Below, one piece after another: positions 1-64,000 of a stretch of 64,000 bases of DNA. The stretch is taken from assembly GCF_031198435.1 (NCBI RefSeq), contig NZ_CP133548.1, positions 124,001 to 188,000 of the forward strand, in the 5' to 3' direction. Source of the stretch: Pleionea litopenaei (GTDB lineage Bacteria; Pseudomonadota; Gammaproteobacteria; Enterobacterales; Kangiellaceae). A program made the translations under genes and the position numbers. Numbering within the stretch: position 1 is the stretch's first letter; each line of letters opens with the position of its first letter. Below the pieces are notes generated by a model. The model did no database searches. It saw only the letters and a list, made by a program, of their open reading frames with translations, and was not told the DNA's origin.

Positions 1-455
1 GGATGATTCTTTTGATCGGCGCTGAAATTTGTCATGCTTTAGGTGTTTTTCAAGCGGAAAATAATCGTCAAATTAGTCAGCCTTTTGTGGTGGCAGCTCG
101 CGTTTTGAAGCTGTTAGTGATTGCGCAAAGATCAAGGCAAGCGGTTCGCCTAGAAGATTTACAAGATCAGTTGCCGCAAGTCAGATTAGATACTCTATCG
201 CAAGTGCTTGGAACATTGATCAATGCCAAGTTGGTTTTGGTAATGGATAATGAAATATATTCTTTATCGGGTGACAGTAGCAGCTATCAGTTGGCTGACA
301 TCTTAAACTCTGGCATTACCGACATTCCTGACCAAATGGCTTTGCAAGAACTATCGGAAGATGATGCAGAGCTGGCTGAGGCGATTAAGCAAGGGCGACA
401 GGCTCTGCTGGCCAAGCTTAGTGATCCCCTGGTAAACGCACCGAATCAAGGTTGA
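1..455 (+). CDS. YihY/BrkB family inner-membrane protein, C-terminal part (5' end outside window)
   Basis: The gene enters from before the window; the first two bases finish a codon and the frame is open to the TGA at 453-455. The visible start (MILLIGAEICHAL) matches the last membrane helix of the YihY/BrkB (formerly RNase BN) family, where a WxxxLxGAE motif is typical. About 130 soluble residues follow, with a helical, winged-helix-like look (VAARVLKLLVIAQRSRQAV, then LDTLSQVLGTLINAKLV). Long members of this family carry such a C-terminal domain. The family is a multi-pass membrane family of uncertain role. The 3' end overlaps the convergent PilZ-type gene by 38 bases. Confidence 0.7.
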   Translation, partial: MILLIGAEICHALGVFQAENNRQISQPFVVAARVLKLLVIAQRSRQAVRLEDLQDQLPQVRLDTLSQVLGTLINAKLVLVMDNEIYSLSGDSSSYQLADILNSGITDIPDQMALQELSEDDAELAEAIKQGRQALLAKLSDPLVNAPNQG

Positions 456-2157
456 TCGTTTCGTTGGATTGCTCACCATCGTTACTATCGCTGGAATGAT
501 TCGGCATACTGGTCCATGGAATCATGTCCGACGGTTCTTCTGGCTCTGGATCATTCACTTCAATGACTTCAAAGCTTTGAAAATGGAACATTTCGATGCA
601 CGGAGTGACCAGTGTTCGTTTGCGCGCTCGAATGTCTTCCAATTGATTTTTATGGCGCAGTAAAAACTCTCGGCCATCTTTAAAAGTGCCGCGGTTGCAC
701 ACCAAAGCAAGCGGGTCGTCTTGCCGACTGGCAGCAGGTTTAAAGAGTAATGCCGCTTGACCAGAAGTTTGAGCATTCTTTGCCAGTTTGGTATTAATTC
801 GACAAGGCTCAAAGTTACCGTCAATAAACTCAAGTCCTGCTCGCGTGCCTTGGTTGTCATCGCCAAATAGCCAACGACAGACTGCTGGCCGCCATCGATA
901 AGAGGGTTTTTTATCGATGTATTCTCGAATGATTACCAGTTCACCAACTTTTAACTGGTCGGCAATATTATTGTGCGTGGTGATGCCAATACCACCGTCG
1001 CTGACATTAGAAGCATCCCAGTTAAGTTGAACTTTGTGTTCATGCCCAATGTATGACTCGATGGTTTCTGAATCCCAATGAGTTGAATCTGGCGACTTTC
1101 GGTGTTTTTGCAAGAGGGTATGAATCGCATGCATTCCCCAGATGACGTCAAGTTTAGTAATCACTGGATAACGACGGCCTTTGCGTTCAATTTTTGAGTT
1201 CCAGTGCGCTGCCATATGTTCGAGCAGGGCCTGAGCAGTACCTGGTCGCAAATTATTGTAAAAGCCCTGAGGACTTTCGCCCGTTTGTATCAACGCATCG
1301 TTTTGGTATTGCAACTGCCGAATCACATCGTGTGTGAGCAGCATACACACATTTTGATCGTCTAAGTCGCCTTCAAACTGCGAGCTATAAGACGGCTTAA
1401 TTTGACTATTTAGTTGTACGATAAAGCAGGTTTCTTCTTTAAAGTCACCATGATCGTCAGAAAACTCGGCTAAGTGACTCCAGCGCTCTAGGTACTTAAA
1501 CAGTTGCCAATGCTCGCCATACGACAAGTGATAAGGATCGGCCAAAGACATTAAGCAGATTCTAGCGAAGGTTTTCTCAATCGTATTCAAACACTGAAAT
1601 TGGTTTTCTGAGCTTAAAGACGTATCTTCTAATTGCTTCATCTGAGCATAGGCATACAAACCGTTACACTCGCGCCAAAGATAAGCTGGAATTGGGCTGT
1701 AGCTCTCGTAGTGTTCCATCAGCTGCAAGCCTAGGTAGTGCAACGACAGATTGATGCCCTTGATCAACCCTTTATTTTTTCCCCATAATTTTCGTTTATT
1801 CAGTTCTGCGTCGGTAATTATTTTATGGGCGAACGCCATTTCTCGAGTGAGTAGATGTAAATTGTTGTACTCTCGACGGCGGGTTTCTACATTGGTGATG
1901 TGGGCAGCATAGGGACGGTAAGCGTCAAAAATTTGCGCGTAAGCCGTATCAAACAAACTAACCAGTTCTTTGCGTTGCGAAACGCCGATTTCTGAACGAT
2001 TTAAACTCGCGATAGCGCGGCTTATTTCAGGAACGGCACGGCCCATATCACCGTAGGGAAGTGATTTTAACCAGCTTTTAAGTTCAGCGGGATCGGTTTC
2101 AACCAGCAAATGTTGTCCCTGTTGCTGGGCAGGGAACGTTAGTCTCGGAGAATCCAT
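418..2157 (-). CDS. Large protein with divergent C-terminal PilZ-like domain
   Basis: A 579-residue cytoplasmic protein with no signal peptide or membrane segment. The first 320 residues are mostly helical and I do not recognise them. The C-terminal half carries the two parts of a PilZ c-di-GMP-binding signature: a basic RKGRR cluster at residues 325-329 and N-V-S-D-G-G at 384-389, which fits [D/N]xSxxG, followed by beta-strand-like sequence (LKVGELVIIREY). The usual PilZ spacing is 20-30 residues and here it is nearly 60, so ligand binding is uncertain. Similar long PilZ-containing proteins occur in other marine gammaproteobacteria. An AGGTGAG lies about 10 bases before the ATG. The gene stands alone and converges on the YihY-type gene. 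Confidence 0.55.
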   Translation of the reverse strand: MDSPRLTFPAQQQGQHLLVETDPAELKSWLKSLPYGDMGRAVPEISRAIASLNRSEIGVSQRKELVSLFDTAYAQIFDAYRPYAAHITNVETRRREYNNLHLLTREMAFAHKIITDAELNKRKLWGKNKGLIKGINLSLHYLGLQLMEHYESYSPIPAYLWRECNGLYAYAQMKQLEDTSLSSENQFQCLNTIEKTFARICLMSLADPYHLSYGEHWQLFKYLERWSHLAEFSDDHGDFKEETCFIVQLNSQIKPSYSSQFEGDLDDQNVCMLLTHDVIRQLQYQNDALIQTGESPQGFYNNLRPGTAQALLEHMAAHWNSKIERKGRRYPVITKLDVIWGMHAIHTLLQKHRKSPDSTHWDSETIESYIGHEHKVQLNWDASNVSDGGIGITTHNNIADQLKVGELVIIREYIDKKPSYRWRPAVCRWLFGDDNQGTRAGLEFIDGNFEPCRINTKLAKNAQTSGQAALLFKPAASRQDDPLALVCNRGTFKDGREFLLRHKNQLEDIRARKRTLVTPCIEMFHFQSFEVIEVNDPEPEEPSDMIPWTSMPNHSSDSNDGEQSNETINLDSVRLPGDH

Positions 2158-2346
2158 TCTTGACTACTCACCTTGTCAAACATCAATTTTGATAGCATAG
2201 TTTATCCGAAATTTGAGTTATGAACGAATCCAAATTGCTGATTCGAAGTAAAAAAGTGTTTTCTGTGATAAAAGGTTATTTAAAATATCTCAATGCGAAA
2301 TATATCGCCTTGTGCCCACAGTTTCAATCACTAGGGATACCGCCAA

Positions 2347-2835
2347 GTGCTGCTAAGTAATAAATATAGAACAAATACCGGCTTGTTACTGATTTTGCTA
2401 AGCTTTTTTTCATTAAAAGGATGCGAGCAATACGACTACAACTCACAATTCTATTTATTATCCGGTGAACAAAAAGCGCTCTCCGATTATCGGGGAGAGT
2501 GGTTGTTGATTAATTTTTGGGCAGAATGGTGTCGGCCGTGTCTAGAAGAGATTCCTGATCTTAACCAATTGCATCAGAAAAAGGACGCGCTGAATTTATC
2601 GGTGTTAGCCGTGAGTTATGAGCCCGAGGCCAATGAGCGCCTGCTATCGGCAAAACAACGTTTTAATATGGAATACCCGATGATGGCGACCGATCCTGAG
2701 CCAAGGGTGCCCTTTACCCGTCCAAACAAACTTCCCGCATTCTATTTGGTCACTCCGCAAGGTGAAATTACCGGACCATTCTACGGAAAAGAGAGTCTGC
2801 AAGAGGTTGAGCAACGAATTCAAGCGACAGAATAG
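2347..2835 (+). CDS. TlpA-like thioredoxin-fold lipoprotein
   Basis: A 162-residue exported thiol-disulfide protein. The N-terminus is hydrophobic and ends in a lipobox-like FSLKGC, with the lipidated Cys at residue 26. The thioredoxin active site is C62-R-P-C65 in the context NFWAEWCRPCLEEIP, typical of TlpA/ResA-type periplasmic reductases. A cis-Pro region (RPNKLPAFYLVTPQG) follows. The start is GTG, with AGGGA at 2333-2337 nine bases upstream; no better in-frame ATG exists. It is a single gene with no cytochrome c maturation partners nearby, so the substrate is unknown. Confidence 0.8.
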   Translation: MLLSNKYRTNTGLLLILLSFFSLKGCEQYDYNSQFYLLSGEQKALSDYRGEWLLINFWAEWCRPCLEEIPDLNQLHQKKDALNLSVLAVSYEPEANERLLSAKQRFNMEYPMMATDPEPRVPFTRPNKLPAFYLVTPQGEITGPFYGKESLQEVEQRIQATE

Positions 2836-2943
2836 TTCATATTTTGCGATTTTGTGCGCAAGTACAGGTTTTAACTACTTATTTTCATCAAAATTATCAT
2901 TATACTAACCTTAACTAAATTCGTTAATTAGGTGGACAGTGGC

Positions 2944-3468
2944 ATGACCAAGCTACTCGGGCAAATAGCGGCGGCAGTTTTGCTGCTTTTTTCTTATGGA
3001 ATAGGGTGGACAGCTGAGCCAACAGAGCCGGTTGCTGAGTCGTTGGAGGCACTCAAGAAAGAAGTGCTTTCTATTAACCGAGAGCTGTTTATCTTGGAGG
3101 AAGACCTATTATTCCCGTCGTCAACCCAAGTAGCCTTCTACGTTTCACTCGATTTGGGTTACTTTTTTAAACTCGACAGTATCAAGTTAAAAGTCGACGG
3201 GGAGTGGATTACTCAATATTTATACACCGCTCGTGAGTTAGATGCATTGAAGCGAGGGGGCGTGCAACGTCTTCATGTTGATAATCTACAAGCGGGTGAA
3301 CATGAGGTCGTGGCCGTGGTCATCGGTTACGGGCCTGAAAACCGCGAGTATAAGCTCGCCGTATCAAATAAGTTCGAAAAAGACACCGAAGCCAAACTTT
3401 TGGAGCTAAAGATCGTCGATGACGATACCAAGCAGCAACCAAAATTAACGATTAAAGAGTGGAACTAA
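2944..3468 (+). CDS. Exported protein, first gene of Glt-like motor cluster
   Basis: I do not recognise a named family. The protein (174 residues from the ATG at 2944) has a signal peptide (hydrophobic LGQIAAAVLLLFSYGIGW), a short charged helix (ESLEALKKEVLSINRELF), then a beta-rich domain and a charged tail, so it is probably periplasmic. The ATG is preferred to an in-frame GTG at 2932 because AGGTGG at 2930-2935 then sits eight bases upstream as a ribosome site. A TATACT at 2901-2906 could be a -10 box for the whole cluster, but I see no good -35. It lies nine bases before the next gene, which suggests co-transcription with the TPR and ExbBD genes. Confidence 0.6.
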   Translation: MTKLLGQIAAAVLLLFSYGIGWTAEPTEPVAESLEALKKEVLSINRELFILEEDLLFPSSTQVAFYVSLDLGYFFKLDSIKLKVDGEWITQYLYTARELDALKRGGVQRLHVDNLQAGEHEVVAVVIGYGPENREYKLAVSNKFEKDTEAKLLELKIVDDDTKQQPKLTIKEWN

Positions 3469-3477
3469 TTTAGCCCA

Positions 3478-5397
3478 ATGAAGAACGAAACTGCTCAAAA
3501 GCAGCTTGTTGGATGGATTAGTTTTTTCTGGATCTCCCTAAGCAGCCTAGTTGCTCAAGCTGAAGAAAGCCCTCAGACTCGATTGTCACTCGATGATAAT
3601 CGGCCGATAAAGTTGCAAGAGCTCGCATTCGGAGAGGTGCTGTATGATTATTATCAGCAAAATTACTTTGCCGCGCTAACCCGTTTAGATGTCGCTGAAA
3701 CTCGCCAGGAAGTAGGTCATCATCGAGTCCATTTACAGTTGATGCGCGGAGTGATGTATCTGAGCTATGGCATGCTTAATTCTGCTGAACAGATTTTTGA
3801 GCAGATACTCACCGATGAGAGTCGCTCAGATATCATCAACCAAGTTCGTTTTTATCTTGGTAAAACGCAGTACATGCATGGAAATTTAGAGCAATCGCTT
3901 AACTATTTTTCGATGGTGAATATTGAGTTGCCAACCAATTTAGAGCAAGAAAAGCGCTTAATCATGGCGCAAATCGCTTTTGAAATGGGCCAGATAGAAA
4001 AAGCAGTTGAGCTTTTGAAAACCGTTGATCCGGAAACTCAAGCGGGGCAGTACGCGACCTTCAACCTCGCGGTATTTTTGTTAAGACAAGATCAGGTAGA
4101 TGGTGCAATTGAACTGTTTGATCGTCTCTATCCAAACCGACAGTCTTCGGACGTTGAACGCAGCTTATACGATCGAGCAAATCTAGCACTAGGTTATTAC
4201 TTTCTCGAGAAAAAACAAATTGAGCCAGCGCAGCAGCATTTATTGAATGTGCGACTCGACAGTTTATACAGCCATCGAGCGTTGCTGGCACTGGGGTGGA
4301 CTTACTACGAGAGCGGCCAAGAAGATAAAGCGGTTGCTCATTGGTTAGAGTTAGATCGACGTGATCCTCGAGAACCTGCAGTACAAGAAGCAAAAATGGC
4401 ATTGGCGTTTGCTTATTATCGAAACGGCGCCAAGAAAGAGGCGTTAGAGGCTTTTGTTAATGCAGCGGCATCATTTGGTGAGCAGCTGAATTTGATCGCT
4501 CAAGCCAAAGTAGAAATGGATCAAGAAATCTTTCAAAAATGGCTCGATGAAAGAGGCATATTTGGAGACAAAGTTTTCGCCAAATGGGCGAGTGGTGATG
4601 TGCCTGTGGCAGGAAAAGCCATAGAGTATTACTTTCAAGAAGTGGTTGCGAGTAACGAGTTCAATCAGTTTTTTCAGCGCTTTCAAGAAACCTCTCATTT
4701 AATGAGTGTGTTACAGCGATGGCAAAGGCAGTTACCTGTTTACCAACAAATGCTTAGCAACCATGAGCTTAGATATCAGACGTTAAAACCCAAAGTTGCT
4801 GAGCGGCAACAGCAATTGATTCAAGGTGAACATCTAGAGCAGTTTCAAGCGCTCAAGCGTCAAGCGGAGCAACGATTACAAAGTGATGATTTGTGGGTGT
4901 TGGCTGATGAAGAAGAGCTCGAATTGAGAGCCGATCTACAACGAGTAAAAAACTCGCTTGAGAAATTAAAGCAAGCAGGTTTTGATATGGAAGATCAAGA
5001 AGAACAATGGAGAAGAATTTATGGCGCGCTTCTATGGAAGTTAGGTGTAGATTATGGACCACGACGCTATCAATTAGAGAAAGGCGTAGCTGATGCTGGC
5101 GCTGCAATTGACGAGTTAACAACGCGTAATATATCTCTTTCTGAAGCTGAGCAAAAAGCTGCCTCGCGGTTTGCTAACTACGATCAAAGAATCATTGGAC
5201 TGCAGCAACGCATTGAACAAATGTTGCAACAGATTGAATTACAGAAGTTACGTTCTCAAGAGCAAATGCGCCAAGTGTTAGAAAAGAAACTCAAGAAGCG
5301 AGAGCAAGAGCTCGATTTTCTACTCGCCCAAACCGAGTTATCGATCGCAAAAATTCAAGATGAAGCCGTTAATCGTTTATTGGAGAATACCCAATGA
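3478..5397 (+). CDS. Periplasmic TPR and coiled-coil protein of Glt-like cluster
   Basis: A 639-residue exported protein. An N-terminal signal peptide (WISFFWISLSSLVAQAEES) is followed by degenerate tetratricopeptide repeats over roughly residues 45-320 (for example ALLALGWTYYESGQEDKAV). The C-terminal 230 residues form a long Gln/Glu/Leu-rich coiled coil ending in KKREQELDFLLAQTELSIAK. This architecture is like the large TPR subunits GltC/GltD (AgmU) of the Myxococcus gliding machine, but similarity of repeats alone does not prove orthology. The stop overlaps the start of the next gene by four bases (ATGA), which implies translational coupling. Confidence 0.65.
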   Translation: MKNETAQKQLVGWISFFWISLSSLVAQAEESPQTRLSLDDNRPIKLQELAFGEVLYDYYQQNYFAALTRLDVAETRQEVGHHRVHLQLMRGVMYLSYGMLNSAEQIFEQILTDESRSDIINQVRFYLGKTQYMHGNLEQSLNYFSMVNIELPTNLEQEKRLIMAQIAFEMGQIEKAVELLKTVDPETQAGQYATFNLAVFLLRQDQVDGAIELFDRLYPNRQSSDVERSLYDRANLALGYYFLEKKQIEPAQQHLLNVRLDSLYSHRALLALGWTYYESGQEDKAVAHWLELDRRDPREPAVQEAKMALAFAYYRNGAKKEALEAFVNAAASFGEQLNLIAQAKVEMDQEIFQKWLDERGIFGDKVFAKWASGDVPVAGKAIEYYFQEVVASNEFNQFFQRFQETSHLMSVLQRWQRQLPVYQQMLSNHELRYQTLKPKVAERQQQLIQGEHLEQFQALKRQAEQRLQSDDLWVLADEEELELRADLQRVKNSLEKLKQAGFDMEDQEEQWRRIYGALLWKLGVDYGPRRYQLEKGVADAGAAIDELTTRNISLSEAEQKAASRFANYDQRIIGLQQRIEQMLQQIELQKLRSQEQMRQVLEKKLKKREQELDFLLAQTELSIAKIQDEAVNRLLENTQ

Positions 5398-8219
5398 AGC
5401 GAATTTTAATAGTTTTATCACTGACTTCTTTTATCAGTGCTTGCGCACTGTTTTCCGGTGGCGGGTTGCGTGTACCACTCGAAGATATTGAGCCGACGGT
5501 TAGCTTTATTGATCGACAAAAAGTCGAAGTCCCTGAATCGAATATTGATGATGTTGATGCACAAGACGTTGTCAATTCTTACCAACGATTGATGCAGTCG
5601 CCTCACGCTGAAGTTCGCCGACAAGCAATGCGTCGGTTAGCCGATCTAAATATGCGCTTGGCGGAAGAAAAAGAATTGTTGATTGCCGATGGAAGAGATC
5701 CAAATGCCTTACCTCCTGCAATTCGAGATGCCAGTTATCAGCGAGCCGCCGATTTATACAAGCAAGTATTGAATGACTTTCCTCAGCAAACCGATGATGC
5801 AAGTATTCGTTATCAACTCGCTCGAGCATTGGCTTTACAAGGTGAAAGTGATGCGTCGTTGGCTCAAATGGATCAGTTAGTTGCTAATCATGATAAGTCG
5901 AATGAGATGGTCGAAGTTCAATTCCGTCGAGGAGAAGCTTACTTTTTGCGTCGCGACTACCTGCAAGCCGCAGCAGCTTATCAACAAGTACTTTCTTTTG
6001 GTGATGAAACAGAGTTTTACGACAAGGCGCTGTATAAAAATGGTTGGGCTTTATTTAAGCAATTTGATTACGAAGCCGCATTAGATAATTTTTTCCCATT
6101 GCTAGAAAGACTTCGCTCTGGCTTGGCGCAAGAAGGGGATGTACGTGCTGTTCTTGACGATTTAGTCGCCGATACGCAACGAGCGATTTCATTGTCATTT
6201 TTACACTTAGAAGGACCTGAGTCGGTTAAAAAATATTTTGCTAAAGTCGGGCGTAAAGCCTATGAGCATGAGACCTATGCAAAACTCGCTGATTTATACC
6301 TACAGCAGCAACGCTTTCAAGATGCGGCCAGCAGTTATCTAACATTTGTAGAAACTAATCCACTCCATGAACAAGCAGCGTGGTTCCAAATTAAAGTGAT
6401 CGACACCTACGTCAATGGCGGATTTCCTTCTTTGGTTTTGCCTGCAAAAGAAGATTTTCTGGTTAAGTTTGGTGTCAAAAGTGAGTACTGGAGTACGCTA
6501 ACCAATGAACAACAATTGGCTTTGCGTGCAAATGTTGTGCAAAACCTCGATGAAGTTGCCAGCTTTTATCACGCGCAAGCACAGCAACAGCAAAAAGCCG
6601 AGAACTATCGAGTGGCTGCCGAATGGTACAGTCACTTCTTAGTTTTGTATGAAGACGAAACTCAAAGAGCGCCTTACCACTTCTTAATGGCTGAGGCATT
6701 ATTTGATGCAAAAGATTATGCACAAGCGATTGAGGCTTTTGATACCATTGCTTATCAATACAAGCGTGCTGCGAAACAAGAAGTTGCGGCATACAATATC
6801 TTAGTTGCCTACCAGGCGCTTGCCGATGGGCAGCCGAACAATAAAACACTTTATCAAAATCGAATTGTTGATTACTCGTTATTGTATTCCGCGTACTTTC
6901 CAAACGCTAATCGAACGCCAGAGTTGCTTACTCGCACCATGGAATTTTATGTTGAGTCCGATCAGCTAGAGCAAGCCATTCGAACCGCTGAAAAGTTAAT
7001 CAGAGTGCCAGCGACAAAAACCGATACTCAAATGACGCGAGCAAAGGTTGTTATCGCCAACGGTTTATTCGACTTAAAATATTACCCGCAAGCTGAATTA
7101 GCAATTACCGATGTTTTAAACAGTCCAGGATTAACGAGGGAGCAGCGTGGAAACTTTAATGAGCGTTTAGCCGAATCAATTTATCAGCAAGCAGAAGTAC
7201 TCATTGCGCAAAAAGATTTGGAAGGTGCCATTGCCGAGTTACAACGACTGGTAACCCGAGTGCCCAGTGCAACAATTCGTCCAAATGCAGAGTTAGAAGC
7301 CGCCGTTTTAATGTTGCAATTAGAAAAGTGGCCAGAGGCAAAAGTTGCTTTGGAGGGTTTCAAGAGTCGATATTCAAGTCATCCTTTAGCGAAAGGACTG
7401 GATCAGCGATTGGCCTTTGTGTATGAAAAATTAGAACTTTGGTCGTTGGCTGCTTCTGCTTATGGTCGAGTGTCTGAGCAAACCAATGAGCCTGAAAAGC
7501 AAGCGGATTTAAAGTGGTATTCAGCGCAGTTGTTTTTAAAAGCTGAGCAGCCGCTGCTAGCCATAGAGGCATTCAAAGCTTACTACTGGGCTTACCCGTC
7601 GCCTCTTGAGCGTTCAGTTGAAGCGCAAGCGAAATTAGTCACGCTGTATGATGAGCAAAATGATCCAGAAAAAAGAGATTTTTGGCGCGATAAATTAATC
7701 CAGCAATACTACACGCTAGGAGACAAAAACACTCCGAGGACACGCTACCTTGCTGCACAAATGTCTTTTCAAATGGCTGAGCCCGACTTTGTTAAGTTTC
7801 AACAAATTAAATTAACGGTTCCGTTAGCTGCATCATTGAAGAAAAAGCGTGCAGCGATGGATAAAGCACTTAAGCAATATACTGAAATTGCTAAGTTCAA
7901 AGTCGCAGAGTTCACCACCGCAAGTACTCATAGAGTAGGGCAGCTGTACTTGATGTTAGCCAAAGACATTATTAATTCAGAACGTCCGAGTGGCATGTCA
8001 GAAGAAGAAGCGGAAGAATATAGTTATTTGATTGAAGACCAAGCTTTTCCAATCGAAGAAAAGGCCATTGAGATCTTTGTGTCTAATTCTGATCGCGTCT
8101 TGAGTAGTATTTACGATCAATGGGTTAAGTTGTCGTTTGCTGAGCTAGCAAAGCTCCAGCCTGCTCGTTACAACAAGCAAGAAGTGGTTGAATCATGGAT
8201 AGGAGGGCAACAACCATGA
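5394..8219 (+). CDS. Large TPR lipoprotein of Glt-like cluster
   Basis: A 941-residue probable outer-membrane lipoprotein. The signal peptide ends in the lipobox ISAC, Cys at residue 17 (MKRILIVLSLTSFISAC), and residue +2 is Ala, so no Lol-avoidance Asp is present. Most of the protein is made of TPR-like helical pairs, such as YQLARALALQGESDASLAQ, VAAEWYSHFLVLYED and AEALFDAKDYAQAIEAFDT. It sits between two other TPR genes and overlaps both by four bases (ATGA junctions at 5394-5397 and 8216-8219). It is likely a scaffold connecting the inner-membrane motor to the outer membrane, by analogy with the large TPR subunits of Agl-Glt complexes. Confidence 0.65.
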   Translation: MKRILIVLSLTSFISACALFSGGGLRVPLEDIEPTVSFIDRQKVEVPESNIDDVDAQDVVNSYQRLMQSPHAEVRRQAMRRLADLNMRLAEEKELLIADGRDPNALPPAIRDASYQRAADLYKQVLNDFPQQTDDASIRYQLARALALQGESDASLAQMDQLVANHDKSNEMVEVQFRRGEAYFLRRDYLQAAAAYQQVLSFGDETEFYDKALYKNGWALFKQFDYEAALDNFFPLLERLRSGLAQEGDVRAVLDDLVADTQRAISLSFLHLEGPESVKKYFAKVGRKAYEHETYAKLADLYLQQQRFQDAASSYLTFVETNPLHEQAAWFQIKVIDTYVNGGFPSLVLPAKEDFLVKFGVKSEYWSTLTNEQQLALRANVVQNLDEVASFYHAQAQQQQKAENYRVAAEWYSHFLVLYEDETQRAPYHFLMAEALFDAKDYAQAIEAFDTIAYQYKRAAKQEVAAYNILVAYQALADGQPNNKTLYQNRIVDYSLLYSAYFPNANRTPELLTRTMEFYVESDQLEQAIRTAEKLIRVPATKTDTQMTRAKVVIANGLFDLKYYPQAELAITDVLNSPGLTREQRGNFNERLAESIYQQAEVLIAQKDLEGAIAELQRLVTRVPSATIRPNAELEAAVLMLQLEKWPEAKVALEGFKSRYSSHPLAKGLDQRLAFVYEKLELWSLAASAYGRVSEQTNEPEKQADLKWYSAQLFLKAEQPLLAIEAFKAYYWAYPSPLERSVEAQAKLVTLYDEQNDPEKRDFWRDKLIQQYYTLGDKNTPRTRYLAAQMSFQMAEPDFVKFQQIKLTVPLAASLKKKRAAMDKALKQYTEIAKFKVAEFTTASTHRVGQLYLMLAKDIINSERPSGMSEEEAEEYSYLIEDQAFPIEEKAIEIFVSNSDRVLSSIYDQWVKLSFAELAKLQPARYNKQEVVESWIGGQQP

Positions 8220-8854
8220 TAGAGCAAGCCCATTGTCGAATGGCATCTCCTTTACTTGCCATAGTGACTATTATAGTTTTGAGTATGCTGAGCGGGTGTG
8301 GGAGCATGAAAGCCAGACCGACGGACTCAGCAACGGTTCTAGAAACACAAAGTGGACCCGCATTTTTAGATGAAGAGCTACCCTCTGGGTTAACGAGCTT
8401 ATTGAGCCAAGCGCGCACCGAACATCAGAATGAAAACTCCGAGCGGGCCTTGCAGATATTGCAACAAGCGGCGCAGGAATTTGCCGAGTATCCTCAGCCT
8501 GATGTTAATAGAGCGATAGTCTATATGCAGCTAGAAGATTATGAACAAGCGATGCAAGCAACAGAAAACGCACTGTCAAAACGAGAGCTGTATGCCCCTG
8601 CTGTGAATTTACAGGGCGTTTTACATCGTATTAATGGCGATTTCGAGCAGGCTAAGCAATCCTATCAAAATGCCATTGCTTCAGAACCAAACTACGCCAA
8701 CGCCTTTTTGAATCTCGGTATTCTCGCCGATTTATATTTACAAGATTTTACCTTGGCACTTTCATCTTTCGAGGCGTATTTGAACCTCGTTAAAGAAGAT
8801 GAGAAGGTAAAAAACTGGGTCGTTGACCTTAAGCAGCGAATCCCCGAGGAGTGA
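8216..8854 (+). CDS. TPR lipoprotein of Glt-like cluster (GltE/AglT-like)
   Basis: A small TPR lipoprotein. The ATG at 8216 is chosen because AGGAGGG at 8201-8207 lies eight bases before it and it overlaps the previous stop in ATGA; an in-frame ATG at 8195 lacks a comparable site. The signal peptide ends in MLSGC, a clear lipobox. Three TPR motifs follow (SERALQILQQAAQEF, YEQAMQATENALSK, FEQAKQSYQNAIASEP, YANAFLNLGILADLY). The size and layout resemble GltE/AglT of Myxococcus, an outer-membrane TPR lipoprotein. That assignment is an inference from architecture and context. Confidence 0.65.
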   Translation: MIEQAHCRMASPLLAIVTIIVLSMLSGCGSMKARPTDSATVLETQSGPAFLDEELPSGLTSLLSQARTEHQNENSERALQILQQAAQEFAEYPQPDVNRAIVYMQLEDYEQAMQATENALSKRELYAPAVNLQGVLHRINGDFEQAKQSYQNAIASEPNYANAFLNLGILADLYLQDFTLALSSFEAYLNLVKEDEKVKNWVVDLKQRIPEE

Positions 8855-8859
8855 TTGGT

Positions 8860-9165
8860 ATGTCAAAGTTGATTATCTACACGATTGTTTGCGGATTATC
8901 CATTGCTATCAATGCCGCAGAGAATAAGTCTCAATCGACAACAGTAGTGCAGCAAACCCAGTTAGGATTAACCATTAAAGGTAATCAAGAGCTGCCGAAT
9001 ATTTTGTACATAGTGCCCTGGAAAAAAGGTCCTGGAAATGACATTTCACCCATCCAAGGGCGAATTGTTGATGAGGTGTACGGTCCAGTTGACTACAATG
9101 TATTCAAGCGGCAGATTAAGTTGTATAGAGAACATCAAGAGCAGAAATCAACACCAGAACAGTGA
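8860..9165 (+). CDS. Small exported protein of Glt-like cluster
   Basis: A 101-residue protein of unknown family with a signal peptide (MSKLIIYTIVCGLSIAINAAE). The mature part contains LPNILYIVPWKKGPG, a compact patch that would be a good probe for homologues. The ATG at 8860 is preferred to a GTG at 8851 because GAGGAG at 8846-8851 is then its ribosome site. It lies between the TPR lipoproteins and the TolQ-type gene on the same strand, so it is probably an accessory periplasmic subunit. A gap of about 100 bases with a dyad and a second TATACT follows, which may allow separate expression of the motor genes. Confidence 0.55.
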   Translation: MSKLIIYTIVCGLSIAINAAENKSQSTTVVQQTQLGLTIKGNQELPNILYIVPWKKGPGNDISPIQGRIVDEVYGPVDYNVFKRQIKLYREHQEQKSTPEQ

Positions 9166-9191
9166 AGTTTATCTCATTTTGCAAGGTTCAA

Positions 9192-9221
9192 TAACCGATT
9201 GATAGTCGGTTAGGTTATACT
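9192..9221 (+). promoter_or_regulatory. Dyad and possible -10 box upstream of the ExbB/TolQ-type gene
   Basis: TAACCGA at 9192-9198 and TCGGTTA at 9206-9212 form a perfect 7-base inverted repeat with a 7-base spacer. It is followed directly by TATACT at 9216-9221, a good -10 hexamer, with no convincing -35. The dyad could be an operator or a small hairpin separating the TPR genes from the motor genes. Confidence 0.3.
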
Positions 9222-9263
9222 GCAGTGATAATTTTAAAACTCAATAATAGTGGAGAGTAACGT

Positions 9264-9995
9264 ATGAAGGGGTTGGCATTGGTGGCACTAGCGCAGAGCG
9301 CCACAGCAGCTGCACCACAAGAAGAGCCCGGCTTATTTATGACCATCGTTAAGTTTTTCCAAGACGGTGGTGCCTTTATGTATCCGATTTTAATTGTTAT
9401 GGCACTTGGTATTGCCATTGCAATCGAACGATATATTTATCTTCAATTGGTTAAAACTAAAAATCAGCAGGTTTGGAAAAAACTGTTACCGGTTTTAAAT
9501 AAAGGTGAGTTTCGACAAGCTTTGAATCTTGCTTCGAATTCGAACGCAGCGATTGGGCGAATTTTGGCTTATGGTTTGAGTAAGTTTAGCCAAGGTAAGC
9601 GTCACGACGATCTCGAAATGGCCATGGAAGAAGGTCTAATGGAGATCATGCCACGACTCGAAAAGCGCACTCAATACCTAGCGACCTTTGCAAACATTGC
9701 AACCTTATTGGGACTGCTCGGGACAATTCTTGGTTTGATAAAAGCATTTACCGCCGTCGCTAATGTTGATCCGGCCGAAAAAGCTAACCTTCTTTCTGCG
9801 AGTATTTCGGTCGCGATGAACACCACTGCATTTGGGTTGATGGCAGCAATTCCACTACTGCTGGCTTTCACCTTCTTGCAAACCAAGACCACAGAAATTA
9901 TTGATAGCTTAGAAATGGCATCGGTGAAGTTTGTTAACGTGATTCGCTCTGCAAAGCCAGCGGAACCAAAAGTACGACCAACTGCCAAGCCTTAG
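9264..9995 (+). CDS. MotA/TolQ/ExbB family proton-channel protein (AglR-like)
   Basis: A 243-residue inner-membrane protein with the three-helix TolQ/ExbB layout: one helix at about residues 36-58 (GGAFMYPILIVMALGIAIAI), a cytoplasmic loop containing the usual ALNLASNSNAAIGRILAYGL, then two helices (FANIATLLGLLGTILGLIKA and VAMNTTAFGLMAAIPLLLAF) with the conserved small residues and Thr of the family. It would form the pentameric stator around the two ExbD-type proteins encoded next. GGAGAG lies about eight bases before the ATG. In Myxococcus gliding motors the equivalent is AglR. Its neighbours exclude an ordinary Tol-Pal or TonB system, since no tolA, tolB, pal or receptor belongs to the cluster. 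Confidence 0.85.
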   Translation: MKGLALVALAQSATAAAPQEEPGLFMTIVKFFQDGGAFMYPILIVMALGIAIAIERYIYLQLVKTKNQQVWKKLLPVLNKGEFRQALNLASNSNAAIGRILAYGLSKFSQGKRHDDLEMAMEEGLMEIMPRLEKRTQYLATFANIATLLGLLGTILGLIKAFTAVANVDPAEKANLLSASISVAMNTTAFGLMAAIPLLLAFTFLQTKTTEIIDSLEMASVKFVNVIRSAKPAEPKVRPTAKP

Positions 9996-10006
9996 GATAA
10001 CAAGCT

Positions 10007-10537
10007 ATGTGGAAACGTCGCGCAAAGCGCTCGCGAGAAGTTAATACCGAACTAAACATCACGGCCTTTATGAACTTAATGGTGGTGTTGGTTCCCTTTT
10101 TGTTGATTACCGCAGTGTTCTCGCAAGTATCCATCTTGAATTTAAATTTGCCGGGTACTGGCGCTGCCGAGCAAACGCCGGACGAACCTGCTAAAGCCCT
10201 TGAAGTGATCATTCGAAAAGAACGCTTAGAATTGTATGAGCGAGCTTCTGGAAGTATGCGGGCTATCGAAAATACGGACGATGGTTACGATTTCATAAAG
10301 TTGAACCAAGTGCTTCAGCAAGTGAAATCTCAGGCTGACTTTATCAACGAAACTTCGATTACTTTATTGTTAGAAGAAGACATTGAATATGAAGTGCTTG
10401 TGCAAACGATGGATGCCGTCAGACTGATGAAGATTGAGTCTGAGGAAAATGGCGGAAAGGTGATAACCTACGAAGAGCTTTTTCCTGACATTTCAATCGG
10501 TAGTGCGCCGGTACTAGACGAACAGGCGGAGAGCTGA
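10007..10537 (+). CDS. ExbD/TolR family protein lacking the transmembrane Asp
   Basis: A 176-residue TolR/ExbD-type subunit with a short cytoplasmic N-terminus, one helix (NLMVVLVPFLLITAVF) and a periplasmic domain. In ExbD, TolR and AglQ the start of the helix carries a conserved Asp needed for proton flow. Here that position is Asn23 (ITAFMNLMVVLVP), encoded by AAC, one transition from an Asp codon. The gene follows the ExbB-type gene by 11 bases and precedes a second ExbD-type gene by two bases. The periplasmic part is longer than in simple ExbD proteins. The pair probably assembles as a heteromer in which only the other copy conducts protons. Confidence 0.8.
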   Translation: MWKRRAKRSREVNTELNITAFMNLMVVLVPFLLITAVFSQVSILNLNLPGTGAAEQTPDEPAKALEVIIRKERLELYERASGSMRAIENTDDGYDFIKLNQVLQQVKSQADFINETSITLLLEEDIEYEVLVQTMDAVRLMKIESEENGGKVITYEELFPDISIGSAPVLDEQAES

Positions 10538-10539
10538 GT

Positions 10540-11049
10540 ATGAAACTATCGGCCCGAGCTAAACGTATGGAGCGCCATCACAAGCGCTATGGAAAAGGAA
10601 CGTTACAGCTCGTTTCTTTAATGGATATTTTTACGATTTTGGTGTTCTTCTTATTGGTTAACTCATCAACTAATGAGCAGCTACCCTCATCAAAAGCCTT
10701 GACCCTACCTAAGTCGACGTCGGAGCAATTGCCCGAAGAAACGTTACTGATTTTGGTCAACAATAACGATATTTTAGTTCAAGGTCGTAAAATTATTACC
10801 GCGGACGAAATACTTGCGTCGGAAGACAATATCATTCCGGTTTTAAAAGAAGAGCTTGAGTTCCACCTTTCTCAACGTCTTGGTATCGTTAAAGGCGTCG
10901 ATGATCCCGGTGAGGTAACTATTATGGGGGACAGAGAAATTCCCTATAAGTTACTCAAGCGAATTTTGTACACATTGTCAGAGTCGAATTATAAGGATAT
11001 TTCTCTGGCGGTCGCTCGGAAATCCGAAAAAGAAGAGGTAGCCAATTAA
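10540..11049 (+). CDS. ExbD/TolR family protein with intact proton Asp
   Basis: A 169-residue second ExbD/TolR subunit. The helix starts with SLMDIFTILVFFLLV, and Asp29 occupies the canonical proton-carrier position missing in the preceding paralogue. A charged N-terminus (KRMERHHKRYGKG) faces the cytoplasm, and the remaining 125 residues form the periplasmic domain. It is separated from its neighbours by two bases on the 5' side and one base on the 3' side, so it is clearly part of the operon. Two TolR-type genes after one TolQ-type gene is the arrangement of aglR-aglQ-aglS in Myxococcus. Confidence 0.85.
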   Translation: MKLSARAKRMERHHKRYGKGTLQLVSLMDIFTILVFFLLVNSSTNEQLPSSKALTLPKSTSEQLPEETLLILVNNNDILVQGRKIITADEILASEDNIIPVLKEELEFHLSQRLGIVKGVDDPGEVTIMGDREIPYKLLKRILYTLSESNYKDISLAVARKSEKEEVAN

Positions 11050-11050
11050 C

Positions 11051-11998
11051 ATGAGTAGCTTCATCTATTCGGTTGATCCAAAGTTACCTTGGGAAATTTC
11101 TGAAGAAGAAAGCCAACGGTATCGAAAGATACTTTTGGTTATCTTGGCATTTGTTATTATTTTTGGATTGGTCATTCCCTTTATCAATGTGCCACAGCCA
11201 GTGCGAGTCGTTAATAAAGTACCCGATCGACTGGTCAAGTTGGTAATAGAACAAAAGAAAGTGGTTATTCCTCCTCCGGTTGTCGAAGTGAAACCCGAAG
11301 AGAAAAAAGAAGAGCCTGAGCCAGAACCTGAAGAGAAGAAGCCCGAGCCGAAGCCTGAGCCTAAACCTGAGCCCAAGCCAAAACCGAAGCCAAGTGAAGC
11401 CAAGAAAGCGGCAGAAAAGAAAGCCGCTGTGTTTGCTGATACCTTTGGTGATGTTGTGAATAATAGCGGCTTGGATAACTTAACGAGCGAGAAAAATCTT
11501 TCACAAGGCGGCGCGCAAGAATCGAAGTTAAAACGCGATCAACTCGGCGATGCTGCGAAAGCGAGTACCGGTGGAATTGAAGTGGGTCCTGCTAGTAGTT
11601 CACAAGGTACGGGCGGAAAGCTTCAAGGAAGTGGTTCAACCAAAGTTGAAAGTAAGATTGAAAATGTCGCTGGCGCTTCAAGTTCGGCATCAGAGTCGAC
11701 GACAGGTGGCATTCGTTCGTCAGAAAATATTCAGTTAACCTTTGATAAAAATCAGGGTCGTATTTTCGTCTCTTATAATCGGGCATTGCGTAAAAACCCT
11801 TCGTTACGAGGTGTGGTGGTCTTTAAGCTAACCATTCAGCCATCAGGAAAAGTGTCTGATGTGAGCATCGTTCGAAGTGAATTAAAGGATGCTGATTTAG
11901 AACGGCGTTTGGTCAGTGCAATTAAACGTTTAGACTTTGGATCACAAGACGTCGCTGTCTGGACGGGTAATTACCCGATAGACTTTTCTCCTCAATGA
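11051..11998 (+). CDS. TonB-like energy transducer with AgmX/PglI-type C-terminal domain (GltG/GltJ-like)
   Basis: A 315-residue inner-membrane-anchored periplasmic protein. It has a cytoplasmic N-terminus, one helix at about residues 27-46 (ILLVILAFVIIFGLVIPFI), a Pro/Glu/Lys-rich rod at about 74-117 built from EPKP-type repeats, a Ser/Gly-rich linker, and a C-terminal domain (residues 230-315; RIFVSYNRALRKNPSLRGVV, then VVFKLTIQPSGKVSDVSIV). That domain matches the AgmX/PglI C-terminal type found in GltG and GltJ of the Myxococcus gliding machine rather than classical TonB. It would carry motor force across the periplasm to the TPR lipoproteins. It is the last gene of the cluster, followed by a hairpin at 12006-12033. 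Confidence 0.8.
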   Translation: MSSFIYSVDPKLPWEISEEESQRYRKILLVILAFVIIFGLVIPFINVPQPVRVVNKVPDRLVKLVIEQKKVVIPPPVVEVKPEEKKEEPEPEPEEKKPEPKPEPKPEPKPKPKPSEAKKAAEKKAAVFADTFGDVVNNSGLDNLTSEKNLSQGGAQESKLKRDQLGDAAKASTGGIEVGPASSSQGTGGKLQGSGSTKVESKIENVAGASSSASESTTGGIRSSENIQLTFDKNQGRIFVSYNRALRKNPSLRGVVVFKLTIQPSGKVSDVSIVRSELKDADLERRLVSAIKRLDFGSQDVAVWTGNYPIDFSPQ

Positions 11999-12005
11999 CC
12001 TAAAA

Positions 12006-12037
12006 GCGTGCTAGAGAACGGTCTTTAGCACGCGTTT
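12006..12037 (+). terminator. Probable weak intrinsic terminator after the Glt-like cluster
   Basis: GCGTGCTA at 12006-12013 pairs with TAGCACGC at 12026-12033 around a 12-base loop, followed by GTTTT. The T run is short, so some read-through into apbE is possible. Confidence 0.5.
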
Positions 12038-12063
12038 TCCAATCAATAAATGTTGAGCCTCGA

Positions 12064-13053
12064 ATGTTCTTTCAAAAGTTCCTAACTAGCCTGTTAACAC
12101 TGAGTGCCTGTTTTGTCGTTGCAATTCCTTCGGTTCACGCGCAGTGGTACAGCCATAGTTTCGAAGTGATGGGAACGTCTGCAAAAGTTGAATTATGGTC
12201 GGACTCACCATCAAAGGCAGAGACTTTAATCAAGCAAGTCGAAGTTGAGATGGAGCGGATTAATCAATTGATGAGTCCGTATATTTCATCGAGCGAGTTG
12301 TCAAAAATTAATGCTGCGGCTGGCGCAGATCCCTTAATTATTTCAAAAGAACTCCTTAAACTGATTGAGCGATCCATAGCATTTTCTGAATTAAGTCATG
12401 GCGCTTTTGACATAACCTTTGCCAGTGTTGGCTATAAATATATCTATCGTGATGGAGTCGCGCCCAGTCAATTATTTATTGATGAGCATAAAAATTTAAT
12501 CAACTATCACTCAATCAAGCTTGATCAGCAGCGTTCGACGATTTTATTAGAAAAGCAGGGAATGAAAATTGATCTTGGTGGAATTGCCAAAGGTTATGCT
12601 GTTGATCAATGCATCGATATCATACGACAAGCAGGTATTCAACATGCTTTCGTTCAAGCCGGCGGTGATAGTCGAGTATTAGGCGACAAACGAGGGCGCT
12701 TGTGGACGATAGGCATTCGTCATCCGCGGCAAGAAGCAGGGGTGATTACACAGTTACCGTTAGCGAATGTAGCGATTTCGACGTCTGGAGATTATGAGCG
12801 ATTTTTTATAGAAAATGGTGAACGGGTTCATCATATTATTGACCCCCAAACAGGTCGCTCATCGAATAAAAGTGTCAGCGTTACCATTATTGCTAATGAT
12901 TCGCTGACGGCCGATGCACTTTCTACCACGGTCTTTATTCTTGGAGCGAAAAAAGGACTCGAATTAATTGAATCGATGCCAGAAGTGTCGGCAATAATCA
13001 TTGATGCACAGGGTAAGTTTCACTATTCGAGTGATTTTTTAGCGGCTAATTGA
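12064..13053 (+). CDS. apbE: FAD:protein FMN transferase ApbE
   Basis: A 329-residue periplasmic flavin transferase that attaches FMN through a phosphoester bond to Thr or Ser of target proteins such as NqrC or RnfG, in a Mg-dependent reaction. Family signatures seen are EVMGTSAKVELW near the N-terminus, KIDLGGIAKGYAVDQ, QAGGDSRVLG, and TADALSTTVFILGAKKG with the metal-binding Asp and Thr. The N-terminus holds both a lipobox-like LSAC and a possible signal peptidase I site after SVHA, so it may be a lipoprotein or soluble. No Nqr or Rnf genes are in the window. It lies 65 bases after the Glt-like cluster, behind a weak terminator. Confidence 0.9.
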   Translation: MFFQKFLTSLLTLSACFVVAIPSVHAQWYSHSFEVMGTSAKVELWSDSPSKAETLIKQVEVEMERINQLMSPYISSSELSKINAAAGADPLIISKELLKLIERSIAFSELSHGAFDITFASVGYKYIYRDGVAPSQLFIDEHKNLINYHSIKLDQQRSTILLEKQGMKIDLGGIAKGYAVDQCIDIIRQAGIQHAFVQAGGDSRVLGDKRGRLWTIGIRHPRQEAGVITQLPLANVAISTSGDYERFFIENGERVHHIIDPQTGRSSNKSVSVTIIANDSLTADALSTTVFILGAKKGLELIESMPEVSAIIIDAQGKFHYSSDFLAAN

Positions 13054-13239
13054 TTCGACTTATCGCAAAAGTCCATCTATATTCTTTTCTATCTCTATTC
13101 GAGAACGCAAATCCGTTTCCATCTGTTTTCGATTGAGTTATCGTTTATCCCGCGCAATACTTACTAAGCCTTCAGACGAAGGGTGTTGTCTAGTAATGTA
13201 TTAACTCTACAAAAACAAACAGAACAGGGAGTTAATCCT

Positions 13240-16131
13240 ATGCTAAAAGAAAACCTGTTTAAGCTGAGTTTGATGGCTGTCGCTATGACCGGCGTTGTCG
13301 CCGTCAACGATGCTCAAGCTCAAGATGAAGCAGCTAAGGACGAGAAAGTCGTTATCACTGGTTCTCGTATCCGTCAATCACAGCTGGCAACAGCCTCTCC
13401 CGTCTTGACTCTCTCACGTGAAGATATTGAGAAAACTGGCTTAACGTCAGTCGCTGATGTTTTACAAAAAATGTCAGCTAGTGGTGCCGCGTTAAATACA
13501 CGATTCAACAGCAGTGGTAACTTTGGTATGCCGTCTGATGGTGGTGGTGTTGGTGCAGGTGGTGCTGAAGTTGATTTACGTCACCTTGGCTCGCGCCGTG
13601 TACTTGTATTAGTTGATGGTCGTCGCTGGGTAAGCGGTGCATCGGCTAGTGGTGTTTCTGGCGCTGTGGATTTAAACACCGTGCCCTTAGCCATCGTCGA
13701 ACGCATCGAGATTTTAGAAGATGGTGCGTCATCGATTTATGGTTCTGATGCCGTCGCGGGTGTCGTTAACGTCATCACTCGTAAAGACATCGATGGTTGG
13801 GAAATGAACGCCTCTTATGGTGGATTCGGCGATTTTGTTACCGGTATTGATGACGGTGACACCACCAGTATCGAATTTACCTTTGGTGCGGTCGGCGCTC
13901 GTCACAGTATTGTTAGCTCATTCAGTCATGTCGACCAAAACGTCGTCTTTTCAAAGAACCGTGATCTGGCCGACAGCCCAGTTGAAGGAACCGGAACCAC
14001 TCGTGGAAGTTCTGCGACACCGACGGGTCGCTTTTTATATGATGATAATGGAACCACCGTTAATGTAACGCCAAATGATGGCGCGTCGGGGTTATTAAAT
14101 TTCCCTACCGATTTTCATAACTTTACCGACGATGACCGCTTTAATTATGCGGCCTACAACTTGTACGTAACTCCGAGTCAACGTACTAATGTTTTTACTC
14201 GTGCGAAATACGACTTAACCAATACGGTGTCTTTCTTTGCACAAGCAATGTTTAACAACCGTAAGTCACAAAACCAAGCAGCGCCAGAGCCAATTTTTAT
14301 TGGGCCCGAAGCTGGTACGGGTGGCATTGCTGATACGGTCAGTATTGATGTGACTAACCCTTACAACCCTTTCGGCGTGACGTTGGATGAAAATAATTTT
14401 ATCTTTGCTGGTCGCCGTCCAATAGAAGCAGGTCCTCGCTCTTATTCTCAAGACGTTAACACCTATTTCTTCACCACGGGCTTCGAGGGGTCGTTCGATA
14501 TAGGTGACAGTCCTTTTTATTGGGATGCGTCTATGTCTTGGGGTACTAACCGCGCGACTCAGTTGAAAACAGGCGCACTGAATGCCGCTAGAATTAAGCG
14601 AGCATTAGGGCCTTTGGCTGAATGTCAGGCCGATCCTTTGTGTGTTCCTTTAAATATATTTGGCGCCGGATCCATTACTCAAGATATGTTGGATTATATT
14701 TCTTTCACACAGAAAGATGTGAGTGAGAATAAAATTCAAATGTTCGCGGCCAACATAACGGGTGATCTTTTTGAAATGCCAGCGGGCTATGCAGGATTTG
14801 CTGCAGGCTATGAGCATCGCGTTCAAAATGGTTTCTTTGAGCCAGACGTTATTGCTGCAAGTGGAGAGAGCATGGGGATCCCAGCTAGCCCTACCCGCGG
14901 CGGTTACGATGTTGATGAATACTTCATCGAGGCAATGTTCCCATTAATGGCCGACTCTTCTGGAGCATCAATGCTTGAGTTGACAACGGCCGTACGTCGC
15001 TCTGAATACACGACGACGTCAGATGTTAGCTTTGATCAAACAACCACTAAATTTGGATTGTTATTCCGTCCAATGACAGAGTTAACGTTACGTGCCACGA
15101 TGGCTGAAGGCTTCCGAGCACCGTCGATTGGAGAGTTCTTCAATACTGGAGCGCGAAACGATGCTACCTTAACCGATCCTTGTTTGAACTCAGCCAACGA
15201 AACTCGTTGTGAGCAAGTTTGGGGACCAATGGACTTTGTTGCGTTAGCAAACTTAGGACAAACGCAAATTTCGGTAGTGACCGGTGGTAACGACCAATTG
15301 AGCCCTGAAGAAACAGAAAGCAGCATGTTTGGTGCGGTTTATAGTCCTGATTGGTTCTCGGGTGACGACTTTATCGAACAGATGAACTTCGAGTTGTCGT
15401 TCTACGATCATCAAATTGACAATGCAATCGGCGCAGTGGATGCTCAATTGCAGTTGAATGAGTGTGTGGTCAATGGAAACGATGATTTCTGTAATGGTAT
15501 TGCGCGGGCGAATGGCGTTGGTATCACTCGTTTTGACAACGGTTTACAAAACTTGAGTCGAATTGAAACGTCAGGCTCTGACTTTAAGTTAAGCATGATT
15601 TCTCAAGAGAGTGACTTAGGTCGGTTTAAGCTAACTTGGCGAAATACCTTCGTGAATGAATACACGCAAACGGTATTCGGACAGTCTAGTGGAGATCTTG
15701 ATGGCATTGAGTTTGGTAGCAATCCTGACCGAGCGATTCCAGAATGGAAATACGACTTGACGTTAGACTGGGCAAAGAATGATTGGAGTGCGAGCACGAC
15801 AATGCGATATTTGTCGAAAATTTACGAAAGCTGTTCTGATTTCCTAGATAACACGCCGAACAGTTTGGCTAATTTAGGTTTGTGTAGCAATCCGAACTTT
15901 TCAGACAACTCATTATCAACCAACATAATGGATGAAACTTACTACTTTGATGCGCAAGTGAGTTATGCGACTCAAATAGGAGGATTCAATTCAGTTATTT
16001 CTGTTGGTGCACGTAACTTGTTTGATCAAGATCCACCACGATGTACACAATGTGACTTGAATGGCTATCTGCCTGGTATTTACGATGCACAAGGTCGTTA
16101 TTGGTACGTTAAGTTTTCTATGCGTCCATAA
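13240..16131 (+). CDS. TonB-dependent outer-membrane receptor
   Basis: A 963-residue receptor. The ATG at 13240 is chosen because AGGGAG at 13226-13231 is eight bases upstream; an in-frame TTG at 13183 would add 19 residues before the signal peptide. The signal peptide ends near NDAQAQ. The probable TonB box is [10 protein letters not shown], and the plug domain shows [29 protein letters not shown] and [20 protein letters not shown]. The barrel ends in an aromatic residue near the C-terminus ([10 protein letters not shown]). This is the large receptor type common in marine gammaproteobacteria for peptides, glycans or other ligands. The substrate cannot be told from sequence, and there is no adjacent transporter. 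Confidence 0.9.
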
Positions 16132-16159
16132 TATTGTGTAAGGTCTAGAAAACTCGTAA

Positions 16160-16188
16160 AAAGAAAGGGAGCAGAGCTCCCTTTCTTT
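16160..16188. terminator. Intrinsic terminator after the TonB-dependent receptor
   Basis: A 13-base perfect stem, AAAGAAAGGGAGC (16160-16172) with its complement at 16176-16188, around a three-base loop. It has A and T tracts on either side, so it can act in both directions between the receptor and the convergent small gene. Confidence 0.85.
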
Positions 16189-16267
16189 GCGCCAATATTT
16201 TGGATAAACGTTTGATACTTTATTAGTTTTTGGTGATGTTGCTACATTCGGTTGTTTTTCGGTTGAG

Positions 16268-16849
16268 TTACTTTACTCGCTTAACTTTGAGTCGAGTGTT
16301 GATGTCATCAAACCCGAGAAAGAAGGCTCCAAATGCTCCACGCTCTATAACGACTTTGGGGTCGGTCACTTTGTGATACAGCGAGCGGGAGCTAATGACT
16401 TCCCAAACTTGACCATTGTCTAATGTAATTTCCATGCCTTTCTTCCAACGCGAAAATTTGCCCACTATTTTAGCCTGCAAAGTATCACCATTCTCTTCCG
16501 CCATTTTATTTTCTAGGCCAAAGTAGTCTTCACGTTGAGATTGAGTGTCTTTTGTTGAAGCAACTTCGCTAGTTTTTACCGGTTGATTGGCGTCTGACTT
16601 GGGCAATGGCGCTGATGGTTCAGCGGGTTTTGCTGGTTGGGAAGCCGCAGTACTGTCAGGCACAACAGGAGTCGGTGCTTTCGGTAAGTCTGCTTTGGTT
16701 TTTTTCGCTTGGGTGGAGACCTTGAAGAATGCGTCGTAGCAAGCTAGTCGCTTCTCATCATTAGATACTTGAGTACAGTCTTCGGGACTGCCTGCGTAGG
16801 TCACGCTTGCAGTTACAGCGAATATCGCCGACACTAGACCTTTATGCAT
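16268..16849 (-). CDS. Small exported protein with N-terminal Cys-pair motif
   Basis: A 193-residue protein with a signal peptide (MHKGLVSAIFAVTASVTYAG) and then EDCTQVSNDEKRLACYDAFF. This Cys-x10-RLxCYD pattern is found at the N-terminus of many small periplasmic proteins of unknown role and probably forms a disulfide. A Pro/Ser/Ala-rich linker of about 60 residues leads to a C-terminal beta domain (ITLDNGQVWEVISSRSLYHK, then IERGAFGAFFLGF). GAGG sits five bases before the ATG. It is divergent from the serine protease gene, with only a short shared promoter region. I cannot name a function. Confidence 0.65.
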   Translation of the reverse strand: MHKGLVSAIFAVTASVTYAGSPEDCTQVSNDEKRLACYDAFFKVSTQAKKTKADLPKAPTPVVPDSTAASQPAKPAEPSAPLPKSDANQPVKTSEVASTKDTQSQREDYFGLENKMAEENGDTLQAKIVGKFSRWKKGMEITLDNGQVWEVISSRSLYHKVTDPKVVIERGAFGAFFLGFDDINTRLKVKRVK

Positions 16850-16901
16850 AGTTACCTCATAAAATTTGGGAAAAGCTCAGTCTATAGGAAGTAAGGTTCA
16901 G

Positions 16902-18551
16902 GTGTCTAGGCGTCGTAAATATTTCAACATTACCGAGTCATTCGCTCGCGTGTGCCGGCTGGCGGCATGGTTTTGTGCGCTCGGCATGACTGCATTTGCG
17001 GTAGCTTCTGCCTCAGCCGCATCGACCGTGACGTCCGTTATGCCGCCATCACAAGTGTATTTAGGGTACCAAAGCCCTTATGCGAATGGTCTGAAGGTTG
17101 TTTCTCAAAAATCCTGTAGCGGGGCACTGATCGGTGATATTTGGGTGCTGACAGCGGCGCACTGCACTGAGAATTTAGAAGACTTGAGAGTGGAAGTTCA
17201 AGCTGGCGATCATTCTCACGTCGTTGAGGTTAAAGCAATCTATCAACACCCTCGCTGGGACTCCAAGAGTTTAGATAATGACTTAGCCCTTGTGCAATTA
17301 GAGACGCCGCAGCCAGGGCCCTATTTTAACCTAGCGATGAACTTTTACGATGACGAGGTTTTCCTCACCGACCAAACATTTCGGCTGTTTAATCAGCGAT
17401 TAGACGTAGGTCTTCAACCAACGCAGCATGATCGAGTTTATCGGCTACTTGATCAGAATGAATGCCTTTCAATGATTGAGCAGCAGTGGCGTTTACGCGA
17501 TCGATTTTTTAAGTACATCGATTTGTCGAAAAGTAGTCTTTGCGCGGCCTCAGTTCAGCCGAACGAAAGTACTTGCTTCGGAGACAGCGGGGCACCTTTA
17601 GCTTATTATGATTACGGTCAATGGTCCGTCATAGGTATTAATAGTTGGTCGTTTGGGTGTGAAGGTTTTCCCAGTGTGCTGACTCGCGTTGATGATTACC
17701 GGCTCTGGATAAAGTCGCACCTCGAGCAGCTTTCAATGGTCGATAAGATTGACTTTGGAGCGACGCCAGAAGGCGTGCGATTAACTAAAAAAGTGAGCAT
17801 ATTGAACACGTCAAAAAGCGCTCAATTTATTTCGCTTCAGGTAACGGGGAGTTCAGCCGCTGGGGTCAGTCTTGACTTGGGCGATTGTTACTCTGAGCTT
17901 CAAGCGGGCGAGCTATGTTCTTTTACGGTTTCCGTGGTTGCTCCCAGTCATAAAGATTCGTTAGATGCGCAGATACAGGTGATGAACCAGTCTCAAGGCC
18001 AGGTGAAAATTGTTCCGGTTGCGGGAAAAGTGATTCCTAAAGTAGGTCAGTGGCATTCAGGTTCGCAAGTGACCTTAGACTGGTTTCAGTCGGGAAAACT
18101 TATGGTTAATGCTCAGGGAAATAACTCGGGGTTTCAGGTCTCTAGAATCAATGATGAGATAACGGATGACGAAGAGATGAGTCTGTTTGGTTTAGTTTAT
18201 TATCAAGGTGAGCAAGCGTCGAAAAAGATACAACTCGAGTGTCGAGGAAGCGATTGCGAGCATTCTGATCTTTTACTGGGTGGTGAAGTGCTTCCCTATC
18301 GAACACTCAATAACGAATATCGTGTGTGGACGCTGGATCTGTTAGATAATCAACTCGTCGCCGTTTATTTTGTCACTGAAGTTAAGCGTGATGAAGTCAT
18401 AGCTCTGAGCCTAAAGACTGAAAATGATGTGACCTCAAGCAAGGAAGGGGCTGGGAGCTTATTTGTACTCGGGGCATGGTTGCTCTTTCTACGTTTAGGT
18501 TTTGGTCGCGTGAGTTGGCGTCGTCGTCTGACAGTCGCGACTGAGAGGTGA
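16902..18551 (+). CDS. Trypsin-like serine protease with probable GlyGly-CTERM sorting tail
   Basis: A secreted S1-family protease of 549 residues. The triad is visible: His87 in LTAAHC, Asp127 in DNDLALVQL and Ser229 in CFGDSGAPL. The N-terminal signal peptide ends near ASASA. A beta-rich region (about 270-510) follows the protease. The last 34 residues are GAGSLFVLGAWLLFL then a basic run (WRRRL), which is the layout of the GlyGly-CTERM signal cleaved by rhombosortase, as in the Vibrio VesB-type proteases exported by type II secretion. The GTG at 16902 is chosen because TAAGG lies five bases upstream; a TTG at 16866 is the alternative. No rhombosortase gene is in the window. Confidence 0.8.
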   Translation: MSRRRKYFNITESFARVCRLAAWFCALGMTAFAVASASAASTVTSVMPPSQVYLGYQSPYANGLKVVSQKSCSGALIGDIWVLTAAHCTENLEDLRVEVQAGDHSHVVEVKAIYQHPRWDSKSLDNDLALVQLETPQPGPYFNLAMNFYDDEVFLTDQTFRLFNQRLDVGLQPTQHDRVYRLLDQNECLSMIEQQWRLRDRFFKYIDLSKSSLCAASVQPNESTCFGDSGAPLAYYDYGQWSVIGINSWSFGCEGFPSVLTRVDDYRLWIKSHLEQLSMVDKIDFGATPEGVRLTKKVSILNTSKSAQFISLQVTGSSAAGVSLDLGDCYSELQAGELCSFTVSVVAPSHKDSLDAQIQVMNQSQGQVKIVPVAGKVIPKVGQWHSGSQVTLDWFQSGKLMVNAQGNNSGFQVSRINDEITDDEEMSLFGLVYYQGEQASKKIQLECRGSDCEHSDLLLGGEVLPYRTLNNEYRVWTLDLLDNQLVAVYFVTEVKRDEVIALSLKTENDVTSSKEGAGSLFVLGAWLLFLRLGFGRVSWRRRLTVATER

Positions 18552-18553
18552 GG

Positions 18554-18588
18554 AAGGGCAAGAATAATTTGTCTTCTTGCCCTTTATT
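18554..18588. terminator. Intrinsic terminator between the protease and acyl-CoA dehydrogenase genes
   Basis: AAGGGCAAGAA at 18554-18564 pairs with its complement at 18574-18584 around a nine-base loop and is followed by TATTTTC. It lies between two convergent genes. Confidence 0.75.
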
Positions 18589-18610
18589 TTCGTTCTGTAG
18601 CTTTTTTCTA

Positions 18611-18669
18611 TAACGGTGCTCTGTTACGGTACTCTGTATCGGTGCCAAAAAAGTATCGGTGCCAAAAAA
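18611..18669. repeat. Short tandem repeats between convergent genes
   Basis: A 17-base unit GTATCGGTGCCAAAAAA occurs twice in direct tandem (18636-18652 and 18653-18669). Just upstream a related 13-base unit, ACGGTxCTCTGT, is repeated in degenerate form from 18611. The repeats lie outside genes. Confidence 0.7.
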
Positions 18670-18692
18670 TCTTTGGCTGAACGATTAACTTT

Positions 18693-20471
18693 CTAGAAAA
18701 GACGTTCGTCAATCTCCATTAAGTTATCGGCACCACTTTTGATGGCCGCAGCGTGTGTTTTTACTCGGGGTAAAATTCGCTGAAAATAAAATTGGCAAGT
18801 CGCCAGTTTACTTTTTGCCAAGTCTGAGTCTGCATCTTTATTCCGCGCAGCGTAGGCCAGTTGTAGCCAAATAAAGCCAAGGTAAATGTAGCCAGAGTAC
18901 ATGAGGTAGTCAAAGGCGGCTGCGCCCACTTCCTCGCGGTCTTTACCAGCTTTACGAGCGACGGTTAGTGTCAACATAAACCATTTTCGGATCAAGGTTT
19001 TCAAGTCACTGGCGAGAGGCTTGAGTTGTTTATCTTGCTGAGCATCTTTCAAAAAGTATTTCATTTTCTTCTGTATGCGTCGCAAGGTATGCAGCTTATC
19101 CATTAGGATTTTTCGACCGAGCAGGTCAAGTGCTTGAATGCCATTAGTACCTTCGTAAATTTGCGAGATCCGAACGTCACGGGCATATTGCTCCATTCCC
19201 CATTCGCTGATGTAACCGTGTCCACCCAGCACTTGCATTCCTAAGTTAGTTGCTTCATGGCCAGTTTCCGTCATAAACGCTTTGCAAATAGGGGTTAGAA
19301 AGCTGAGCTCTTTAAGCGCTTTCTCTTTGCGTTCTCCTTCAGCTTTAAGCTCTGTGTCGACTAAGGTCGCCGTGTAGTAAGCCAGAGCGCGATTGCCCTC
19401 GGCAAAGGCTTTTTGGGTGAGTAACATTCGTCTGACATCAGGGTGAACAATAATCGGGTCTGCGGCTTTGTCCGGTGCTTTAGCGCCAGATAATGCGCGC
19501 ATTTGTAAGCGGTCTTTGGCATAGGCTAACGCACCTTGATAAGAACTCTCTGCCAATGCTTGACCTTGCTGTGCTGTGCCCAGACGAGCAGCGTTCATCA
19601 TCGTGAACATATAGTTCAGACCTTTATTTGGCTCGCCAATTAATACGCCTTCGGCTTCGTCGAAATTTAATACAGCCGTGGCGGAGGCTTTGATACCCAT
19701 TTTGTGTTCGATCGATCCGCAGAACACCGGGTTGCGTTGGTCGGTCACTCCATTGTCATCCACTTTAAATTTCGGCACGATGAATAATGAGATCCCACGA
19801 GTGCCTTCCGGAGCATCAGGGAGTCTCGCTAACACAAGATGAATGATGTTTTCGGTAAGATCGTGCTCACCTGCAGAGATAAAAATCTTTGTACCCGAAA
19901 TGGCGTAGGTTCCATTCTCATTGGGTTCAGCTTTTGTTCGCAAAATACCTAAGTCAGAGCCACAGTGTGGTTCAGTCAAACACATGGTTCCGGTCCATTG
20001 GCCACTGACAAGGTTGGGTAAGTACAATTGTTTTTGTTCTTTGGAACCATGCGCATGTAAAGCCTCAATGACACCCTGGCTAAGCCCTGGGTACATTCCC
20101 CAAGACATATTTGCCGATGAGACCATTTCGCCGAGGACCGTCGAAAGTGAATAGGGTAGACCTTGGCCACCAAACTCAGGATCACTGGTTAGGGCTGGCC
20201 AGCCATTGTCGCAATATTGTTGGTAGGCCTCTTTAAATCCACTCGGAGTGGTGACTTCATGGCCATCGATTTGACAACCTTGTTCATCACCGCTTTGATT
20301 AATCGGAGCAAGGACTTCTTGAGAGAATTTCGCGCCTTCTTCTAAAATGGCGTTAATGAGCTCTTCGTCAGCGGCTTCTTCGAAACCGTACTTTTTGTAG
20401 TGCTCGGTTATCTTTAACCAGTCGTGGAGTAGAAATTGAATATCGTTAATAGGAGCTTGATAGTTTGCCAT
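18693..20471 (-). CDS. Acyl-CoA dehydrogenase, long form with C-terminal extension
   Basis: A 592-residue FAD enzyme that introduces the trans-2 double bond in acyl-CoA during beta-oxidation. Signatures are MCLTEPHCGSDLG for FAD binding, SGTKIFISAGEHDL, HKMGIKASATAVLNF, LGMQVLGGHGYISEWGMEQY and the catalytic-Glu region QIYEGTNGIQALDLLGRK. The extra C-terminal helical domain of about 130 residues is typical of the family annotated as acyl-CoA dehydrogenase C-terminal domain or DmdC-like, so the preferred chain length is unknown. The GAGG ribosome site overlaps a GGTCAGACC element. The promoter holds a FadR-like operator, which supports a role in fatty-acid degradation. Confidence 0.9.
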   Translation of the reverse strand: MANYQAPINDIQFLLHDWLKITEHYKKYGFEEAADEELINAILEEGAKFSQEVLAPINQSGDEQGCQIDGHEVTTPSGFKEAYQQYCDNGWPALTSDPEFGGQGLPYSLSTVLGEMVSSANMSWGMYPGLSQGVIEALHAHGSKEQKQLYLPNLVSGQWTGTMCLTEPHCGSDLGILRTKAEPNENGTYAISGTKIFISAGEHDLTENIIHLVLARLPDAPEGTRGISLFIVPKFKVDDNGVTDQRNPVFCGSIEHKMGIKASATAVLNFDEAEGVLIGEPNKGLNYMFTMMNAARLGTAQQGQALAESSYQGALAYAKDRLQMRALSGAKAPDKAADPIIVHPDVRRMLLTQKAFAEGNRALAYYTATLVDTELKAEGERKEKALKELSFLTPICKAFMTETGHEATNLGMQVLGGHGYISEWGMEQYARDVRISQIYEGTNGIQALDLLGRKILMDKLHTLRRIQKKMKYFLKDAQQDKQLKPLASDLKTLIRKWFMLTLTVARKAGKDREEVGAAAFDYLMYSGYIYLGFIWLQLAYAARNKDADSDLAKSKLATCQFYFQRILPRVKTHAAAIKSGADNLMEIDERLF

Positions 20472-20472
20472 C

Positions 20473-20481
20473 GGTCTGACC
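20473..20481 (-). promoter_or_regulatory. Second GGTCAGACC element overlapping the ribosome site of the acyl-CoA dehydrogenase gene
   Basis: On the minus strand this reads GAGGTCAGACCGATG, where GAGG is the ribosome site and ATG the start. The 9-base near-palindrome GGTCAGACC is identical to the core of the upstream operator, 37 bases away centre to centre. Confidence 0.35.
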
Positions 20482-20500
20482 TCGAATAATGCTTTTTCTT

Positions 20501-20529
20501 AACATAACTGGTCAGACCAATATGATCAA
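20501..20529 (-). promoter_or_regulatory. Promoter with FadR-like operator in its spacer
   Basis: On the minus strand TTGATC (20529-20524) and TATGTT (20506-20501) form -35 and -10 boxes with an exact 17-base spacer. Inside the spacer is the perfect palindrome TGGTCAGACCA (20509-20519). The plus-strand string AACTGGTCAGACCAATA (20506-20522) is close to the E. coli FadR consensus AGCTGGTCCGACNTGTT as I remember it. A bound regulator would block RNA polymerase directly. Confidence 0.55.
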
Positions 20530-20576
20530 GTTATTCTGCGACAGAATGTACTAAAAATCTCGACACTTCTTAATCG

Positions 20577-22070
20577 CTAATGTCGGTTTCGTCGCTGTCT
20601 CAAGATTTGGTTAATCTGGTCTATTTTTGCCCGGATTCGGGTCGTTGCGTAAGGATCTTCCGTTGAACGGCCTAAGGCAATTTCGAACTGCGCTAGTGCT
20701 CCTTGTAAGTCACCGGTGGCGTACAAGTACTGTCCTTGCGACTCGTGTACCTCATTTAGATGACCTGACAGGCTCTGCGCTTCACTCAGGAGTTTAAACA
20801 TTTGCGGTTCTTGAGCATCTTCATAGGCGTGTTCGAGCAGTAAAACTCGTGCCTTTTGTGGTTGTTCGTCAGCCATCAATAATTTGGCGTAGGTCATAAT
20901 TAACGGGTAACTGGTCGGGGTAGTTTTTAACTCACTCTCTAAAAACGGCAATCCTTTAGCTGGCTGATTCGCCGCTAAATAAGCCTCAGCTAAACTGACC
21001 AAATAAATGAGGTTGCGTTGTCTTTGAAAGTAAAGTTGTTTCAGTATATCGATCGCTAACGCATTGTTTTGAACTTTTAGACTCAACATGGCCAATCGAT
21101 AGTGCTGTAGTTCATCGTTCAACTGGTTATCTTGATAAAGGGCCTGCAGCTCTTTGTAATGAGAGTTTGCTTTTTTGTCTTCATTCACCGACAGTCTGGT
21201 TTTAATGAGTTGAAATTCGAGCGAGTCTACATTGGCTGGCTCAGGCATCGAGCGGGCTCGAGCTCGCGCGTCTGAAATTCGAGTTTGGTTAACTGGGTGA
21301 GTTCGCAAAAATTCTGGTGGTTGTCTTAAATAGCGAGTCGCTTGTTGCATTTTCTCAAAGAAACCAGCCACCGCGGCAGGATCAAATCCCGCTCGACTCA
21401 TCGCTAATATTCCGATGCGATCGGCTTCTTTTTCATTTTCTCGGGTATGATTAATAATCGCTTGTTGAAGGCCTGCATTGGCGGTTGCCATCATACCTAT
21501 GCCAGCTTCAGGGTTTTGACTCGCCACCAATATACCGCCGATGAATGACGCAAGCGCGGGGAAGCTCAGTTGTTGCATTCGTTCCATACGACGGGCTAAA
21601 TGCCGTTGTGTAACGTGAGCGATTTCATGTCCTAAAACCGCGGCTAATTCACTTTCGGAGTCAGCCGCCGAAATTAACCCTGAGTGAGTGCCAATGTAAC
21701 CGCCCGGTAACGCAAAAGCATTGAGCGTGGGATCTTGAATGATGAAAAAATAGAAGCGACGATCTTGAGCGTCTGGGTTTTGCTCGACCAACTTAAAACC
21801 AAGATGATTGATGTAATCAACGGCGAGAGGATCATGCACCAAAGGCAGATAACGGCGAATCCCCAAAATGTATTCATCACCAATGGCCTGTTCTTGGGTA
21901 ACTGATAAAATTCTCGAGGTACTGCTTCCAAGCTCTGGAAGTGATGGGTTGGCGGCGAAGACTATGCCTGATGCCGCGATGGCGGATACAGCCAGATTTC
22001 TCAGAGCTCGCAAAGACAATGACATAAAATTGCTCATACTGTTTTGATAATGATTGGAATCGAAACGCAA
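20577..22070 (-). CDS. bepA: Periplasmic M48 metalloprotease/chaperone BepA with TPR domain
   Basis: A 497-residue protein that helps LptD and BAM assembly and degrades stalled outer-membrane proteins. The zinc site is H148-E149-x-x-H152 (GHEIAHVTQRH), with the third ligand in ENEKEADRIG. A signal peptide precedes it (VSAIAASGIVFAA), and the C-terminal half contains TPRs such as LLEHAYEDAQEP and LQGALAQFEIALGRS. The longest frame starts with TTG at 22070, which has AGGGA eight bases upstream; ATG codons at 22037 and 22025 have no ribosome site. Its neighbours tusA-like, perM-like, bcp, gcvR, dapA and bamC match the Pseudomonas order. Confidence 0.92.
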   Translation of the reverse strand: MRFDSNHYQNSMSNFMSLSLRALRNLAVSAIAASGIVFAANPSLPELGSSTSRILSVTQEQAIGDEYILGIRRYLPLVHDPLAVDYINHLGFKLVEQNPDAQDRRFYFFIIQDPTLNAFALPGGYIGTHSGLISAADSESELAAVLGHEIAHVTQRHLARRMERMQQLSFPALASFIGGILVASQNPEAGIGMMATANAGLQQAIINHTRENEKEADRIGILAMSRAGFDPAAVAGFFEKMQQATRYLRQPPEFLRTHPVNQTRISDARARARSMPEPANVDSLEFQLIKTRLSVNEDKKANSHYKELQALYQDNQLNDELQHYRLAMLSLKVQNNALAIDILKQLYFQRQRNLIYLVSLAEAYLAANQPAKGLPFLESELKTTPTSYPLIMTYAKLLMADEQPQKARVLLLEHAYEDAQEPQMFKLLSEAQSLSGHLNEVHESQGQYLYATGDLQGALAQFEIALGRSTEDPYATTRIRAKIDQINQILRQRRNRH

Positions 22071-22151
22071 AAGAAAGTTCCCTAATTGACTAAACTCAGA
22101 AATACCTCACGTTTTGCTATTAAACCATAGCTTTTTAAATCGCTAGGGAGA

Positions 22152-22184
22152 GTTTACAATGGTTTACATTACCATGTTGTAAAC
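22152..22184. promoter_or_regulatory. Inverted repeat between bepA and the tusA-like gene
   Basis: GTTTACAA at 22152-22159 and TTGTAAAC at 22177-22184 are perfect 8-base arms, extended inward by TGG/CCA with two unpaired bases. It lies in the divergent intergenic region and is a candidate operator. It includes AATGGTTTACAT (22158-22169), also present upstream of gcvR. Confidence 0.4.
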
Positions 22185-22213
22185 GTAATGAGAACTGAAT
22201 AAGGTGTAGCAAC

Positions 22214-22453
22214 GTGCTCAGCGACTGTCGAGAGTTAACCTGTCCATGGCTATTGGTCAAGGTAAAGCAGCAGTTATCTAAGCTACCGGCTGGTAGCAAA
22301 CTTGAAGTCTGGGCGAGTGATCCCTCTTTTCTGAGTGATATTCAAAAGCTTGCTCAAAAAGGCAGCATTGAAGTAATTAACAACGTAGCAAAAGAGCAGT
22401 TTTATATTGTTGAAATTCAAAATCGATGTGATTATCCATTCACTAGCAACTAA
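22214..22453 (+). CDS. TusA-family sulfur carrier protein
   Basis: A 79-residue protein of the TusA/SirA/YedF family, which passes persulfide sulfur in tRNA thiolation, molybdenum cofactor metabolism and related pathways. The N-terminal motif is CRELTCPWLLVKVKQQL: the active Cys-Pro is present, but the second Pro of the usual CPxP is replaced by Leu. The start is GTG. The location between bepA and the perM-like gene matches the TusA-like gene PA1006 of Pseudomonas aeruginosa, which is linked to molybdenum homeostasis. Fifteen bases separate it from the next gene. Confidence 0.8.
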   Translation: MLSDCRELTCPWLLVKVKQQLSKLPAGSKLEVWASDPSFLSDIQKLAQKGSIEVINNVAKEQFYIVEIQNRCDYPFTSN

Positions 22454-22468
22454 CGGCATACATCCACT

Positions 22469-23557
22469 ATGACCAAACTGTTTATTCGATGGTTTAAGCG
22501 CAACTTCTCAGATCCACAGGCGGTCGTTCTGTTGATGATTCTGTTGGGCGGCTTTTTACTGATTTACACCTTGTCCGATATTTTAGCGCCTGTGTTTGTC
22601 GCTATTGTATTGGCTTACCTTTTAGATTGGATTGTTCATTTGTTAAGTCGCAAAGGCATTCCGCGAAGGTGGGGAGTGGTGATGGTTTTCAGTGGCTTTG
22701 TCACGGTTACTTTGTTGCTCACTTTGGGTGTTATTCCGCTGATTTGGCAACAACTCGAAACGCTTGTGGTCGATGCGCCTAATATGATGAATAAAGTGAA
22801 AACGACATTAGACGCTTTACCTGAGCAATACCCTAATTTTATTAGTGCACAACAAGTGAATGAACTTTATCACTCGTTAGGTGAGAAAATGGGGAGCTTT
22901 GGACAACTCGTTGTATCGCTTTCTTTAAGTTCTTTGTTAAATGCCGCTGCTTTACTGGTTTACGCTATTCTTGTGCCTTTGATGTTGTTTTTCTTTCTGA
23001 AAGATAAGCACCAAATTATTCAGTGGTTTCTGCGTTGGTTGCCCGCTGAACGCTATCTAGCCAATCGAGTATGGGTAGAGGTGAATGCTCAAATCGGCAA
23101 TTATATACGTGGAAAAGTGTTGGAGATTTTTATCGTTGGCGCTTGTAGTTTTGTGTTTTTCAGTTTTATAGGTCTTCGCTATTCGTTGCTGCTTGGTGTG
23201 CTGGTAGGATTTTCAGTATTAATTCCTTATATCGGAGCGGCAGTTGTCACCATACCGGTAGCGCTAGTAGGCTATTTTCAATGGGGATTTGAGAGTCAGT
23301 TTTTCTGGTTATTGTTTGGTTACGGAGTCATTCAAGCTCTTGATGGTAATGCGCTCGTTCCCTTCTTATTTTCTGAGGCGGTGAATTTACATCCCGTCGC
23401 CATTATTATTGCCGTGCTCTTCTTTGGTGGGGTTTGGGGATTCTGGGGAGTATTCTTTGCCATTCCATTGGCCACACTGGTGAAAGCGGTGATCAGTGCT
23501 TGGGATGAAGTTAAAACGAACGATGATGACGAAAGCGAAATTATTGCAGAGTCTTAA
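22469..23557 (+). CDS. perM: AI-2E/PerM family permease
   Basis: A 362-residue membrane protein of the AI-2E transporter family. Helices are evident at the N-terminus (VLLMILLGGFLLIYTLSDIL), a paired set near residues 68-95, then at 148-175 and a C-terminal group including GVLVGFSVLIPYIGAAVVTI and GGVWGFWGVFFAIPLATLVK, the latter being the family signature. Members move diverse solutes, possibly by cation exchange, and the substrate here is unknown. It is probably co-transcribed with the tusA-like gene. The symbol follows position: the E. coli perM/yfgO gene lies next to bepA too. Confidence 0.8.
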   Translation: MTKLFIRWFKRNFSDPQAVVLLMILLGGFLLIYTLSDILAPVFVAIVLAYLLDWIVHLLSRKGIPRRWGVVMVFSGFVTVTLLLTLGVIPLIWQQLETLVVDAPNMMNKVKTTLDALPEQYPNFISAQQVNELYHSLGEKMGSFGQLVVSLSLSSLLNAAALLVYAILVPLMLFFFLKDKHQIIQWFLRWLPAERYLANRVWVEVNAQIGNYIRGKVLEIFIVGACSFVFFSFIGLRYSLLLGVLVGFSVLIPYIGAAVVTIPVALVGYFQWGFESQFFWLLFGYGVIQALDGNALVPFLFSEAVNLHPVAIIIAVLFFGGVWGFWGVFFAIPLATLVKAVISAWDEVKTNDDDESEIIAES

Positions 23558-23682
23558 CCAACCATCACAATCAAAGCTTTCTTACGACGGAGCTAAGATT
23601 TAATTATCAAGTCTTAATTATCGAGATTTGAACGAAAGAAACGGATGGTAAAAAGTAAGTTTAAACCTTTAAGATGAAGTAT

Positions 23683-23720
23683 AAAAAAGAGTCAAGGATG
23701 TTTGTCCTAGACTCTTTTTT
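23683..23720. terminator. Bidirectional intrinsic terminator between perM and the phoH-like gene
   Basis: AAAAAAGAGTC at 23683-23693 pairs with GACTCTTTTTT at 23710-23720, with AGGA/TCCT continuing the stem inward. A and T tracts on each side suit both convergent transcripts. Confidence 0.85.
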
Positions 23721-23839
23721 ATTGGTGCGTTTTATTGTTGATGCGCTTTTTTATAGATGCACTTAGTTTATTAACACCCTGCTTAGCACGTCCCAAGGTT
23801 TAACTCTTCGTTGTTAACGTCTTCTCTTTTATGAGTAGA

Positions 23840-25252
23840 CTACAGTTCATCCGATGCGAAGTCGGCTAATCGAGAGCGCTCGCCTCGTTGCAGTGTAATG
23901 TGGCCTGAGTGTTCCCACTTTTTAAAACGATCCACCACGTAGGTCAAACCTGAACTGGTATCCGTTAAGTAGGGCGTATCTATTTGCGCCACATTCCCCA
24001 AGCAGATGACTTTGGTTCCTGGTCCGGCTCGAGTAATTAAGGTTTTCATTTGTTTAGAGGTTAAATTTTGAGCCTCATCGATGATCACTATCTTGTTTAA
24101 AAAGGTCCGGCCACGCATAAAGTTAAGTGAGCGAACTTTTAACCACTTTCGTAAAATGTCTTGGGTCGCCTGCTGGCTCCAGTCGTCTTCCGCTGAGCCA
24201 GGCGCAAGCACTTCTAAGTTGTCCATTAATGCACCCATCCAAGGCGTCATTTTCTCTTCTTCAGTTCCGGGTAAAAAGCCAATGTCTTCACCAACGGAAA
24301 TCGTTACTCGGGTAACGACGACTTCTTTATACAGCTTTTGTTCTATGGTTTGTTCCAGTGCCGCGGCCAGCGCGAGTAAGGTTTTTCCTGTACCAGCAGG
24401 GCCTTGTAATGAAACAAAGTCGACGTCAGGATCCATGAGTAAATTTAAAGCATAACTTTGCTCTCTATTGCGAGCGGTAATGCCCCAAACATTATGGTTT
24501 TGTTGTCGAAAGTCACGGGCTAGTTCGATGGTCGCTTCTTCATTTTCAATGGTTCTAACGATGGCTTCAAAGCCATCGCCGTTAGTCGTGTAAAGGAACA
24601 TATTGGGTGCCCACTTTTGAACGAGTGGGCCACTGACTTTATAAAAAGTACGTCCTTCTTCTAACCAAGAGTCCATTTCACGACTGTGGGTTTCCCAAAA
24701 GTCATCAGGTAACTCCTGAGTTCCAGTAAATAGGTTTTCTATTTCATCGAGCACTTTGTCGTTGAAATAGTCCTCGGTGTGAACGCCGATGATTTTTGCT
24801 TTAATACGAAGATTGATATCTTTAGAAACTAAAGTGACTTGACGCTCCGGATAGCGGTCGGTAAGTCGTAGAGCAATATTTAAAATCGTGTTATCGACTT
24901 TGGTTCCCGGTAACGATGTCGGCAATGAGTCGGCATGTTCGCGCATTTGAAAGAAGATTCGTCCTTGACGAGTCTTTTCATCGTTGGCGTAAGGTGTATC
25001 ACTAAGAGGGATACCTTGCTCTATTTCTTCGGCGGTTGCACCGTTCATTATTTCGTCTAAATAGCGACTCACTTGGCGAACATTTCGGGCAACTTCTGAA
25101 ACTCCCTTCTTGCCGTTGTCGAGTTCTTCTAACACGACCATGGGAAGGTAGATGTCGTGTTCGGCGAAGCGGAACAATGCACTGGGATCATGCATGAGTA
25201 CATTCGTATCAAGTACAAAAATTCTTTTGCCTTTGAACTTGCGTCTTGCCAT
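23840..25252 (-). CDS. PhoH-like ATPase with N-terminal PIN domain (PhoH2 type)
   Basis: A 470-residue protein joining a PIN ribonuclease-like domain (residues about 8-150; RIFVLDTNVLMHDPSALF and VVLEELDNGKKG hold its acidic residues) to a PhoH P-loop ATPase domain. Walker A is GPAGTGKTLLAL at about residue 284 and Walker B is KIVIIDEAQNLT. PhoH2 proteins studied in mycobacteria couple RNA unwinding to cleavage. Here the gene sits between perM and bcp, an insertion relative to the E. coli order, and is transcribed alone on the minus strand. No antitoxin-like partner gene precedes it. Confidence 0.9.
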   Translation of the reverse strand: MARRKFKGKRIFVLDTNVLMHDPSALFRFAEHDIYLPMVVLEELDNGKKGVSEVARNVRQVSRYLDEIMNGATAEEIEQGIPLSDTPYANDEKTRQGRIFFQMREHADSLPTSLPGTKVDNTILNIALRLTDRYPERQVTLVSKDINLRIKAKIIGVHTEDYFNDKVLDEIENLFTGTQELPDDFWETHSREMDSWLEEGRTFYKVSGPLVQKWAPNMFLYTTNGDGFEAIVRTIENEEATIELARDFRQQNHNVWGITARNREQSYALNLLMDPDVDFVSLQGPAGTGKTLLALAAALEQTIEQKLYKEVVVTRVTISVGEDIGFLPGTEEEKMTPWMGALMDNLEVLAPGSAEDDWSQQATQDILRKWLKVRSLNFMRGRTFLNKIVIIDEAQNLTSKQMKTLITRAGPGTKVICLGNVAQIDTPYLTDTSSGLTYVVDRFKKWEHSGHITLQRGERSRLADFASDEL

Positions 25253-25313
25253 AGCGGTGCCCCTTTAACTAAACGAAAGTAACTGGGTAGCAAGCGCTGA
25301 AAGTTAATTGCTC

Positions 25314-25784
25314 TTATAAGGAAGCAACGACTTCAAGCACTTCGTCGACATGATTTTTGACTTTTACTTTTCGCCATTCATGTACGAGCTTACCGGATTC
25401 ATCAATCACAAAAGTGCTTCTTTCGATTCCCATATACTCTCGACCATAGAGTTTCTTTAGCTTAATCACGTCGAAACTTTGGCACATGGACTCATCTTCG
25501 TCAGATAACAAATCGAAAGGAAACCCTTGTTTTTCTTTGAATCGTTCGTGTGACTTTATGGAGTCTCGAGAGACACCAAGAATGTCGCAGTTGTGTTTCT
25601 GAAACTTCTTGTAGGCTGCTTTAAAGTCTTGACCTTCGGTTGTGCAACCGGGAGTTGCGTCTTTTGGGTAAAAGTAAATGACTAGCTTTTTACCTTTGAA
25701 GTCTTTTAAGGAGAGAGTTTGTTCACCCGTTGCTGGGCGTTTGAAGTTTGGGGCTTTTTTGCCAATTAACGGTGCATTTGCCAA
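25314..25784 (-). CDS. bcp: Thiol peroxidase Bcp (PrxQ family peroxiredoxin)
   Basis: A 156-residue peroxiredoxin that reduces peroxides using thioredoxin or another thiol. The peroxidatic Cys is Cys47 in KDATPGCTTEGQDF. The resolving Cys found five residues later in E. coli-type Bcp is replaced by Gln52, so this is a one-Cys variant unless Cys101 (ESMCQSF) or Cys66 takes that role. Length and the DLLSDEDE segment are typical. It lies 82 bases downstream of gcvR on the same strand, matching the gcvR-bcp order of E. coli. Confidence 0.92.
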   Translation of the reverse strand: MANAPLIGKKAPNFKRPATGEQTLSLKDFKGKKLVIYFYPKDATPGCTTEGQDFKAAYKKFQKHNCDILGVSRDSIKSHERFKEKQGFPFDLLSDEDESMCQSFDVIKLKKLYGREYMGIERSTFVIDESGKLVHEWRKVKVKNHVDEVLEVVASL

Positions 25785-25866
25785 TGCTTGGCCTCCGCAT
25801 AGATTTTAGTTTTTTCAGACTGTTCATTAAAATCTACGCCATTCTAAAAGAGCTTGCAAGGAGTGA

Positions 25867-26403
25867 TTAACAGTTTTTTAGTAATGTTATTTCTGCTTGC
25901 AGATTTTGTTCCGAACAAAACTGTTCGAATTTTAATCTAATGTCATCGGGTGATTGTTCATCACTCAAAGAAACCGTTAGTTTTACTTCACCAGAATATT
26001 GGTCGCTTTGTGGTGAGAGTAATGTTCGGCAATTGAGTTCTTCGATGTTGATGGTATTTTGAGCAAAGAATTCGGTTATGTTTTTAATGATGGTGCGGTC
26101 AGAAATGTTCGAAAAGGTGACGCGGTAAGGCGTCATTTTAGGTTGATTGATAGGTTTGTCGGATCGCTTGATCATAGTTAACATACCAAGTTGTTGAGCT
26201 TTCACCGGAAGTTGGTGCTCAAGCTTAGTCAGTGCGTTCCATGGACCGGTCACTTCCATTATCACGGCAAACTCTTTACTCATAACCGTCATGTGACTTT
26301 CTGAAATGGTTGCGCCAAAGCTTTGTACCAATTGAACAATATCATTGGTCATGCCTGGTCGATTTGGAGCGATTGCTGAGACGATTAATTGTGCACTCAT
26401 CAT
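25867..26403 (-). CDS. gcvR: Glycine cleavage system repressor GcvR (two ACT domains)
   Basis: A 178-residue protein with two ACT domains: LIVSAIAPNRPGMTNDIVQL starts the first and PYRVTFSNISDRTIIKNIT the second. In E. coli GcvR binds GcvA and glycine to control gcvTHP. Two consecutive ATGs are available. AGGA lies four bases from the first and seven from the second, so the second (26400) may be used. The gene is divergent from dapA across a 250-base region with a strong dyad. Position beside dapA and bcp agrees with E. coli and Pseudomonas. Confidence 0.88.
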   Translation of the reverse strand: MMSAQLIVSAIAPNRPGMTNDIVQLVQSFGATISESHMTVMSKEFAVIMEVTGPWNALTKLEHQLPVKAQQLGMLTMIKRSDKPINQPKMTPYRVTFSNISDRTIIKNITEFFAQNTINIEELNCRTLLSPQSDQYSGEVKLTVSLSDEQSPDDIRLKFEQFCSEQNLQAEITLLKNC

Positions 26404-26435
26404 TTAATCCTGATTTTGAGATGCGCGGCAGTTTA

Positions 26436-26508
26436 ATGGTTTACATCTCATTTGTCAGCAGGCGTTAAAATAATTGTTTAAAAAACAGACAAATGAGATA
26501 CAACCCAT
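26436..26508. promoter_or_regulatory. Long inverted repeat between gcvR and dapA
   Basis: ATCTCATTTGTC at 26445-26456 and GACAAATGAGAT at 26488-26499 are perfect 12-base arms 31 bases apart. With mismatches the arms extend to 21 bases (18 of 21 matching; 26436-26456 and 26488-26508). It starts about 30 bases from the gcvR start codon and more than 140 bases before dapA, so an operator or a leader hairpin for gcvR is likelier than for dapA. Confidence 0.5.
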
Positions 26509-26655
26509 GCCATTGTTTGCTGAGTTGTTACTCGATTAACTCGCAGGGTATTCCTTAAATTTATCGCTCTCTTTTATAGCGCTTGTACTTGTCCGCGGGC
26601 ATGAGTAACATATCGCACCTTGTTTTAGCCATTTACCACCAGACGAGATATTGAA

Positions 26656-27546
26656 ATGCTGACTGGAAGCATAGTAGCCATTGTAACCCCATTTACCGAA
26701 AGTGGCGCGGTCGACTTTGACGCCTTTCGCAAATTGGTTGGTTGGCATCGCCAGTCTGGAACTGATGGTATTGTCGTTGCTGGCACAACGGGAGAGTCAG
26801 CGAGTCTTACGGTTGAAGAAATCGAATCGTTAGTTACCGCAGCGGCTGAAGAAGCCCAGAGCAGCATGGCGATTATTGTGGGTAATGGCGGCATTGATAC
26901 CGCTAAAACGGTTGCTCTGACTGAAAGATTAAATGCACTTCCTCTCGATGGCTTTTTGACCGTTACCCCGTATTATGTAAAGCCAAGCCAGCAGGGGATG
27001 ATTGCTCATTACCAAGCCGTTGCTGCGGCGGCTAAGTACCCAGTGTATTTGTATAATGTTCCTGGAAGGACCGCAGTCGATCTGAGTAATCGATCGGTGG
27101 CTGAATTGGCGAAACATCCGAATATTTCAGGGATCAAAGATGCGACCGGCGATTTAGAGCGATTCAAGGAACTTTTGAGTCTAGTTGATGGTCAATTCAG
27201 TTTACTAAGTGGCGATGACGCAACGGCCCATGATTTTATAAAAATGGGTGGACATGGTGTAATATCCGTAACATCAAATATTGTGCCCGAATTGATGGCT
27301 GAGCGATGTCGCGCTGTGAATGCTGGCGATACAGAACACGCAGATAAGATCGAAACTCAGATTGCCCCGTTGCACCAAGATTTATTTATTGAAGCCAATC
27401 CGGTCCCGGTAAAGTGGGCATTGGCTAGAATGACAAAAATAGGATCAACATTGAGGTTGCCCTTAACTGAGCTAACCGTGAGCTCGCAACCCCTTGAAAC
27501 GTCTATGCGTCAGCTGGGTCTGATTGCTGCAGGAGACAACGAATGA
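26656..27546 (+). CDS. dapA: 4-hydroxy-tetrahydrodipicolinate synthase DapA
   Basis: A 296-residue enzyme that condenses pyruvate with aspartate semialdehyde, the first committed step of lysine and diaminopimelate synthesis. Key residues are visible: Thr44-Thr45 in AGTTGES, Tyr107, Tyr133 in YLYNVPGR and the Schiff-base Lys161 in SGIKDATGD. Length is normal. The stop overlaps the start of bamC by four bases (ATGA), as expected for this conserved pair. It links functionally with the fused aspartokinase/DAP decarboxylase gene 5 kb downstream. Confidence 0.96.
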   Translation: MLTGSIVAIVTPFTESGAVDFDAFRKLVGWHRQSGTDGIVVAGTTGESASLTVEEIESLVTAAAEEAQSSMAIIVGNGGIDTAKTVALTERLNALPLDGFLTVTPYYVKPSQQGMIAHYQAVAAAAKYPVYLYNVPGRTAVDLSNRSVAELAKHPNISGIKDATGDLERFKELLSLVDGQFSLLSGDDATAHDFIKMGGHGVISVTSNIVPELMAERCRAVNAGDTEHADKIETQIAPLHQDLFIEANPVPVKWALARMTKIGSTLRLPLTELTVSSQPLETSMRQLGLIAAGDNE

Positions 27547-28616
27547 AATATTTAACAATCATCGCACTTTCCTCGAGTGCATTTCTATCGGGATGTAGCT
27601 GGTTGTATAGTGAAAATGGCCTGGTTCATGACTCAACAAACGATTATAAAAAAGCAAAGCAAACGCAACCGTTAAAAGTGCCGGAAGGCTACAGCACCGA
27701 TAAAATTCAAAATCAGTACGTCGTTCCTAACGTCGCTTCTGGCGTTAGACAAGTAGAGACGCCAGAATTACCTCCGTTGCAGATTTTGTCAGTAGGCCAA
27801 GGAATGCGCTTAAATCGCAGTTCTGCGGTTCCTAGTATTTTTTGGATGACTAACTTTGCTCATGCAGAAAAATCTTTGCAAGAATTTCTTGAGCACAAAG
27901 AATTGAGTTATCAATCGTCTGAGCGGTCGGCGACCACTGATTGGCAGGTTCAAGATAATGAAGCTTGGTGGCGGTCTGTGTTTGGCACTGACTTGCCAAG
28001 GTTTGTGCGAAGTCAGTATCGAGTGTCTTTTGCCTCTGGTGAGCAGCCAGGAGAAGTCGCGGTTCTTGTCGAAGAGATCGCATTACAAAAGCAACCTTAC
28101 GATGAAGATAAATGGCAAACATTGACGCCTACGGATCGTGGAGCGCGCGCGTTTCTCAATGAGTTTATTGGGTATATTGATTATCTAGAACGGCTAGATA
28201 ATGCAAGGAAATTACAGCAACTCAATCAAGGGTTTACGGTAACGCTTGGTCGCAATAGCGATAGTAATGCCGCTTTGGTCGCAGACACTAAATTTGATAT
28301 TGCATGGCTGAAGGTGCCTGAAGTATTAGCGCCTTTTGGTTTTACATTGAATGATAAAGACGTAAGCCGTGCTACTTACTTTTTCGAATTTGAAGCTAAT
28401 GAACCCGGTTTTTTTGCGTCGCTCGTGGGCGATGATGAGGGCGTTGTTCTTCAGTTACCCAAAGGACCTTATCAAGTTGTGGTGCAGAAACAAGCGCCAG
28501 TGACAATTTCCTTTATTAACCCTGATGGTGAACCCTTGTCTGACGGAGTCATGGCGCAAATTTTTCCGCATTTAGCGGAAGCCTTTGGTCGTCAAACTAG
28601 AACAAAGCGACGCTAA
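27543..28616 (+). CDS. bamC: Outer-membrane assembly lipoprotein BamC
   Basis: A 357-residue lipoprotein of the BAM complex. The signal peptide ends in the lipobox FLSGC, Cys19. The following unstructured segment contains the LKVPEGY motif that in E. coli BamC contacts BamD (PLKVPEGYSTDK here). Two helix-grip domains follow. It is encoded directly after dapA with a four-base overlap, as in most gammaproteobacteria. In E. coli and Pseudomonas purC lies close downstream, but here an MBL hydrolase and then a different region follow. Confidence 0.9.
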   Translation: MKYLTIIALSSSAFLSGCSWLYSENGLVHDSTNDYKKAKQTQPLKVPEGYSTDKIQNQYVVPNVASGVRQVETPELPPLQILSVGQGMRLNRSSAVPSIFWMTNFAHAEKSLQEFLEHKELSYQSSERSATTDWQVQDNEAWWRSVFGTDLPRFVRSQYRVSFASGEQPGEVAVLVEEIALQKQPYDEDKWQTLTPTDRGARAFLNEFIGYIDYLERLDNARKLQQLNQGFTVTLGRNSDSNAALVADTKFDIAWLKVPEVLAPFGFTLNDKDVSRATYFFEFEANEPGFFASLVGDDEGVVLQLPKGPYQVVVQKQAPVTISFINPDGEPLSDGVMAQIFPHLAEAFGRQTRTKRR

Positions 28617-28632
28617 TTCAGTAGGGTAACGG

Positions 28633-29388
28633 GTGTTTAGATGTTCGTCCTTGGGCTCGGGTAGTAAAGGCAATGCTACCCTGGTTCAGTCTTCAGATAC
28701 TTGTCTTTTGGTCGACTGTGGTTTTGGGTTAAAAGATACTCAAAAACGGCTCGAGACAAAAGGCATTACCCCAGATCAAATTGACGCAATTTTAGTGACT
28801 CATGAGCACGGTGATCACAGTTCGGGCGTAGCGCGATTGTCTCGACGCTTTGGCATTCCCGTTTGGTTAACGCGTGGCACTGCATTGCATCGACATTGTG
28901 AAAAAATCGAAGATGCAAGAATTTTAACCGCTGAGTCACCATTGAATATTGGCTCAATTCAGGTATTCCCATTTACCGTACCTCACGATGCTCGCGAGCC
29001 AGTGCAGTTTTTGTTTTCTCATCAGCAGCGTCACCTAGGTTTGGTTACTGATACTGGGCATTTTACTCAACATATGCTCGAAGTATTGTCTCCGTCGACC
29101 ACCTTAATGTTGGAGTTTAATCATTGCCGAGAGCGGTTAAGGAATAGTAGCTATCCGTACAGCCTTCAACAAAGAGTAGGGGGCCAGCATGGGCATTTGT
29201 GTAATGATCAGTCATTAGATGTATTGCTCAGCGATGCGATTACAAATCTTGAAACCGTCGTGGCATTGCATTTAAGTGAAGAAAATAATTGTCCTGCTTT
29301 GGTTGACGAATTAGTCAAAAATATCGGGTTCACCAAGAATTTTTTGATAGCCAATCAAGCTGAAGGCTGCGATTGGGTAGATGTTTAA
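28633..29388 (+). CDS. Metallo-beta-lactamase-fold hydrolase (YycJ/WalJ-like)
   Basis: A 251-residue hydrolase. The N-terminal SSLGSGSKGNATLV and the metal site THEHGDHSSGV (HxHxDH) place it in the YycJ/WalJ branch of MBL-fold proteins, thought to be nucleases. A further ligand motif is GLVTDTGH, then LEFNHC. The start is GTG at 28633 with GTAGGG upstream. It is 16 bases after bamC and closes the operon, ending at a strong terminator. The same dapA-bamC-MBL order occurs in Pseudomonas aeruginosa (PA1010-PA1012). Confidence 0.87.
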   Translation: MFRCSSLGSGSKGNATLVQSSDTCLLVDCGFGLKDTQKRLETKGITPDQIDAILVTHEHGDHSSGVARLSRRFGIPVWLTRGTALHRHCEKIEDARILTAESPLNIGSIQVFPFTVPHDAREPVQFLFSHQQRHLGLVTDTGHFTQHMLEVLSPSTTLMLEFNHCRERLRNSSYPYSLQQRVGGQHGHLCNDQSLDVLLSDAITNLETVVALHLSEENNCPALVDELVKNIGFTKNFLIANQAEGCDWVDV

Positions 29389-29457
29389 TCTTGTGGATCG
29401 GTTAAAAAGTTAAATCGCCTTAAACCTAGAATTGAGTATTTATCCGTTTAACTTCAA

Positions 29458-29486
29458 AAAAAAGAGCGCTGTAAGCGCTCTTTTTT
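29458..29486. terminator. Bidirectional intrinsic terminator after the MBL hydrolase
   Basis: A 13-base perfect stem, AAAAAAGAGCGCT (29458-29470) and AGCGCTCTTTTTT (29474-29486), with a GTA loop. It serves both the MBL gene and the convergent TonB-fusion gene. Confidence 0.92.
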
Positions 29487-29546
29487 GTCTTCATGACTTT
29501 GACATCTTAAGTACAGTCTTTTATCGATAGCCTTGTGTCGATGGCA

Positions 29547-30740
29547 TTACAACTCAAAACTGACAGGAACCTCGAAGGTAAAGGTTTCGACTTTGAGCTC
29601 CTTTGGTACGTTCGGGAAAGGCGCTGTGCGTCGAATCATTTTAACGACGGCTTTATCAAGTTCTCGAGATCCAGTGCGCTCTTCTAGGCGAATGTCTTCA
29701 ACTTCACCGGCTGCATTAATTGTCACAACCGCAAGTGCGTCACCTTCGTCACCATCTTTATAGGCTTTTCTTGGGTACTCTAGATTGGCTCGAACCGCAT
29801 CAATCAGATCTCGCGTGTAAGAACCGCGAATCAAATCTTCGTCGATGAAGTCTTCTTCAACGGGTTGAGGTTTTGGCTTTGGCTTCTCTACAACTTCTTT
29901 AACTGGAATTTTTACCGGCTCAGGCGTGGTTTTTTTCGGTGGTTGTTTCGTTTCAGCCACTTGCTTTTTCGGCGGAGTGGTTTCTTTCTTTTCTGGCTCG
30001 GCTTTTTTAGTAACCTCTTTTTTCACTTCTGGTTTTGGCTGTGGCTTTGGTTGCTCCTTCACTGGAGGTGCGGTGGCTACTTGCTCGGTCGCTTCGAGTT
30101 TAAATCGCCCGGCCACTGGTGTCATCGCATTAAACTCAGCGATTAAGGTTTGCTCTTCACTGTCGCTGAGTGAGCCCGTGATACCATCTTTAAACGACTT
30201 TGATGGCGGTACTGATCCGGTCCAAGCGTTAATGATGAGGTTGATGAATGCTGGATTTTCAATCGTTTCGAACAACACATCGTTCAGAAAGATCAAGGTA
30301 CCTTTGCCGGGAATAAAGTCGATTTTTATCTCATCACCGACGATAAAGTTTTCTTTAAAAATTCGCGAGAAGGTCACTATCTCTGGCGTCATCGGTTGCC
30401 ATACTTCACGAGGGTTGTTCAAAGCGATACGCTCTTTGAAGTGACGACTAACTTTTCGGTATGAATAGTTATCAGCCAAGTAGCGTACCGTTAGTCGCTT
30501 TGGTGTATTGAATTCTTTTATTAGTTCGATGGAGTCTAAACCAACAGGGGCATACAGGATGCCGATATAAATCTCTGTTCGGAATTCTGTAGCTTTACCT
30601 ATACCTTTAAGCTCGAGCTGGCTCCCATCTTGCAGCGATACGGTTTGTGCGGACTGAGCGGAAAAGCTCATGAGTGCCAAACAGACCGTAAGTGCGGTGC
30701 TGAGCAATTGATTTGAGGTAATAAGACTTTGTTTGAACAC
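29547..30740 (-). CDS. Chalcone-isomerase-like domain fused to a TonB C-terminal domain
   Basis: A 397-residue exported protein with an unusual architecture. A signal peptide (STALTVCLALMSFSAQSA) is followed by a chalcone-isomerase-like domain at about 31-205 (QLELKGIGKATEFRTEIYIG, VRYLADNYSYRKVSRHFKE, KSFKDGITGSLS). A Pro/Lys/Glu-rich linker occupies about 224-300 and a TonB C-terminal domain 305-397 (LEYPRKAYKDGDEGDALAVV, then TAPFPNVPKEL). Classical TonB keeps its N-terminal helix in the membrane to meet ExbB. Here a cleavage site after SAQSA would release the protein. The GTG start has GGGGGA just upstream, and a perfect TATAAT lies at 30770-30765 on the minus strand. A stand-alone relative of the first domain is at 35340-35966. 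Confidence 0.8.
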   Translation of the reverse strand: MFKQSLITSNQLLSTALTVCLALMSFSAQSAQTVSLQDGSQLELKGIGKATEFRTEIYIGILYAPVGLDSIELIKEFNTPKRLTVRYLADNYSYRKVSRHFKERIALNNPREVWQPMTPEIVTFSRIFKENFIVGDEIKIDFIPGKGTLIFLNDVLFETIENPAFINLIINAWTGSVPPSKSFKDGITGSLSDSEEQTLIAEFNAMTPVAGRFKLEATEQVATAPPVKEQPKPQPKPEVKKEVTKKAEPEKKETTPPKKQVAETKQPPKKTTPEPVKIPVKEVVEKPKPKPQPVEEDFIDEDLIRGSYTRDLIDAVRANLEYPRKAYKDGDEGDALAVVTINAAGEVEDIRLEERTGSRELDKAVVKMIRRTAPFPNVPKELKVETFTFEVPVSFEL

Positions 30741-30989
30741 GCAATCCCCCTAGTGCAACCTATAATTATATCTTTATGTACAACTCACTAAGAGCTATGT
30801 TTTGTCTTCCTGATACATTGGTGGCTTCCGTGCTCGTCCACTCTTATGTTTTGTAACTCGGATACTCTGATGACGACCTAATTGACCAGCCGTGAAAACC
30901 GGACAAACCTATGTACATATAACCAAAAAGTTTTTGTTTTCTCAAGAGAAAATAACAAAATAGACGCAAAGCAGCATAAAATTTTACTT

Positions 30990-32351
30990 ATGAACTATTA
31001 CAGTACTCGAAATACCTCATTAAAGCTCTCTTTTTCGGATGCCGTCCTGCAAGGATTAGCACCAGACGGAGGACTACTGGTACCTGAGCAGCTCCCTACT
31101 TTGTCTGCAAACTGGCCATCTGACTGTGAATATATAGATCTGGCGACGCGAATTTTCCAGCCATTTATGCAGTCTGACTTTTCCGAAGTGTCAATTCGCT
31201 CATTGGTTGAGCAAGCTTATCAATCGTTCAATATTGCCGATGTGGTTAAGCTGGTTGATATCAATGAGTATAGAATACTTGAATTATTTCATGGACCAAC
31301 GCTCGCCTTCAAAGATATTGCATTGCAGTTTTTAGGGCGGGTTCTTGGTGAATTATTAGATCATCGTGGTCAACAACTGGTTGTATTAGGAGCAACCTCC
31401 GGAGACACTGGGGGAGCGGCGATCAATGCGCTTAGTGGCGTTGAGCAGTGCAAAGTCTTTATGCTTTATCCTCGAGGTCGAGTTTCAACGTTGCAAGAAG
31501 CACAAATGACTCGTTCAATTGGCGATAATATTTTTCCTATGGAGCTAGCGGGGAGTTTCGATGACGCCCAAGACATTGTAAAGAGTTTGTTTGCTGACCA
31601 GTCTTTTCGCTCTCGCATGTCATTGACGGCGGTTAATTCCATAAACTGGTGCCGTGTTATGGCGCAAATGACTTACTATGCTTATGCTTGCCTTAAAAGT
31701 GGGTCGCAACCCGTATCATTTTCGGTCCCGACTGGAAACTTTGGTGATGTACTGGCCGGATTTTATGCTAAAAAAATGGGTTTCGCGGTAGGTAAGTTAA
31801 TCGTAGCGTGCAATGAAAATGACTTAATCGCTCGTTTTGCTGAAACGGGTATTTATCAACCTCAGCAATCCCATTTAACCTTGAGTCCGGCGATGGATAT
31901 TCAGCTGGCATCAAATTTTGAGCGTTTACTTTTTGAGCTCAGCGGCCGCGATTCTTCGTACATTGCGGCAAAAATGCAACAGCTTAATCAACAGGGGCAT
32001 TTTTCGGTTGAACCGGATATATTAGAGCAGTTTAATCAGCTCTTCGAGGTTTACTCGGTCAGTGATCAGCAAACGGCTGCGACGATGCGAGAGATGGCTG
32101 ATTTAGGTTACGTTGTCGATCCGCATACGGCGGTTGGAATATACGCTCGTTCACAGTCGTCAGAAACCAATGTTATTTGTTTGTCTACCGCTCATCCACT
32201 AAAATTTGCAGAACTAGTCGAAGAGGTGACCGGGCAGCTTCAAACATTTACTCCGGAGTTAAAAGCCATCATTCAGTCTTCGCCGAAAAAATTTGCGACC
32301 ACGAATGATCGCAGTCAAGTAATGCAGTTTATAACCGAAAGGTGTCAATAA
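30990..32351 (+). CDS. thrC: Threonine synthase ThrC
   Basis: A 453-residue PLP enzyme converting O-phosphohomoserine to threonine. The ATG at 30990 gives the family N-terminus MNYYSTRNTSLKLSFSDAVL; the open frame continues upstream to a TTG at 30882 but that part is not conserved. Lys108 in HGPTLAFKDIALQF is the PLP Lys, and GATSGDTGGAAI is the phosphate-binding loop. The stop overlaps the next start (TAATG). No thrA or thrB is in the window, and I see no attenuator leader in the 250 bases upstream. Confidence 0.93.
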   Translation: MNYYSTRNTSLKLSFSDAVLQGLAPDGGLLVPEQLPTLSANWPSDCEYIDLATRIFQPFMQSDFSEVSIRSLVEQAYQSFNIADVVKLVDINEYRILELFHGPTLAFKDIALQFLGRVLGELLDHRGQQLVVLGATSGDTGGAAINALSGVEQCKVFMLYPRGRVSTLQEAQMTRSIGDNIFPMELAGSFDDAQDIVKSLFADQSFRSRMSLTAVNSINWCRVMAQMTYYAYACLKSGSQPVSFSVPTGNFGDVLAGFYAKKMGFAVGKLIVACNENDLIARFAETGIYQPQQSHLTLSPAMDIQLASNFERLLFELSGRDSSYIAAKMQQLNQQGHFSVEPDILEQFNQLFEVYSVSDQQTAATMREMADLGYVVDPHTAVGIYARSQSSETNVICLSTAHPLKFAELVEEVTGQLQTFTPELKAIIQSSPKKFATTNDRSQVMQFITERCQ

Positions 32352-34963
32352 TGACTTCAAATGGAAACTGGGTTGTCGCAAAGTTTGGCGGAACCAGTGT
32401 TAGTTCAATTTTATCGCTTGAAAACCTTGCCACCATCGTGCAACGGCATCATCAGGCTAATAAAAAAGTGATGGTAGTGGTTTCTGCATTGAGTGGTGTC
32501 TCAAACAAGCTTGAGCAGATCACTCAATCTCCAGAAGCTGTTAATATTGAACAGCTATGTCATGAGGTGATTGAGCAACATAATAAATTGGTAAAAGAAT
32601 TGGCTTTACCGGTTAGTATCAATCAAATCGTTGAAGAAAAAATTATTTCTTTGAAAGATCTTCACCAAAAGCTTTTGGTTGAAAAGTTATCCAGTTTCTT
32701 TGCGACTCAAGCGCAAGTGATGGCGATGGGAGAGCAGTTTAGCTCAGTGATTATTCAAGCGTGGTTAGAACAACGTCTCGCTCTGAATGTCGCCTTAATT
32801 GATGCTCGTGAGTGGCTCGTTTCTGAGCAACAAGATCAACGTTCTGTTGCTGATCGTTATTTAAATGCAGAGTGTCATATTGAAGCATCTGAACAATCTG
32901 CCAAAGCGTTAGTTAAGCATGGCGACGTGTTAGTAACACAAGGGTTTATTGCATCCAATCACTGCGGTGAGACGGTCGTATTGGGTCGTGGAGGCTCGGA
33001 TACATCCGCTGCGTATTTTGCGGCAATGCTTTCTGCCGATCGTCTAGAGATTTGGACCGATGTGCCTGGTATGTTTTCAGGAAACCCAAGAGTACTACCA
33101 GAAGCGCGCCAGCTGACGCAATTAGACTATCGAGAAGCGCAAGAAATTGCCTCGACGGGAGCAAAGGTTTTGCACCCACGTTGTTTACGCCCGGCCAGAA
33201 ATGCCGGGATTCCAGTATTTGTCGGTTCCGCTTTTGACATCGATAAAGGCGGCTCTTTGATTTGCAATATGTTGCAAGCTGAACCGCAAGTTAAAGCAAT
33301 TTCAGTGCGCGAAGGAGTGTTGCTGATTGCTATGGAAACTTCCGATATGTGGCAACGTCCAGGGTTCTTGGCCGATGCATTTAATGTATTTGCTAAACAT
33401 GGTTTGTCCATTGATCAAGTATCAACTTCTGAAACCAATGTCACGGTAACCTTAGACAACTTAACTCAAGGAATTTCGCAAGAGCGAATTGCCAGTTTAG
33501 CGGCTGAACTCGGCGCTATTTGTCGTGTTACCGTTCTCGAAAATTGTTCCGCAGTGAGCATTGTTGGGCGCTCTATTCGAATGTTGCTTAGTCAGCTCAG
33601 TCAAGCGTTCGAGGCTTTTAAAAATCGTTCTGTGCATATGCTGACTCAGGCTGCCAATAATTTAAACTTTACATTTGTTATCGATCAAAATGAAGCGCCG
33701 CAGTTGGTGAAACAATTGCACGATAACTTGATTTCATCACGCCGAGAGAGCCAGCAATTGGGCGTGACTTGGGCTGAGCTGTTCGGTCAACATGATAGTG
33801 GTGAAGAAGAGTTTGCGCGTCGCAGCTGGTGGTTCGATAAAGTAGGAGCATTAGAGCAAATTGCGTCTGAGCATGGCCCTTGTTACGTTTATTCGATGCA
33901 AAAAGTGAATGAGCAATTAGACCGACTACTCAGTTTAAAGTCGATTGACCGGTTTTTTTATGCGATGAAAGCAAACAGTAACGCTGCGTTACTCAGTGCG
34001 GTAGAAGAAAAGCAACTGGGTTTTGAATGTGTGTCGATCGAAGAAGTTCGTCATATATTAAACCTGTTTCCAAGCATCAATCCACAACGAATTTTGTTCA
34101 CTCCCAACTTTGCACCTCGAGAAGAGTACGAAGAGGCTTTGCGTTTGGGTGTCAATTTAACGCTCGATAATTTGTATCCATTGCAGCAATGGGGAGAAAT
34201 TTTCGATCAGCAATCACTTATTCTTCGAATCGATACAGGGACTGGGCGTGGACATCATCAACATGTAAAGACCGCTGGTAATGAGGCCAAGTTCGGCATA
34301 CCGGTTAGCGATGTGTTAGGCGCGAAAGATTTGTTTGAGCAATATCAAATAAAGGTTGTTGGCCTACATTGCCATGTCGGCAGTGGCATATTGTCTTCAG
34401 AAAATTGGTTAGAAAATGGTCGCGTCTTGCAAGAACTTGCGCAGCATTTTCCAACCATAAAATTTCTTGATTTGGGTGGCGGCCTGGGTATTGTTGAAAA
34501 ACCTCAACAACAGGCGTTAGATCTTGCAGCGGTCGATGCTTCGTTAGTGAAATTGAAGGAGCGATTGGGTGGAATTGAGCTGTGGTTGGAGCCAGGAAGA
34601 TTTATCAGTGCCGAGAGCGGCGTGCTGCTCGCTCGGGTAACTCAGCTAAAGGGGAAATCTGGGGCTCGATATTTAGGGGTCGAAACTGGGATGAATTCAT
34701 TAATTCGCCCGGCGTTGTATGGTGCCTATCATCCGATAGTGAACTTAACCCGCCTTAAATCTCCAGCGGTAGAGCGTTACACCGTGGTCGGGCCGATTTG
34801 CGAAACGGGTGACAAATTAGGTCTCGAACGGTTGCTACCGGTGTCTCATGAGGGCGATGTTATGCTGATTGCGAATGCGGGTGCTTATGGTTTTGTTATG
34901 TCTTCTCAATACAATATGCGTAGCCCAGCTAAAGAAGTTGTGTTTGAGAATCTCGTTAAGTAA
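32351..34963 (+). CDS. Bifunctional aspartate kinase/diaminopimelate decarboxylase
   Basis: An 870-residue fusion of the first and last enzymes of lysine synthesis. The kinase half (about 1-460) starts with VVAKFGGTSVSS, has VVSALSGVSN, LGRGGSDTSAAYFAAML and WTDVPGMFSGNPRV, then ACT domains for feedback. The decarboxylase half has the PLP Lys near residue 540 (RFFYAMKANSNAAL), HCHVGSG, LDLGGGLGIVE and GPICETGDKLG. The ATG at 32351 overlaps the thrC stop and has AAAGG eight bases upstream; a GTG at 32342 is the alternative. Such fusions are known in Xanthomonas and some other gammaproteobacteria. Confidence 0.93.
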   Translation: MTSNGNWVVAKFGGTSVSSILSLENLATIVQRHHQANKKVMVVVSALSGVSNKLEQITQSPEAVNIEQLCHEVIEQHNKLVKELALPVSINQIVEEKIISLKDLHQKLLVEKLSSFFATQAQVMAMGEQFSSVIIQAWLEQRLALNVALIDAREWLVSEQQDQRSVADRYLNAECHIEASEQSAKALVKHGDVLVTQGFIASNHCGETVVLGRGGSDTSAAYFAAMLSADRLEIWTDVPGMFSGNPRVLPEARQLTQLDYREAQEIASTGAKVLHPRCLRPARNAGIPVFVGSAFDIDKGGSLICNMLQAEPQVKAISVREGVLLIAMETSDMWQRPGFLADAFNVFAKHGLSIDQVSTSETNVTVTLDNLTQGISQERIASLAAELGAICRVTVLENCSAVSIVGRSIRMLLSQLSQAFEAFKNRSVHMLTQAANNLNFTFVIDQNEAPQLVKQLHDNLISSRRESQQLGVTWAELFGQHDSGEEEFARRSWWFDKVGALEQIASEHGPCYVYSMQKVNEQLDRLLSLKSIDRFFYAMKANSNAALLSAVEEKQLGFECVSIEEVRHILNLFPSINPQRILFTPNFAPREEYEEALRLGVNLTLDNLYPLQQWGEIFDQQSLILRIDTGTGRGHHQHVKTAGNEAKFGIPVSDVLGAKDLFEQYQIKVVGLHCHVGSGILSSENWLENGRVLQELAQHFPTIKFLDLGGGLGIVEKPQQQALDLAAVDASLVKLKERLGGIELWLEPGRFISAESGVLLARVTQLKGKSGARYLGVETGMNSLIRPALYGAYHPIVNLTRLKSPAVERYTVVGPICETGDKLGLERLLPVSHEGDVMLIANAGAYGFVMSSQYNMRSPAKEVVFENLVK

Positions 34964-35339
34964 TATCTGTTATAAAAGTGTGACAACTAATCTAAATTGT
35001 TATAAATTGACAACGAATTCCGTGGTATAACCAGTGTTAATTCTGTTGCGATGCCGCGAAACAAAATAAATTCGCCCAGACATAGGTGGGTTGGGGAACA
35101 GATGGCTAGGTGCCCAAAAAGGAGTACCAGCCATGATTGTGTCTGAGGTTGTAAGTAAAAATATAAGGCTGTTAGAGCCAAGAAACTTCTTTATTAAAGT
35201 AAAAATAATCAAGCGGTTAATCACATATTCAGCTTTATGCTAGCTATACTGATGGTGTAAAGCATGAAAGTCTCAGGGAGTGGGCGAATCGGAAAGACGG
35301 AGCGAGACACATTCAATCTGTTGATGGGTAGGTAGTATT
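34964..35339. other. Intergenic region with an imperfect hairpin
   Basis: No gene is convincing in these 376 bases. ATGGCT at 35102-35107 pairs with AGCCAT at 35129-35134, and GGT/ACC and CC/GG continue the stem around a CAAAAA loop. A TATACT at 35245-35250 may be a -10 box for the next gene, with a poor -35. Confidence 0.4.
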
Positions 35340-35966
35340 GTGCGTAAAAATAAAATAACGAACTGGTTAAGTGGCATCTTTTTGATCTTTTCAGTGGGCA
35401 CATTAACCGCTGCAACAAATGAGCAATTATACGAATTACAAAAAAATGAGATCGAAGGAACGGAAGTGTTCCTCAACGGTATGGGGGCGGTAAAAAAGCT
35501 AAACGCCACTTATTATATCGCTGCGCTGTATTTGCAAGAGAAGTCAGGTGTCGATTCAGATATCGTTTTCATGGAAGGTAAGAAACGGCTAATTTTGAAG
35601 TTTAGTCTTGACCGAGTGTCAGCGCGTGGGTTTGGACGCGAAATGGCTGGAGCATTAAAGATTAACAATGTGCCAGAAGAACTCGCCGTTTATCGCAACG
35701 ATTTACGGAAATTCATCGGGTTTTTCAAAGGCATTTATCAAAAGGGCGATACGCTCACTTTTGATTATTCTCCGAAGCGAGGAGTGACCGTTCGACACAA
35801 CGACGAAACGCTTGGGAATATAAGTACAAAAGGGTTCGATAAACTACTGTTCAAAAGTTGGTTGGGCGAAAAGCCCTTCAGTAATTCTTTCAAACGGGGT
35901 TTGGTCGGGGCTAATGAAGACAAAGAGGCCATTGACCTTCTGCGACAGTATGTTGACCTGAATTAA
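35340..35966 (+). CDS. Periplasmic chalcone-isomerase-like protein
   Basis: A 208-residue exported protein with a signal peptide (WLSGIFLIFSVGTLTAA) and one chalcone-isomerase-like domain: GTEVFLNGMGAVKKLNATYY, IAALYLQEKSG, RLILKFSLDRVSARGFGRE and LLFKSWLGEKPFSNSFKRGL. Bacterial members of this family are periplasmic and mostly of unknown role; flavonoid isomerase activity should not be assumed. The C-terminal SFKRGLVG corresponds to SFKDGITG in the TonB-fused relative at 29547-30740. The start is GTG. The gene stands alone and ends at a terminator. Confidence 0.78.
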   Translation: MRKNKITNWLSGIFLIFSVGTLTAATNEQLYELQKNEIEGTEVFLNGMGAVKKLNATYYIAALYLQEKSGVDSDIVFMEGKKRLILKFSLDRVSARGFGREMAGALKINNVPEELAVYRNDLRKFIGFFKGIYQKGDTLTFDYSPKRGVTVRHNDETLGNISTKGFDKLLFKSWLGEKPFSNSFKRGLVGANEDKEAIDLLRQYVDLN

Positions 35967-35990
35967 CGGTTGTTGGTTAAAGTTTAAACG

Positions 35991-36013
35991 AAAGCGGCTT
36001 AGGCCGCTTTTTG
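35991..36013 (+). terminator. Intrinsic terminator after the chalcone-isomerase-like gene
   Basis: AAAGCGGC (35991-35998) and GCCGCTTT (36003-36010) form an 8-base stem with a TTAG loop, followed by more T. Confidence 0.8.
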
Positions 36014-36142
36014 TTTTCAAACGAATAGAAGATTAGAAGATTAAACCGGTCTAAGAGCGAATAGGGTAATTTGCTTACAGGGTGTTTACTTTCGTTCTTG
36101 GCCTCCTTATCCTTGCGACACTTTTTTTACAGAGAGTTTGTC

Positions 36143-37276
36143 ATGGTTTCGATTAACAGCACATTTTCTTCCGGCAATATATGCCCAGTAGATATTCCCG
36201 AGTCGGGTCCTATTCAGCTTAAAATTCGTCCTGATAATCAATCTGAGTTTAAGCAGTGGTTTCACTTTAAAGTCAATAACGCATTAAACGAACAGCTTAC
36301 TTTCGAGATTGTGGATGCCGATAAGACGGCTTATCCCGAGGGCTGGAAGGATTATCAGGTGTGTGCAAGCTACGATGGACAAAGCTGGTTTCGAGTCGCT
36401 ACAGAGTTCTCCGATAACCGGTTACGCTTCTCTCATGAATTCGAAGAGTCGAGTGCCTATTTTGCATACTTTGCTCCCTATAGCTATGAGCGACACTTAG
36501 AACTTGTGCATGATGCGGCGCAACATGATTGGGTTTCTCATACCGTTCTAGGCGAAACCCTCGATGGCCGAGAAATGAATTTGCTAACGATTGGTCAGCC
36601 AAATGCAGAGACGAAAATTTGGGTCATCGCACGGCAGCATCCTGGTGAATCAATGGCCGAATGGTTTATGGAAGGCTTAATCGGACGCTTGCTCGATCAA
36701 GATGATGCAACGGCTCGTAAATTGTTGCAAAGCGTTTGCTTTTATCTTGTTCCTAATATGAATCCCGATGGCACAGAACGTGGTCACTTGCGAACCAATG
36801 CAGTGGGCATTAACTTGAACCGAGAGTGGGACCGAGCAAGCATGGAAAAAAGTCCTGAAGTCTTTCTTGTAAGAGAGCAGATGCTTGCGACGGGTGTCGA
36901 CATGTTTCTTGATGTGCACGGTGATGAAGGGCTGCCTTATAATTTTGTGGCTGGCAGTGAGGGCGTTCCAAGATTCGATGAAGCCATGGCCAAGCAAGAG
37001 CAGCAGTTTGTCGAGCAGTTTAAGTTAGCAACGCCTGAGTTCCAAGACGAATTTGGGTATCCAAAAGATGCGCCGGGCGAGGCTGATCTGAGTATTGCGA
37101 GCTCTTGGGTAGCAGAGCAATTTGGCTGCTTATCATTAACCTTAGAAATGCCATTTAAAGATAATGCGAACTTACCCGATCCCGTCACAGGGTGGTCTCC
37201 TGACCGGTCAGCATTGCTTGGGCAATCAGTGCTACAGCCCATTTTATTTCATATTCAATCGCTCGCTAACCGTTAA
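36143..37276 (+). CDS. M14-family zinc carboxypeptidase, cytosolic carboxypeptidase type
   Basis: A 377-residue enzyme. The N-terminal 125 residues form a beta-rich domain (LKIRPDNQSEFKQWFHFKV) found in the cytosolic carboxypeptidase (CCP/Nna1) branch. The catalytic domain has the zinc ligands His166 and Glu169 (RQHPGES) and His259 (LDVHGDEG), the substrate-binding NREWDRAS and a late catalytic Glu in LTLEMPFKDN. There is no signal peptide when the ATG at 36143 is used. The open frame reaches a TTG at 36071, but the added residues look non-conserved. Bacterial substrates of this branch are largely unknown. Confidence 0.88.
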   Translation: MVSINSTFSSGNICPVDIPESGPIQLKIRPDNQSEFKQWFHFKVNNALNEQLTFEIVDADKTAYPEGWKDYQVCASYDGQSWFRVATEFSDNRLRFSHEFEESSAYFAYFAPYSYERHLELVHDAAQHDWVSHTVLGETLDGREMNLLTIGQPNAETKIWVIARQHPGESMAEWFMEGLIGRLLDQDDATARKLLQSVCFYLVPNMNPDGTERGHLRTNAVGINLNREWDRASMEKSPEVFLVREQMLATGVDMFLDVHGDEGLPYNFVAGSEGVPRFDEAMAKQEQQFVEQFKLATPEFQDEFGYPKDAPGEADLSIASSWVAEQFGCLSLTLEMPFKDNANLPDPVTGWSPDRSALLGQSVLQPILFHIQSLANR

Positions 37277-37331
37277 GTATTTCAGCCGATTGAATACATT
37301 TTGAACATAGTAAATAGAAGTTGAAACGATT

Positions 37332-38633
37332 ATGGAAAAACGTATTTTAATTTTTGGTTCAGGTTATGTTGCCGCTCCAGTTATTGAGTATTTAACCCGT
37401 CAGCCAGAGAACCAGCTGACCGTGGCCTCGAATATTTTGGCAGATGCTGAAAAGCTTGCCGATGGTCATGAGCAAGTGGCTGCGGTCGTCGCCGATGTAA
37501 CCAACGATCAAGTTATTGCCGATCTTGTTGAACAGCATGACATTGTTATCAGTTTGGTTCCTTATCTGTTTCATGTGGCAATCGCGCAACAGTGTATAAA
37601 GTTTCGAAAGCATTTAATCACAGCATCTTACGTAAGTCCTGAAATGAAAGCGTTGGACCAAGCAGCGAAAGATGCAGAGATTTTGATTTTAAATGAGATT
37701 GGACTAGACCCTGGTATCGATCATTTATCGGCGATGAAAGTCATTGACGAAGCTCATGATAAGGGCGGAAAGGTTAAAAGCTTTGCGTCATGGTGCGGCG
37801 GTTTGCCAGCGCCTGAATTCAATGACAATCCTTTAGGGTACAAATTCGCTTGGGCACCCCGTGGAGTATTGTTAGCACTACTTAATCAAGCTAAGTTTTA
37901 TAAGCATAATAAGGTTGAAATTATTGAGTCAGCTGATCTTTTAAGCAGTGCAAAGCCAGTTGTGGTCTCTGAGGAACTTGCATTAGAGGGCTACCCGAAT
38001 CGCGACTCAACGTCTTATCGTGAGGCCTATCAAATCCCTGAGTGTGAAAATTTAATCCGCGGCACACTGCGTTATCCTGGTTTTTGTGATGTGATAACAG
38101 CGGCACACAAGCTTGGGCTTTTAGACATTAAATCAAAGCCAGACACGAATCTTACTTGGAAAACCTATATTGAGCAGCAGCTCTCAACGCATCATCTCAA
38201 TCTTTCAGAGTCGGTCACTAAAGCCTTTGAATGGTTGGGGTTATTTGAAGAGCAGAGTTTGCCCGACAGTGATTCGTTGTTGGATGCATTTTGTAGCGTT
38301 TTGCAAGCAAAACTGCAGTACCAAAGCAACGAAACGGATATGATTGCTCTGCAACATAGATTTGAGTTGGTGTTTGATGATCGACCTGAGTTTCTAACCT
38401 CCACGCTGGTTGTGAAAGGTGATGTCGGTGGGTATTCTGCGATGTCGAAAACCGTTGGTTACCCAGTCGCTATTGCTACGCAGCTCATTCTGGACGGTGA
38501 AATTCAAGACAAAGGCGTACACATTCCGGTGTTGCGTCATTTTTATGAACCCATTCTTGAACTATTGGAAGAAGAGGGGATTGAATGCATTGAGCGCGAA
38601 CAGTCACAATTGGATGAGCACTTTTTCCTTTGA
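37332..38633 (+). CDS. Saccharopine dehydrogenase (Lys9-like)
   Basis: A 433-residue NAD(P)-dependent enzyme of the saccharopine dehydrogenase family. The Rossmann motif is ILIFGSGYVAAPVIEYL, followed by DIVISLVPYLFHVAIAQ, the conserved NEIGLDPGIDHLSAMK and SFASWCGGLPAPEFNDNPLG, which are strong signatures of the L-glutamate-forming enzyme. It would split saccharopine to glutamate and aminoadipate semialdehyde in lysine catabolism, or act in the reverse sense. No lysine-ketoglutarate reductase gene is beside it. Its stop overlaps the DUF2835 start. Confidence 0.85.
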   Translation: MEKRILIFGSGYVAAPVIEYLTRQPENQLTVASNILADAEKLADGHEQVAAVVADVTNDQVIADLVEQHDIVISLVPYLFHVAIAQQCIKFRKHLITASYVSPEMKALDQAAKDAEILILNEIGLDPGIDHLSAMKVIDEAHDKGGKVKSFASWCGGLPAPEFNDNPLGYKFAWAPRGVLLALLNQAKFYKHNKVEIIESADLLSSAKPVVVSEELALEGYPNRDSTSYREAYQIPECENLIRGTLRYPGFCDVITAAHKLGLLDIKSKPDTNLTWKTYIEQQLSTHHLNLSESVTKAFEWLGLFEEQSLPDSDSLLDAFCSVLQAKLQYQSNETDMIALQHRFELVFDDRPEFLTSTLVVKGDVGGYSAMSKTVGYPVAIATQLILDGEIQDKGVHIPVLRHFYEPILELLEEEGIECIEREQSQLDEHFFL

Positions 38634-38857
38634 GCCAAGCTCGCCAATTTGAAATAGATATTCAAATCTCAGCCGCGGAGTGGGAAAAGATCTATCGCGG
38701 CTACTACCCTTATGTGAAGTGTTACTCAACGACGGGTACTCGAATTTGGTTACCCGTAAAACATTTAAGACCTTACGTTCAGCACGATGGTGTTCATGGT
38801 CGTTTTCAATTGCACCTGTCAGAATCTAACCAATTTTTATCGATCGCGCGCATTTAG
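38630..38857 (+). CDS. DUF2835 family small protein
   Basis: A 75-residue basic, soluble protein of the DUF2835 type. It shows IQISAAEWEKIYRGYYPYVK and IWLPVKHLRPYVQHDGVHG, a pattern typical of this short gammaproteobacterial family of unknown function. The start is TTG at 38630, overlapping the stop of the saccharopine dehydrogenase gene (TTGA), so it depends on translational coupling. Confidence 0.7.
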   Translation: MSQARQFEIDIQISAAEWEKIYRGYYPYVKCYSTTGTRIWLPVKHLRPYVQHDGVHGRFQLHLSESNQFLSIARI

Positions 38858-38899
38858 TTAAAAAATGACGCGCTGCAAAATAAAAAAACACTATCTAAC

Positions 38900-38928
38900 T
38901 TGTTGATATTTAATAAAAATAATATTAT
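38900..38928 (+). promoter_or_regulatory. Candidate promoter of the DUF1302 gene cluster
   Basis: TTGTTG (38900-38905) and TATTAT (38923-38928) have an exact 17-base AT-rich spacer. The leader to the chosen ATG at 39104 would be about 170 bases. Confidence 0.4.
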
Positions 38929-39103
38929 AAAAAAAACACTTTAAACTGGTCGGAGGATTTTTAATAATAAAGTCCAAGACTTCATGATATTGAGAAGTAA
39001 TTTTCAATATTTTGGTGTTTTATCCAGCACTAAAAAGCGTTTAGGTTGGATGAAAAATCAACAGAAAATACACAAAAAAGTTAAAACGGGGAAGGTAAAT
39101 AAC

Positions 39104-40966
39104 ATGACAAAAAAAGGGCTTACGCAAAGTGCTCAATCCTCGTCACCAAAAATGGCCAAACTGGCTTCAGCAGTAGCGATAGCGCTAGCTGCTCCAGCAA
39201 CGCAAGCAGTCGGCATTTCTTGGGGCGAGTGGGAAGGAAGTTTTGATACAACAATTTCCGTTGGTGCGAGTTGGCGTGTCGAAGATCAAGATCCTCGCTT
39301 AATCGGCTACGGTAAAGCGCTCGATGGGGCGACTGGCGTGTCGTTCTCTCACAATGGTGACGACGGCAACATGAACTTCCACAAAGGTGATTCCTTCTCC
39401 GAAGTTATTAAAGGCGTTCACGATTTTGGCTTACAGCACAGCAGTGGTGTTGGTTTCTTTATTCGTGGCGCATGGCTTTATGACAACAAATACGAGAACG
39501 GTGATTTCCGTTATTACGGAACCGCATCGGCTCCGTCGCCTTATTTTGCTGACGATCCTCGATACTCAGGATTCAACCAATCAGCGCTAGACATTCATGG
39601 CACCGAAACTCGCTTACTTGATGCTTACATTTATAATACATGGCACTTTGAAGACTCGGTATTGCAAGTGCGTTTGGGTGAGCAGGTCATTAACTGGGGT
39701 GAAAGTACCTTTATTCAACACAGTATTTCAGAAGCGAACCCGATTGACGTAACCAAGTTACGCGTTCCTGGTGCTGAGTTGAAAGAAGCGTTTCTTCCTG
39801 TGCAAACCTTATGGGCTTCTTACGATATCAGCCCTACCGTTACATTAGAGTCTTATGTTCAGTTTGAGTGGGATCATGTTCGAATCGATGAACCAGGAAC
39901 CTATTTTGCGACAGCCGACTACCTTGGTGAGTCAGGTGACTACATTTGGTTAAACTTTGCTCGTGCACCTGAGTTTACGCCGGCAACCGCTGCTTATCGC
40001 CTAGACGACAGAGATGCTCGTGACGACGGACAGTTTGGTGTTAAGTTGGCTTGGTTCGCCGAAGATTTAGGCGCAACAGAGTTCGGGTTTTACTACATCA
40101 ATTACCACAACAAGCGCCCAATTATTTCTGCGAACAAATTTCAAATTAACTATGGTGAGTTGAATGGACTTGATCCAAATATCCGCGGCGTAACCGGCTA
40201 TGCCGAATACATCGAAGATATTGAGCTGTATGGTATCAGTTTTAATACTCAAACCGATGGTGGTCTATCGATCGCTGGTGAAGTGTCTTACCGTGTTGAT
40301 GAACCTATTCAGGTCGACGACGTCGAATTATTATTCGCTGCGCTTGAAGGGGTAACCCCGAACGTTCCACGAGGCAGTTCACAGTTGAATGGCTCGGTTG
40401 CTCCTGGCGAAAAAATCGATGGCTATCGATTATTTGATACCGTTCAGGCACAGATGACGATCACCAACTTGTTTGGCCCTGGTTTGGGAGCCTCTCAATG
40501 GACTGGCTTGGTTGAAGTTGGTATGAACCAAATTCAAAGCATGCCATCACAAGATGAATTACGTTTTGAAGCGCCGGGTACTTCTCGAAGTGGCTCTGAC
40601 TCAAACCGTGGTTTAATCGACAACGATTTTCGTAATCCGAATGCTTACGAAGGCCAAGAAACTAATCCTGCGGCAGACGATTTCTCTTGGGGCTATCGTT
40701 TAGTAGTAAAAGCGGATTACACCAATGCGATCGGTGCTTGGAACGTTTCACCTCGCGTGATTTTCCAACACGATGTATCGGGAACAACGCCTGCACCAAT
40801 CAGCAACTTTGTTGAAGGTCGTAAAGCATTGGCATTTGGTACAACATTCGATTACTTGGCGCGCTGGAAAATCGACGCCAGTTATAACCGTTATTTCGGA
40901 GCGGGCACTGCGAACTTATTGTCGGATCGCGACTTCGTAGCATTAACCGCTAGTTACTCATTCTAA
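39104..40966 (+). CDS. DUF1302 family outer-membrane protein
   Basis: A 620-residue probable beta-barrel. The ATG at 39104 is chosen because GGGAAGG lies close upstream and it gives a proper signal peptide (KLASAVAIALAAPATQA); the open frame begins at 38984. Barrel-like alternating strands run through to the C-terminal VALTASYSF, with the final Phe expected of a BAM substrate. DUF1302 signatures include WGEWEGSFDTTISVGASWR and RLGEQVINWGESTFIQ. It precedes a DUF1329 gene by 15 bases. The two are commonly found together and are suspected to handle hydrophobic molecules. Confidence 0.88.
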   Translation: MTKKGLTQSAQSSSPKMAKLASAVAIALAAPATQAVGISWGEWEGSFDTTISVGASWRVEDQDPRLIGYGKALDGATGVSFSHNGDDGNMNFHKGDSFSEVIKGVHDFGLQHSSGVGFFIRGAWLYDNKYENGDFRYYGTASAPSPYFADDPRYSGFNQSALDIHGTETRLLDAYIYNTWHFEDSVLQVRLGEQVINWGESTFIQHSISEANPIDVTKLRVPGAELKEAFLPVQTLWASYDISPTVTLESYVQFEWDHVRIDEPGTYFATADYLGESGDYIWLNFARAPEFTPATAAYRLDDRDARDDGQFGVKLAWFAEDLGATEFGFYYINYHNKRPIISANKFQINYGELNGLDPNIRGVTGYAEYIEDIELYGISFNTQTDGGLSIAGEVSYRVDEPIQVDDVELLFAALEGVTPNVPRGSSQLNGSVAPGEKIDGYRLFDTVQAQMTITNLFGPGLGASQWTGLVEVGMNQIQSMPSQDELRFEAPGTSRSGSDSNRGLIDNDFRNPNAYEGQETNPAADDFSWGYRLVVKADYTNAIGAWNVSPRVIFQHDVSGTTPAPISNFVEGRKALAFGTTFDYLARWKIDASYNRYFGAGTANLLSDRDFVALTASYSF

Positions 40967-40981
40967 AAAAGGTTTGGACAG

Positions 40982-42349
40982 ATGAAGAAAACATTAAAAA
41001 GCGTTCTCACTGCAGCTATCGCGGTAGCGATTGCACAAGCGTCATACGCCAAAGTCAGTCCATCAGAAGCTGCAAAATTAGGGAAAGAACTGACCCCAAT
41101 GGGGTCTGAAAAGGCTGGCAATGCTGATGGAACTATTCCTGCGTGGAATGGTGGTGTAACAAAAGCGCCTGCAGGATTCAAAGTGGGTGACCATCACCCA
41201 GCGCCTTTCCCAGAAGACAATGTGTTATTCACTATCACTGCGGCAAATGTTGCGCAATTCGAAGACAAATTATCGCCCGGTATTATGGCGATGTTTAAAG
41301 CGTATCCAGAGACCTTCAAGTTACCGGTGTATCCATCTCGACGTACGGCTTCTTACCCACAATATGTGTATGAAGCAACCAAACAAAATGCAACTCGTTC
41401 AGAGTTGGTTGAAGGTGGTAATGGTCTGAAAAAGGCGGCTATCGGTACGCCGTTTCCAATTCCGCAAAATGGCCTCGAGGTGATTTGGAATCATATCGTT
41501 CGTTATCGCGGTGTTACGGTAACTCGTGATACGGGTCAGGCGACGCCAACCCGTGAAGGTGACTACACGTTGGTAAAATTCCGTGACGAGTTAGAGCAAC
41601 TGTATACTCGCGAAGGAACGACACCAGAGATGTTAGAGTCAGAAAATATGCTTTTCTACTTTAAGCAATGGGTCTTGTCTCCAGCGCGTTTAGCCGGGAC
41701 TGCACTTTTAGTTCACGAAACTCTCGACCAAGTTAAAAAGCCACGCCAAGCATGGACTTATAACACTGGACAACGTCGTGTACGTCGTGCTCCAAACGTT
41801 GCTTATGATGCACCGGGAACAGCGGCGGATGGTTTACGTACCACTGACGATTTCGATTTGTTCAATGGTGCGCCAAATCGTTACAACTGGAAACTGTTGG
41901 GCAAAAAAGAGATGTACATTCCGTACAACAGCTACACCTTGCACTCAGATTCGTTAAAGTATGACGATATTATTCAGCCTGGTCACATCAACTCTGATTA
42001 CACTCGTTGGGAATTGCATCGAGTTTGGGTTGTAGAAGCAACCTTGAAAGAAGACACGCGTCATATTTATAAGAAACGTGTGTTCTTTATTGATGAAGAC
42101 AGCTGGCAAATTGCAGTGACCGACATCTATGATAACTCTGATGAGTTGTGGCGAGTTGGTTTTGCTTATGCATTGAACTACTACGAAGTGCCAACCCTTT
42201 GGTCGACACTTGATGTAATTCATGATTTGAAAGCGGGCCGTTACATTGCAATTGGTCTTGATAATGAAGATGAAATGTACGACTTCAATATTCAACGTAC
42301 TGAATCTGACTTTAGTCCTGCAGCGTTACGCCGCGCAGGCCGACGTTAA
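40982..42349 (+). CDS. DUF1329 family periplasmic protein (LolA/LolB-like fold suspected)
   Basis: A 455-residue exported protein with a signal peptide (SVLTAAIAVAIAQASYA). DUF1329 signatures include GKELTPMGSEKAGNADGTIP, RTASYPQYVYEATKQNATR and RRAPNVAYDAPGTAADGLRT. The family is placed with LolA/LolB-like folds as far as I recall, which suggests a lipid or hydrophobe carrier between the inner-membrane MMPL protein and the DUF1302 barrel. A strong terminator follows directly, so the downstream Ycf48-like and MMPL genes may be expressed at a lower level. Confidence 0.88.
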   Translation: MKKTLKSVLTAAIAVAIAQASYAKVSPSEAAKLGKELTPMGSEKAGNADGTIPAWNGGVTKAPAGFKVGDHHPAPFPEDNVLFTITAANVAQFEDKLSPGIMAMFKAYPETFKLPVYPSRRTASYPQYVYEATKQNATRSELVEGGNGLKKAAIGTPFPIPQNGLEVIWNHIVRYRGVTVTRDTGQATPTREGDYTLVKFRDELEQLYTREGTTPEMLESENMLFYFKQWVLSPARLAGTALLVHETLDQVKKPRQAWTYNTGQRRVRRAPNVAYDAPGTAADGLRTTDDFDLFNGAPNRYNWKLLGKKEMYIPYNSYTLHSDSLKYDDIIQPGHINSDYTRWELHRVWVVEATLKEDTRHIYKKRVFFIDEDSWQIAVTDIYDNSDELWRVGFAYALNYYEVPTLWSTLDVIHDLKAGRYIAIGLDNEDEMYDFNIQRTESDFSPAALRRAGRR

Positions 42350-42368
42350 GCTTAATAGAGTATATAGC

Positions 42369-42391
42369 AAGGCCGGATACGTCCGGCCTTT
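42369..42391 (+). terminator. Intrinsic terminator or attenuator inside the DUF1302-MMPL cluster
   Basis: AAGGCCGGA (42369-42377) and TCCGGCCTT (42382-42390) form a 9-base GC-rich stem with a TACG loop. Only TTTGTT follows, so it may attenuate rather than stop transcription. Confidence 0.7.
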
Positions 42392-42473
42392 GTTATTATT
42401 AGGAAGACTAAAAATTTTACCGGTTTATCGAATTCTCTATGAAACTGGGTCGCGTTTAGGTTAAGAGGTAGTA

Positions 42474-43451
42474 ATGAACAAAAAAATCGTCAGCTGTTTA
42501 ATAATGGGGCTTATGGCCTTAGTTTGCTTAAGCGCTGAAGCCCAAAGTTCGGTAATGGCGGCAAAAGCCGAAAAAGCTTTGTTAGTCGACATTGAAAGTT
42601 TATCGGAAACAAAGTTAGTCGCTGTCGGAGAAAGAGGGATCATTCTTATTACCGACGACCAAGGGAAAACGTGGCGACAAGTTCAATCTCCAGTTTCAAC
42701 ATTGCTGACCGCAGTGGCCTTTATTGATGATCAAACGGGCTACGCGGTAGGACATCAACAAGTCATTATTAAAACCTCAGACGGCGGCGAATCCTGGACA
42801 TTACAACACCATGAAAAGGATGACCTAGGGTATCCTGCGTTAATGGACGTTTGGTTCAGAGACGGCGGATGGGGCATTGCAGTGGGTGCCTATGGATTAA
42901 TGTTGCACACCACCAATGGCGGCCAAGATTGGGAACCTGTTGATATTAGTAATCTTGAAAATCCAGATTTTGGATTCCCACATTTTTATTCAATGGCTTT
43001 CGATGGTAAGAATAATCGGCTGTATATGGCGGGAGAGTTAGGTTTTCTTGCTGTGTCAGAAGATTTTGGAGCCTCTTGGGAAGCATTATCTTCTCCTTAT
43101 GAAGGATCATTTTTCAGCGTCGGTGTGACTCGCAATGGCAGTTTGTTAGCCATGGGACTTCGCGGTCATTTGTTTCGCTCTGCTGATCAAGGTGACACTT
43201 GGGATGAGATAGAAACCGACACCACTGCATCGATCAATAAAATGGTTCGAGTTAAGGGTGCGCAAATCATGTTTCTAGCGGTTGACGGTGTGATGTTATT
43301 TTCAAACGATGATGGACAAACTGTCACGCCTATTCAATATAAAGAGCGCACCGGACTCATGGCGGGCGTACTCGCTGACTTAAACAAACTCCTTGTTGTC
43401 AGTGAAAAAGGGATAAAACAAATTGACCTAGACGGTCATCAACTACCTTAA
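42474..43451 (+). CDS. Exported Ycf48-like beta-propeller protein
   Basis: A 325-residue protein with a signal peptide (CLIMGLMALVCLSAEAQ) and about six Asp-box repeats: DDQGKTWRQ, SDGGESWTL, TNGGQDWEP, EDFGASWEA, ADQGDTWDE and NDDGQTVTP. This is the BNR/Ycf48 beta-propeller type. In cyanobacteria Ycf48 helps photosystem II assembly, but non-photosynthetic relatives next to MMPL transporters must do something else, probably scaffolding in the periplasm. It is 19 bases before the MMPL gene. Confidence 0.82.
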   Translation: MNKKIVSCLIMGLMALVCLSAEAQSSVMAAKAEKALLVDIESLSETKLVAVGERGIILITDDQGKTWRQVQSPVSTLLTAVAFIDDQTGYAVGHQQVIIKTSDGGESWTLQHHEKDDLGYPALMDVWFRDGGWGIAVGAYGLMLHTTNGGQDWEPVDISNLENPDFGFPHFYSMAFDGKNNRLYMAGELGFLAVSEDFGASWEALSSPYEGSFFSVGVTRNGSLLAMGLRGHLFRSADQGDTWDEIETDTTASINKMVRVKGAQIMFLAVDGVMLFSNDDGQTVTPIQYKERTGLMAGVLADLNKLLVVSEKGIKQIDLDGHQLP

Positions 43452-43470
43452 TTTGGGGAGATATATTTTT

Positions 43471-45792
43471 ATGCAGCAGTCATCTCTCAATAAAATGATT
43501 GACGCGGTAATTTTTAAACATCGAGCAGTGGTTTTAATTTTATTTGCTCTGATTACTGTCGCTATGGGGTATTTTGCGTCGCAGTTAAAAGTCGATGCGA
43601 GTTTTGAGAAGAATATTCCATTAGAACACCCCTACATGAAAGAAACGTATTTAAAGCACGAAGAGGAGTTTGGTGGCGCGAACCGAATACTTATCGCGTT
43701 AGAAGACAGCTCGGGTGATATATTTAACGCTCAGTTTTTTCGTGCATTGAGCCTTGCAACGGAGCGAGTCAATGCCATTTCTAGTGTCAATCAGCCGCAA
43801 GTACAGTCTTTATTCACTCCGAATACTCGTTATTTAGAAGTGGTTGAAGACGGGTTAGAAGGCGGACCGGTGATTCCCGCATCATTTGATTTTGATAATC
43901 CAGAATCGATCGATAAAGTTAGAAAGAACGCTCTTAAAGGCGGGTTTGTTGGCCGCTTGGTTTCTAATGACTTTTCTTCAGCGATGGTTTCCGCACAGTT
44001 GTTTGCCATTGATCCAACCACAAAAGAAGAAACCGATTTCATTTCAGTCGCGAAACAGCTAGAGCAAATTAGAGTCGATATCGAGCAGCAGTTTCCTAAT
44101 GTGAAACTGCATATTATCGGCTTTTCAAAAATGATTGGCGATATCAGTGATGGCGCCCAAGGCGTACTGATGTTTTTTGGCGCGGCCTTTTTGATCACTG
44201 CGCTTTTGGTGTATTTTTATTCTCATAGCATTCAACTCTCTATTCTTCCTTTGTTAACCTCTGTTGTTGCGGTTGTGTGGCAGCTTGGCCTGTTAACGCT
44301 GTTTGGTTTCGGTATTGACCCTATGTCAATTCTGGTTCCATTTTTGGTATTTGCGATAGGTGTTAGTCACGGCGTGCAAATGATTAATGCGGTTGGCAAA
44401 AATGTGTCTGGGGGAGCCACTGCATTAGATGCGTCTTGTGCGGCGTGTTGTCGTTTGTTTATTCCGGGCATGGTTGCTTTAGTGAGTGATACGATCGGTT
44501 TCTTGACCTTATTGTTAATTGAGATCGATATCATCAAAGAGCTGGCGGTCACCGCGAGTATTGGTGTGGCGGTTATTATTTTAACCAACTTAATTCTATT
44601 GCCTGTGTTGTTATCATTCGCACGCTTCGATAAAAAGTTTTCTGATAAAGTCACTCGAGGTGCCGCGAGACAATCCATTTTGTGGCGAAAGCTTGCTAGT
44701 TTTGCTGAGCCTAGAAATGCCAAGATTACCATTATCGTAGCGGCTGTTTTGGCCATTGGTGGCTCTTATCTTGCGAACGATATGAAAATTGGCGACTTAC
44801 ACGAGGGGGCTCCGTCATTGCGCCCTGACTCGGTGTATAACAAAGATACGGCATTTATCACTGAACGTTTCTCTATTGGTACCGATGTTATTTCGGTCAT
44901 GGCAGAAACTAAGATTGATGGATGTACTGATTACCAAGTGATGCAAACCATCGATGATTTTCAGTGGCATCTACAAAACTTATCCGGTGTTCAGTCAACC
45001 ATCAGCATCACCAGTATTTCAAAAATGCTGAATGCGGGCTTTTTTGAGGGCAACCTTAAGTGGAAGGTGTTACCCAGAGAAACCGCAACACTCGCTCAGT
45101 CGATTCGTTATGTAGAAACGTCCGCTGGGTTATTTGATAAAGACTGTCAGTTTATGCCGATCATGGTGTTTACTGTTGATCACAAAGCAGAAACGATCGA
45201 AGAAGTGATTAATGCAGTCAAAGAGTATCGCGAGGCTAATCCGTCTGACTTAGTTGAGTTTAAGCTAGCGATGGGCCCGGTGGGTGTTATGGCGGCAACG
45301 AATGAAGCCGTTGCTGCAGCACAATATCCGATGTTGATCGGTGTTTATATCGCCGTCATTTTTCTATGTTTGATAAGCTTCCGTTCCATACGTTCGACTT
45401 TATGCATAATTATTCCGTTGGCCTTGGTTTCTGTGTTGGCGCAAGCATTAATGACTTGGTTAGAGATTGGTCTAACGGTCGCAACGTTACCGGTTATTGC
45501 GTTGGGTGTTGGTATCGGGGTCGATTACGGGATCTATATATTCTCTCGAATGCTCGACTTTATTCGAGCCGGTGATTCGATCCACGAAGCCTTTTATAAG
45601 ACGTTAAACCTAACAGGGAACGCAGTTTTCTTTACAGGGATTACGTTAGCGATTGGTGTGAGTACTTGGATATTTTCAGCGCTGCAATTTCAAGCAGATA
45701 TGGGCATATTGTTAACCTTTATGTTCTTATTTAACATGCTTGGTGCTGTCATATTATTACCTGCGCTTGCATCTTTATTCTACCGTCGTTGA
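43471..45792 (+). CDS. MMPL/RND-family transporter
   Basis: A 773-residue inner-membrane exporter of the MMPL branch of RND proteins, with two halves of one plus five helices around two periplasmic loops. Signatures are SFEKNIPLEHPYMKE after the first helix, LVPFLVFAIGVSHGVQMINA in the first half and LPVIALGVGIGVDYGIYIFS in the second, with the membrane Asp expected for proton coupling. The ATG at 43471 is chosen because GGGGAG lies about ten bases upstream. Together with the DUF1302, DUF1329 and Ycf48-like genes it forms a quartet seen in several gammaproteobacteria. A terminator follows. Confidence 0.88.
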   Translation: MQQSSLNKMIDAVIFKHRAVVLILFALITVAMGYFASQLKVDASFEKNIPLEHPYMKETYLKHEEEFGGANRILIALEDSSGDIFNAQFFRALSLATERVNAISSVNQPQVQSLFTPNTRYLEVVEDGLEGGPVIPASFDFDNPESIDKVRKNALKGGFVGRLVSNDFSSAMVSAQLFAIDPTTKEETDFISVAKQLEQIRVDIEQQFPNVKLHIIGFSKMIGDISDGAQGVLMFFGAAFLITALLVYFYSHSIQLSILPLLTSVVAVVWQLGLLTLFGFGIDPMSILVPFLVFAIGVSHGVQMINAVGKNVSGGATALDASCAACCRLFIPGMVALVSDTIGFLTLLLIEIDIIKELAVTASIGVAVIILTNLILLPVLLSFARFDKKFSDKVTRGAARQSILWRKLASFAEPRNAKITIIVAAVLAIGGSYLANDMKIGDLHEGAPSLRPDSVYNKDTAFITERFSIGTDVISVMAETKIDGCTDYQVMQTIDDFQWHLQNLSGVQSTISITSISKMLNAGFFEGNLKWKVLPRETATLAQSIRYVETSAGLFDKDCQFMPIMVFTVDHKAETIEEVINAVKEYREANPSDLVEFKLAMGPVGVMAATNEAVAAAQYPMLIGVYIAVIFLCLISFRSIRSTLCIIIPLALVSVLAQALMTWLEIGLTVATLPVIALGVGIGVDYGIYIFSRMLDFIRAGDSIHEAFYKTLNLTGNAVFFTGITLAIGVSTWIFSALQFQADMGILLTFMFLFNMLGAVILLPALASLFYRR

Positions 45793-45803
45793 TCTATCTC
45801 AAT

Positions 45804-45832
45804 CAGGCAGTGGTTTGTCCACTGCCTGTTTT
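45804..45832 (+). terminator. Intrinsic terminator after the MMPL gene
   Basis: CAGGCAGTGG (45804-45813) pairs with CCACTGCCTG (45819-45828) around TTTGT, followed by TTTT. Confidence 0.88.
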
Positions 45833-45960
45833 CGAAAAAATATTTAAAAAACATTCATTTGCATGATGCGAAGTCGCGCTCTTTCGCCTAAAATTATCCC
45901 TTTAGCAGTTTTGCTACCATTTACGTAGCCCACCATTCAAATTAGGAAGGATAATCATCT

Positions 45961-48900
45961 ATGGCGCAGGCTCCTGTCGAGCATCAACCCGTGCTCTTAG
46001 AAAACGTCATCACGCTCATCAAAAGTAAGTTTAAAAAAACTCAAGCCGATACGGTCAGCCGATTCGCTCAATATTTTTACGGTAGCATTTCACCGGAAGA
46101 TTTGAATGATCGAGCGGCGAGTGATCTTTATGCTTCAGTTCTTAGCTTGTGGAACTTTCTTCACAAAGATGCCAATGAAGACGTATGTGTTCGAGTATTT
46201 AACCCAGAGTTTGAGTCTCATGGATGGCAATCTCGCCATACGGTGATCGAATTAGTACACCCAGATATGCCGTTCTTAGTCGACTCTGTTCGAATGGAGT
46301 TGAATCGCCTCGGATTAGGTATTCACTTGCATATTCACCTACCGATTGCGATAAAGCGAAACAGTAAGAACGTCATCTCTTCAGTCGAGCTCGCAAATGA
46401 TGCCGCTGATGTCTCTTGCGTTACGCCTATGTACTTAGAAATTGATCGCCAGGTTGAGCAAGAAGAACTCGATACGATTCGTCAAAACCTAGAGCGTATT
46501 CTTGCCGATGCACGTACAGCGGTACGCGACTGGGCGCCAATGAAAGAGAAGTTGGCCGAAGTTATCACACGAGTCGAAAGCCAAAGTGCTAACATCTCCG
46601 ACGAAAAGCGAAACGAAACGTTAGAGTTTTTGCGTTGGATATCCGGTAATCATTTCACGCTTTTAGCTTACACGTCGTATGACTTGAAAGAGCAAGAGGG
46701 CAAAACCTACTTACTGCCCAAGAAAAAATCCAACCTTGGATTGGCTTGTATGCCACTGTGGGAGCCGAAAAAGTATTCTTTATCGGACATGCCAAAAGGG
46801 GCTCAGCGATTAATCCTCGATAACTCGACGTTGTTGGTCCTCACCAAATTGAGTGCAATCAGTACCGTTCACCGTCCAGCGCATGTTGATTATATTGGTG
46901 TAAAGCGTTTCGATAATAATGGCAAGGTCATTGGCGAAGATCGATTCTTAGGTCTCTATACTTCTGCAGCCTACAACGTTAACCCTATGTCGATTCCTGT
47001 TTTACGAGAGAAAATTCAAGCAGTACTCGATTGCTCTGGATTACCAACAGGCAGTCATGATGCCAAAGTGTTGCGCAATATCTTAGAAACCTATCCTCGT
47101 GATGAACTGTTCCAAATCAACATTCATGATTTACTCGGCACAGCGATGGGCGTTATGCACATTAAAGAACGAGCCTTGATTCGCTTGTTTGTGCGTCGTG
47201 ATCCTTACGGTCGCTTTTTCTCGTGCTTAGTGTATGTGCCTAGAGAAATTTATACGACTAAGTTGCGTTTAAAAATCACTAATATTTTATCTGAAACTTT
47301 CCGAGCCAGTGCTGAAATAAAGTTTACGACAACTTTTTCAGAGTCGATTCTTGCACGCATTCAGTTTACGGTTCCAGTGGAAAATGCTGAGCAAATTGAT
47401 TACGACTTGCAAACATTAGAACGCGAGTTGGCAGAAGCGGCTAGAAGCTGGGAAGACAATATTCAAGACGCATTGAAGTTAGAGTTTGGCGAAGCGCAAG
47501 GCGTCCGCTTGTCGAATCAATATGGCGAAGCGTTTCCATCGGGATATCGTGAAGAAACATTACCGCAAACGGCAGTACTCGATGTTCGTCATTTAGAAAG
47601 TCTTTCAGAAGAGAAACCGTTGAGTATGCTTCTTTATCGTCCACAAGAAGACACCGATGGTATTTTGAAGTTTAAATTGTTTCATCGTGATCAACCGACG
47701 CCATTATCCGAAGTGCTTCCTATGCTCGAAAACATGGGATTAGAAGTACTTGGTGAAACGCCTCACCGAATTGAATTAAAAGACCGAGCGGTTCGATGGA
47801 TCATGGACTTCAGTATGATGCATGGCGCGTCAAATGAATTGAAGTTAGAAGAAGTGAAGGCCAAATTCCAAGACGCATTTTTACAGACTTGGAATGGCCG
47901 GGCAGAAAATGATGGTTTTAACCGCTTGGTATTAAGTGCGGGTCTTGACTGGCGTCAAACCTCTATTTTAAGAGCCTACGCCAAATACTTGTGGCAAATT
48001 GGTTTTACTTTTAGTCAGTCGTATATTGAAGAAACATTAGCGCGATATCCAAAAATTGCGCGCTTATTGGTGGACTATTTCGCACTTAAGTTTGATCCGA
48101 GTATTGAGCGAAATCCGTCGCAATTGAAAGCAATCAAAGCGAATATCGTTGAGTTACTTGATCAGGTTAGCAATCTGGATGAAGACAAAATTCTTAACCG
48201 TTTTTTAAAGGTCATCGATGCAACCTTACGAACAAATTTCTATCAATTAGATAAAGACGGTTTAGCTAAAGAGTACATCTCTTTGAAGCTTAATCCTTCA
48301 AAAATTCCAGAGGTACCACTTCCCGTACCTATGTTTGAAATTTTTGTCTATTCACCGCGCGTCGAAGGGGTGCACTTAAGAGGTGGTAAAGTTGCACGTG
48401 GAGGATTGCGCTGGTCGGATCGACGTGAAGATTTCCGAACAGAAATACTCGGTCTTGTGAAAGCTCAACAAGTAAAAAATACGGTCATCGTTCCAGTAGG
48501 TTCGAAAGGTGGTTTTGTGTGTAAACGCCTGCCGACAGAAGGTGGACGAGAAGCCTTTATGAAAGAAGGTATTGCTTGTTATCAAACCTTTATTAAAGGG
48601 TTACTCGACATTACCGACAATTACGTTGAAGAAGAGGTTGTCACTCCAGACAGTGTGGTGATTTATGACGAGCTTGATCCTTATTTAGTCGTTGCCGCCG
48701 ATAAAGGGACGGCCACGTTTTCAGACATCGCCAATAGCTTGTCGATGGAGTATGGCTTTTGGCTTGGTGATGCCTTTGCTTCTGGCGGTAGCGTTGGGTA
48801 TGACCACAAAAAGATGGGAATTACCGCACGCGGTGCTTGGGAAAGTGTGAAGCGCCACTTTATGGAAATGGGACACAATACCCAAGAACAAGACTTCACT

Positions 48901-50934
48901 GTAGTGGGTATTGGCGACATGGGAGGTGATGTATTCGGTAATGGAATGTTGTTGTCTAAACACATCCGTTTAGTCGGTGCATTTAACCACCTGCATATTT
49001 TTATTGATCCTAATCCAGATGCAGCTTCTAGTTGGGACGAAAGAAAGCGTTTATTCGAAACGCCTGGACTGACTTGGGATGACTACAATAAAGACTTAAT
49101 TTCGAAAGGTGGTGGTGTCTTTTCTCGTGCAGCCAAGTCGATCACACTTACTCCAGAAATCAAGACACTGATTGGCGTTAAAAAGTCGACCATGGCTCCC
49201 AATGAGCTGATATCGGCATTGTTAAAAGCCAACTACGATTTACTTTGGAACGGCGGTATAGGGACTTATGTGAAGAGTTCTTCTGAGCATCATTCTGAAG
49301 TGGGTGACAGAGCGAACGATTCTTTACGCATAAACGGTTCTGAACTGCGCTGTAAAGTGGTTGGTGAAGGCGGTAACTTAGGGTTAACTCAGCAAGGTCG
49401 AATAGAGTATATTCGAGCGGGTGGCCGATGTAATACCGACTTTGTCGACAACGCTGGTGGTGTAAATTGTTCTGACCACGAAGTTAACATTAAAATCTTG
49501 TTAAACAAAATCGTTGATGCCGGCGATATGACGGCTAAGCAACGCGATAAGATCTTCATGGATATGACCGATGAAGTGGCTGCCATGGTGTTGCAAGAAA
49601 ACTATTTGCAGGCACAATCCATCAGTTGTACCGAAGCTCGTGCTCCCTATATGTTGAAGGAGCAAATGCGTTTTATTCATGGTCTTGAGCGTGATGGCAA
49701 ATTGAATCGTGCTTTAGAATTCATGCCTAACGATGAAGACATGCTCGAGCGAGTTGCACAAGGTGAAGGATTAACTCGCGCTGAGCTAGCGGTTCTACTC
49801 GCTTACGGTAAAATGGAGTTAAAGGAATCATTATTGGGGCCTGAGATCACTCGAGAGCCTTATTTTGAACAGGTATTGATAAACTATTTCCCGAAGCCAT
49901 TGCGTAAGAAGTTTGAGCAAGAAATTCTTCAACATCCTTTACGTACCGAAATTATCGCAACGGTATTAGCGAATGAAATGGTTGACTATCTCGGAAGTAA
50001 CTTCGTTTATCGAATTATCGATGAAACTGGAGCAACGCCTTCCGATGTCGGGATCTGTTTTACCTTAGCGAAAGAAATTTTCTCAATGGATCAGTTATGG
50101 GAAGAAATTCAAGCCCTTGATCATATTGTTCCTGCGAAAACCCAAGTTGATATGATGTATCAAACTCAACGCATGGTTCGCCGTTGTACTCGTTGGTTCT
50201 TAAGGCATCGTCGTAAGAATCTTGCGGTACAAGCAGGCATAGATTATTTCAAATCTGGCGTTCAAGAATTGCAAAAGCAAGTCACTAAGTCATTAGAGCA
50301 AAGTGAATCAAAAGGTCTTGAAACTAAGATTGATAAAATGGTTAACGAAGGTGTGCCACGCACACTAGCATCAAAGGTAACCTATTTGAGCACCATGTTC
50401 TCGGCCCTTGATATTGTTGAAATGGCTAAGATGACCAGCCTGTCTATAAAACTAGTGGCGGATGTGTACTACAAATTGGGTGCAGAACTAGAACTTCACT
50501 GGTTCTTAAATCAAATTGTCATGCAGCCTGTTGATAATCACTGGCAAGCATTTGCTCGGGCATCGTTCCGTGAAGAGTTGGATTGGCAACAACGCAGTTT
50601 AACGGTAGCTGTGATTCAAATGACAACGCAATCGAAAACGGCGGAGCAAAAGATCCAAGCTTGGCTCGAAAGCAATGAAGACTTACTGTCGCGTTGGCGA
50701 CAAATGGTTGCAGACTTTAGAAGCAGTAGCATTCATGAGTTTGCGAAGTTTTCAGTGGCATTAAGAGAATTGTTGATTTTGGTGCAAAACTGTATTCGAT
50801 CAGCAGCCATTGCTCAAGAGGCTTCATTGACTCAACCGCATTCTTCAAAAGCGATGACTGCGCAGGCGAGTAAGTCAGCAGTGAGCAAAAAGAAAGTTGC
50901 GTCTAAGAAAAGTCCAACCAAAAAGGCAAAATAA
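45961..50934 (+). CDS. NAD-specific glutamate dehydrogenase, large (180 kDa) type
   Basis: A 1657-residue enzyme that oxidises glutamate to 2-oxoglutarate and ammonia. The long N-terminal part contains ACT-like regulatory segments. The catalytic core shows KVARGGLRWSDRREDFRTEI at about 807-826 and VIVPVGSKGGFVCKR at about 843-857, the signature of this bacterial class. NAD-binding (VVGIGDMGGDVFGNGML) and C-terminal helical domains follow. The last 25 residues are Lys/Ser/Ala-rich (SKKKVASKKSPTKKAK), an unusual basic tail. AGGAAGG precedes the ATG. It is a single gene with its own terminator. Its product could feed lysine-derived glutamate into the TCA cycle. Confidence 0.95.
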   Translation: MAQAPVEHQPVLLENVITLIKSKFKKTQADTVSRFAQYFYGSISPEDLNDRAASDLYASVLSLWNFLHKDANEDVCVRVFNPEFESHGWQSRHTVIELVHPDMPFLVDSVRMELNRLGLGIHLHIHLPIAIKRNSKNVISSVELANDAADVSCVTPMYLEIDRQVEQEELDTIRQNLERILADARTAVRDWAPMKEKLAEVITRVESQSANISDEKRNETLEFLRWISGNHFTLLAYTSYDLKEQEGKTYLLPKKKSNLGLACMPLWEPKKYSLSDMPKGAQRLILDNSTLLVLTKLSAISTVHRPAHVDYIGVKRFDNNGKVIGEDRFLGLYTSAAYNVNPMSIPVLREKIQAVLDCSGLPTGSHDAKVLRNILETYPRDELFQINIHDLLGTAMGVMHIKERALIRLFVRRDPYGRFFSCLVYVPREIYTTKLRLKITNILSETFRASAEIKFTTTFSESILARIQFTVPVENAEQIDYDLQTLERELAEAARSWEDNIQDALKLEFGEAQGVRLSNQYGEAFPSGYREETLPQTAVLDVRHLESLSEEKPLSMLLYRPQEDTDGILKFKLFHRDQPTPLSEVLPMLENMGLEVLGETPHRIELKDRAVRWIMDFSMMHGASNELKLEEVKAKFQDAFLQTWNGRAENDGFNRLVLSAGLDWRQTSILRAYAKYLWQIGFTFSQSYIEETLARYPKIARLLVDYFALKFDPSIERNPSQLKAIKANIVELLDQVSNLDEDKILNRFLKVIDATLRTNFYQLDKDGLAKEYISLKLNPSKIPEVPLPVPMFEIFVYSPRVEGVHLRGGKVARGGLRWSDRREDFRTEILGLVKAQQVKNTVIVPVGSKGGFVCKRLPTEGGREAFMKEGIACYQTFIKGLLDITDNYVEEEVVTPDSVVIYDELDPYLVVAADKGTATFSDIANSLSMEYGFWLGDAFASGGSVGYDHKKMGITARGAWESVKRHFMEMGHNTQEQDFTVVGIGDMGGDVFGNGMLLSKHIRLVGAFNHLHIFIDPNPDAASSWDERKRLFETPGLTWDDYNKDLISKGGGVFSRAAKSITLTPEIKTLIGVKKSTMAPNELISALLKANYDLLWNGGIGTYVKSSSEHHSEVGDRANDSLRINGSELRCKVVGEGGNLGLTQQGRIEYIRAGGRCNTDFVDNAGGVNCSDHEVNIKILLNKIVDAGDMTAKQRDKIFMDMTDEVAAMVLQENYLQAQSISCTEARAPYMLKEQMRFIHGLERDGKLNRALEFMPNDEDMLERVAQGEGLTRAELAVLLAYGKMELKESLLGPEITREPYFEQVLINYFPKPLRKKFEQEILQHPLRTEIIATVLANEMVDYLGSNFVYRIIDETGATPSDVGICFTLAKEIFSMDQLWEEIQALDHIVPAKTQVDMMYQTQRMVRRCTRWFLRHRRKNLAVQAGIDYFKSGVQELQKQVTKSLEQSESKGLETKIDKMVNEGVPRTLASKVTYLSTMFSALDIVEMAKMTSLSIKLVADVYYKLGAELELHWFLNQIVMQPVDNHWQAFARASFREELDWQQRSLTVAVIQMTTQSKTAEQKIQAWLESNEDLLSRWRQMVADFRSSSIHEFAKFSVALRELLILVQNCIRSAAIAQEASLTQPHSSKAMTAQASKSAVSKKKVASKKSPTKKAK

Positions 50935-50973
50935 GAGTCGGTGCTGAAAAAGCAAAGACTTTTAGGCAAAGAT

Positions 50974-51005
50974 AAGGGCAAGTTGTGTAACTTGCCCTTT
51001 TTTTT
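50974..51005 (+). terminator. Intrinsic terminator after NAD-glutamate dehydrogenase
   Basis: AAGGGCAAGTT (50974-50984) and AACTTGCCCTT (50989-50999) form an 11-base stem with a GTGT loop, followed by a long T run. Confidence 0.92.
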
Positions 51006-51066
51006 ATGTGGTATGCTTGTGCTCAATAATTCACTAAGAACTGTTTGTTTTGAATTTACCGATTAA

Positions 51067-52185
<1,119 letters not shown>

Positions 52186-52194
52186 GAGAAGCGG

Positions 52195-53067
52195 ATGCAA
52201 GTCATAGAAAGTAATAAATGTCACGATGGCTATTGGAAGCGCTTCAAACATCAATCAACAGCGTGTCAATCTGAGATGACTTTTTCGGTATTTTTTCCGA
52301 AAGGCTATGCCGCGGATGTGTCGATAAATCAGTTTTCTTTACATGACAGCAATCTTAGCTATCCCACGCTGTTTTGGTTATCAGGACTCACCTGTACTGA
52401 TCAAAACTTCGTGCAAAAAGCGCATGTTGAAAAAGCCGCGAATCAATGGAACATGCTGATCGTTGCTCCTGATACTAGCCCACGCGATGCAGGTTTAGCA
52501 GGCGAAGAAGACGACTATGATTTTGGCACTGGCGCTGGTTTTTACTTAGATGCCACCAAGCAGCCTTGGTCGGAACATTACAATATGCATCGGTATGTAT
52601 CAGAAGAGCTGTACCAATTGATCACTCAAACGCTCCCTGTCGCGACAGAGCAAATGGGTATATTTGGACACTCCATGGGCGGACATGGTGCTTTGACCAT
52701 CGCATTAAAACACCCCGATAAATTTAAGTCTGTCTCAGCCTTTGCGCCTATTTGTCAACCGACCCAGTGTGACTGGGGCAAGAAAGCTTTCGCGGGTTAC
52801 CTTGACGATATTGCTGACGCGACGATGTACGACGCTTGCGCATTGATCGAGCAGGGAAAGCGAGTCAGCGCTTTATTGGTTGATCAAGGTACAGAAGATA
52901 ATTTTTACCCTGATCAATTACGAACAGAATCGTTAGTGGAACATTGTGATAAGTTCAATATTCCGGCCACAATTCGGATGCAACCAGGCTACGATCACAG
53001 CTACTTTTTTATCGCGACCTTTATTGAAGAGCACATCGCTTTTCATGCACAGCAACTCGGAGTCTAA
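52195..53067 (+). CDS. frmB: S-formylglutathione hydrolase
   Basis: A 290-residue esterase that releases formate and glutathione from S-formylglutathione. The nucleophile is Ser160 in GIFGHSMGGHGAL. The Asp and His of the triad lie in DQGTEDNFYPD and YDHSYFF (His268). The oxyanion region YPTLFWLSGLTCTDQNF matches the esterase D family. AGGAG precedes the ATG. It is the second gene of the frmA operon, and transcription probably ends near the hairpin at 53091-53123. Confidence 0.95.
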   Translation: MQVIESNKCHDGYWKRFKHQSTACQSEMTFSVFFPKGYAADVSINQFSLHDSNLSYPTLFWLSGLTCTDQNFVQKAHVEKAANQWNMLIVAPDTSPRDAGLAGEEDDYDFGTGAGFYLDATKQPWSEHYNMHRYVSEELYQLITQTLPVATEQMGIFGHSMGGHGALTIALKHPDKFKSVSAFAPICQPTQCDWGKKAFAGYLDDIADATMYDACALIEQGKRVSALLVDQGTEDNFYPDQLRTESLVEHCDKFNIPATIRMQPGYDHSYFFIATFIEEHIAFHAQQLGV

Positions 53068-53090
53068 AGACTCCATGACCACAAGTCTCT

Positions 53091-53123
53091 GCTCTTAATC
53101 AGTGCGCTGCACTGATTAAGAGC
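53091..53123. repeat. Perfect 15-base inverted repeat after the formaldehyde operon
   Basis: GCTCTTAATCAGTGC (53091-53105) is repeated in reverse complement at 53109-53123 with a GCT loop. There is no T run on either side, so it is not a standard intrinsic terminator, although it would form a very stable hairpin. Confidence 0.75.
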
Positions 53124-53431
53124 GGTTAAACCCTCTGAGAACGGCCTTTTTCAATCCTTTTGGGCGATATGCTGACGAATTTCGGTCTATTTTTTTTGGC
53201 ACAGTTTTTTCATTCATTTTATTGTGGACGTTTTCACAGTCGCAGTATTGACTGTGACAGCGTAGATAAAATTAATGAATATTCATCCAACGGTCATGAA
53301 GGTTGACTAATCTTAGTAAGTATGCCGCACGACAACGATTGAATCCGTTCGAACATGTTAAAACAGTTGGAGAATGGGCGTATTAGCCGAATCACTTGGT
53401 CATTGATTTTCGCTTGAAATAGGAGTTAAAC
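53124..53431. other. Intergenic region with a candidate operator
   Basis: I see no gene. TCACAGTC at 53234-53241 and GACTGTGA at 53250-53257 form a perfect 8-base dyad with an 8-base spacer, about 175 bases before the HTH gene. T-rich stretches surround it. It could be the binding site of the nearby HTH protein. Confidence 0.4.
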
Positions 53432-53743
53432 ATGTCGATTAAAATTGAGCAAACCGCCATTCGTAAAGTTAAAGAAGAAGGTATGTTAATTCGAGATGTC
53501 GCCGAGCAACTCGGTGTGTCCACGCGACAAGTCTACACTTGGGTAACCAGCAGTAAAACCTTGAGTGGTAAATCGGCGGGCAGCACAACGGCAACTCAAC
53601 TTAAGTTAGTCGATCTAGAATCTGAAGTAAGACAGCTTAAAAGAGATTTAAAGCAGAAGGCAGCTAATCAGTCGGCTCAAGAAATTCAAGAAGTCGATAC
53701 CAGCTATTGTGATGCTCGTTATATACAGGCATTGTGTGGTTAG
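53432..53743 (+). CDS. Small HTH and coiled-coil protein, transposase OrfA-like
   Basis: A 103-residue protein. Residues 8-40 form a helix-turn-helix like that of IS3-family OrfA (AIRKVKEEGMLIRDVAEQLG then VSTRQVYTWV). A short leucine-zipper-like helix follows (LVDLESEVRQLKRDLKQK). The C-terminal part (VDTSYCDARYIQALCG) is not typical of OrfA. No OrfB, inverted repeats or target duplication are seen around it, so it looks like a domesticated or stand-alone regulator rather than a working insertion sequence. AGGAG lies seven bases before the ATG. Confidence 0.6.
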   Translation: MSIKIEQTAIRKVKEEGMLIRDVAEQLGVSTRQVYTWVTSSKTLSGKSAGSTTATQLKLVDLESEVRQLKRDLKQKAANQSAQEIQEVDTSYCDARYIQALCG

Positions 53744-53856
53744 GTAGCAACGCTTGCCATATTTTTGCCACTATTGGCCGTTACTTAGACGTTTTTAACC
53801 CGGAATTTAAACAGCTTGCTTTGCTGTAATGTCTTCTAGGCAACTAGGAGAGCATT

Positions 53857-54090
53857 ATGAAAGCTACGCAACTCAATTTATTCTCACCACAATCAACTCA
53901 AAGCCGTTGTGCAAACGGCCCAAAAGCTCGCGAACTATCGAGTGAATTGCTGTCCGCTGATCCGGAAGCATTTGAAGAGTACTTTAATATTACTCGTAAA
54001 GAGTCAGAAGCACATAATCGCCGTTTGTATAACATTGAGCGAGCTTGGGCAGACTTTTTATCTCGTCCGTTTTTAAAGCGATTATTATAG
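53857..54090 (+). CDS. Small orphan protein with N-terminal QLNLF motif
   Basis: A 77-residue soluble protein of no family I recognise. AGGAGAG lies a few bases before the ATG. Residues 5-9 read QLNLF (MKATQLNLFSPQ), the pentapeptide type that binds the bacterial DNA sliding clamp; the same five residues form the clamp-binding motif of E. coli UmuC. A flexible Ser/Gln-rich segment follows, then two probable helices (ELLSADPEAFEEYFNITRKE and HNRRLYNIERAWADFLSRPF). It follows the HTH gene by 113 bases on the same strand and is followed by a 10-base-stem hairpin at 54192-54220. Confidence 0.6.
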   Translation: MKATQLNLFSPQSTQSRCANGPKARELSSELLSADPEAFEEYFNITRKESEAHNRRLYNIERAWADFLSRPFLKRLL

Positions 54091-54191
54091 TTCGCGGAAG
54101 ATGTATGGCATAAGATGGGGCGCAATAGTTTTGGTTATTGACCTGAGCGCTGAAAAAGTTGGTTGAAGCATTAGCAACTTGATTGAATGAG

Positions 54192-54220
54192 AGTCGACTA
54201 GCAGTGATGACTAGTCGACT
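54192..54220. repeat. 10-base inverted repeat after the QLNLF protein gene
   Basis: AGTCGACTAG (54192-54201) and CTAGTCGACT (54211-54220) are perfect arms with a nine-base loop. Only GTATTT follows, so termination would be weak. Further on, TTTTATTGAGCCG and TTTTATTGATCCG (54261-54273, 54287-54299) form a short direct repeat. Confidence 0.65.
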
Positions 54221-54339
54221 GTATTTAGCGGTCTTCGTTAAGATAGAAACAATTAACCGTTTTTATTGAGCCGTTAATTATCCGCTTTTATTGATCCGCT
54301 ATGAATTAAACGGTAACACTTAACGATCGTACCCTTGAT

Positions 54340-55101
54340 TTACTGTAAGCGGCATGCGCCATCGAGTCGAATAACACTGCCATTTAGCATGGGGTTTTCA
54401 AAGATATGCTGAACGGTAGCTGCAAACTCTTGCGGTGTTCCAAATCGTGATGGGAAGGGGACACTGTCGTACAGTGCTTGACGAATCTCATCGGTAACTC
54501 CATCCATCATCGGAGTTTCGAATATTCCAGGTGCGATGGCCATAGCGCGAATGCCTGACTTCGCGAACTCTCTTGCCAGAGGTAAGATCATTCCTACCAG
54601 CGCCGATTTCGTTGCAGAATAGGCAACTTGACCAAATTGACCTTCGAATGCCGCAATTGACGCCGTATGAATGATCACGCCACGTTCGCCAGTTTCAGCG
54701 GCCTCATTTTCTTGCATATGCTTTGCGGCTTCACGAGTCAATAAGAATGAACCAACTAGATTAATATCAACCACTTTTTGGAAGAACTCGACTGGCATCG
54801 GGCCTTTTTTACTGATAACTCGACCATTACCAAGAACGCCTGCGCATCCGACAGCAAGGTTTATTCCACCGAAGGCTTTCGCAGCTGTATCGCAGGCGGC
54901 TACTACATCAGCTTCATTGCTGATATCTGTTCGAACAAATAGGGCTCGTTCTCCCAGTGAGTTTGCATAGGCTTGGCCTTGTTCTTCATTAATATCGAGA
55001 AGGGCAACCTGTCCGCCAGCTGCAACGATCCCTTTCGCAATACCAGCTCCGAGACCTGAGGCGCCGCCACTGACGACGGCTTTTGCATTCGCAAAGTTCA
55101 T
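54340..55101 (-). CDS. SDR-family 3-hydroxyacyl-CoA dehydrogenase-like oxidoreductase
   Basis: A 253-residue short-chain dehydrogenase. The nucleotide motif is SGGASGLGAG, the Asp after strand two (ALLDINEE) favours NAD, and the catalytic Ser and YxxxK are in IIHTASIAAFEGQ and VAYSATKSALVG. The sequence resembles type II 3-hydroxyacyl-CoA dehydrogenases (HSD17B10-like), including the AIAPGIFETPMMDG loop and C-terminal GSVIRLDGACRLQ. The ATG at 55101 is chosen because GGAG (55110-55107) is five bases upstream; a GTG at 55107 overlaps that site. It may serve beta-oxidation or branched-chain catabolism. Confidence 0.88.
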   Translation of the reverse strand: MNFANAKAVVSGGASGLGAGIAKGIVAAGGQVALLDINEEQGQAYANSLGERALFVRTDISNEADVVAACDTAAKAFGGINLAVGCAGVLGNGRVISKKGPMPVEFFQKVVDINLVGSFLLTREAAKHMQENEAAETGERGVIIHTASIAAFEGQFGQVAYSATKSALVGMILPLAREFAKSGIRAMAIAPGIFETPMMDGVTDEIRQALYDSVPFPSRFGTPQEFAATVQHIFENPMLNGSVIRLDGACRLQ

Positions 55102-55186
55102 AATCACTCCAGTGTTTCTGTTAGATGGTGTATTTTACCCCAGAATAAACCCCCAACAAAACCCATCTAGTGGCTCGGAGCACCAA

Positions 55187-56875
55187 CTAAGAAGGGTAGA
55201 GTTCAGGTAATGGTTTTTTCTTTGCGCTGGGTTTGCGTAATCGAAGGTCGTTTTCAATGACGTTAAGTTGCTTTCTCAGCAATTCATAATCTTGCCAACT
55301 TTTAGCCGATTGAGAGAATAGGGAAACTTCGAGTTGAAGCAAGCTGTCGCGCGTCTCAGAATGCTTGATAGCTTGCAGGTGATCGTTAAAGCTCTGGGTG
55401 CCTTGCAACTGATTAAACCATCGAATTAATAACTGGTAGGTTAATGATGCATTTTTATCCATTAAAGATTTCTTAATTTGTTCTTTCAATGGACTCGACA
55501 CTAAAGTCGCAGATGAGCTAGCTTGATTGCTGGTCACTGAAGAGGTTTTCTTCAATAAAGCATAGATTAAGGTTATAAACCAAAGGCCAGCGAATAAGAA
55601 GGTCAACCATTGCCAATACTCCTTTACACCTCGGGTAATGACCTGCGGCGAGTCGTTTGTTCCGGTATTGGTTTGAGGAATAGTACTGGTTGTTGTTGCT
55701 GTGCTTGTATTGCTGGTCTGATTAGGATTAGGCTTAACCGAAATTGATTGACTCGGCAAAGTCGCGGTTTCATATTGCTCTGTCTTGACGTTAAACCAGC
55801 GCACGGAAATTTCGGGTAGTTGAATGTTACCTGCCTTAGTCGGCACGACAGCAATTCGTTCAACGCGTTGACCGACGATACCTTCGCTGTTAATTTTTCT
55901 TTCCTTTTCGGCCGTATCAGGGTACCACTTAATACCGTCGACTTCTGGCAGAACTAATTCTGGAAGTTGATTTTCATGAACGCCAACGCCTTGTAAAGTG
56001 ATCGTCCAAGTACTTGGTTCGCCAACAATTTTTTCACCAATACTTGACCACCGGGAATTGATGGTTAGCGCTTGACTGGGTAGCCACAGACCAGTGTGAC
56101 CTTGAGGATAAGGTTTTACCGGAATAGACTGCTCTTCAGTCGTAATGGTTACTGGGCGAGTTCGACCCAAAATTCGGCCGTATCCGGAACTTCCGGGTTG
56201 TAACACATCGGCACTGTAAACCAGTTTAGGAATCGTTAAGTTCCCACTTTTTTGTGGAAAAATCGCAAACCGTCTTTCGAGTACCAGAAAACGGGTATTA
56301 TTGATGATTGTTTCGTATTGAGTGTCTTCGCCGACTCTCTCAACAATAGCATCTTCAATCATTAGGTTTTCGGTCAGTTTACTGTATTGAGTTTGAACTG
56401 CGCGGTATAACTTTAAGGTAAGAACCAGTTGTTCTTGTACATAGACACTCTCGGTCGACAATTCACTTTTTAGCATGATTGCTTCGAGTTTATCATCGGT
56501 ACTAAAATTATTGGTCGGTTCTTCTACCGTTACTTGAATGGGCTGTGATGATTGATTATCTAAGGTGAACGATGGAATCGTAAAAATGCCTGGCTCTTCG
56601 GCCAACAAAATAACTTTCCAACCTAATTGGATTTGCACCCTGCCATTGTAGTTAGACGATTGATGAAATTTAGTACTGCCAAGGAGTTTGATTCCATCGG
56701 GTAACGTTGATAAATCAGGTGTTTCAGTTGCATTAAAATCGGCTTCAATGGTTAAGGTGAAGGTTTCTTGAGTTCGTACATCTTTGCGGTCAAGAAACGC
56801 CTTTACGCCAGCCGAAGCATTCAAACTGATCATTGAAATAACAACGATAGCTAATAAATGAAATAACTTTTTCAT
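55187..56875 (-). CDS. batD: BatD-like protein, last gene of the Bat operon
   Basis: A 562-residue protein with a signal peptide (LLAIVVISMISLNASAG), several beta-sandwich domains (VKAFLDRKDVRTQETFTLTI starts the first) and one helix near residue 420 (YWQWLTFLFAGLWFITLIYA). BatD proteins are thought to present periplasmic domains next to BatA and BatB. The ATG at 56875 overlaps the stop of the preceding gene (TAATG). A Thr/Ser/Asn-rich linker of about 25 residues precedes the membrane helix. The operon is linked to aerotolerance and stress in other bacteria, with no proven mechanism. Confidence 0.85.
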   Translation of the reverse strand: MKKLFHLLAIVVISMISLNASAGVKAFLDRKDVRTQETFTLTIEADFNATETPDLSTLPDGIKLLGSTKFHQSSNYNGRVQIQLGWKVILLAEEPGIFTIPSFTLDNQSSQPIQVTVEEPTNNFSTDDKLEAIMLKSELSTESVYVQEQLVLTLKLYRAVQTQYSKLTENLMIEDAIVERVGEDTQYETIINNTRFLVLERRFAIFPQKSGNLTIPKLVYSADVLQPGSSGYGRILGRTRPVTITTEEQSIPVKPYPQGHTGLWLPSQALTINSRWSSIGEKIVGEPSTWTITLQGVGVHENQLPELVLPEVDGIKWYPDTAEKERKINSEGIVGQRVERIAVVPTKAGNIQLPEISVRWFNVKTEQYETATLPSQSISVKPNPNQTSNTSTATTTSTIPQTNTGTNDSPQVITRGVKEYWQWLTFLFAGLWFITLIYALLKKTSSVTSNQASSSATLVSSPLKEQIKKSLMDKNASLTYQLLIRWFNQLQGTQSFNDHLQAIKHSETRDSLLQLEVSLFSQSAKSWQDYELLRKQLNVIENDLRLRKPSAKKKPLPELYPS

Positions 56876-58599
56876 TACCAAACTTCCTTAATGTTTCGGT
56901 TTTCTCGCCCGCGACGTTTAAATTCTCTTCTCATCTTTTCTCGCAAAAGACCACCCGGGTCATCAGGAATTTTCTTTAACCATTGTTCTAGCGCTTGTTG
57001 CTTTTCTTGTTCGCTACGCTCATCTTTAAGCTCTTCTGGGCTCAGCTCTTTAGGCTCTTTGTTTTCTTGCTCTTTAGATTCTTGTTGTTCTTTCTGCTGT
57101 TGCTCTTCTTTATTTTCTTGCTGATCTTGTTGATCTTTGTTTTGTTCACTGTCTTTCTGATCTTGCTGTTCTTGAGAATCTTTATTTTGTTCGTTTTCGT
57201 CTTGTTGTTGCTGCTGTTTTAACTTCTCAAGTAACTCTTTATTAAATTTTGCATCTTCATGATCTGGATCTTGTTTAAGTACTTCTTCATAGGCTGCAAT
57301 GGCTTGGTCAAGTTCACCTTGCTTGGCTAATGTATTGCCGAGATTGTATTTGGCATCAATACCTGTTTGATTGGCGTAATACTCTTGTGCTTGGTTAAAG
57401 TCGCCAGATTTATAATGTGCAGCGGCTTTCCAATCAGGATTCTTAAACAGTTCCGCAGCGATCTGTGGCTGGTTATTGTTTAACTCCTTTTGAGCTTGTT
57501 GATCTTTGGTCATCCAGAGATCTTCCCAAAAGCCAGCGTGCGAGTAGCCAGGAAGCATTAAGCAAACACATATCGCAGGTAAGCCGAAGCTTCGTGCCGA
57601 ACGCTTAAAGCTCAGTAAAAACAGTAATAGTACAGGTATCAATACCCAGTAACCTTGATCCAGCTGATCGCGTTTACGATTACCTTCGCCTTGCTCGTTT
57701 TTATCAATGCTTTGGGTTTCGACGGATAAAATTTTGTTAATGTCACTGCTATCTGCACTTAAACGAACAATTTGAGTTGGATTCTGGTTGGCTATTTGTT
57801 GCAGAGGATAAAGTCGCAGTGCGGGCATTACAATTTGCCCCATGGAATCTTTTAAAAATCCTTGGTTGTTTGGTAGTGGAATCGGCGCTCCTTGTTCGGT
57901 AGCGGTTACCAGTATCGACAATGGATAATCGTGACCTTTGATTTCATCGATGATGTAATCGACATCTTCTTCTTCGATGCCATCGGTGATCCATACGATA
58001 TGACCGGTCGGTTTTCCTGCATTTTTTAACAGCTCAATGGCCTTATTAAAGGCAAACGCTGGCTCACTACCTAATATAGGCATAATTCCCGTGCTTAAAT
58101 CATTGACCATAGTAGAAATTGTATTGGCGTCAGAGGTTAAAGGGCTCACCACGAAAGCATCACCGGCGTAAACAATTAAACCGGTTTCACCTTCTTTGCT
58201 TTCACTGAGTAAGTCTTTCAATTTGTGTTTTGCTCGGGTAAGTCGAGAAGGTTTTATATCGACTGAGTCCATTGATAATGACAAGTCTAAAAGTACCACT
58301 CTAGCTTCTGCACTTCGATAAATAGGAATATTTTCTTTGGCAAAGCTTGGCCCTGCAATGGCGATAATTAATAGCCCTAAGGTTGTCATAAGTAGAAAGA
58401 TTTTAAAGCTAGAACGTTGGTTGCTTTGGTCTCCCTGAAGCATATATTTCAATAGATGTTGATCGATAACTTTTTGCCAACTGCTTTGACTTTTCCACTC
58501 ATAAGTTAAAAGAAAAACGATGGGGATCAGTAATAGCAGAAACCACAATAGGTTGGGTCGAATAAACGTTAGGTTTGCCAGGTCGGTTATCATATCCAT
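56875..58599 (-). CDS. batB: BatB-BatC fusion: VWA domain, TPRs and Gln/Glu-rich tail
   Basis: A 574-residue membrane protein. Two N-terminal helices (about 17-34 and 67-84) precede a von Willebrand A domain with the metal site D105-L-S-L-S109 (VVLLDLSLSM). After two more hydrophobic segments come TPRs at about 395-450 (KYNLGNTLAKQGELDQAIAA), then about 80 residues almost wholly of Gln, Glu, Lys, Asp and Asn, and a basic C-terminus. Separate BatB and BatC proteins exist in Bacteroides, so this is the fused form. AAGGA lies six bases from the ATG at 58599, and the start overlaps the batA stop. Confidence 0.88.
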   Translation of the reverse strand: MDMITDLANLTFIRPNLLWFLLLLIPIVFLLTYEWKSQSSWQKVIDQHLLKYMLQGDQSNQRSSFKIFLLMTTLGLLIIAIAGPSFAKENIPIYRSAEARVVLLDLSLSMDSVDIKPSRLTRAKHKLKDLLSESKEGETGLIVYAGDAFVVSPLTSDANTISTMVNDLSTGIMPILGSEPAFAFNKAIELLKNAGKPTGHIVWITDGIEEEDVDYIIDEIKGHDYPLSILVTATEQGAPIPLPNNQGFLKDSMGQIVMPALRLYPLQQIANQNPTQIVRLSADSSDINKILSVETQSIDKNEQGEGNRKRDQLDQGYWVLIPVLLLFLLSFKRSARSFGLPAICVCLMLPGYSHAGFWEDLWMTKDQQAQKELNNNQPQIAAELFKNPDWKAAAHYKSGDFNQAQEYYANQTGIDAKYNLGNTLAKQGELDQAIAAYEEVLKQDPDHEDAKFNKELLEKLKQQQQQDENEQNKDSQEQQDQKDSEQNKDQQDQQENKEEQQQKEQQESKEQENKEPKELSPEELKDERSEQEKQQALEQWLKKIPDDPGGLLREKMRREFKRRGRENRNIKEVW

Positions 58600-59618
58600 T
58601 GGCTTTCCTTGCGGTTGATCAAATAGCGTTTAGCCGATGTGAAAAGAATAAACAACAAGAACAGCAGAGCTGCCAATGACGCCGGAAGGTAGTACAGCTC
58701 GCTGGTAGGACGATAGACTTCACGTTCTTTTTCTATCGGCTCAAGTTTGTCGAGCTCTGCGTAGATTTTACGAAATTCTTGTTCATCGCGCGCACGGAAG
58801 TATTGTCCGCCGGTCATGTCAGCGATGGCGGTGAGTGTTTCTTCATCCAGCTCTTCTGATGGATTAACTTTTCGCTCAGTGCGAAAGAGGGTGTCTCGAA
58901 TAATCATTTCATCAGCACCCACACCGATGGTGTAGATAGTAATGCCCGCATGCTTTGCCAGTTTTGCAGCTTCAATCGGCGTTAACGCTCCCGACTTGTT
59001 TTGGCCATCGGTGAGTAATATTAAAACTCGATTTTCTGCCGGACGTTCTTTTAGACGTTTTACTGCGAGACCGATTCCGTCACCGATTGCCGTACTGGAA
59101 GAGCCCGCTAGACCAATTTCAGTTTCGAGCAACATATGACTAATGGTTTTTAAATCAAACGTTAATGGCGTTTGTAAATACGCTTTTTCGCCAAACAGAA
59201 CGAGCCCTATCCGATCGCCTTCGCGCTCTTTAATAAAGTCGGCAAGCAGATGCTTGACCACCCATAAACGAGAAACCGGTCGGCCGTTAAGTTGTAAATC
59301 GGGCGTCTCCATACTGCCTGAAATGTCGATACTGACCATCAGGTCGCGTCCTGAAGCTGGCAGTTCAACAGGTTCTCCTACCCATTGAGGTCGTGCCAAG
59401 GCGACGACTAACAGAGTCCATACCAACCACTGTAATAGTAGTGAGAGTAACCCTTTTGATGAATGAGTGGGTTGGTCTTGTTGGATGTGCTGCCAATAAT
59501 CAAACAAGCCCGATCGTAATGCCGGGCCAGCGACAGAGGAGCGCCGTGCCGATAGCAAAGTCACTAGCAAGGGAACAATGATTAAAACTAGCAAGTAAGG
59601 CCAGGCAAATTCATACAT
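58590..59618 (-). CDS. batA: BatA-like VWA-domain membrane protein
   Basis: A 342-residue protein with an N-terminal helix (YLLVLIIVPLLVTLL), a second near 60-75, a VWA domain with the complete metal site D98-I-S-G-S102 (MVSIDISGSMETPD) and a C-terminal helix (YYLPASLAALLFLLFILF). The VWA domain would face the periplasm. The ATG at 59618 overlaps the previous stop and has GGGTGA upstream; a GTG at 59627 is the alternative. It partners with the BatB-type VWA protein encoded next. Confidence 0.88.
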   Translation of the reverse strand: MYEFAWPYLLVLIIVPLLVTLLSARRSSVAGPALRSGLFDYWQHIQQDQPTHSSKGLLSLLLQWLVWTLLVVALARPQWVGEPVELPASGRDLMVSIDISGSMETPDLQLNGRPVSRLWVVKHLLADFIKEREGDRIGLVLFGEKAYLQTPLTFDLKTISHMLLETEIGLAGSSSTAIGDGIGLAVKRLKERPAENRVLILLTDGQNKSGALTPIEAAKLAKHAGITIYTIGVGADEMIIRDTLFRTERKVNPSEELDEETLTAIADMTGGQYFRARDEQEFRKIYAELDKLEPIEKEREVYRPTSELYYLPASLAALLFLLFILFTSAKRYLINRKESQWI

Positions 59619-60165
59619 TGGCTTCACCCGCTTGTTTTAGTGCGTTGACCATAGCCACTTGAGTGGCTGGCTGTTGAGTCACTCGACTCAGAGATTGAAT
59701 AAGTTGTTTTAGATCGTTTAAAAGATCTTGCCATTGCTCATTGCTGACCGAAACATTAGGGGCATAGTGAGCGTTGTTGAGTAACTTTAGCGAAGATGAA
59801 TTCAGCGTGATTTGGTTGGTTGCCGCGATGGTTTTAGCCAGTGTGAGCAATGGCATTCGAGCGGTCAGTTCTTTTGGAAAATGATTCATCGCAAAGCGTC
59901 GTAATAGATGCAATGCCTCGACCAGGTTTTCTTTGTTGCTGGACTTTGACTGCAACAACTGAAGCTGCTGCTCAGCATACGCTAAGGATGGCGATGGTCG
60001 TCTGGATCGTTTAAAAAGAATGAATAGGGTGACGATTGCACCAATAACCAACAGCATCAAAATCCACCATCCGGGAGCGAGCGGCCACCAAGAGACAGGA
60101 TCAGGCGTGTGAATATCTCTAAGCTGTGACATGAGATCATTAGAAGATGGATTCGTATTGCTCAT
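59611..60165 (-). CDS. DUF4381 family membrane protein
   Basis: A 184-residue protein with one helix near residues 28-50 (PGWWILMLLVIGAIVTLFIL) preceded by the typical DIHTPDPVSWWPLAPGWW. The cytoplasmic helical part contains LLQSKSSNKENLVEALHLLR and FAMNHFPKELTARM. DUF4381 proteins are constant members of MoxR-Bat operons, between the DUF58 and VWA genes, as here. It overlaps both neighbours by a few bases. Confidence 0.85.
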   Translation of the reverse strand: MSNTNPSSNDLMSQLRDIHTPDPVSWWPLAPGWWILMLLVIGAIVTLFILFKRSRRPSPSLAYAEQQLQLLQSKSSNKENLVEALHLLRRFAMNHFPKELTARMPLLTLAKTIAATNQITLNSSSLKLLNNAHYAPNVSVSNEQWQDLLNDLKQLIQSLSRVTQQPATQVAMVNALKQAGEANV

Positions 60166-61148
60166 CGTCGCAATCCTTGGCCATCGCTAAGGCTCAATCG
60201 TTGGGTTAGATTTTCGTTGGTCGCTAATTGATGATGCTTCATTCGGTGTTTAAGTGCGATAGCATCCATGTGTTGTACTTTTTCACTAAAAAGACGTTGG
60301 TACTCCTCACGTGTTTGTGAAGACTCCGTGTTTAAAATGGTTCTTTTTGATCCGTTGGTGATCGGATACAGACCTGCAGGAGGTAATTGCTGCTCGAGAG
60401 GATCAAACAGAGTAATTAAGTTGATGTCGTTGTGTTGAGCTAAGCGAACGAGATGGTGTTCGCTTTCATCGTTAAATTGTAAAAAGTCACTGAGCACAAA
60501 AACGAGACTGCCTGGCTTAATGAGGTGTCTCGCTCGTTTGAGTGTCACTGCAATTGGCGACGCTGAAGAGGATGATGCTTTATTTTCATCCACTTTGAGC
60601 TGCTCAGCATGGCTTAAGACAATGTCATTTAAAATTCGTAAGGTGTTTTTTCGCGAACTCGCCGGCTTAAACTCTTGGTGACGAAAATCATTAAACAATA
60701 GCGCCCCAAAGCGGTTACCGTCGCCTAAGGTTTTCCACATAATGGTGGCTGCGAGTTTGGCTGCTTGAACGCTCTTGAACTGAACTTTAGAACCAAACAT
60801 CATGCTGTGAGTTTGGTCGAGCAATACAAAAACAGGTCGCTCACGTTCTTCGCGAAATATTTTTGTGTGAGCGTCTCCCGTTCGAGCAGTTACCCGCCAG
60901 TCGATAGAACGAATATCGTCGCCTTGCTGATAAGGTCGAGCTTCGTCAAAATCCATTCCGCGACCTTTATAATAAGAGATGAACCCACCGAGCAAATGCG
61001 TTTTAACTTTTTGCATGGTGGGAAGCTTCAAATTGTCGGCCATTCGCTTACATTCGAGAAGTTCAGCTAAAGACAGCTCTACGCCCATTTGATGTGGACG
61101 ATCACTGAAGTGCTTCGCAGGATTACTTTTTCGCCAGTGCTGGTTCAT
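60162..61148 (-). CDS. DUF58 family protein
   Basis: A 328-residue cytoplasmic protein with the DUF58 core RPYQQGDDIRSIDWRVTART and a VWA-like fold whose metal motif is D111-Q-T-H-S115 instead of DxSxS. Further signatures are FGALLFNDF and SLVFVLSDFLQFND. DUF58 proteins act with MoxR ATPases, probably as adaptors. It starts 25 bases after the moxR-type gene and overlaps the DUF4381 gene by four bases. Confidence 0.88.
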   Translation of the reverse strand: MNQHWRKSNPAKHFSDRPHQMGVELSLAELLECKRMADNLKLPTMQKVKTHLLGGFISYYKGRGMDFDEARPYQQGDDIRSIDWRVTARTGDAHTKIFREERERPVFVLLDQTHSMMFGSKVQFKSVQAAKLAATIMWKTLGDGNRFGALLFNDFRHQEFKPASSRKNTLRILNDIVLSHAEQLKVDENKASSSSASPIAVTLKRARHLIKPGSLVFVLSDFLQFNDESEHHLVRLAQHNDINLITLFDPLEQQLPPAGLYPITNGSKRTILNTESSQTREEYQRLFSEKVQHMDAIALKHRMKHHQLATNENLTQRLSLSDGQGLRR

Positions 61149-61172
61149 GAGCGAGTCACAAGTTGGCTAGGG

Positions 61173-62138
61173 TTATGCAACGGAAACAACCGATAACAAG
61201 CGCTCAATGATTTGATCGCTAGTCACTCCCTCTGCCTCAGCTTCATAGCTGAGTAATATTCGATGCCGAAGCACTTCATGCGCGATGGCTTGTACATGTT
61301 CCGGCGTCACAAATTCACTTTCTTTTAACCAAGCATAGGCGCGAGCACATCGGTCTAAGGAAATAGTTGCTCGAGGACTTCCTCCAAAATCAATCCAGCG
61401 AGCTAACTGCGCATCGAATTTTTCTGGTTGTCGTGTGGCAATAACCAGTTGAACGATGTATTGCTCAACCTCGTCAGCCATGTAGATATCTAATACTTGA
61501 TCGCGAGCGGCGAACAAAGCTTCAGTGGTCAATTCCTCATCGGGTTGTTTTAATTTTGCTTGATGATGCGACTCAGCTCGAGAGAGCTTTAAAATCTCTG
61601 ATTCGGCTTTAGCGTCGGGGTAATCAACCAAAATATGCATTAGGAACCGATCAAGCTGTGCTTCGGGTAAAGGGTAGGTGCCTTCTTGTTCGATTGGATT
61701 CTGAGTCGCCATAACCATAAATAGCGGAGGCAATGGATACGAACTGCCGCCAACCGTAATTTGTCGCTCAGCCATTGCTTCCAGAAGCGCTGACTGTACT
61801 TTAGCGGGCGCGCGATTGATTTCATCGGCAAGCACTAGGTTATGGAAAATAGGACCTTTTTGAAACTCGAAGGTGCCGGTTTGTGGCCGGAAAATATCGG
61901 TGCCCGTAAGATCCGCTGGAAGTAGGTCTGGGGTAAACTGAATGCGGTGAAATTCCCCCTCGATGCCGCGAGCGAGTTCTTTAATTGCCCGGGTCTTAGC
62001 GAGTCCAGGAGCGCCCTCAACCAATAGGTGACCATCGGCTAACAATGCGATGATGATCTTTTCTATCAGTGCTTCTTGCCCGACGATGCGCTGTTGAAGG
62101 AATTTTTGCAGCTGAATGATTGCAGTTCTTACGTCCAT
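61173..62138 (-). CDS. MoxR-type AAA+ ATPase
   Basis: A 321-residue AAA+ ATPase and first gene of the Bat operon. Walker A is GAPGLAKT (42-49), Walker B LVLADE (101-106), sensor 1 is in MVMATQNPIEQEG, and the MoxR-specific GTYPLPEAQLDRF follows. MoxR proteins act as chaperones for metal insertion or complex assembly, probably on the VWA partners. The ATG at 62138 is chosen because AAGGG lies close upstream; a GTG at 62174 would add 12 residues. Confidence 0.92.
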   Translation of the reverse strand: MDVRTAIIQLQKFLQQRIVGQEALIEKIIIALLADGHLLVEGAPGLAKTRAIKELARGIEGEFHRIQFTPDLLPADLTGTDIFRPQTGTFEFQKGPIFHNLVLADEINRAPAKVQSALLEAMAERQITVGGSSYPLPPLFMVMATQNPIEQEGTYPLPEAQLDRFLMHILVDYPDAKAESEILKLSRAESHHQAKLKQPDEELTTEALFAARDQVLDIYMADEVEQYIVQLVIATRQPEKFDAQLARWIDFGGSPRATISLDRCARAYAWLKESEFVTPEHVQAIAHEVLRHRILLSYEAEAEGVTSDQIIERLLSVVSVA

Positions 62139-62305
62139 AAGCCCTTTTAAACGAGTGAGTCCAGTAGTGCGCACAGTTGTAACGAAATGACTGACAAAAT
62201 GCTAGTGTTTTTATGGGGTTATTGATTTCAAATTGCAACAAATTACAACATTTCACCGACTTCGCAGCTTGAGTTATTCGGTAAACGATTATTTAAAACA
62301 CTTGT

Positions 62306-62334
62306 TTGAAAGTGTCGCCGAAATGCAGTAGAGT
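62306..62334 (+). promoter_or_regulatory. Candidate promoter of fadIJ
   Basis: TTGAAA (62306-62311) and TAGAGT (62329-62334) are separated by exactly 17 bases, 40 bases before the fadI start. No FadR-like palindrome is seen here. Confidence 0.4.
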
Positions 62335-62373
62335 CTACACTTTCCTCCTAATTTCAACTTGAGACTACTAAAA

Positions 62374-63711
62374 ATGTCAAAGCAAACTGAATCTAATTCC
62401 ACTCAGAAAGGTGGCGCTGTACTAGGCTCTAAGCCAGAGCGGGTGGCCATTGTGGCAGGATTAAGAACGCCTTTCGCCCGTCAACTGACTCATTACCGCA
62501 CTCAAAATCCGGTCGATTTGGGGAAATTAGTGGTTAATGAAATGCTTGCGCGTACCGAGATAGATCCCAGTCTGATTGACCAAGTGGTTTTTGGTCAGGT
62601 GCTCGCAATGACGGACGCACCCAATATTGCTCGAGAAATTGTCTTAGGAACGGGCATGAACGTCCACACCGATGCCTATTCGGTGTCGCGAGCCTGTGCA
62701 ACCAGCTTTCAGTCAGCCGTCAGTGTCGCAGAATCAATTATGGCAGGTAGTGTGTCGGTAGGTATTGCGGGTGGAGCAGATAGTTCATCTGTTGTTCCAA
62801 TCGGAATTTCAAAGAAACTTGCCGCGATTTTGATGGACTTAAGCAAAGCGAGAACCATGGGTCAGCGTTTAAAGTTGATTGCAAAAATTCGCCCAAAAGA
62901 TCTTGCACCCGTCCCTCCGGCGGTGAAAGAGTATTCAACCGGCCTGACCATGGGAGAGAATGCTGAACAAATGGCACGAGATCATGGCATTAGCCGTGAA
63001 GAACAAGATGCATTGGCACATCGCTCGCACACACTCGCGGCACAAGCGTGGAATGATGGAAAGCTCGATGATGAAGTTATGACGGCGTATGTACAGCCGT
63101 TCAAAGAAGCCTTGCGCATTGATAACAACATTCGTTTTAACTCAACGTTAGAAGGTTACGCAAAACTTCGTCCTGCATTTGATCGTAAACACGGTACATT
63201 AACCGCAGCCAATAGTACGCCGTTAACCGATGGTGCAGCGGCTTTGATGTTAATGAGTGAAAGTCGAGCAAAAGAGTTGGGCCTAGAAATTAAAGGTTTC
63301 ATCAAGAGTTATGCTTTCGCGGCAATTGATGCAACCTGCGACATGTTGATGGGGCCGTCATATGCGACACCATTAGCGTTAGATAGAGCAGGAATGACCT
63401 TAAATGACCTCGATTTGATCGAAATGCACGAAGCCTTCGCTGCTCAGGCTTTGTGTAATGTAAAAGCTTTTGCATCAAAAGAATTTGCAAAAGATAAATT
63501 GAACCGAAGCTCTGCGATAGGTGAAATCGATATGGATAAATTTAATGTCTTAGGCGGCTCATTGGCTTATGGACACCCATTTGCGGCAACGGGCGCTCGA
63601 CTAATCACGCAAATGCTCAACGAATTGAAACGTCGAGGTGGTGGAACGGCATTAACAACTGCCTGCGCGGCAGGTGGTTTAGGTGCTGCAATGATTTTGG
63701 AGGTTGAATAA
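62374..63711 (+). CDS. fadI: 3-ketoacyl-CoA thiolase FadI
   Basis: A 445-residue thiolase, the beta subunit of the FadIJ beta-oxidation complex. The acyl-accepting Cys is Cys108 in [13 protein letters not shown]. The second His and Cys are in [14 protein letters not shown] and [13 protein letters not shown]. Length and the N-terminal [18 protein letters not shown] favour FadI over FadA. The ATG at 62374 is preferred to a TTG at 62359. The stop overlaps the fadJ start in TAATG. The acyl-CoA dehydrogenase at 18693-20471 may supply the preceding oxidation step. Confidence 0.92.
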
Positions 63712-64000
63712 TGACTGATCAACAGCAAGCATTTGCAATGAGTGTCGATGACCAAGGCATAGCCGTTATTGTCATCGATGTTCCCAATGAGTCACAAAAC
63801 ACCTTGAAAGAAGCGTTTGTTGATGACATTAGCGCAATTTTGGATGATTTAGAGAACAATTCGGATGTCAAAGGGTTAATCATCACCAGTGGCAAAGACG
63901 ATAGTTTTGTTGCGGGTGCTGATATCAGCATGCTCAAAGCCGTGACAGAAGCGAGCCAAGCAACTCAGTTGTCGGCGGCTGGTCAGCAGATTTTTAATCG
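63711..64000 (+). CDS. fadJ: Fatty oxidation complex alpha subunit FadJ, N-terminal part (3' end outside window)
   Basis: The frame opens at the ATG overlapping the fadI stop (63709-63713, TAATG) and stays open to the end of the window, giving 96 codons. The translation contains VIVIDVPNESQNTLKEAFVD and SGKDDSFVAGADISMLKAV, the enoyl-CoA hydratase (crotonase) start of FadJ/FadB proteins, including the oxyanion-hole GADI. The dehydrogenase domain lies beyond the window. TTGGAGG ten bases upstream serves as ribosome site. Confidence 0.92.
   Translation, partial: MTDQQQAFAMSVDDQGIAVIVIDVPNESQNTLKEAFVDDISAILDDLENNSDVKGLIITSGKDDSFVAGADISMLKAVTEASQATQLSAAGQQIFN

Follow-up and report, generated by a model that had tools for sequence, protein, structure and literature searches.

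Among the closest described systems are the Agl-Glt gliding and Agl-Nfs spore-coat machines of Myxococcus xanthus, which, in the available parts of the published accounts (PMC3169522, PMC3858216, PMC4488436), resemble the locus described below in having a motor, a TonB-like rod and TPR proteins. A gammaproteobacterial Glt/Agl "core complex" of unknown function was reported by Luciano et al. 2011 (PMC3169522) and mentioned again by Wartel et al. 2013, where, in the part available, its job is only guessed at; our literature searches found no later functional study of the gammaproteobacterial core. According to the available sections of Luciano et al., this core occupies one genomic region in non-deltaproteobacteria, with the M. 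xanthus genes falling within the same clade, and comprises seven genes plus one extra; the same portion of the text names no redox partner. A second body of work concerns DUF3570, a substrate of flavinylation by ApbE, which occurs in clusters with DUF4266, thioredoxin and ApbE families (Meheust et al. 2021, PMC8238504), and the available main text of that article contains none of the terms "ExbB", "TPR" or "gliding".

We analysed a window of 64,000 nucleotides of the Pleionea litopenaei genome, in which positions 2932-11998 hold nine packed genes, all open reading frames on the + strand. Neighbouring genes either share 4 to 25 bases or have 1 to 11 bases between them, the one exception being 98 bases between g5 and the tolQ-type gene (Q), so that the tight packing described in the first-pass annotation is confirmed. 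The composition given there (two exported proteins, three TPR proteins, one TolQ-type and two TolR-type proteins and a rod) is likewise borne out by Pfam and NCBIfam searches. It resembles the core of Luciano et al. in having one AglR-type protein, two TolR-type proteins, a GltG-type TonB-like rod and TPR proteins within one region, and in its scattered occurrence in Gammaproteobacteria, and differs in having nine genes. Thus, the existence of such a core is not new, and the proposal of a machine "outside Myxococcus", while true, repeats what was reported in 2011. The word "complete" does not hold, as the parts at the locus are those of the seven-gene core with two small genes added, and not those of the 14-gene Glt/Agl machine; none of the group A genes (gltA, B, F, H-K) was recognised adjoining the core at this locus.

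The first gene, g1 (2932..3468, +), encodes an exported protein of no known family, 42-54% identical to 21 relatives; it starts with GTG at 2932, although an ATG at 2944, the start taken in the first-pass annotation, may be used instead. Its AlphaFold model (pLDDT 84.7) is a confident helix plus beta-sandwich with no PDB match at E<=0.001, and its function is therefore not deducible from its fold. Three TPR proteins follow. The product of g2 (3478..5397, +; Pfam TPR) is exported and GltC-like in kind, with no lipobox seen and a charged C-terminus that, judged by eye, is probably coiled-coil. The 941-aa product of g3 (5394..8219, +; Pfam TPR) has a lipobox-like N-terminus and is, we presume, GltD-like in kind; it scores 1175 bits against the A2 profile, which itself contains the window g3, and served as the core marker in all genome counts below. 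The 219-aa product of g4 (8195..8854, +; Pfam TPR) also has a lipobox-like N-terminus and is GltE-like in kind. For comparison, the available part of PMC4488436 presents GltC as a soluble TPR protein carrying a type I signal. The small exported protein encoded by g5 (8851..9165, +) is conserved in position across loci; no Pfam match over cut-off was obtained for g1 or g5, and for g5 neither Pfam nor NCBIfam gives a match at E<=1.

The motor genes comprise Q (9264..9995, +), a TolQ/ExbB-type proton channel that is AglR-like in kind (Pfam MotA_ExbB, 101.2 bits), and two TolR/ExbD-type subunits, R1 (10007..10537, +; Pfam ExbD, 53.4 bits) and R2 (10540..11049, +; Pfam ExbD, 54.5 bits). The membrane Asp is kept in R2, both in the window and in 118/118 aligned sequences from g3-bearing loci, whereas R1, in which a proton-carrying Asp would be expected as well, has Asn at this position in the window and in 109/120 of the sequences aligned from such loci. 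The M. xanthus machine differs here, since AglQ and AglS both carry the membrane Asp according to the available part of PMC9389320. The rod (11051..11998, +) is TonB-like, with one N-terminal membrane helix, a Pro/Lys/Glu-rich spacer and an AgmX/PglI C-terminal domain, the last of which had been claimed from the sequence and scores 62.6 bits against NF033768 (NCBIfam, cut-off 40). It also passes TIGR01352 (TonB-family C-terminus; 33.5 bits, cut-off 27.1), but falls below the cut-offs of Pfam TonB_C (19.1 bits of 24.6) and of the NCBIfam GltG equivalog model (47.9 bits of 650); searches of the rod against the PDB gave nothing useful. Flavinylation of the core proteins themselves was considered and rejected, there being no [ST]GA[ST] motif in the window core proteins and few in their relatives; R1 contains a near-match, TGAA.

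GltE was the only Glt TPR model in NCBIfam to match (g2, 15.9 bits; g4, 22.3 bits; cut-off 225). The TPR proteins reached the cut-off of no NCBIfam system model, and hence we did not find the better match to an unrelated system that the first-pass annotation had named as evidence against its proposal. Similarly, scores stayed below the NCBIfam equivalog cut-offs for Tol-Pal (TolQ 72.2 of 221, TolR 32.9 of 127.3 and TolA 25.1 of 59.45 bits) and for Ton (ExbB at best 37.9 of 206.2, ExbD 26.4 of 123.45 bits).

We investigated the conservation of the locus in two samples, picked because their rods scored highly or because they resembled the window: 60 rod loci, chosen by the analyst from 103 over-cut-off rod matches outside the window, and named g3 loci, the 80 of 533 most similar to the g3 query. 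HMMs of the core genes were built from the 60 rod loci; those of the neighbours came from the same loci and were later extended with named loci, their first versions including the window ApbE and thioredoxin. Among the rod loci, g3 was present in 51/60, and of these 41 had all nine genes in order and none a broken order. Among the 80 named loci, many of them cut by contig ends, 58 had all nine in order and 76 kept the order. A few loci share a genome (L048 and L133, with identical g3, are an example), so that row counts are not independent. The nine-gene arrangement is far from chance, and the genes are strongly conserved together; the second kind of counter-evidence named in the first-pass annotation, a lack of such linkage in related genomes, was likewise not seen. 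The order Q-R1-R2-rod is conserved across loci, and g3 occurs without adjoining Q, R1, R2 and rod in two of the 54 named loci with enough flank. The single-region trait of the Luciano core thus applies to the window, with exceptions among its relatives such as Hahella sp. HN01, a differently split case in which redox genes adjoin g1-g5 and R1-R2-rod lie on another contig.

All loci of stated phylum in the g3-query contig scan belong to Pseudomonadota, and g3 was found in 90 of 370 Gammaproteobacteria genomes. In a tree of g3 sequences, the window g3, itself a long branch, falls in a 21-row set with 99% local support, consisting of 15 redox-linked rows, four with TlpA only, one other and itself. 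A second core branch has a giant DUF11 protein in place of the redox set in 11/12 rows. These distributions bear on envelope maintenance of the Tol-Pal kind, in which the machine would pull in or relocate outer-membrane lipoproteins and the link to redox genes would arise because their products are abundant lipoproteins of this kind. The best NCBIfam motor matches are the TolQ and TolR models, the closest solved structure to Q is TolQ (2.3e-10), and g2 and g3 are distantly similar to the NCBIfam YbgF model; however, every match lies under the Tol cut-offs, the presence of g3 in so few genomes is patchy for a housekeeping function, and in one branch the large surface gene is a different one. 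We consider this reading rather improbable.

Flanking the core, beyond the span of the first-pass annotation, are an upstream TlpA/ResA-like thioredoxin (2347..2835, +; WCRPC motif; Pfam AhpC-TSA, 56.8 bits) and a downstream ApbE, an FAD:protein FMN transferase (12064..13053, +); ApbE and TlpA/thioredoxin genes are recurrent core neighbours. A TlpA-like gene was found somewhere in 46 of the best 80 of 533 named core loci, and directly before g1 in several. The window thioredoxin scores 72.5 bits against a TlpA model built without it (167 with it included), and this drop makes it a weak member of the TlpA set. The window ApbE is of the core-linked type, scoring 454 bits against a model that excludes it and comprises 51 ApbEs of core and partner loci, compared with 187 and 125 bits for the other two ApbEs of the source genome.

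The second gene downstream of the core (13183-16131) encodes a TonB-dependent-receptor-type barrel with TonB_dep_Rec and Plug domains, overlooked in the first-pass annotation, which had stated that no receptor accompanies the core. As a conserved partner of the core, however, such a receptor was rejected, with one weak opposite-strand match among 60 loci. A Ton-like uptake system, in which the rod would energise a receptor such as this one and ApbE, TlpA and cytochromes would reduce the imported substrate, for example iron, accords with the domains of the barrel and with the TIGR01352 match of the rod, and some flavinylation clusters are tied to iron transport in the available part of Meheust et al. 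(PMC8238504). The scarcity of the receptor among relatives weighs against it, as does the presence of 12 MotA/ExbB/TolQ matches in total in the source genome, so that other motors are at hand. To our knowledge, Ton systems lack a comparable trio of TPR proteins. On balance, uptake of this kind seems unlikely.

We identified a partner in a subclass of DUF3570. Core-type DUF3570 proteins score 268 bits or more and the next class 163 or less, the single score in between being a 170-bit contig-end piece from a genome already counted; on sequence grounds, this is a distinct subclass, separate from ordinary DUF3570. It was found in 56 of 370 Gammaproteobacteria genomes, from 30 families, and g3 was present in 56/56 of these (hypergeometric 6e-43, with genomes treated as independent). 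By comparison, g3 was present in 20/42 genomes with only ordinary DUF3570 and 14/272 genomes without DUF3570; since g3 is commoner with ordinary DUF3570 than without any, part of the signal is due to shared ecology. The converse does not apply, as 34/90 g3 genomes lack core-type DUF3570, and thus the core does not need it. Of 57 core-type DUF3570 genes, 41 have their start within 27 kb of the g3 start, and 15 lie on contigs other than that of g3; in the Aliiglaciecola loci L162 and L175, core and redox set stand side by side.

The companions of core-type DUF3570 are DUF4266, TlpA, two small paralogous outer-membrane barrels (one with an SH3 domain), a hydrazine-synthase-alpha-like dihaem lipoprotein, a LamG dihaem protein, a monohaem protein and a Tat protein. 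With a score of at least 348 bits, the dihaem lipoprotein was found in 54/370 genomes, 53 of them with g3; it is missing from 5 of the 56 core-type DUF3570 genomes and occurs without core-type DUF3570 in three, one of which (G031) also lacks g3. In the acceptor motif of core-type DUF3570, Ala-Ser is kept in 49/49 sequences, and 35/49, among them the protein of the source genome, have lost the Gly of the flavinylation motif. The core-linked set shares with the clusters described in the available part of Meheust et al. (PMC8238504) the same four families, and differs in its separate DUF3570 subclass and in its association with dihaem hydrazine-synthase-alpha-like and LamG proteins and with a TolQ/TolR/rod core. 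Gene neighbourhood and co-occurrence make the partnership of the core with the redox set well supported, and this partner is new.

The source genome has the full redox set on contig 1 (1,392,750-1,404,653), 1.26 Mb from the window core, with DUF3570 (135.7 bits), DUF4266 (82.5 bits) and TlpA, so that ApbE, DUF3570, DUF4266 and thioredoxin-like families are all present across two loci. The middle domain of its dihaem lipoprotein matches PF18582 (55.1 bits, cut-off 26.6) and the hydrazine synthase alpha subunit (PDB 5c2v, 5e-5), from which the protein differs in its lipobox, PD40 repeats and two CxxCH motifs; hydrazine chemistry is not implied. The model of its Tat protein (AlphaFold pLDDT 48.9) is too poor for a fold search, and a search against PDB sequences found no relative.

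A motor for gliding or surface motility in the manner of M. xanthus Agl-Glt, whose rod would push outer-membrane adhesion points while the redox genes adjoin for regulation, has in its favour a parts list of the same kind as the Agl-Glt core, the two barrels near many cores, which resemble the paralogous pair GltA/GltB in kind (as analogues only, from the available descriptions), and the LamG and giant DUF11 proteins, which could be adhesins. Such a role leaves unexplained why core-type DUF3570 was found only with g3 (56/56 genomes), and the core alone is unlikely to drive movement according to the available part of Luciano et al. (PMC3169522). We regard motility as very unlikely; the earlier suggestion that what the machine moves may be part of the envelope and not the cell itself stands as a live idea.

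We favour, with confidence barely above even, an engine driven by protons whose work is to export, assemble or move surface proteins as its clients, which in the present case would form a redox complex. Beyond the observed genes, gene order, co-occurrence and linkage, we infer a topology, physical contacts, flavinylation in P. litopenaei and an energised step, as follows. Q and the R1/R2 pair would form a 5:2-like inner-membrane motor, from which the rod would carry force over the periplasm, via its AgmX/PglI end, to g2 and the putative lipoproteins g3 and g4 below the outer membrane; g1 and g5 may be small periplasmic adaptors. The engine may serve interchangeable clients. On the basis of gene neighbourhood and co-occurrence, that of the window subclass would be a surface redox complex, with a DUF3570 barrel flavinylated by the core-adjoining ApbE and, as its remaining parts, TlpA, DUF4266, the two barrels, the dihaem lipoprotein, the LamG dihaem and monohaem proteins and the Tat-exported protein; the motor would drive export, assembly or placement of large surface proteins, and not electron flow itself. 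More speculatively, and less probably than not, the core could be a general outer-membrane engine run on protons and able to take different clients, which across a large branch of Gammaproteobacteria builds or drives a flavin-haem redox complex at the surface. The result would be an extracellular redox machine energised mechanically, its motor asymmetric in that only one TolR subunit is protonatable.

The redox neighbours suggest what this widespread core may work on. Such a role would connect Glt-like motors with DUF3570 flavinylation, two unexplained fields, and in R1 and R2 the Asn/Asp pair offers a natural test of axle-subunit use in 5:2 motors. The one-way association with surface redox genes names concrete clients, and the job of the core is therefore testable in cultured organisms.

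The core consists of nine plus-strand genes arranged head to tail at 2932-11998 of the window, and its composition agrees with that read in the first-pass annotation, with TPR repeats in genes 2 to 4, followed by a MotA_ExbB channel (Q), two ExbD subunits (R1 and R2) and a TonB-like rod; genes 1 and 5 had no family match at the cut-off. The C-terminal 90 residues of the rod passed the AgmX/PglI model (62.6 bits, cut-off 40), and the rod scored 47.9 bits with the GltG model, under that model's cut-off of 650. The channel family has 12 matches across the whole genome, indicating that this motor is one of several. The reading of a Glt/Agl-type core outside Myxococcus is already in the literature: Luciano et al. 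2011 (PMC3169522) described a core made up of aglR, aglQ, aglS, gltC, gltD, gltE, gltG and one further gene, found as a cluster in Gammaproteobacteria as well as in other groups, and in that description gave its function as unknown. For Wartel et al. 2013, the core is possibly a basal machinery for transport. Among the matches listed in our literature search, which left most subscription journals, supplements and bioRxiv outside its range, none was a functional study of this core in Gammaproteobacteria.

Of 370 Gammaproteobacteria genomes, 89 contain an AgmX/PglI domain that scores above the cut-off. There were 103 such rod matches besides that of the window, and we fetched the stretches around 60 of them. 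The long TPR gene g3 was present in 51 of the 60 stretches; all nine genes were found in order in 41 of these and the order was broken in none. The nine rod loci without g3 comprised five type VI secretion (T6SS) loci with only Q-R1-R2-rod, and four that were fragments, contig ends or another rod. Of 533 g3 relatives, we examined the loci of the best 80: the nine genes were in order in 58 loci and the order was intact in 76, the other four having g1-g2 placed after the rod. Q, R1, R2 and the rod followed g3 in 52 of the 54 of these loci with at least 5500 bases beyond g3. The two exceptions, L158 from Hahella sp. HN01 and L134 from a MAG, have none of these four genes beside g3; in both genomes R1, R2 and an AgmX rod are on a separate contig (L219 and L218, respectively). 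The core can be divided in different ways.

The presence of redox partner genes beside the core is a new observation. A few families recur in the flanks of the fetched core loci: ApbE; TlpA; an SH3-plus-barrel protein; a second barrel (model TIGR04565, 124.6 bits in locus L075); DUF3570 (142.8 bits in locus L051); DUF4266; a dihaem lipoprotein, about 860-1020 residues long in its complete form, that carries two or three CxxCH motifs (the single example scanned also has an HZS-alpha middle domain); a LamG protein bearing two CxxCH motifs; a monohaem protein with one; and a Tat protein without a Pfam match. Within the best 80 of 533 g3 loci, TlpA was found in 46, ApbE in 33, DUF3570 in 19 and DUF4266 in 18, and at least one partner gene, TlpA excluded, in 57.

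A profile of core-linked DUF3570 split the family into sequences of at least 268 bits (core-type) and of at most 163 bits, with the exception of one 170-bit contig-end piece from a genome already counted. Core-type DUF3570 was found in 56 of the 370 genomes, from 30 families. Reading core presence from g3 alone, which occurs in 90 of the 370, we found g3 in 56/56 genomes with core-type DUF3570, in 20/42 whose DUF3570 is only of the ordinary type, and in 14/272 without DUF3570. The relation is one-way, as 34 g3 genomes lack core-type DUF3570. These co-occurrence counts treat genomes as independent, and linkage guards better against shared ancestry: of the 57 core-type DUF3570 genes, 41 are no more than 27 kb from g3, 15 are on contigs other than that of g3, and one, that of the window genome itself, is 1.26 Mb away. 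With a threshold of 348 bits, the dihaem lipoprotein was identified in 54 genomes, of which 53 have g3 and 51 core-type DUF3570, and was absent from five of the 56 core-type genomes. The only one of these 54 that lacks g3 is G031, where the match is shorter and partial: a 630-residue relative at about 1998596-2000236 of contig 1 in a one-contig genome.

The Pleionea litopenaei genome contains a full partner set on contig 1, at about 1,392,750-1,404,653, with DUF3570, DUF4266, TlpA, two barrels and the dihaem lipoprotein, and with the monohaem, LamG and Tat genes divergent. G302 and G122, two genomes from the same order, have the partner set adjoining the core, with ApbE as its last gene, whereas in the window ApbE lies directly downstream of the rod. 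The window ApbE scored 454 bits with a model that excludes it and is built from 51 ApbEs of core and partner loci; the two others in the genome scored 187 and 125. A thioredoxin upstream of g1 occupies a recurrent position, yet scored only 72.5 bits with the TlpA model. The g3 tree (FastTree, local support) placed the window inside a 99% set of 21 rows, of which 15 are redox-linked (the locus contains at least one ApbE, barrel, DUF3570, LamG, Tat or dihaem gene), four TlpA-only, one other and one the window itself, although its g3 forms a long branch and this placement is not firm.

Elsewhere in the window, an amino acid kinase with ACT domains and a PLP decarboxylase share one reading frame (32342-34963), which, judged by its domains, is a putative fused aspartokinase-diaminopimelate decarboxylase. 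DUF1302, DUF1329 and MMPL genes lie close together on the plus strand (38984-45792), and overlapping BatD-like and VWA-TPR (BatB/C-like) genes show a Bat-type operon arrangement on the minus strand (55187-58599).

For the motor, the membrane aspartate of R2 was kept in 118/118 aligned sequences from g3 loci. At the same position, R1 has asparagine in 109 of 120, the window included, and aspartate in 11 (seven redox-linked, three TlpA-only, one other). A conserved aspartate is reported in both AglQ and AglS in a review (PMC9389320); in contrast, the putative R1/R2 pair of Gammaproteobacteria mostly combines Asn with Asp, and the motor may be asymmetric. The N-terminus of Q (9264-9995) resembles a signal peptide; in this stretch, the ALA of positions 8-10 is conserved across at least 97% of the 128 relatives aligned. 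In the flavinylation system described by Meheust et al. 2021 (PMC8238504), ApbE is the enzyme and DUF3570 its substrate. In core-type DUF3570 the Ala-Ser of the acceptor motif was kept in 49/49 sequences but Gly in only 14/49 (SAAS in the window genome), making flavinylation plausible.

From the gene evidence, we infer each physical step of a mechanism in which the motor would pull or turn the rod, the rod would act via the TPR proteins on the two small barrels, and large surface proteins would thereby be helped across or along the outer membrane. We favour export, assembly or placement because electron transfer needs no such force.

The core may also serve other partners. In nine of the 60 rod loci (L061, L064, L065, L067, L073, L082, L083, L089 and L097), rods of 446-472 residues occur with a giant protein after the core, of 1610 to 2203 residues in the fetched parts; the single example scanned matches DUF11. 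The giant protein, found in 11/12 rows of one 100%-supported branch of the g3 tree, is a candidate surface client. In the five T6SS loci (L042, L046, L054, L081 and L085), Q, R1, R2 and an AgmX rod, without TPR genes, adjoin TssK, TssL, TssM and, in four of five, TagF, each confirmed on one representative; no match of this motor to a known T6SS part was recognised. The giant proteins and the T6SS neighbours suggest an engine with exchangeable clients.
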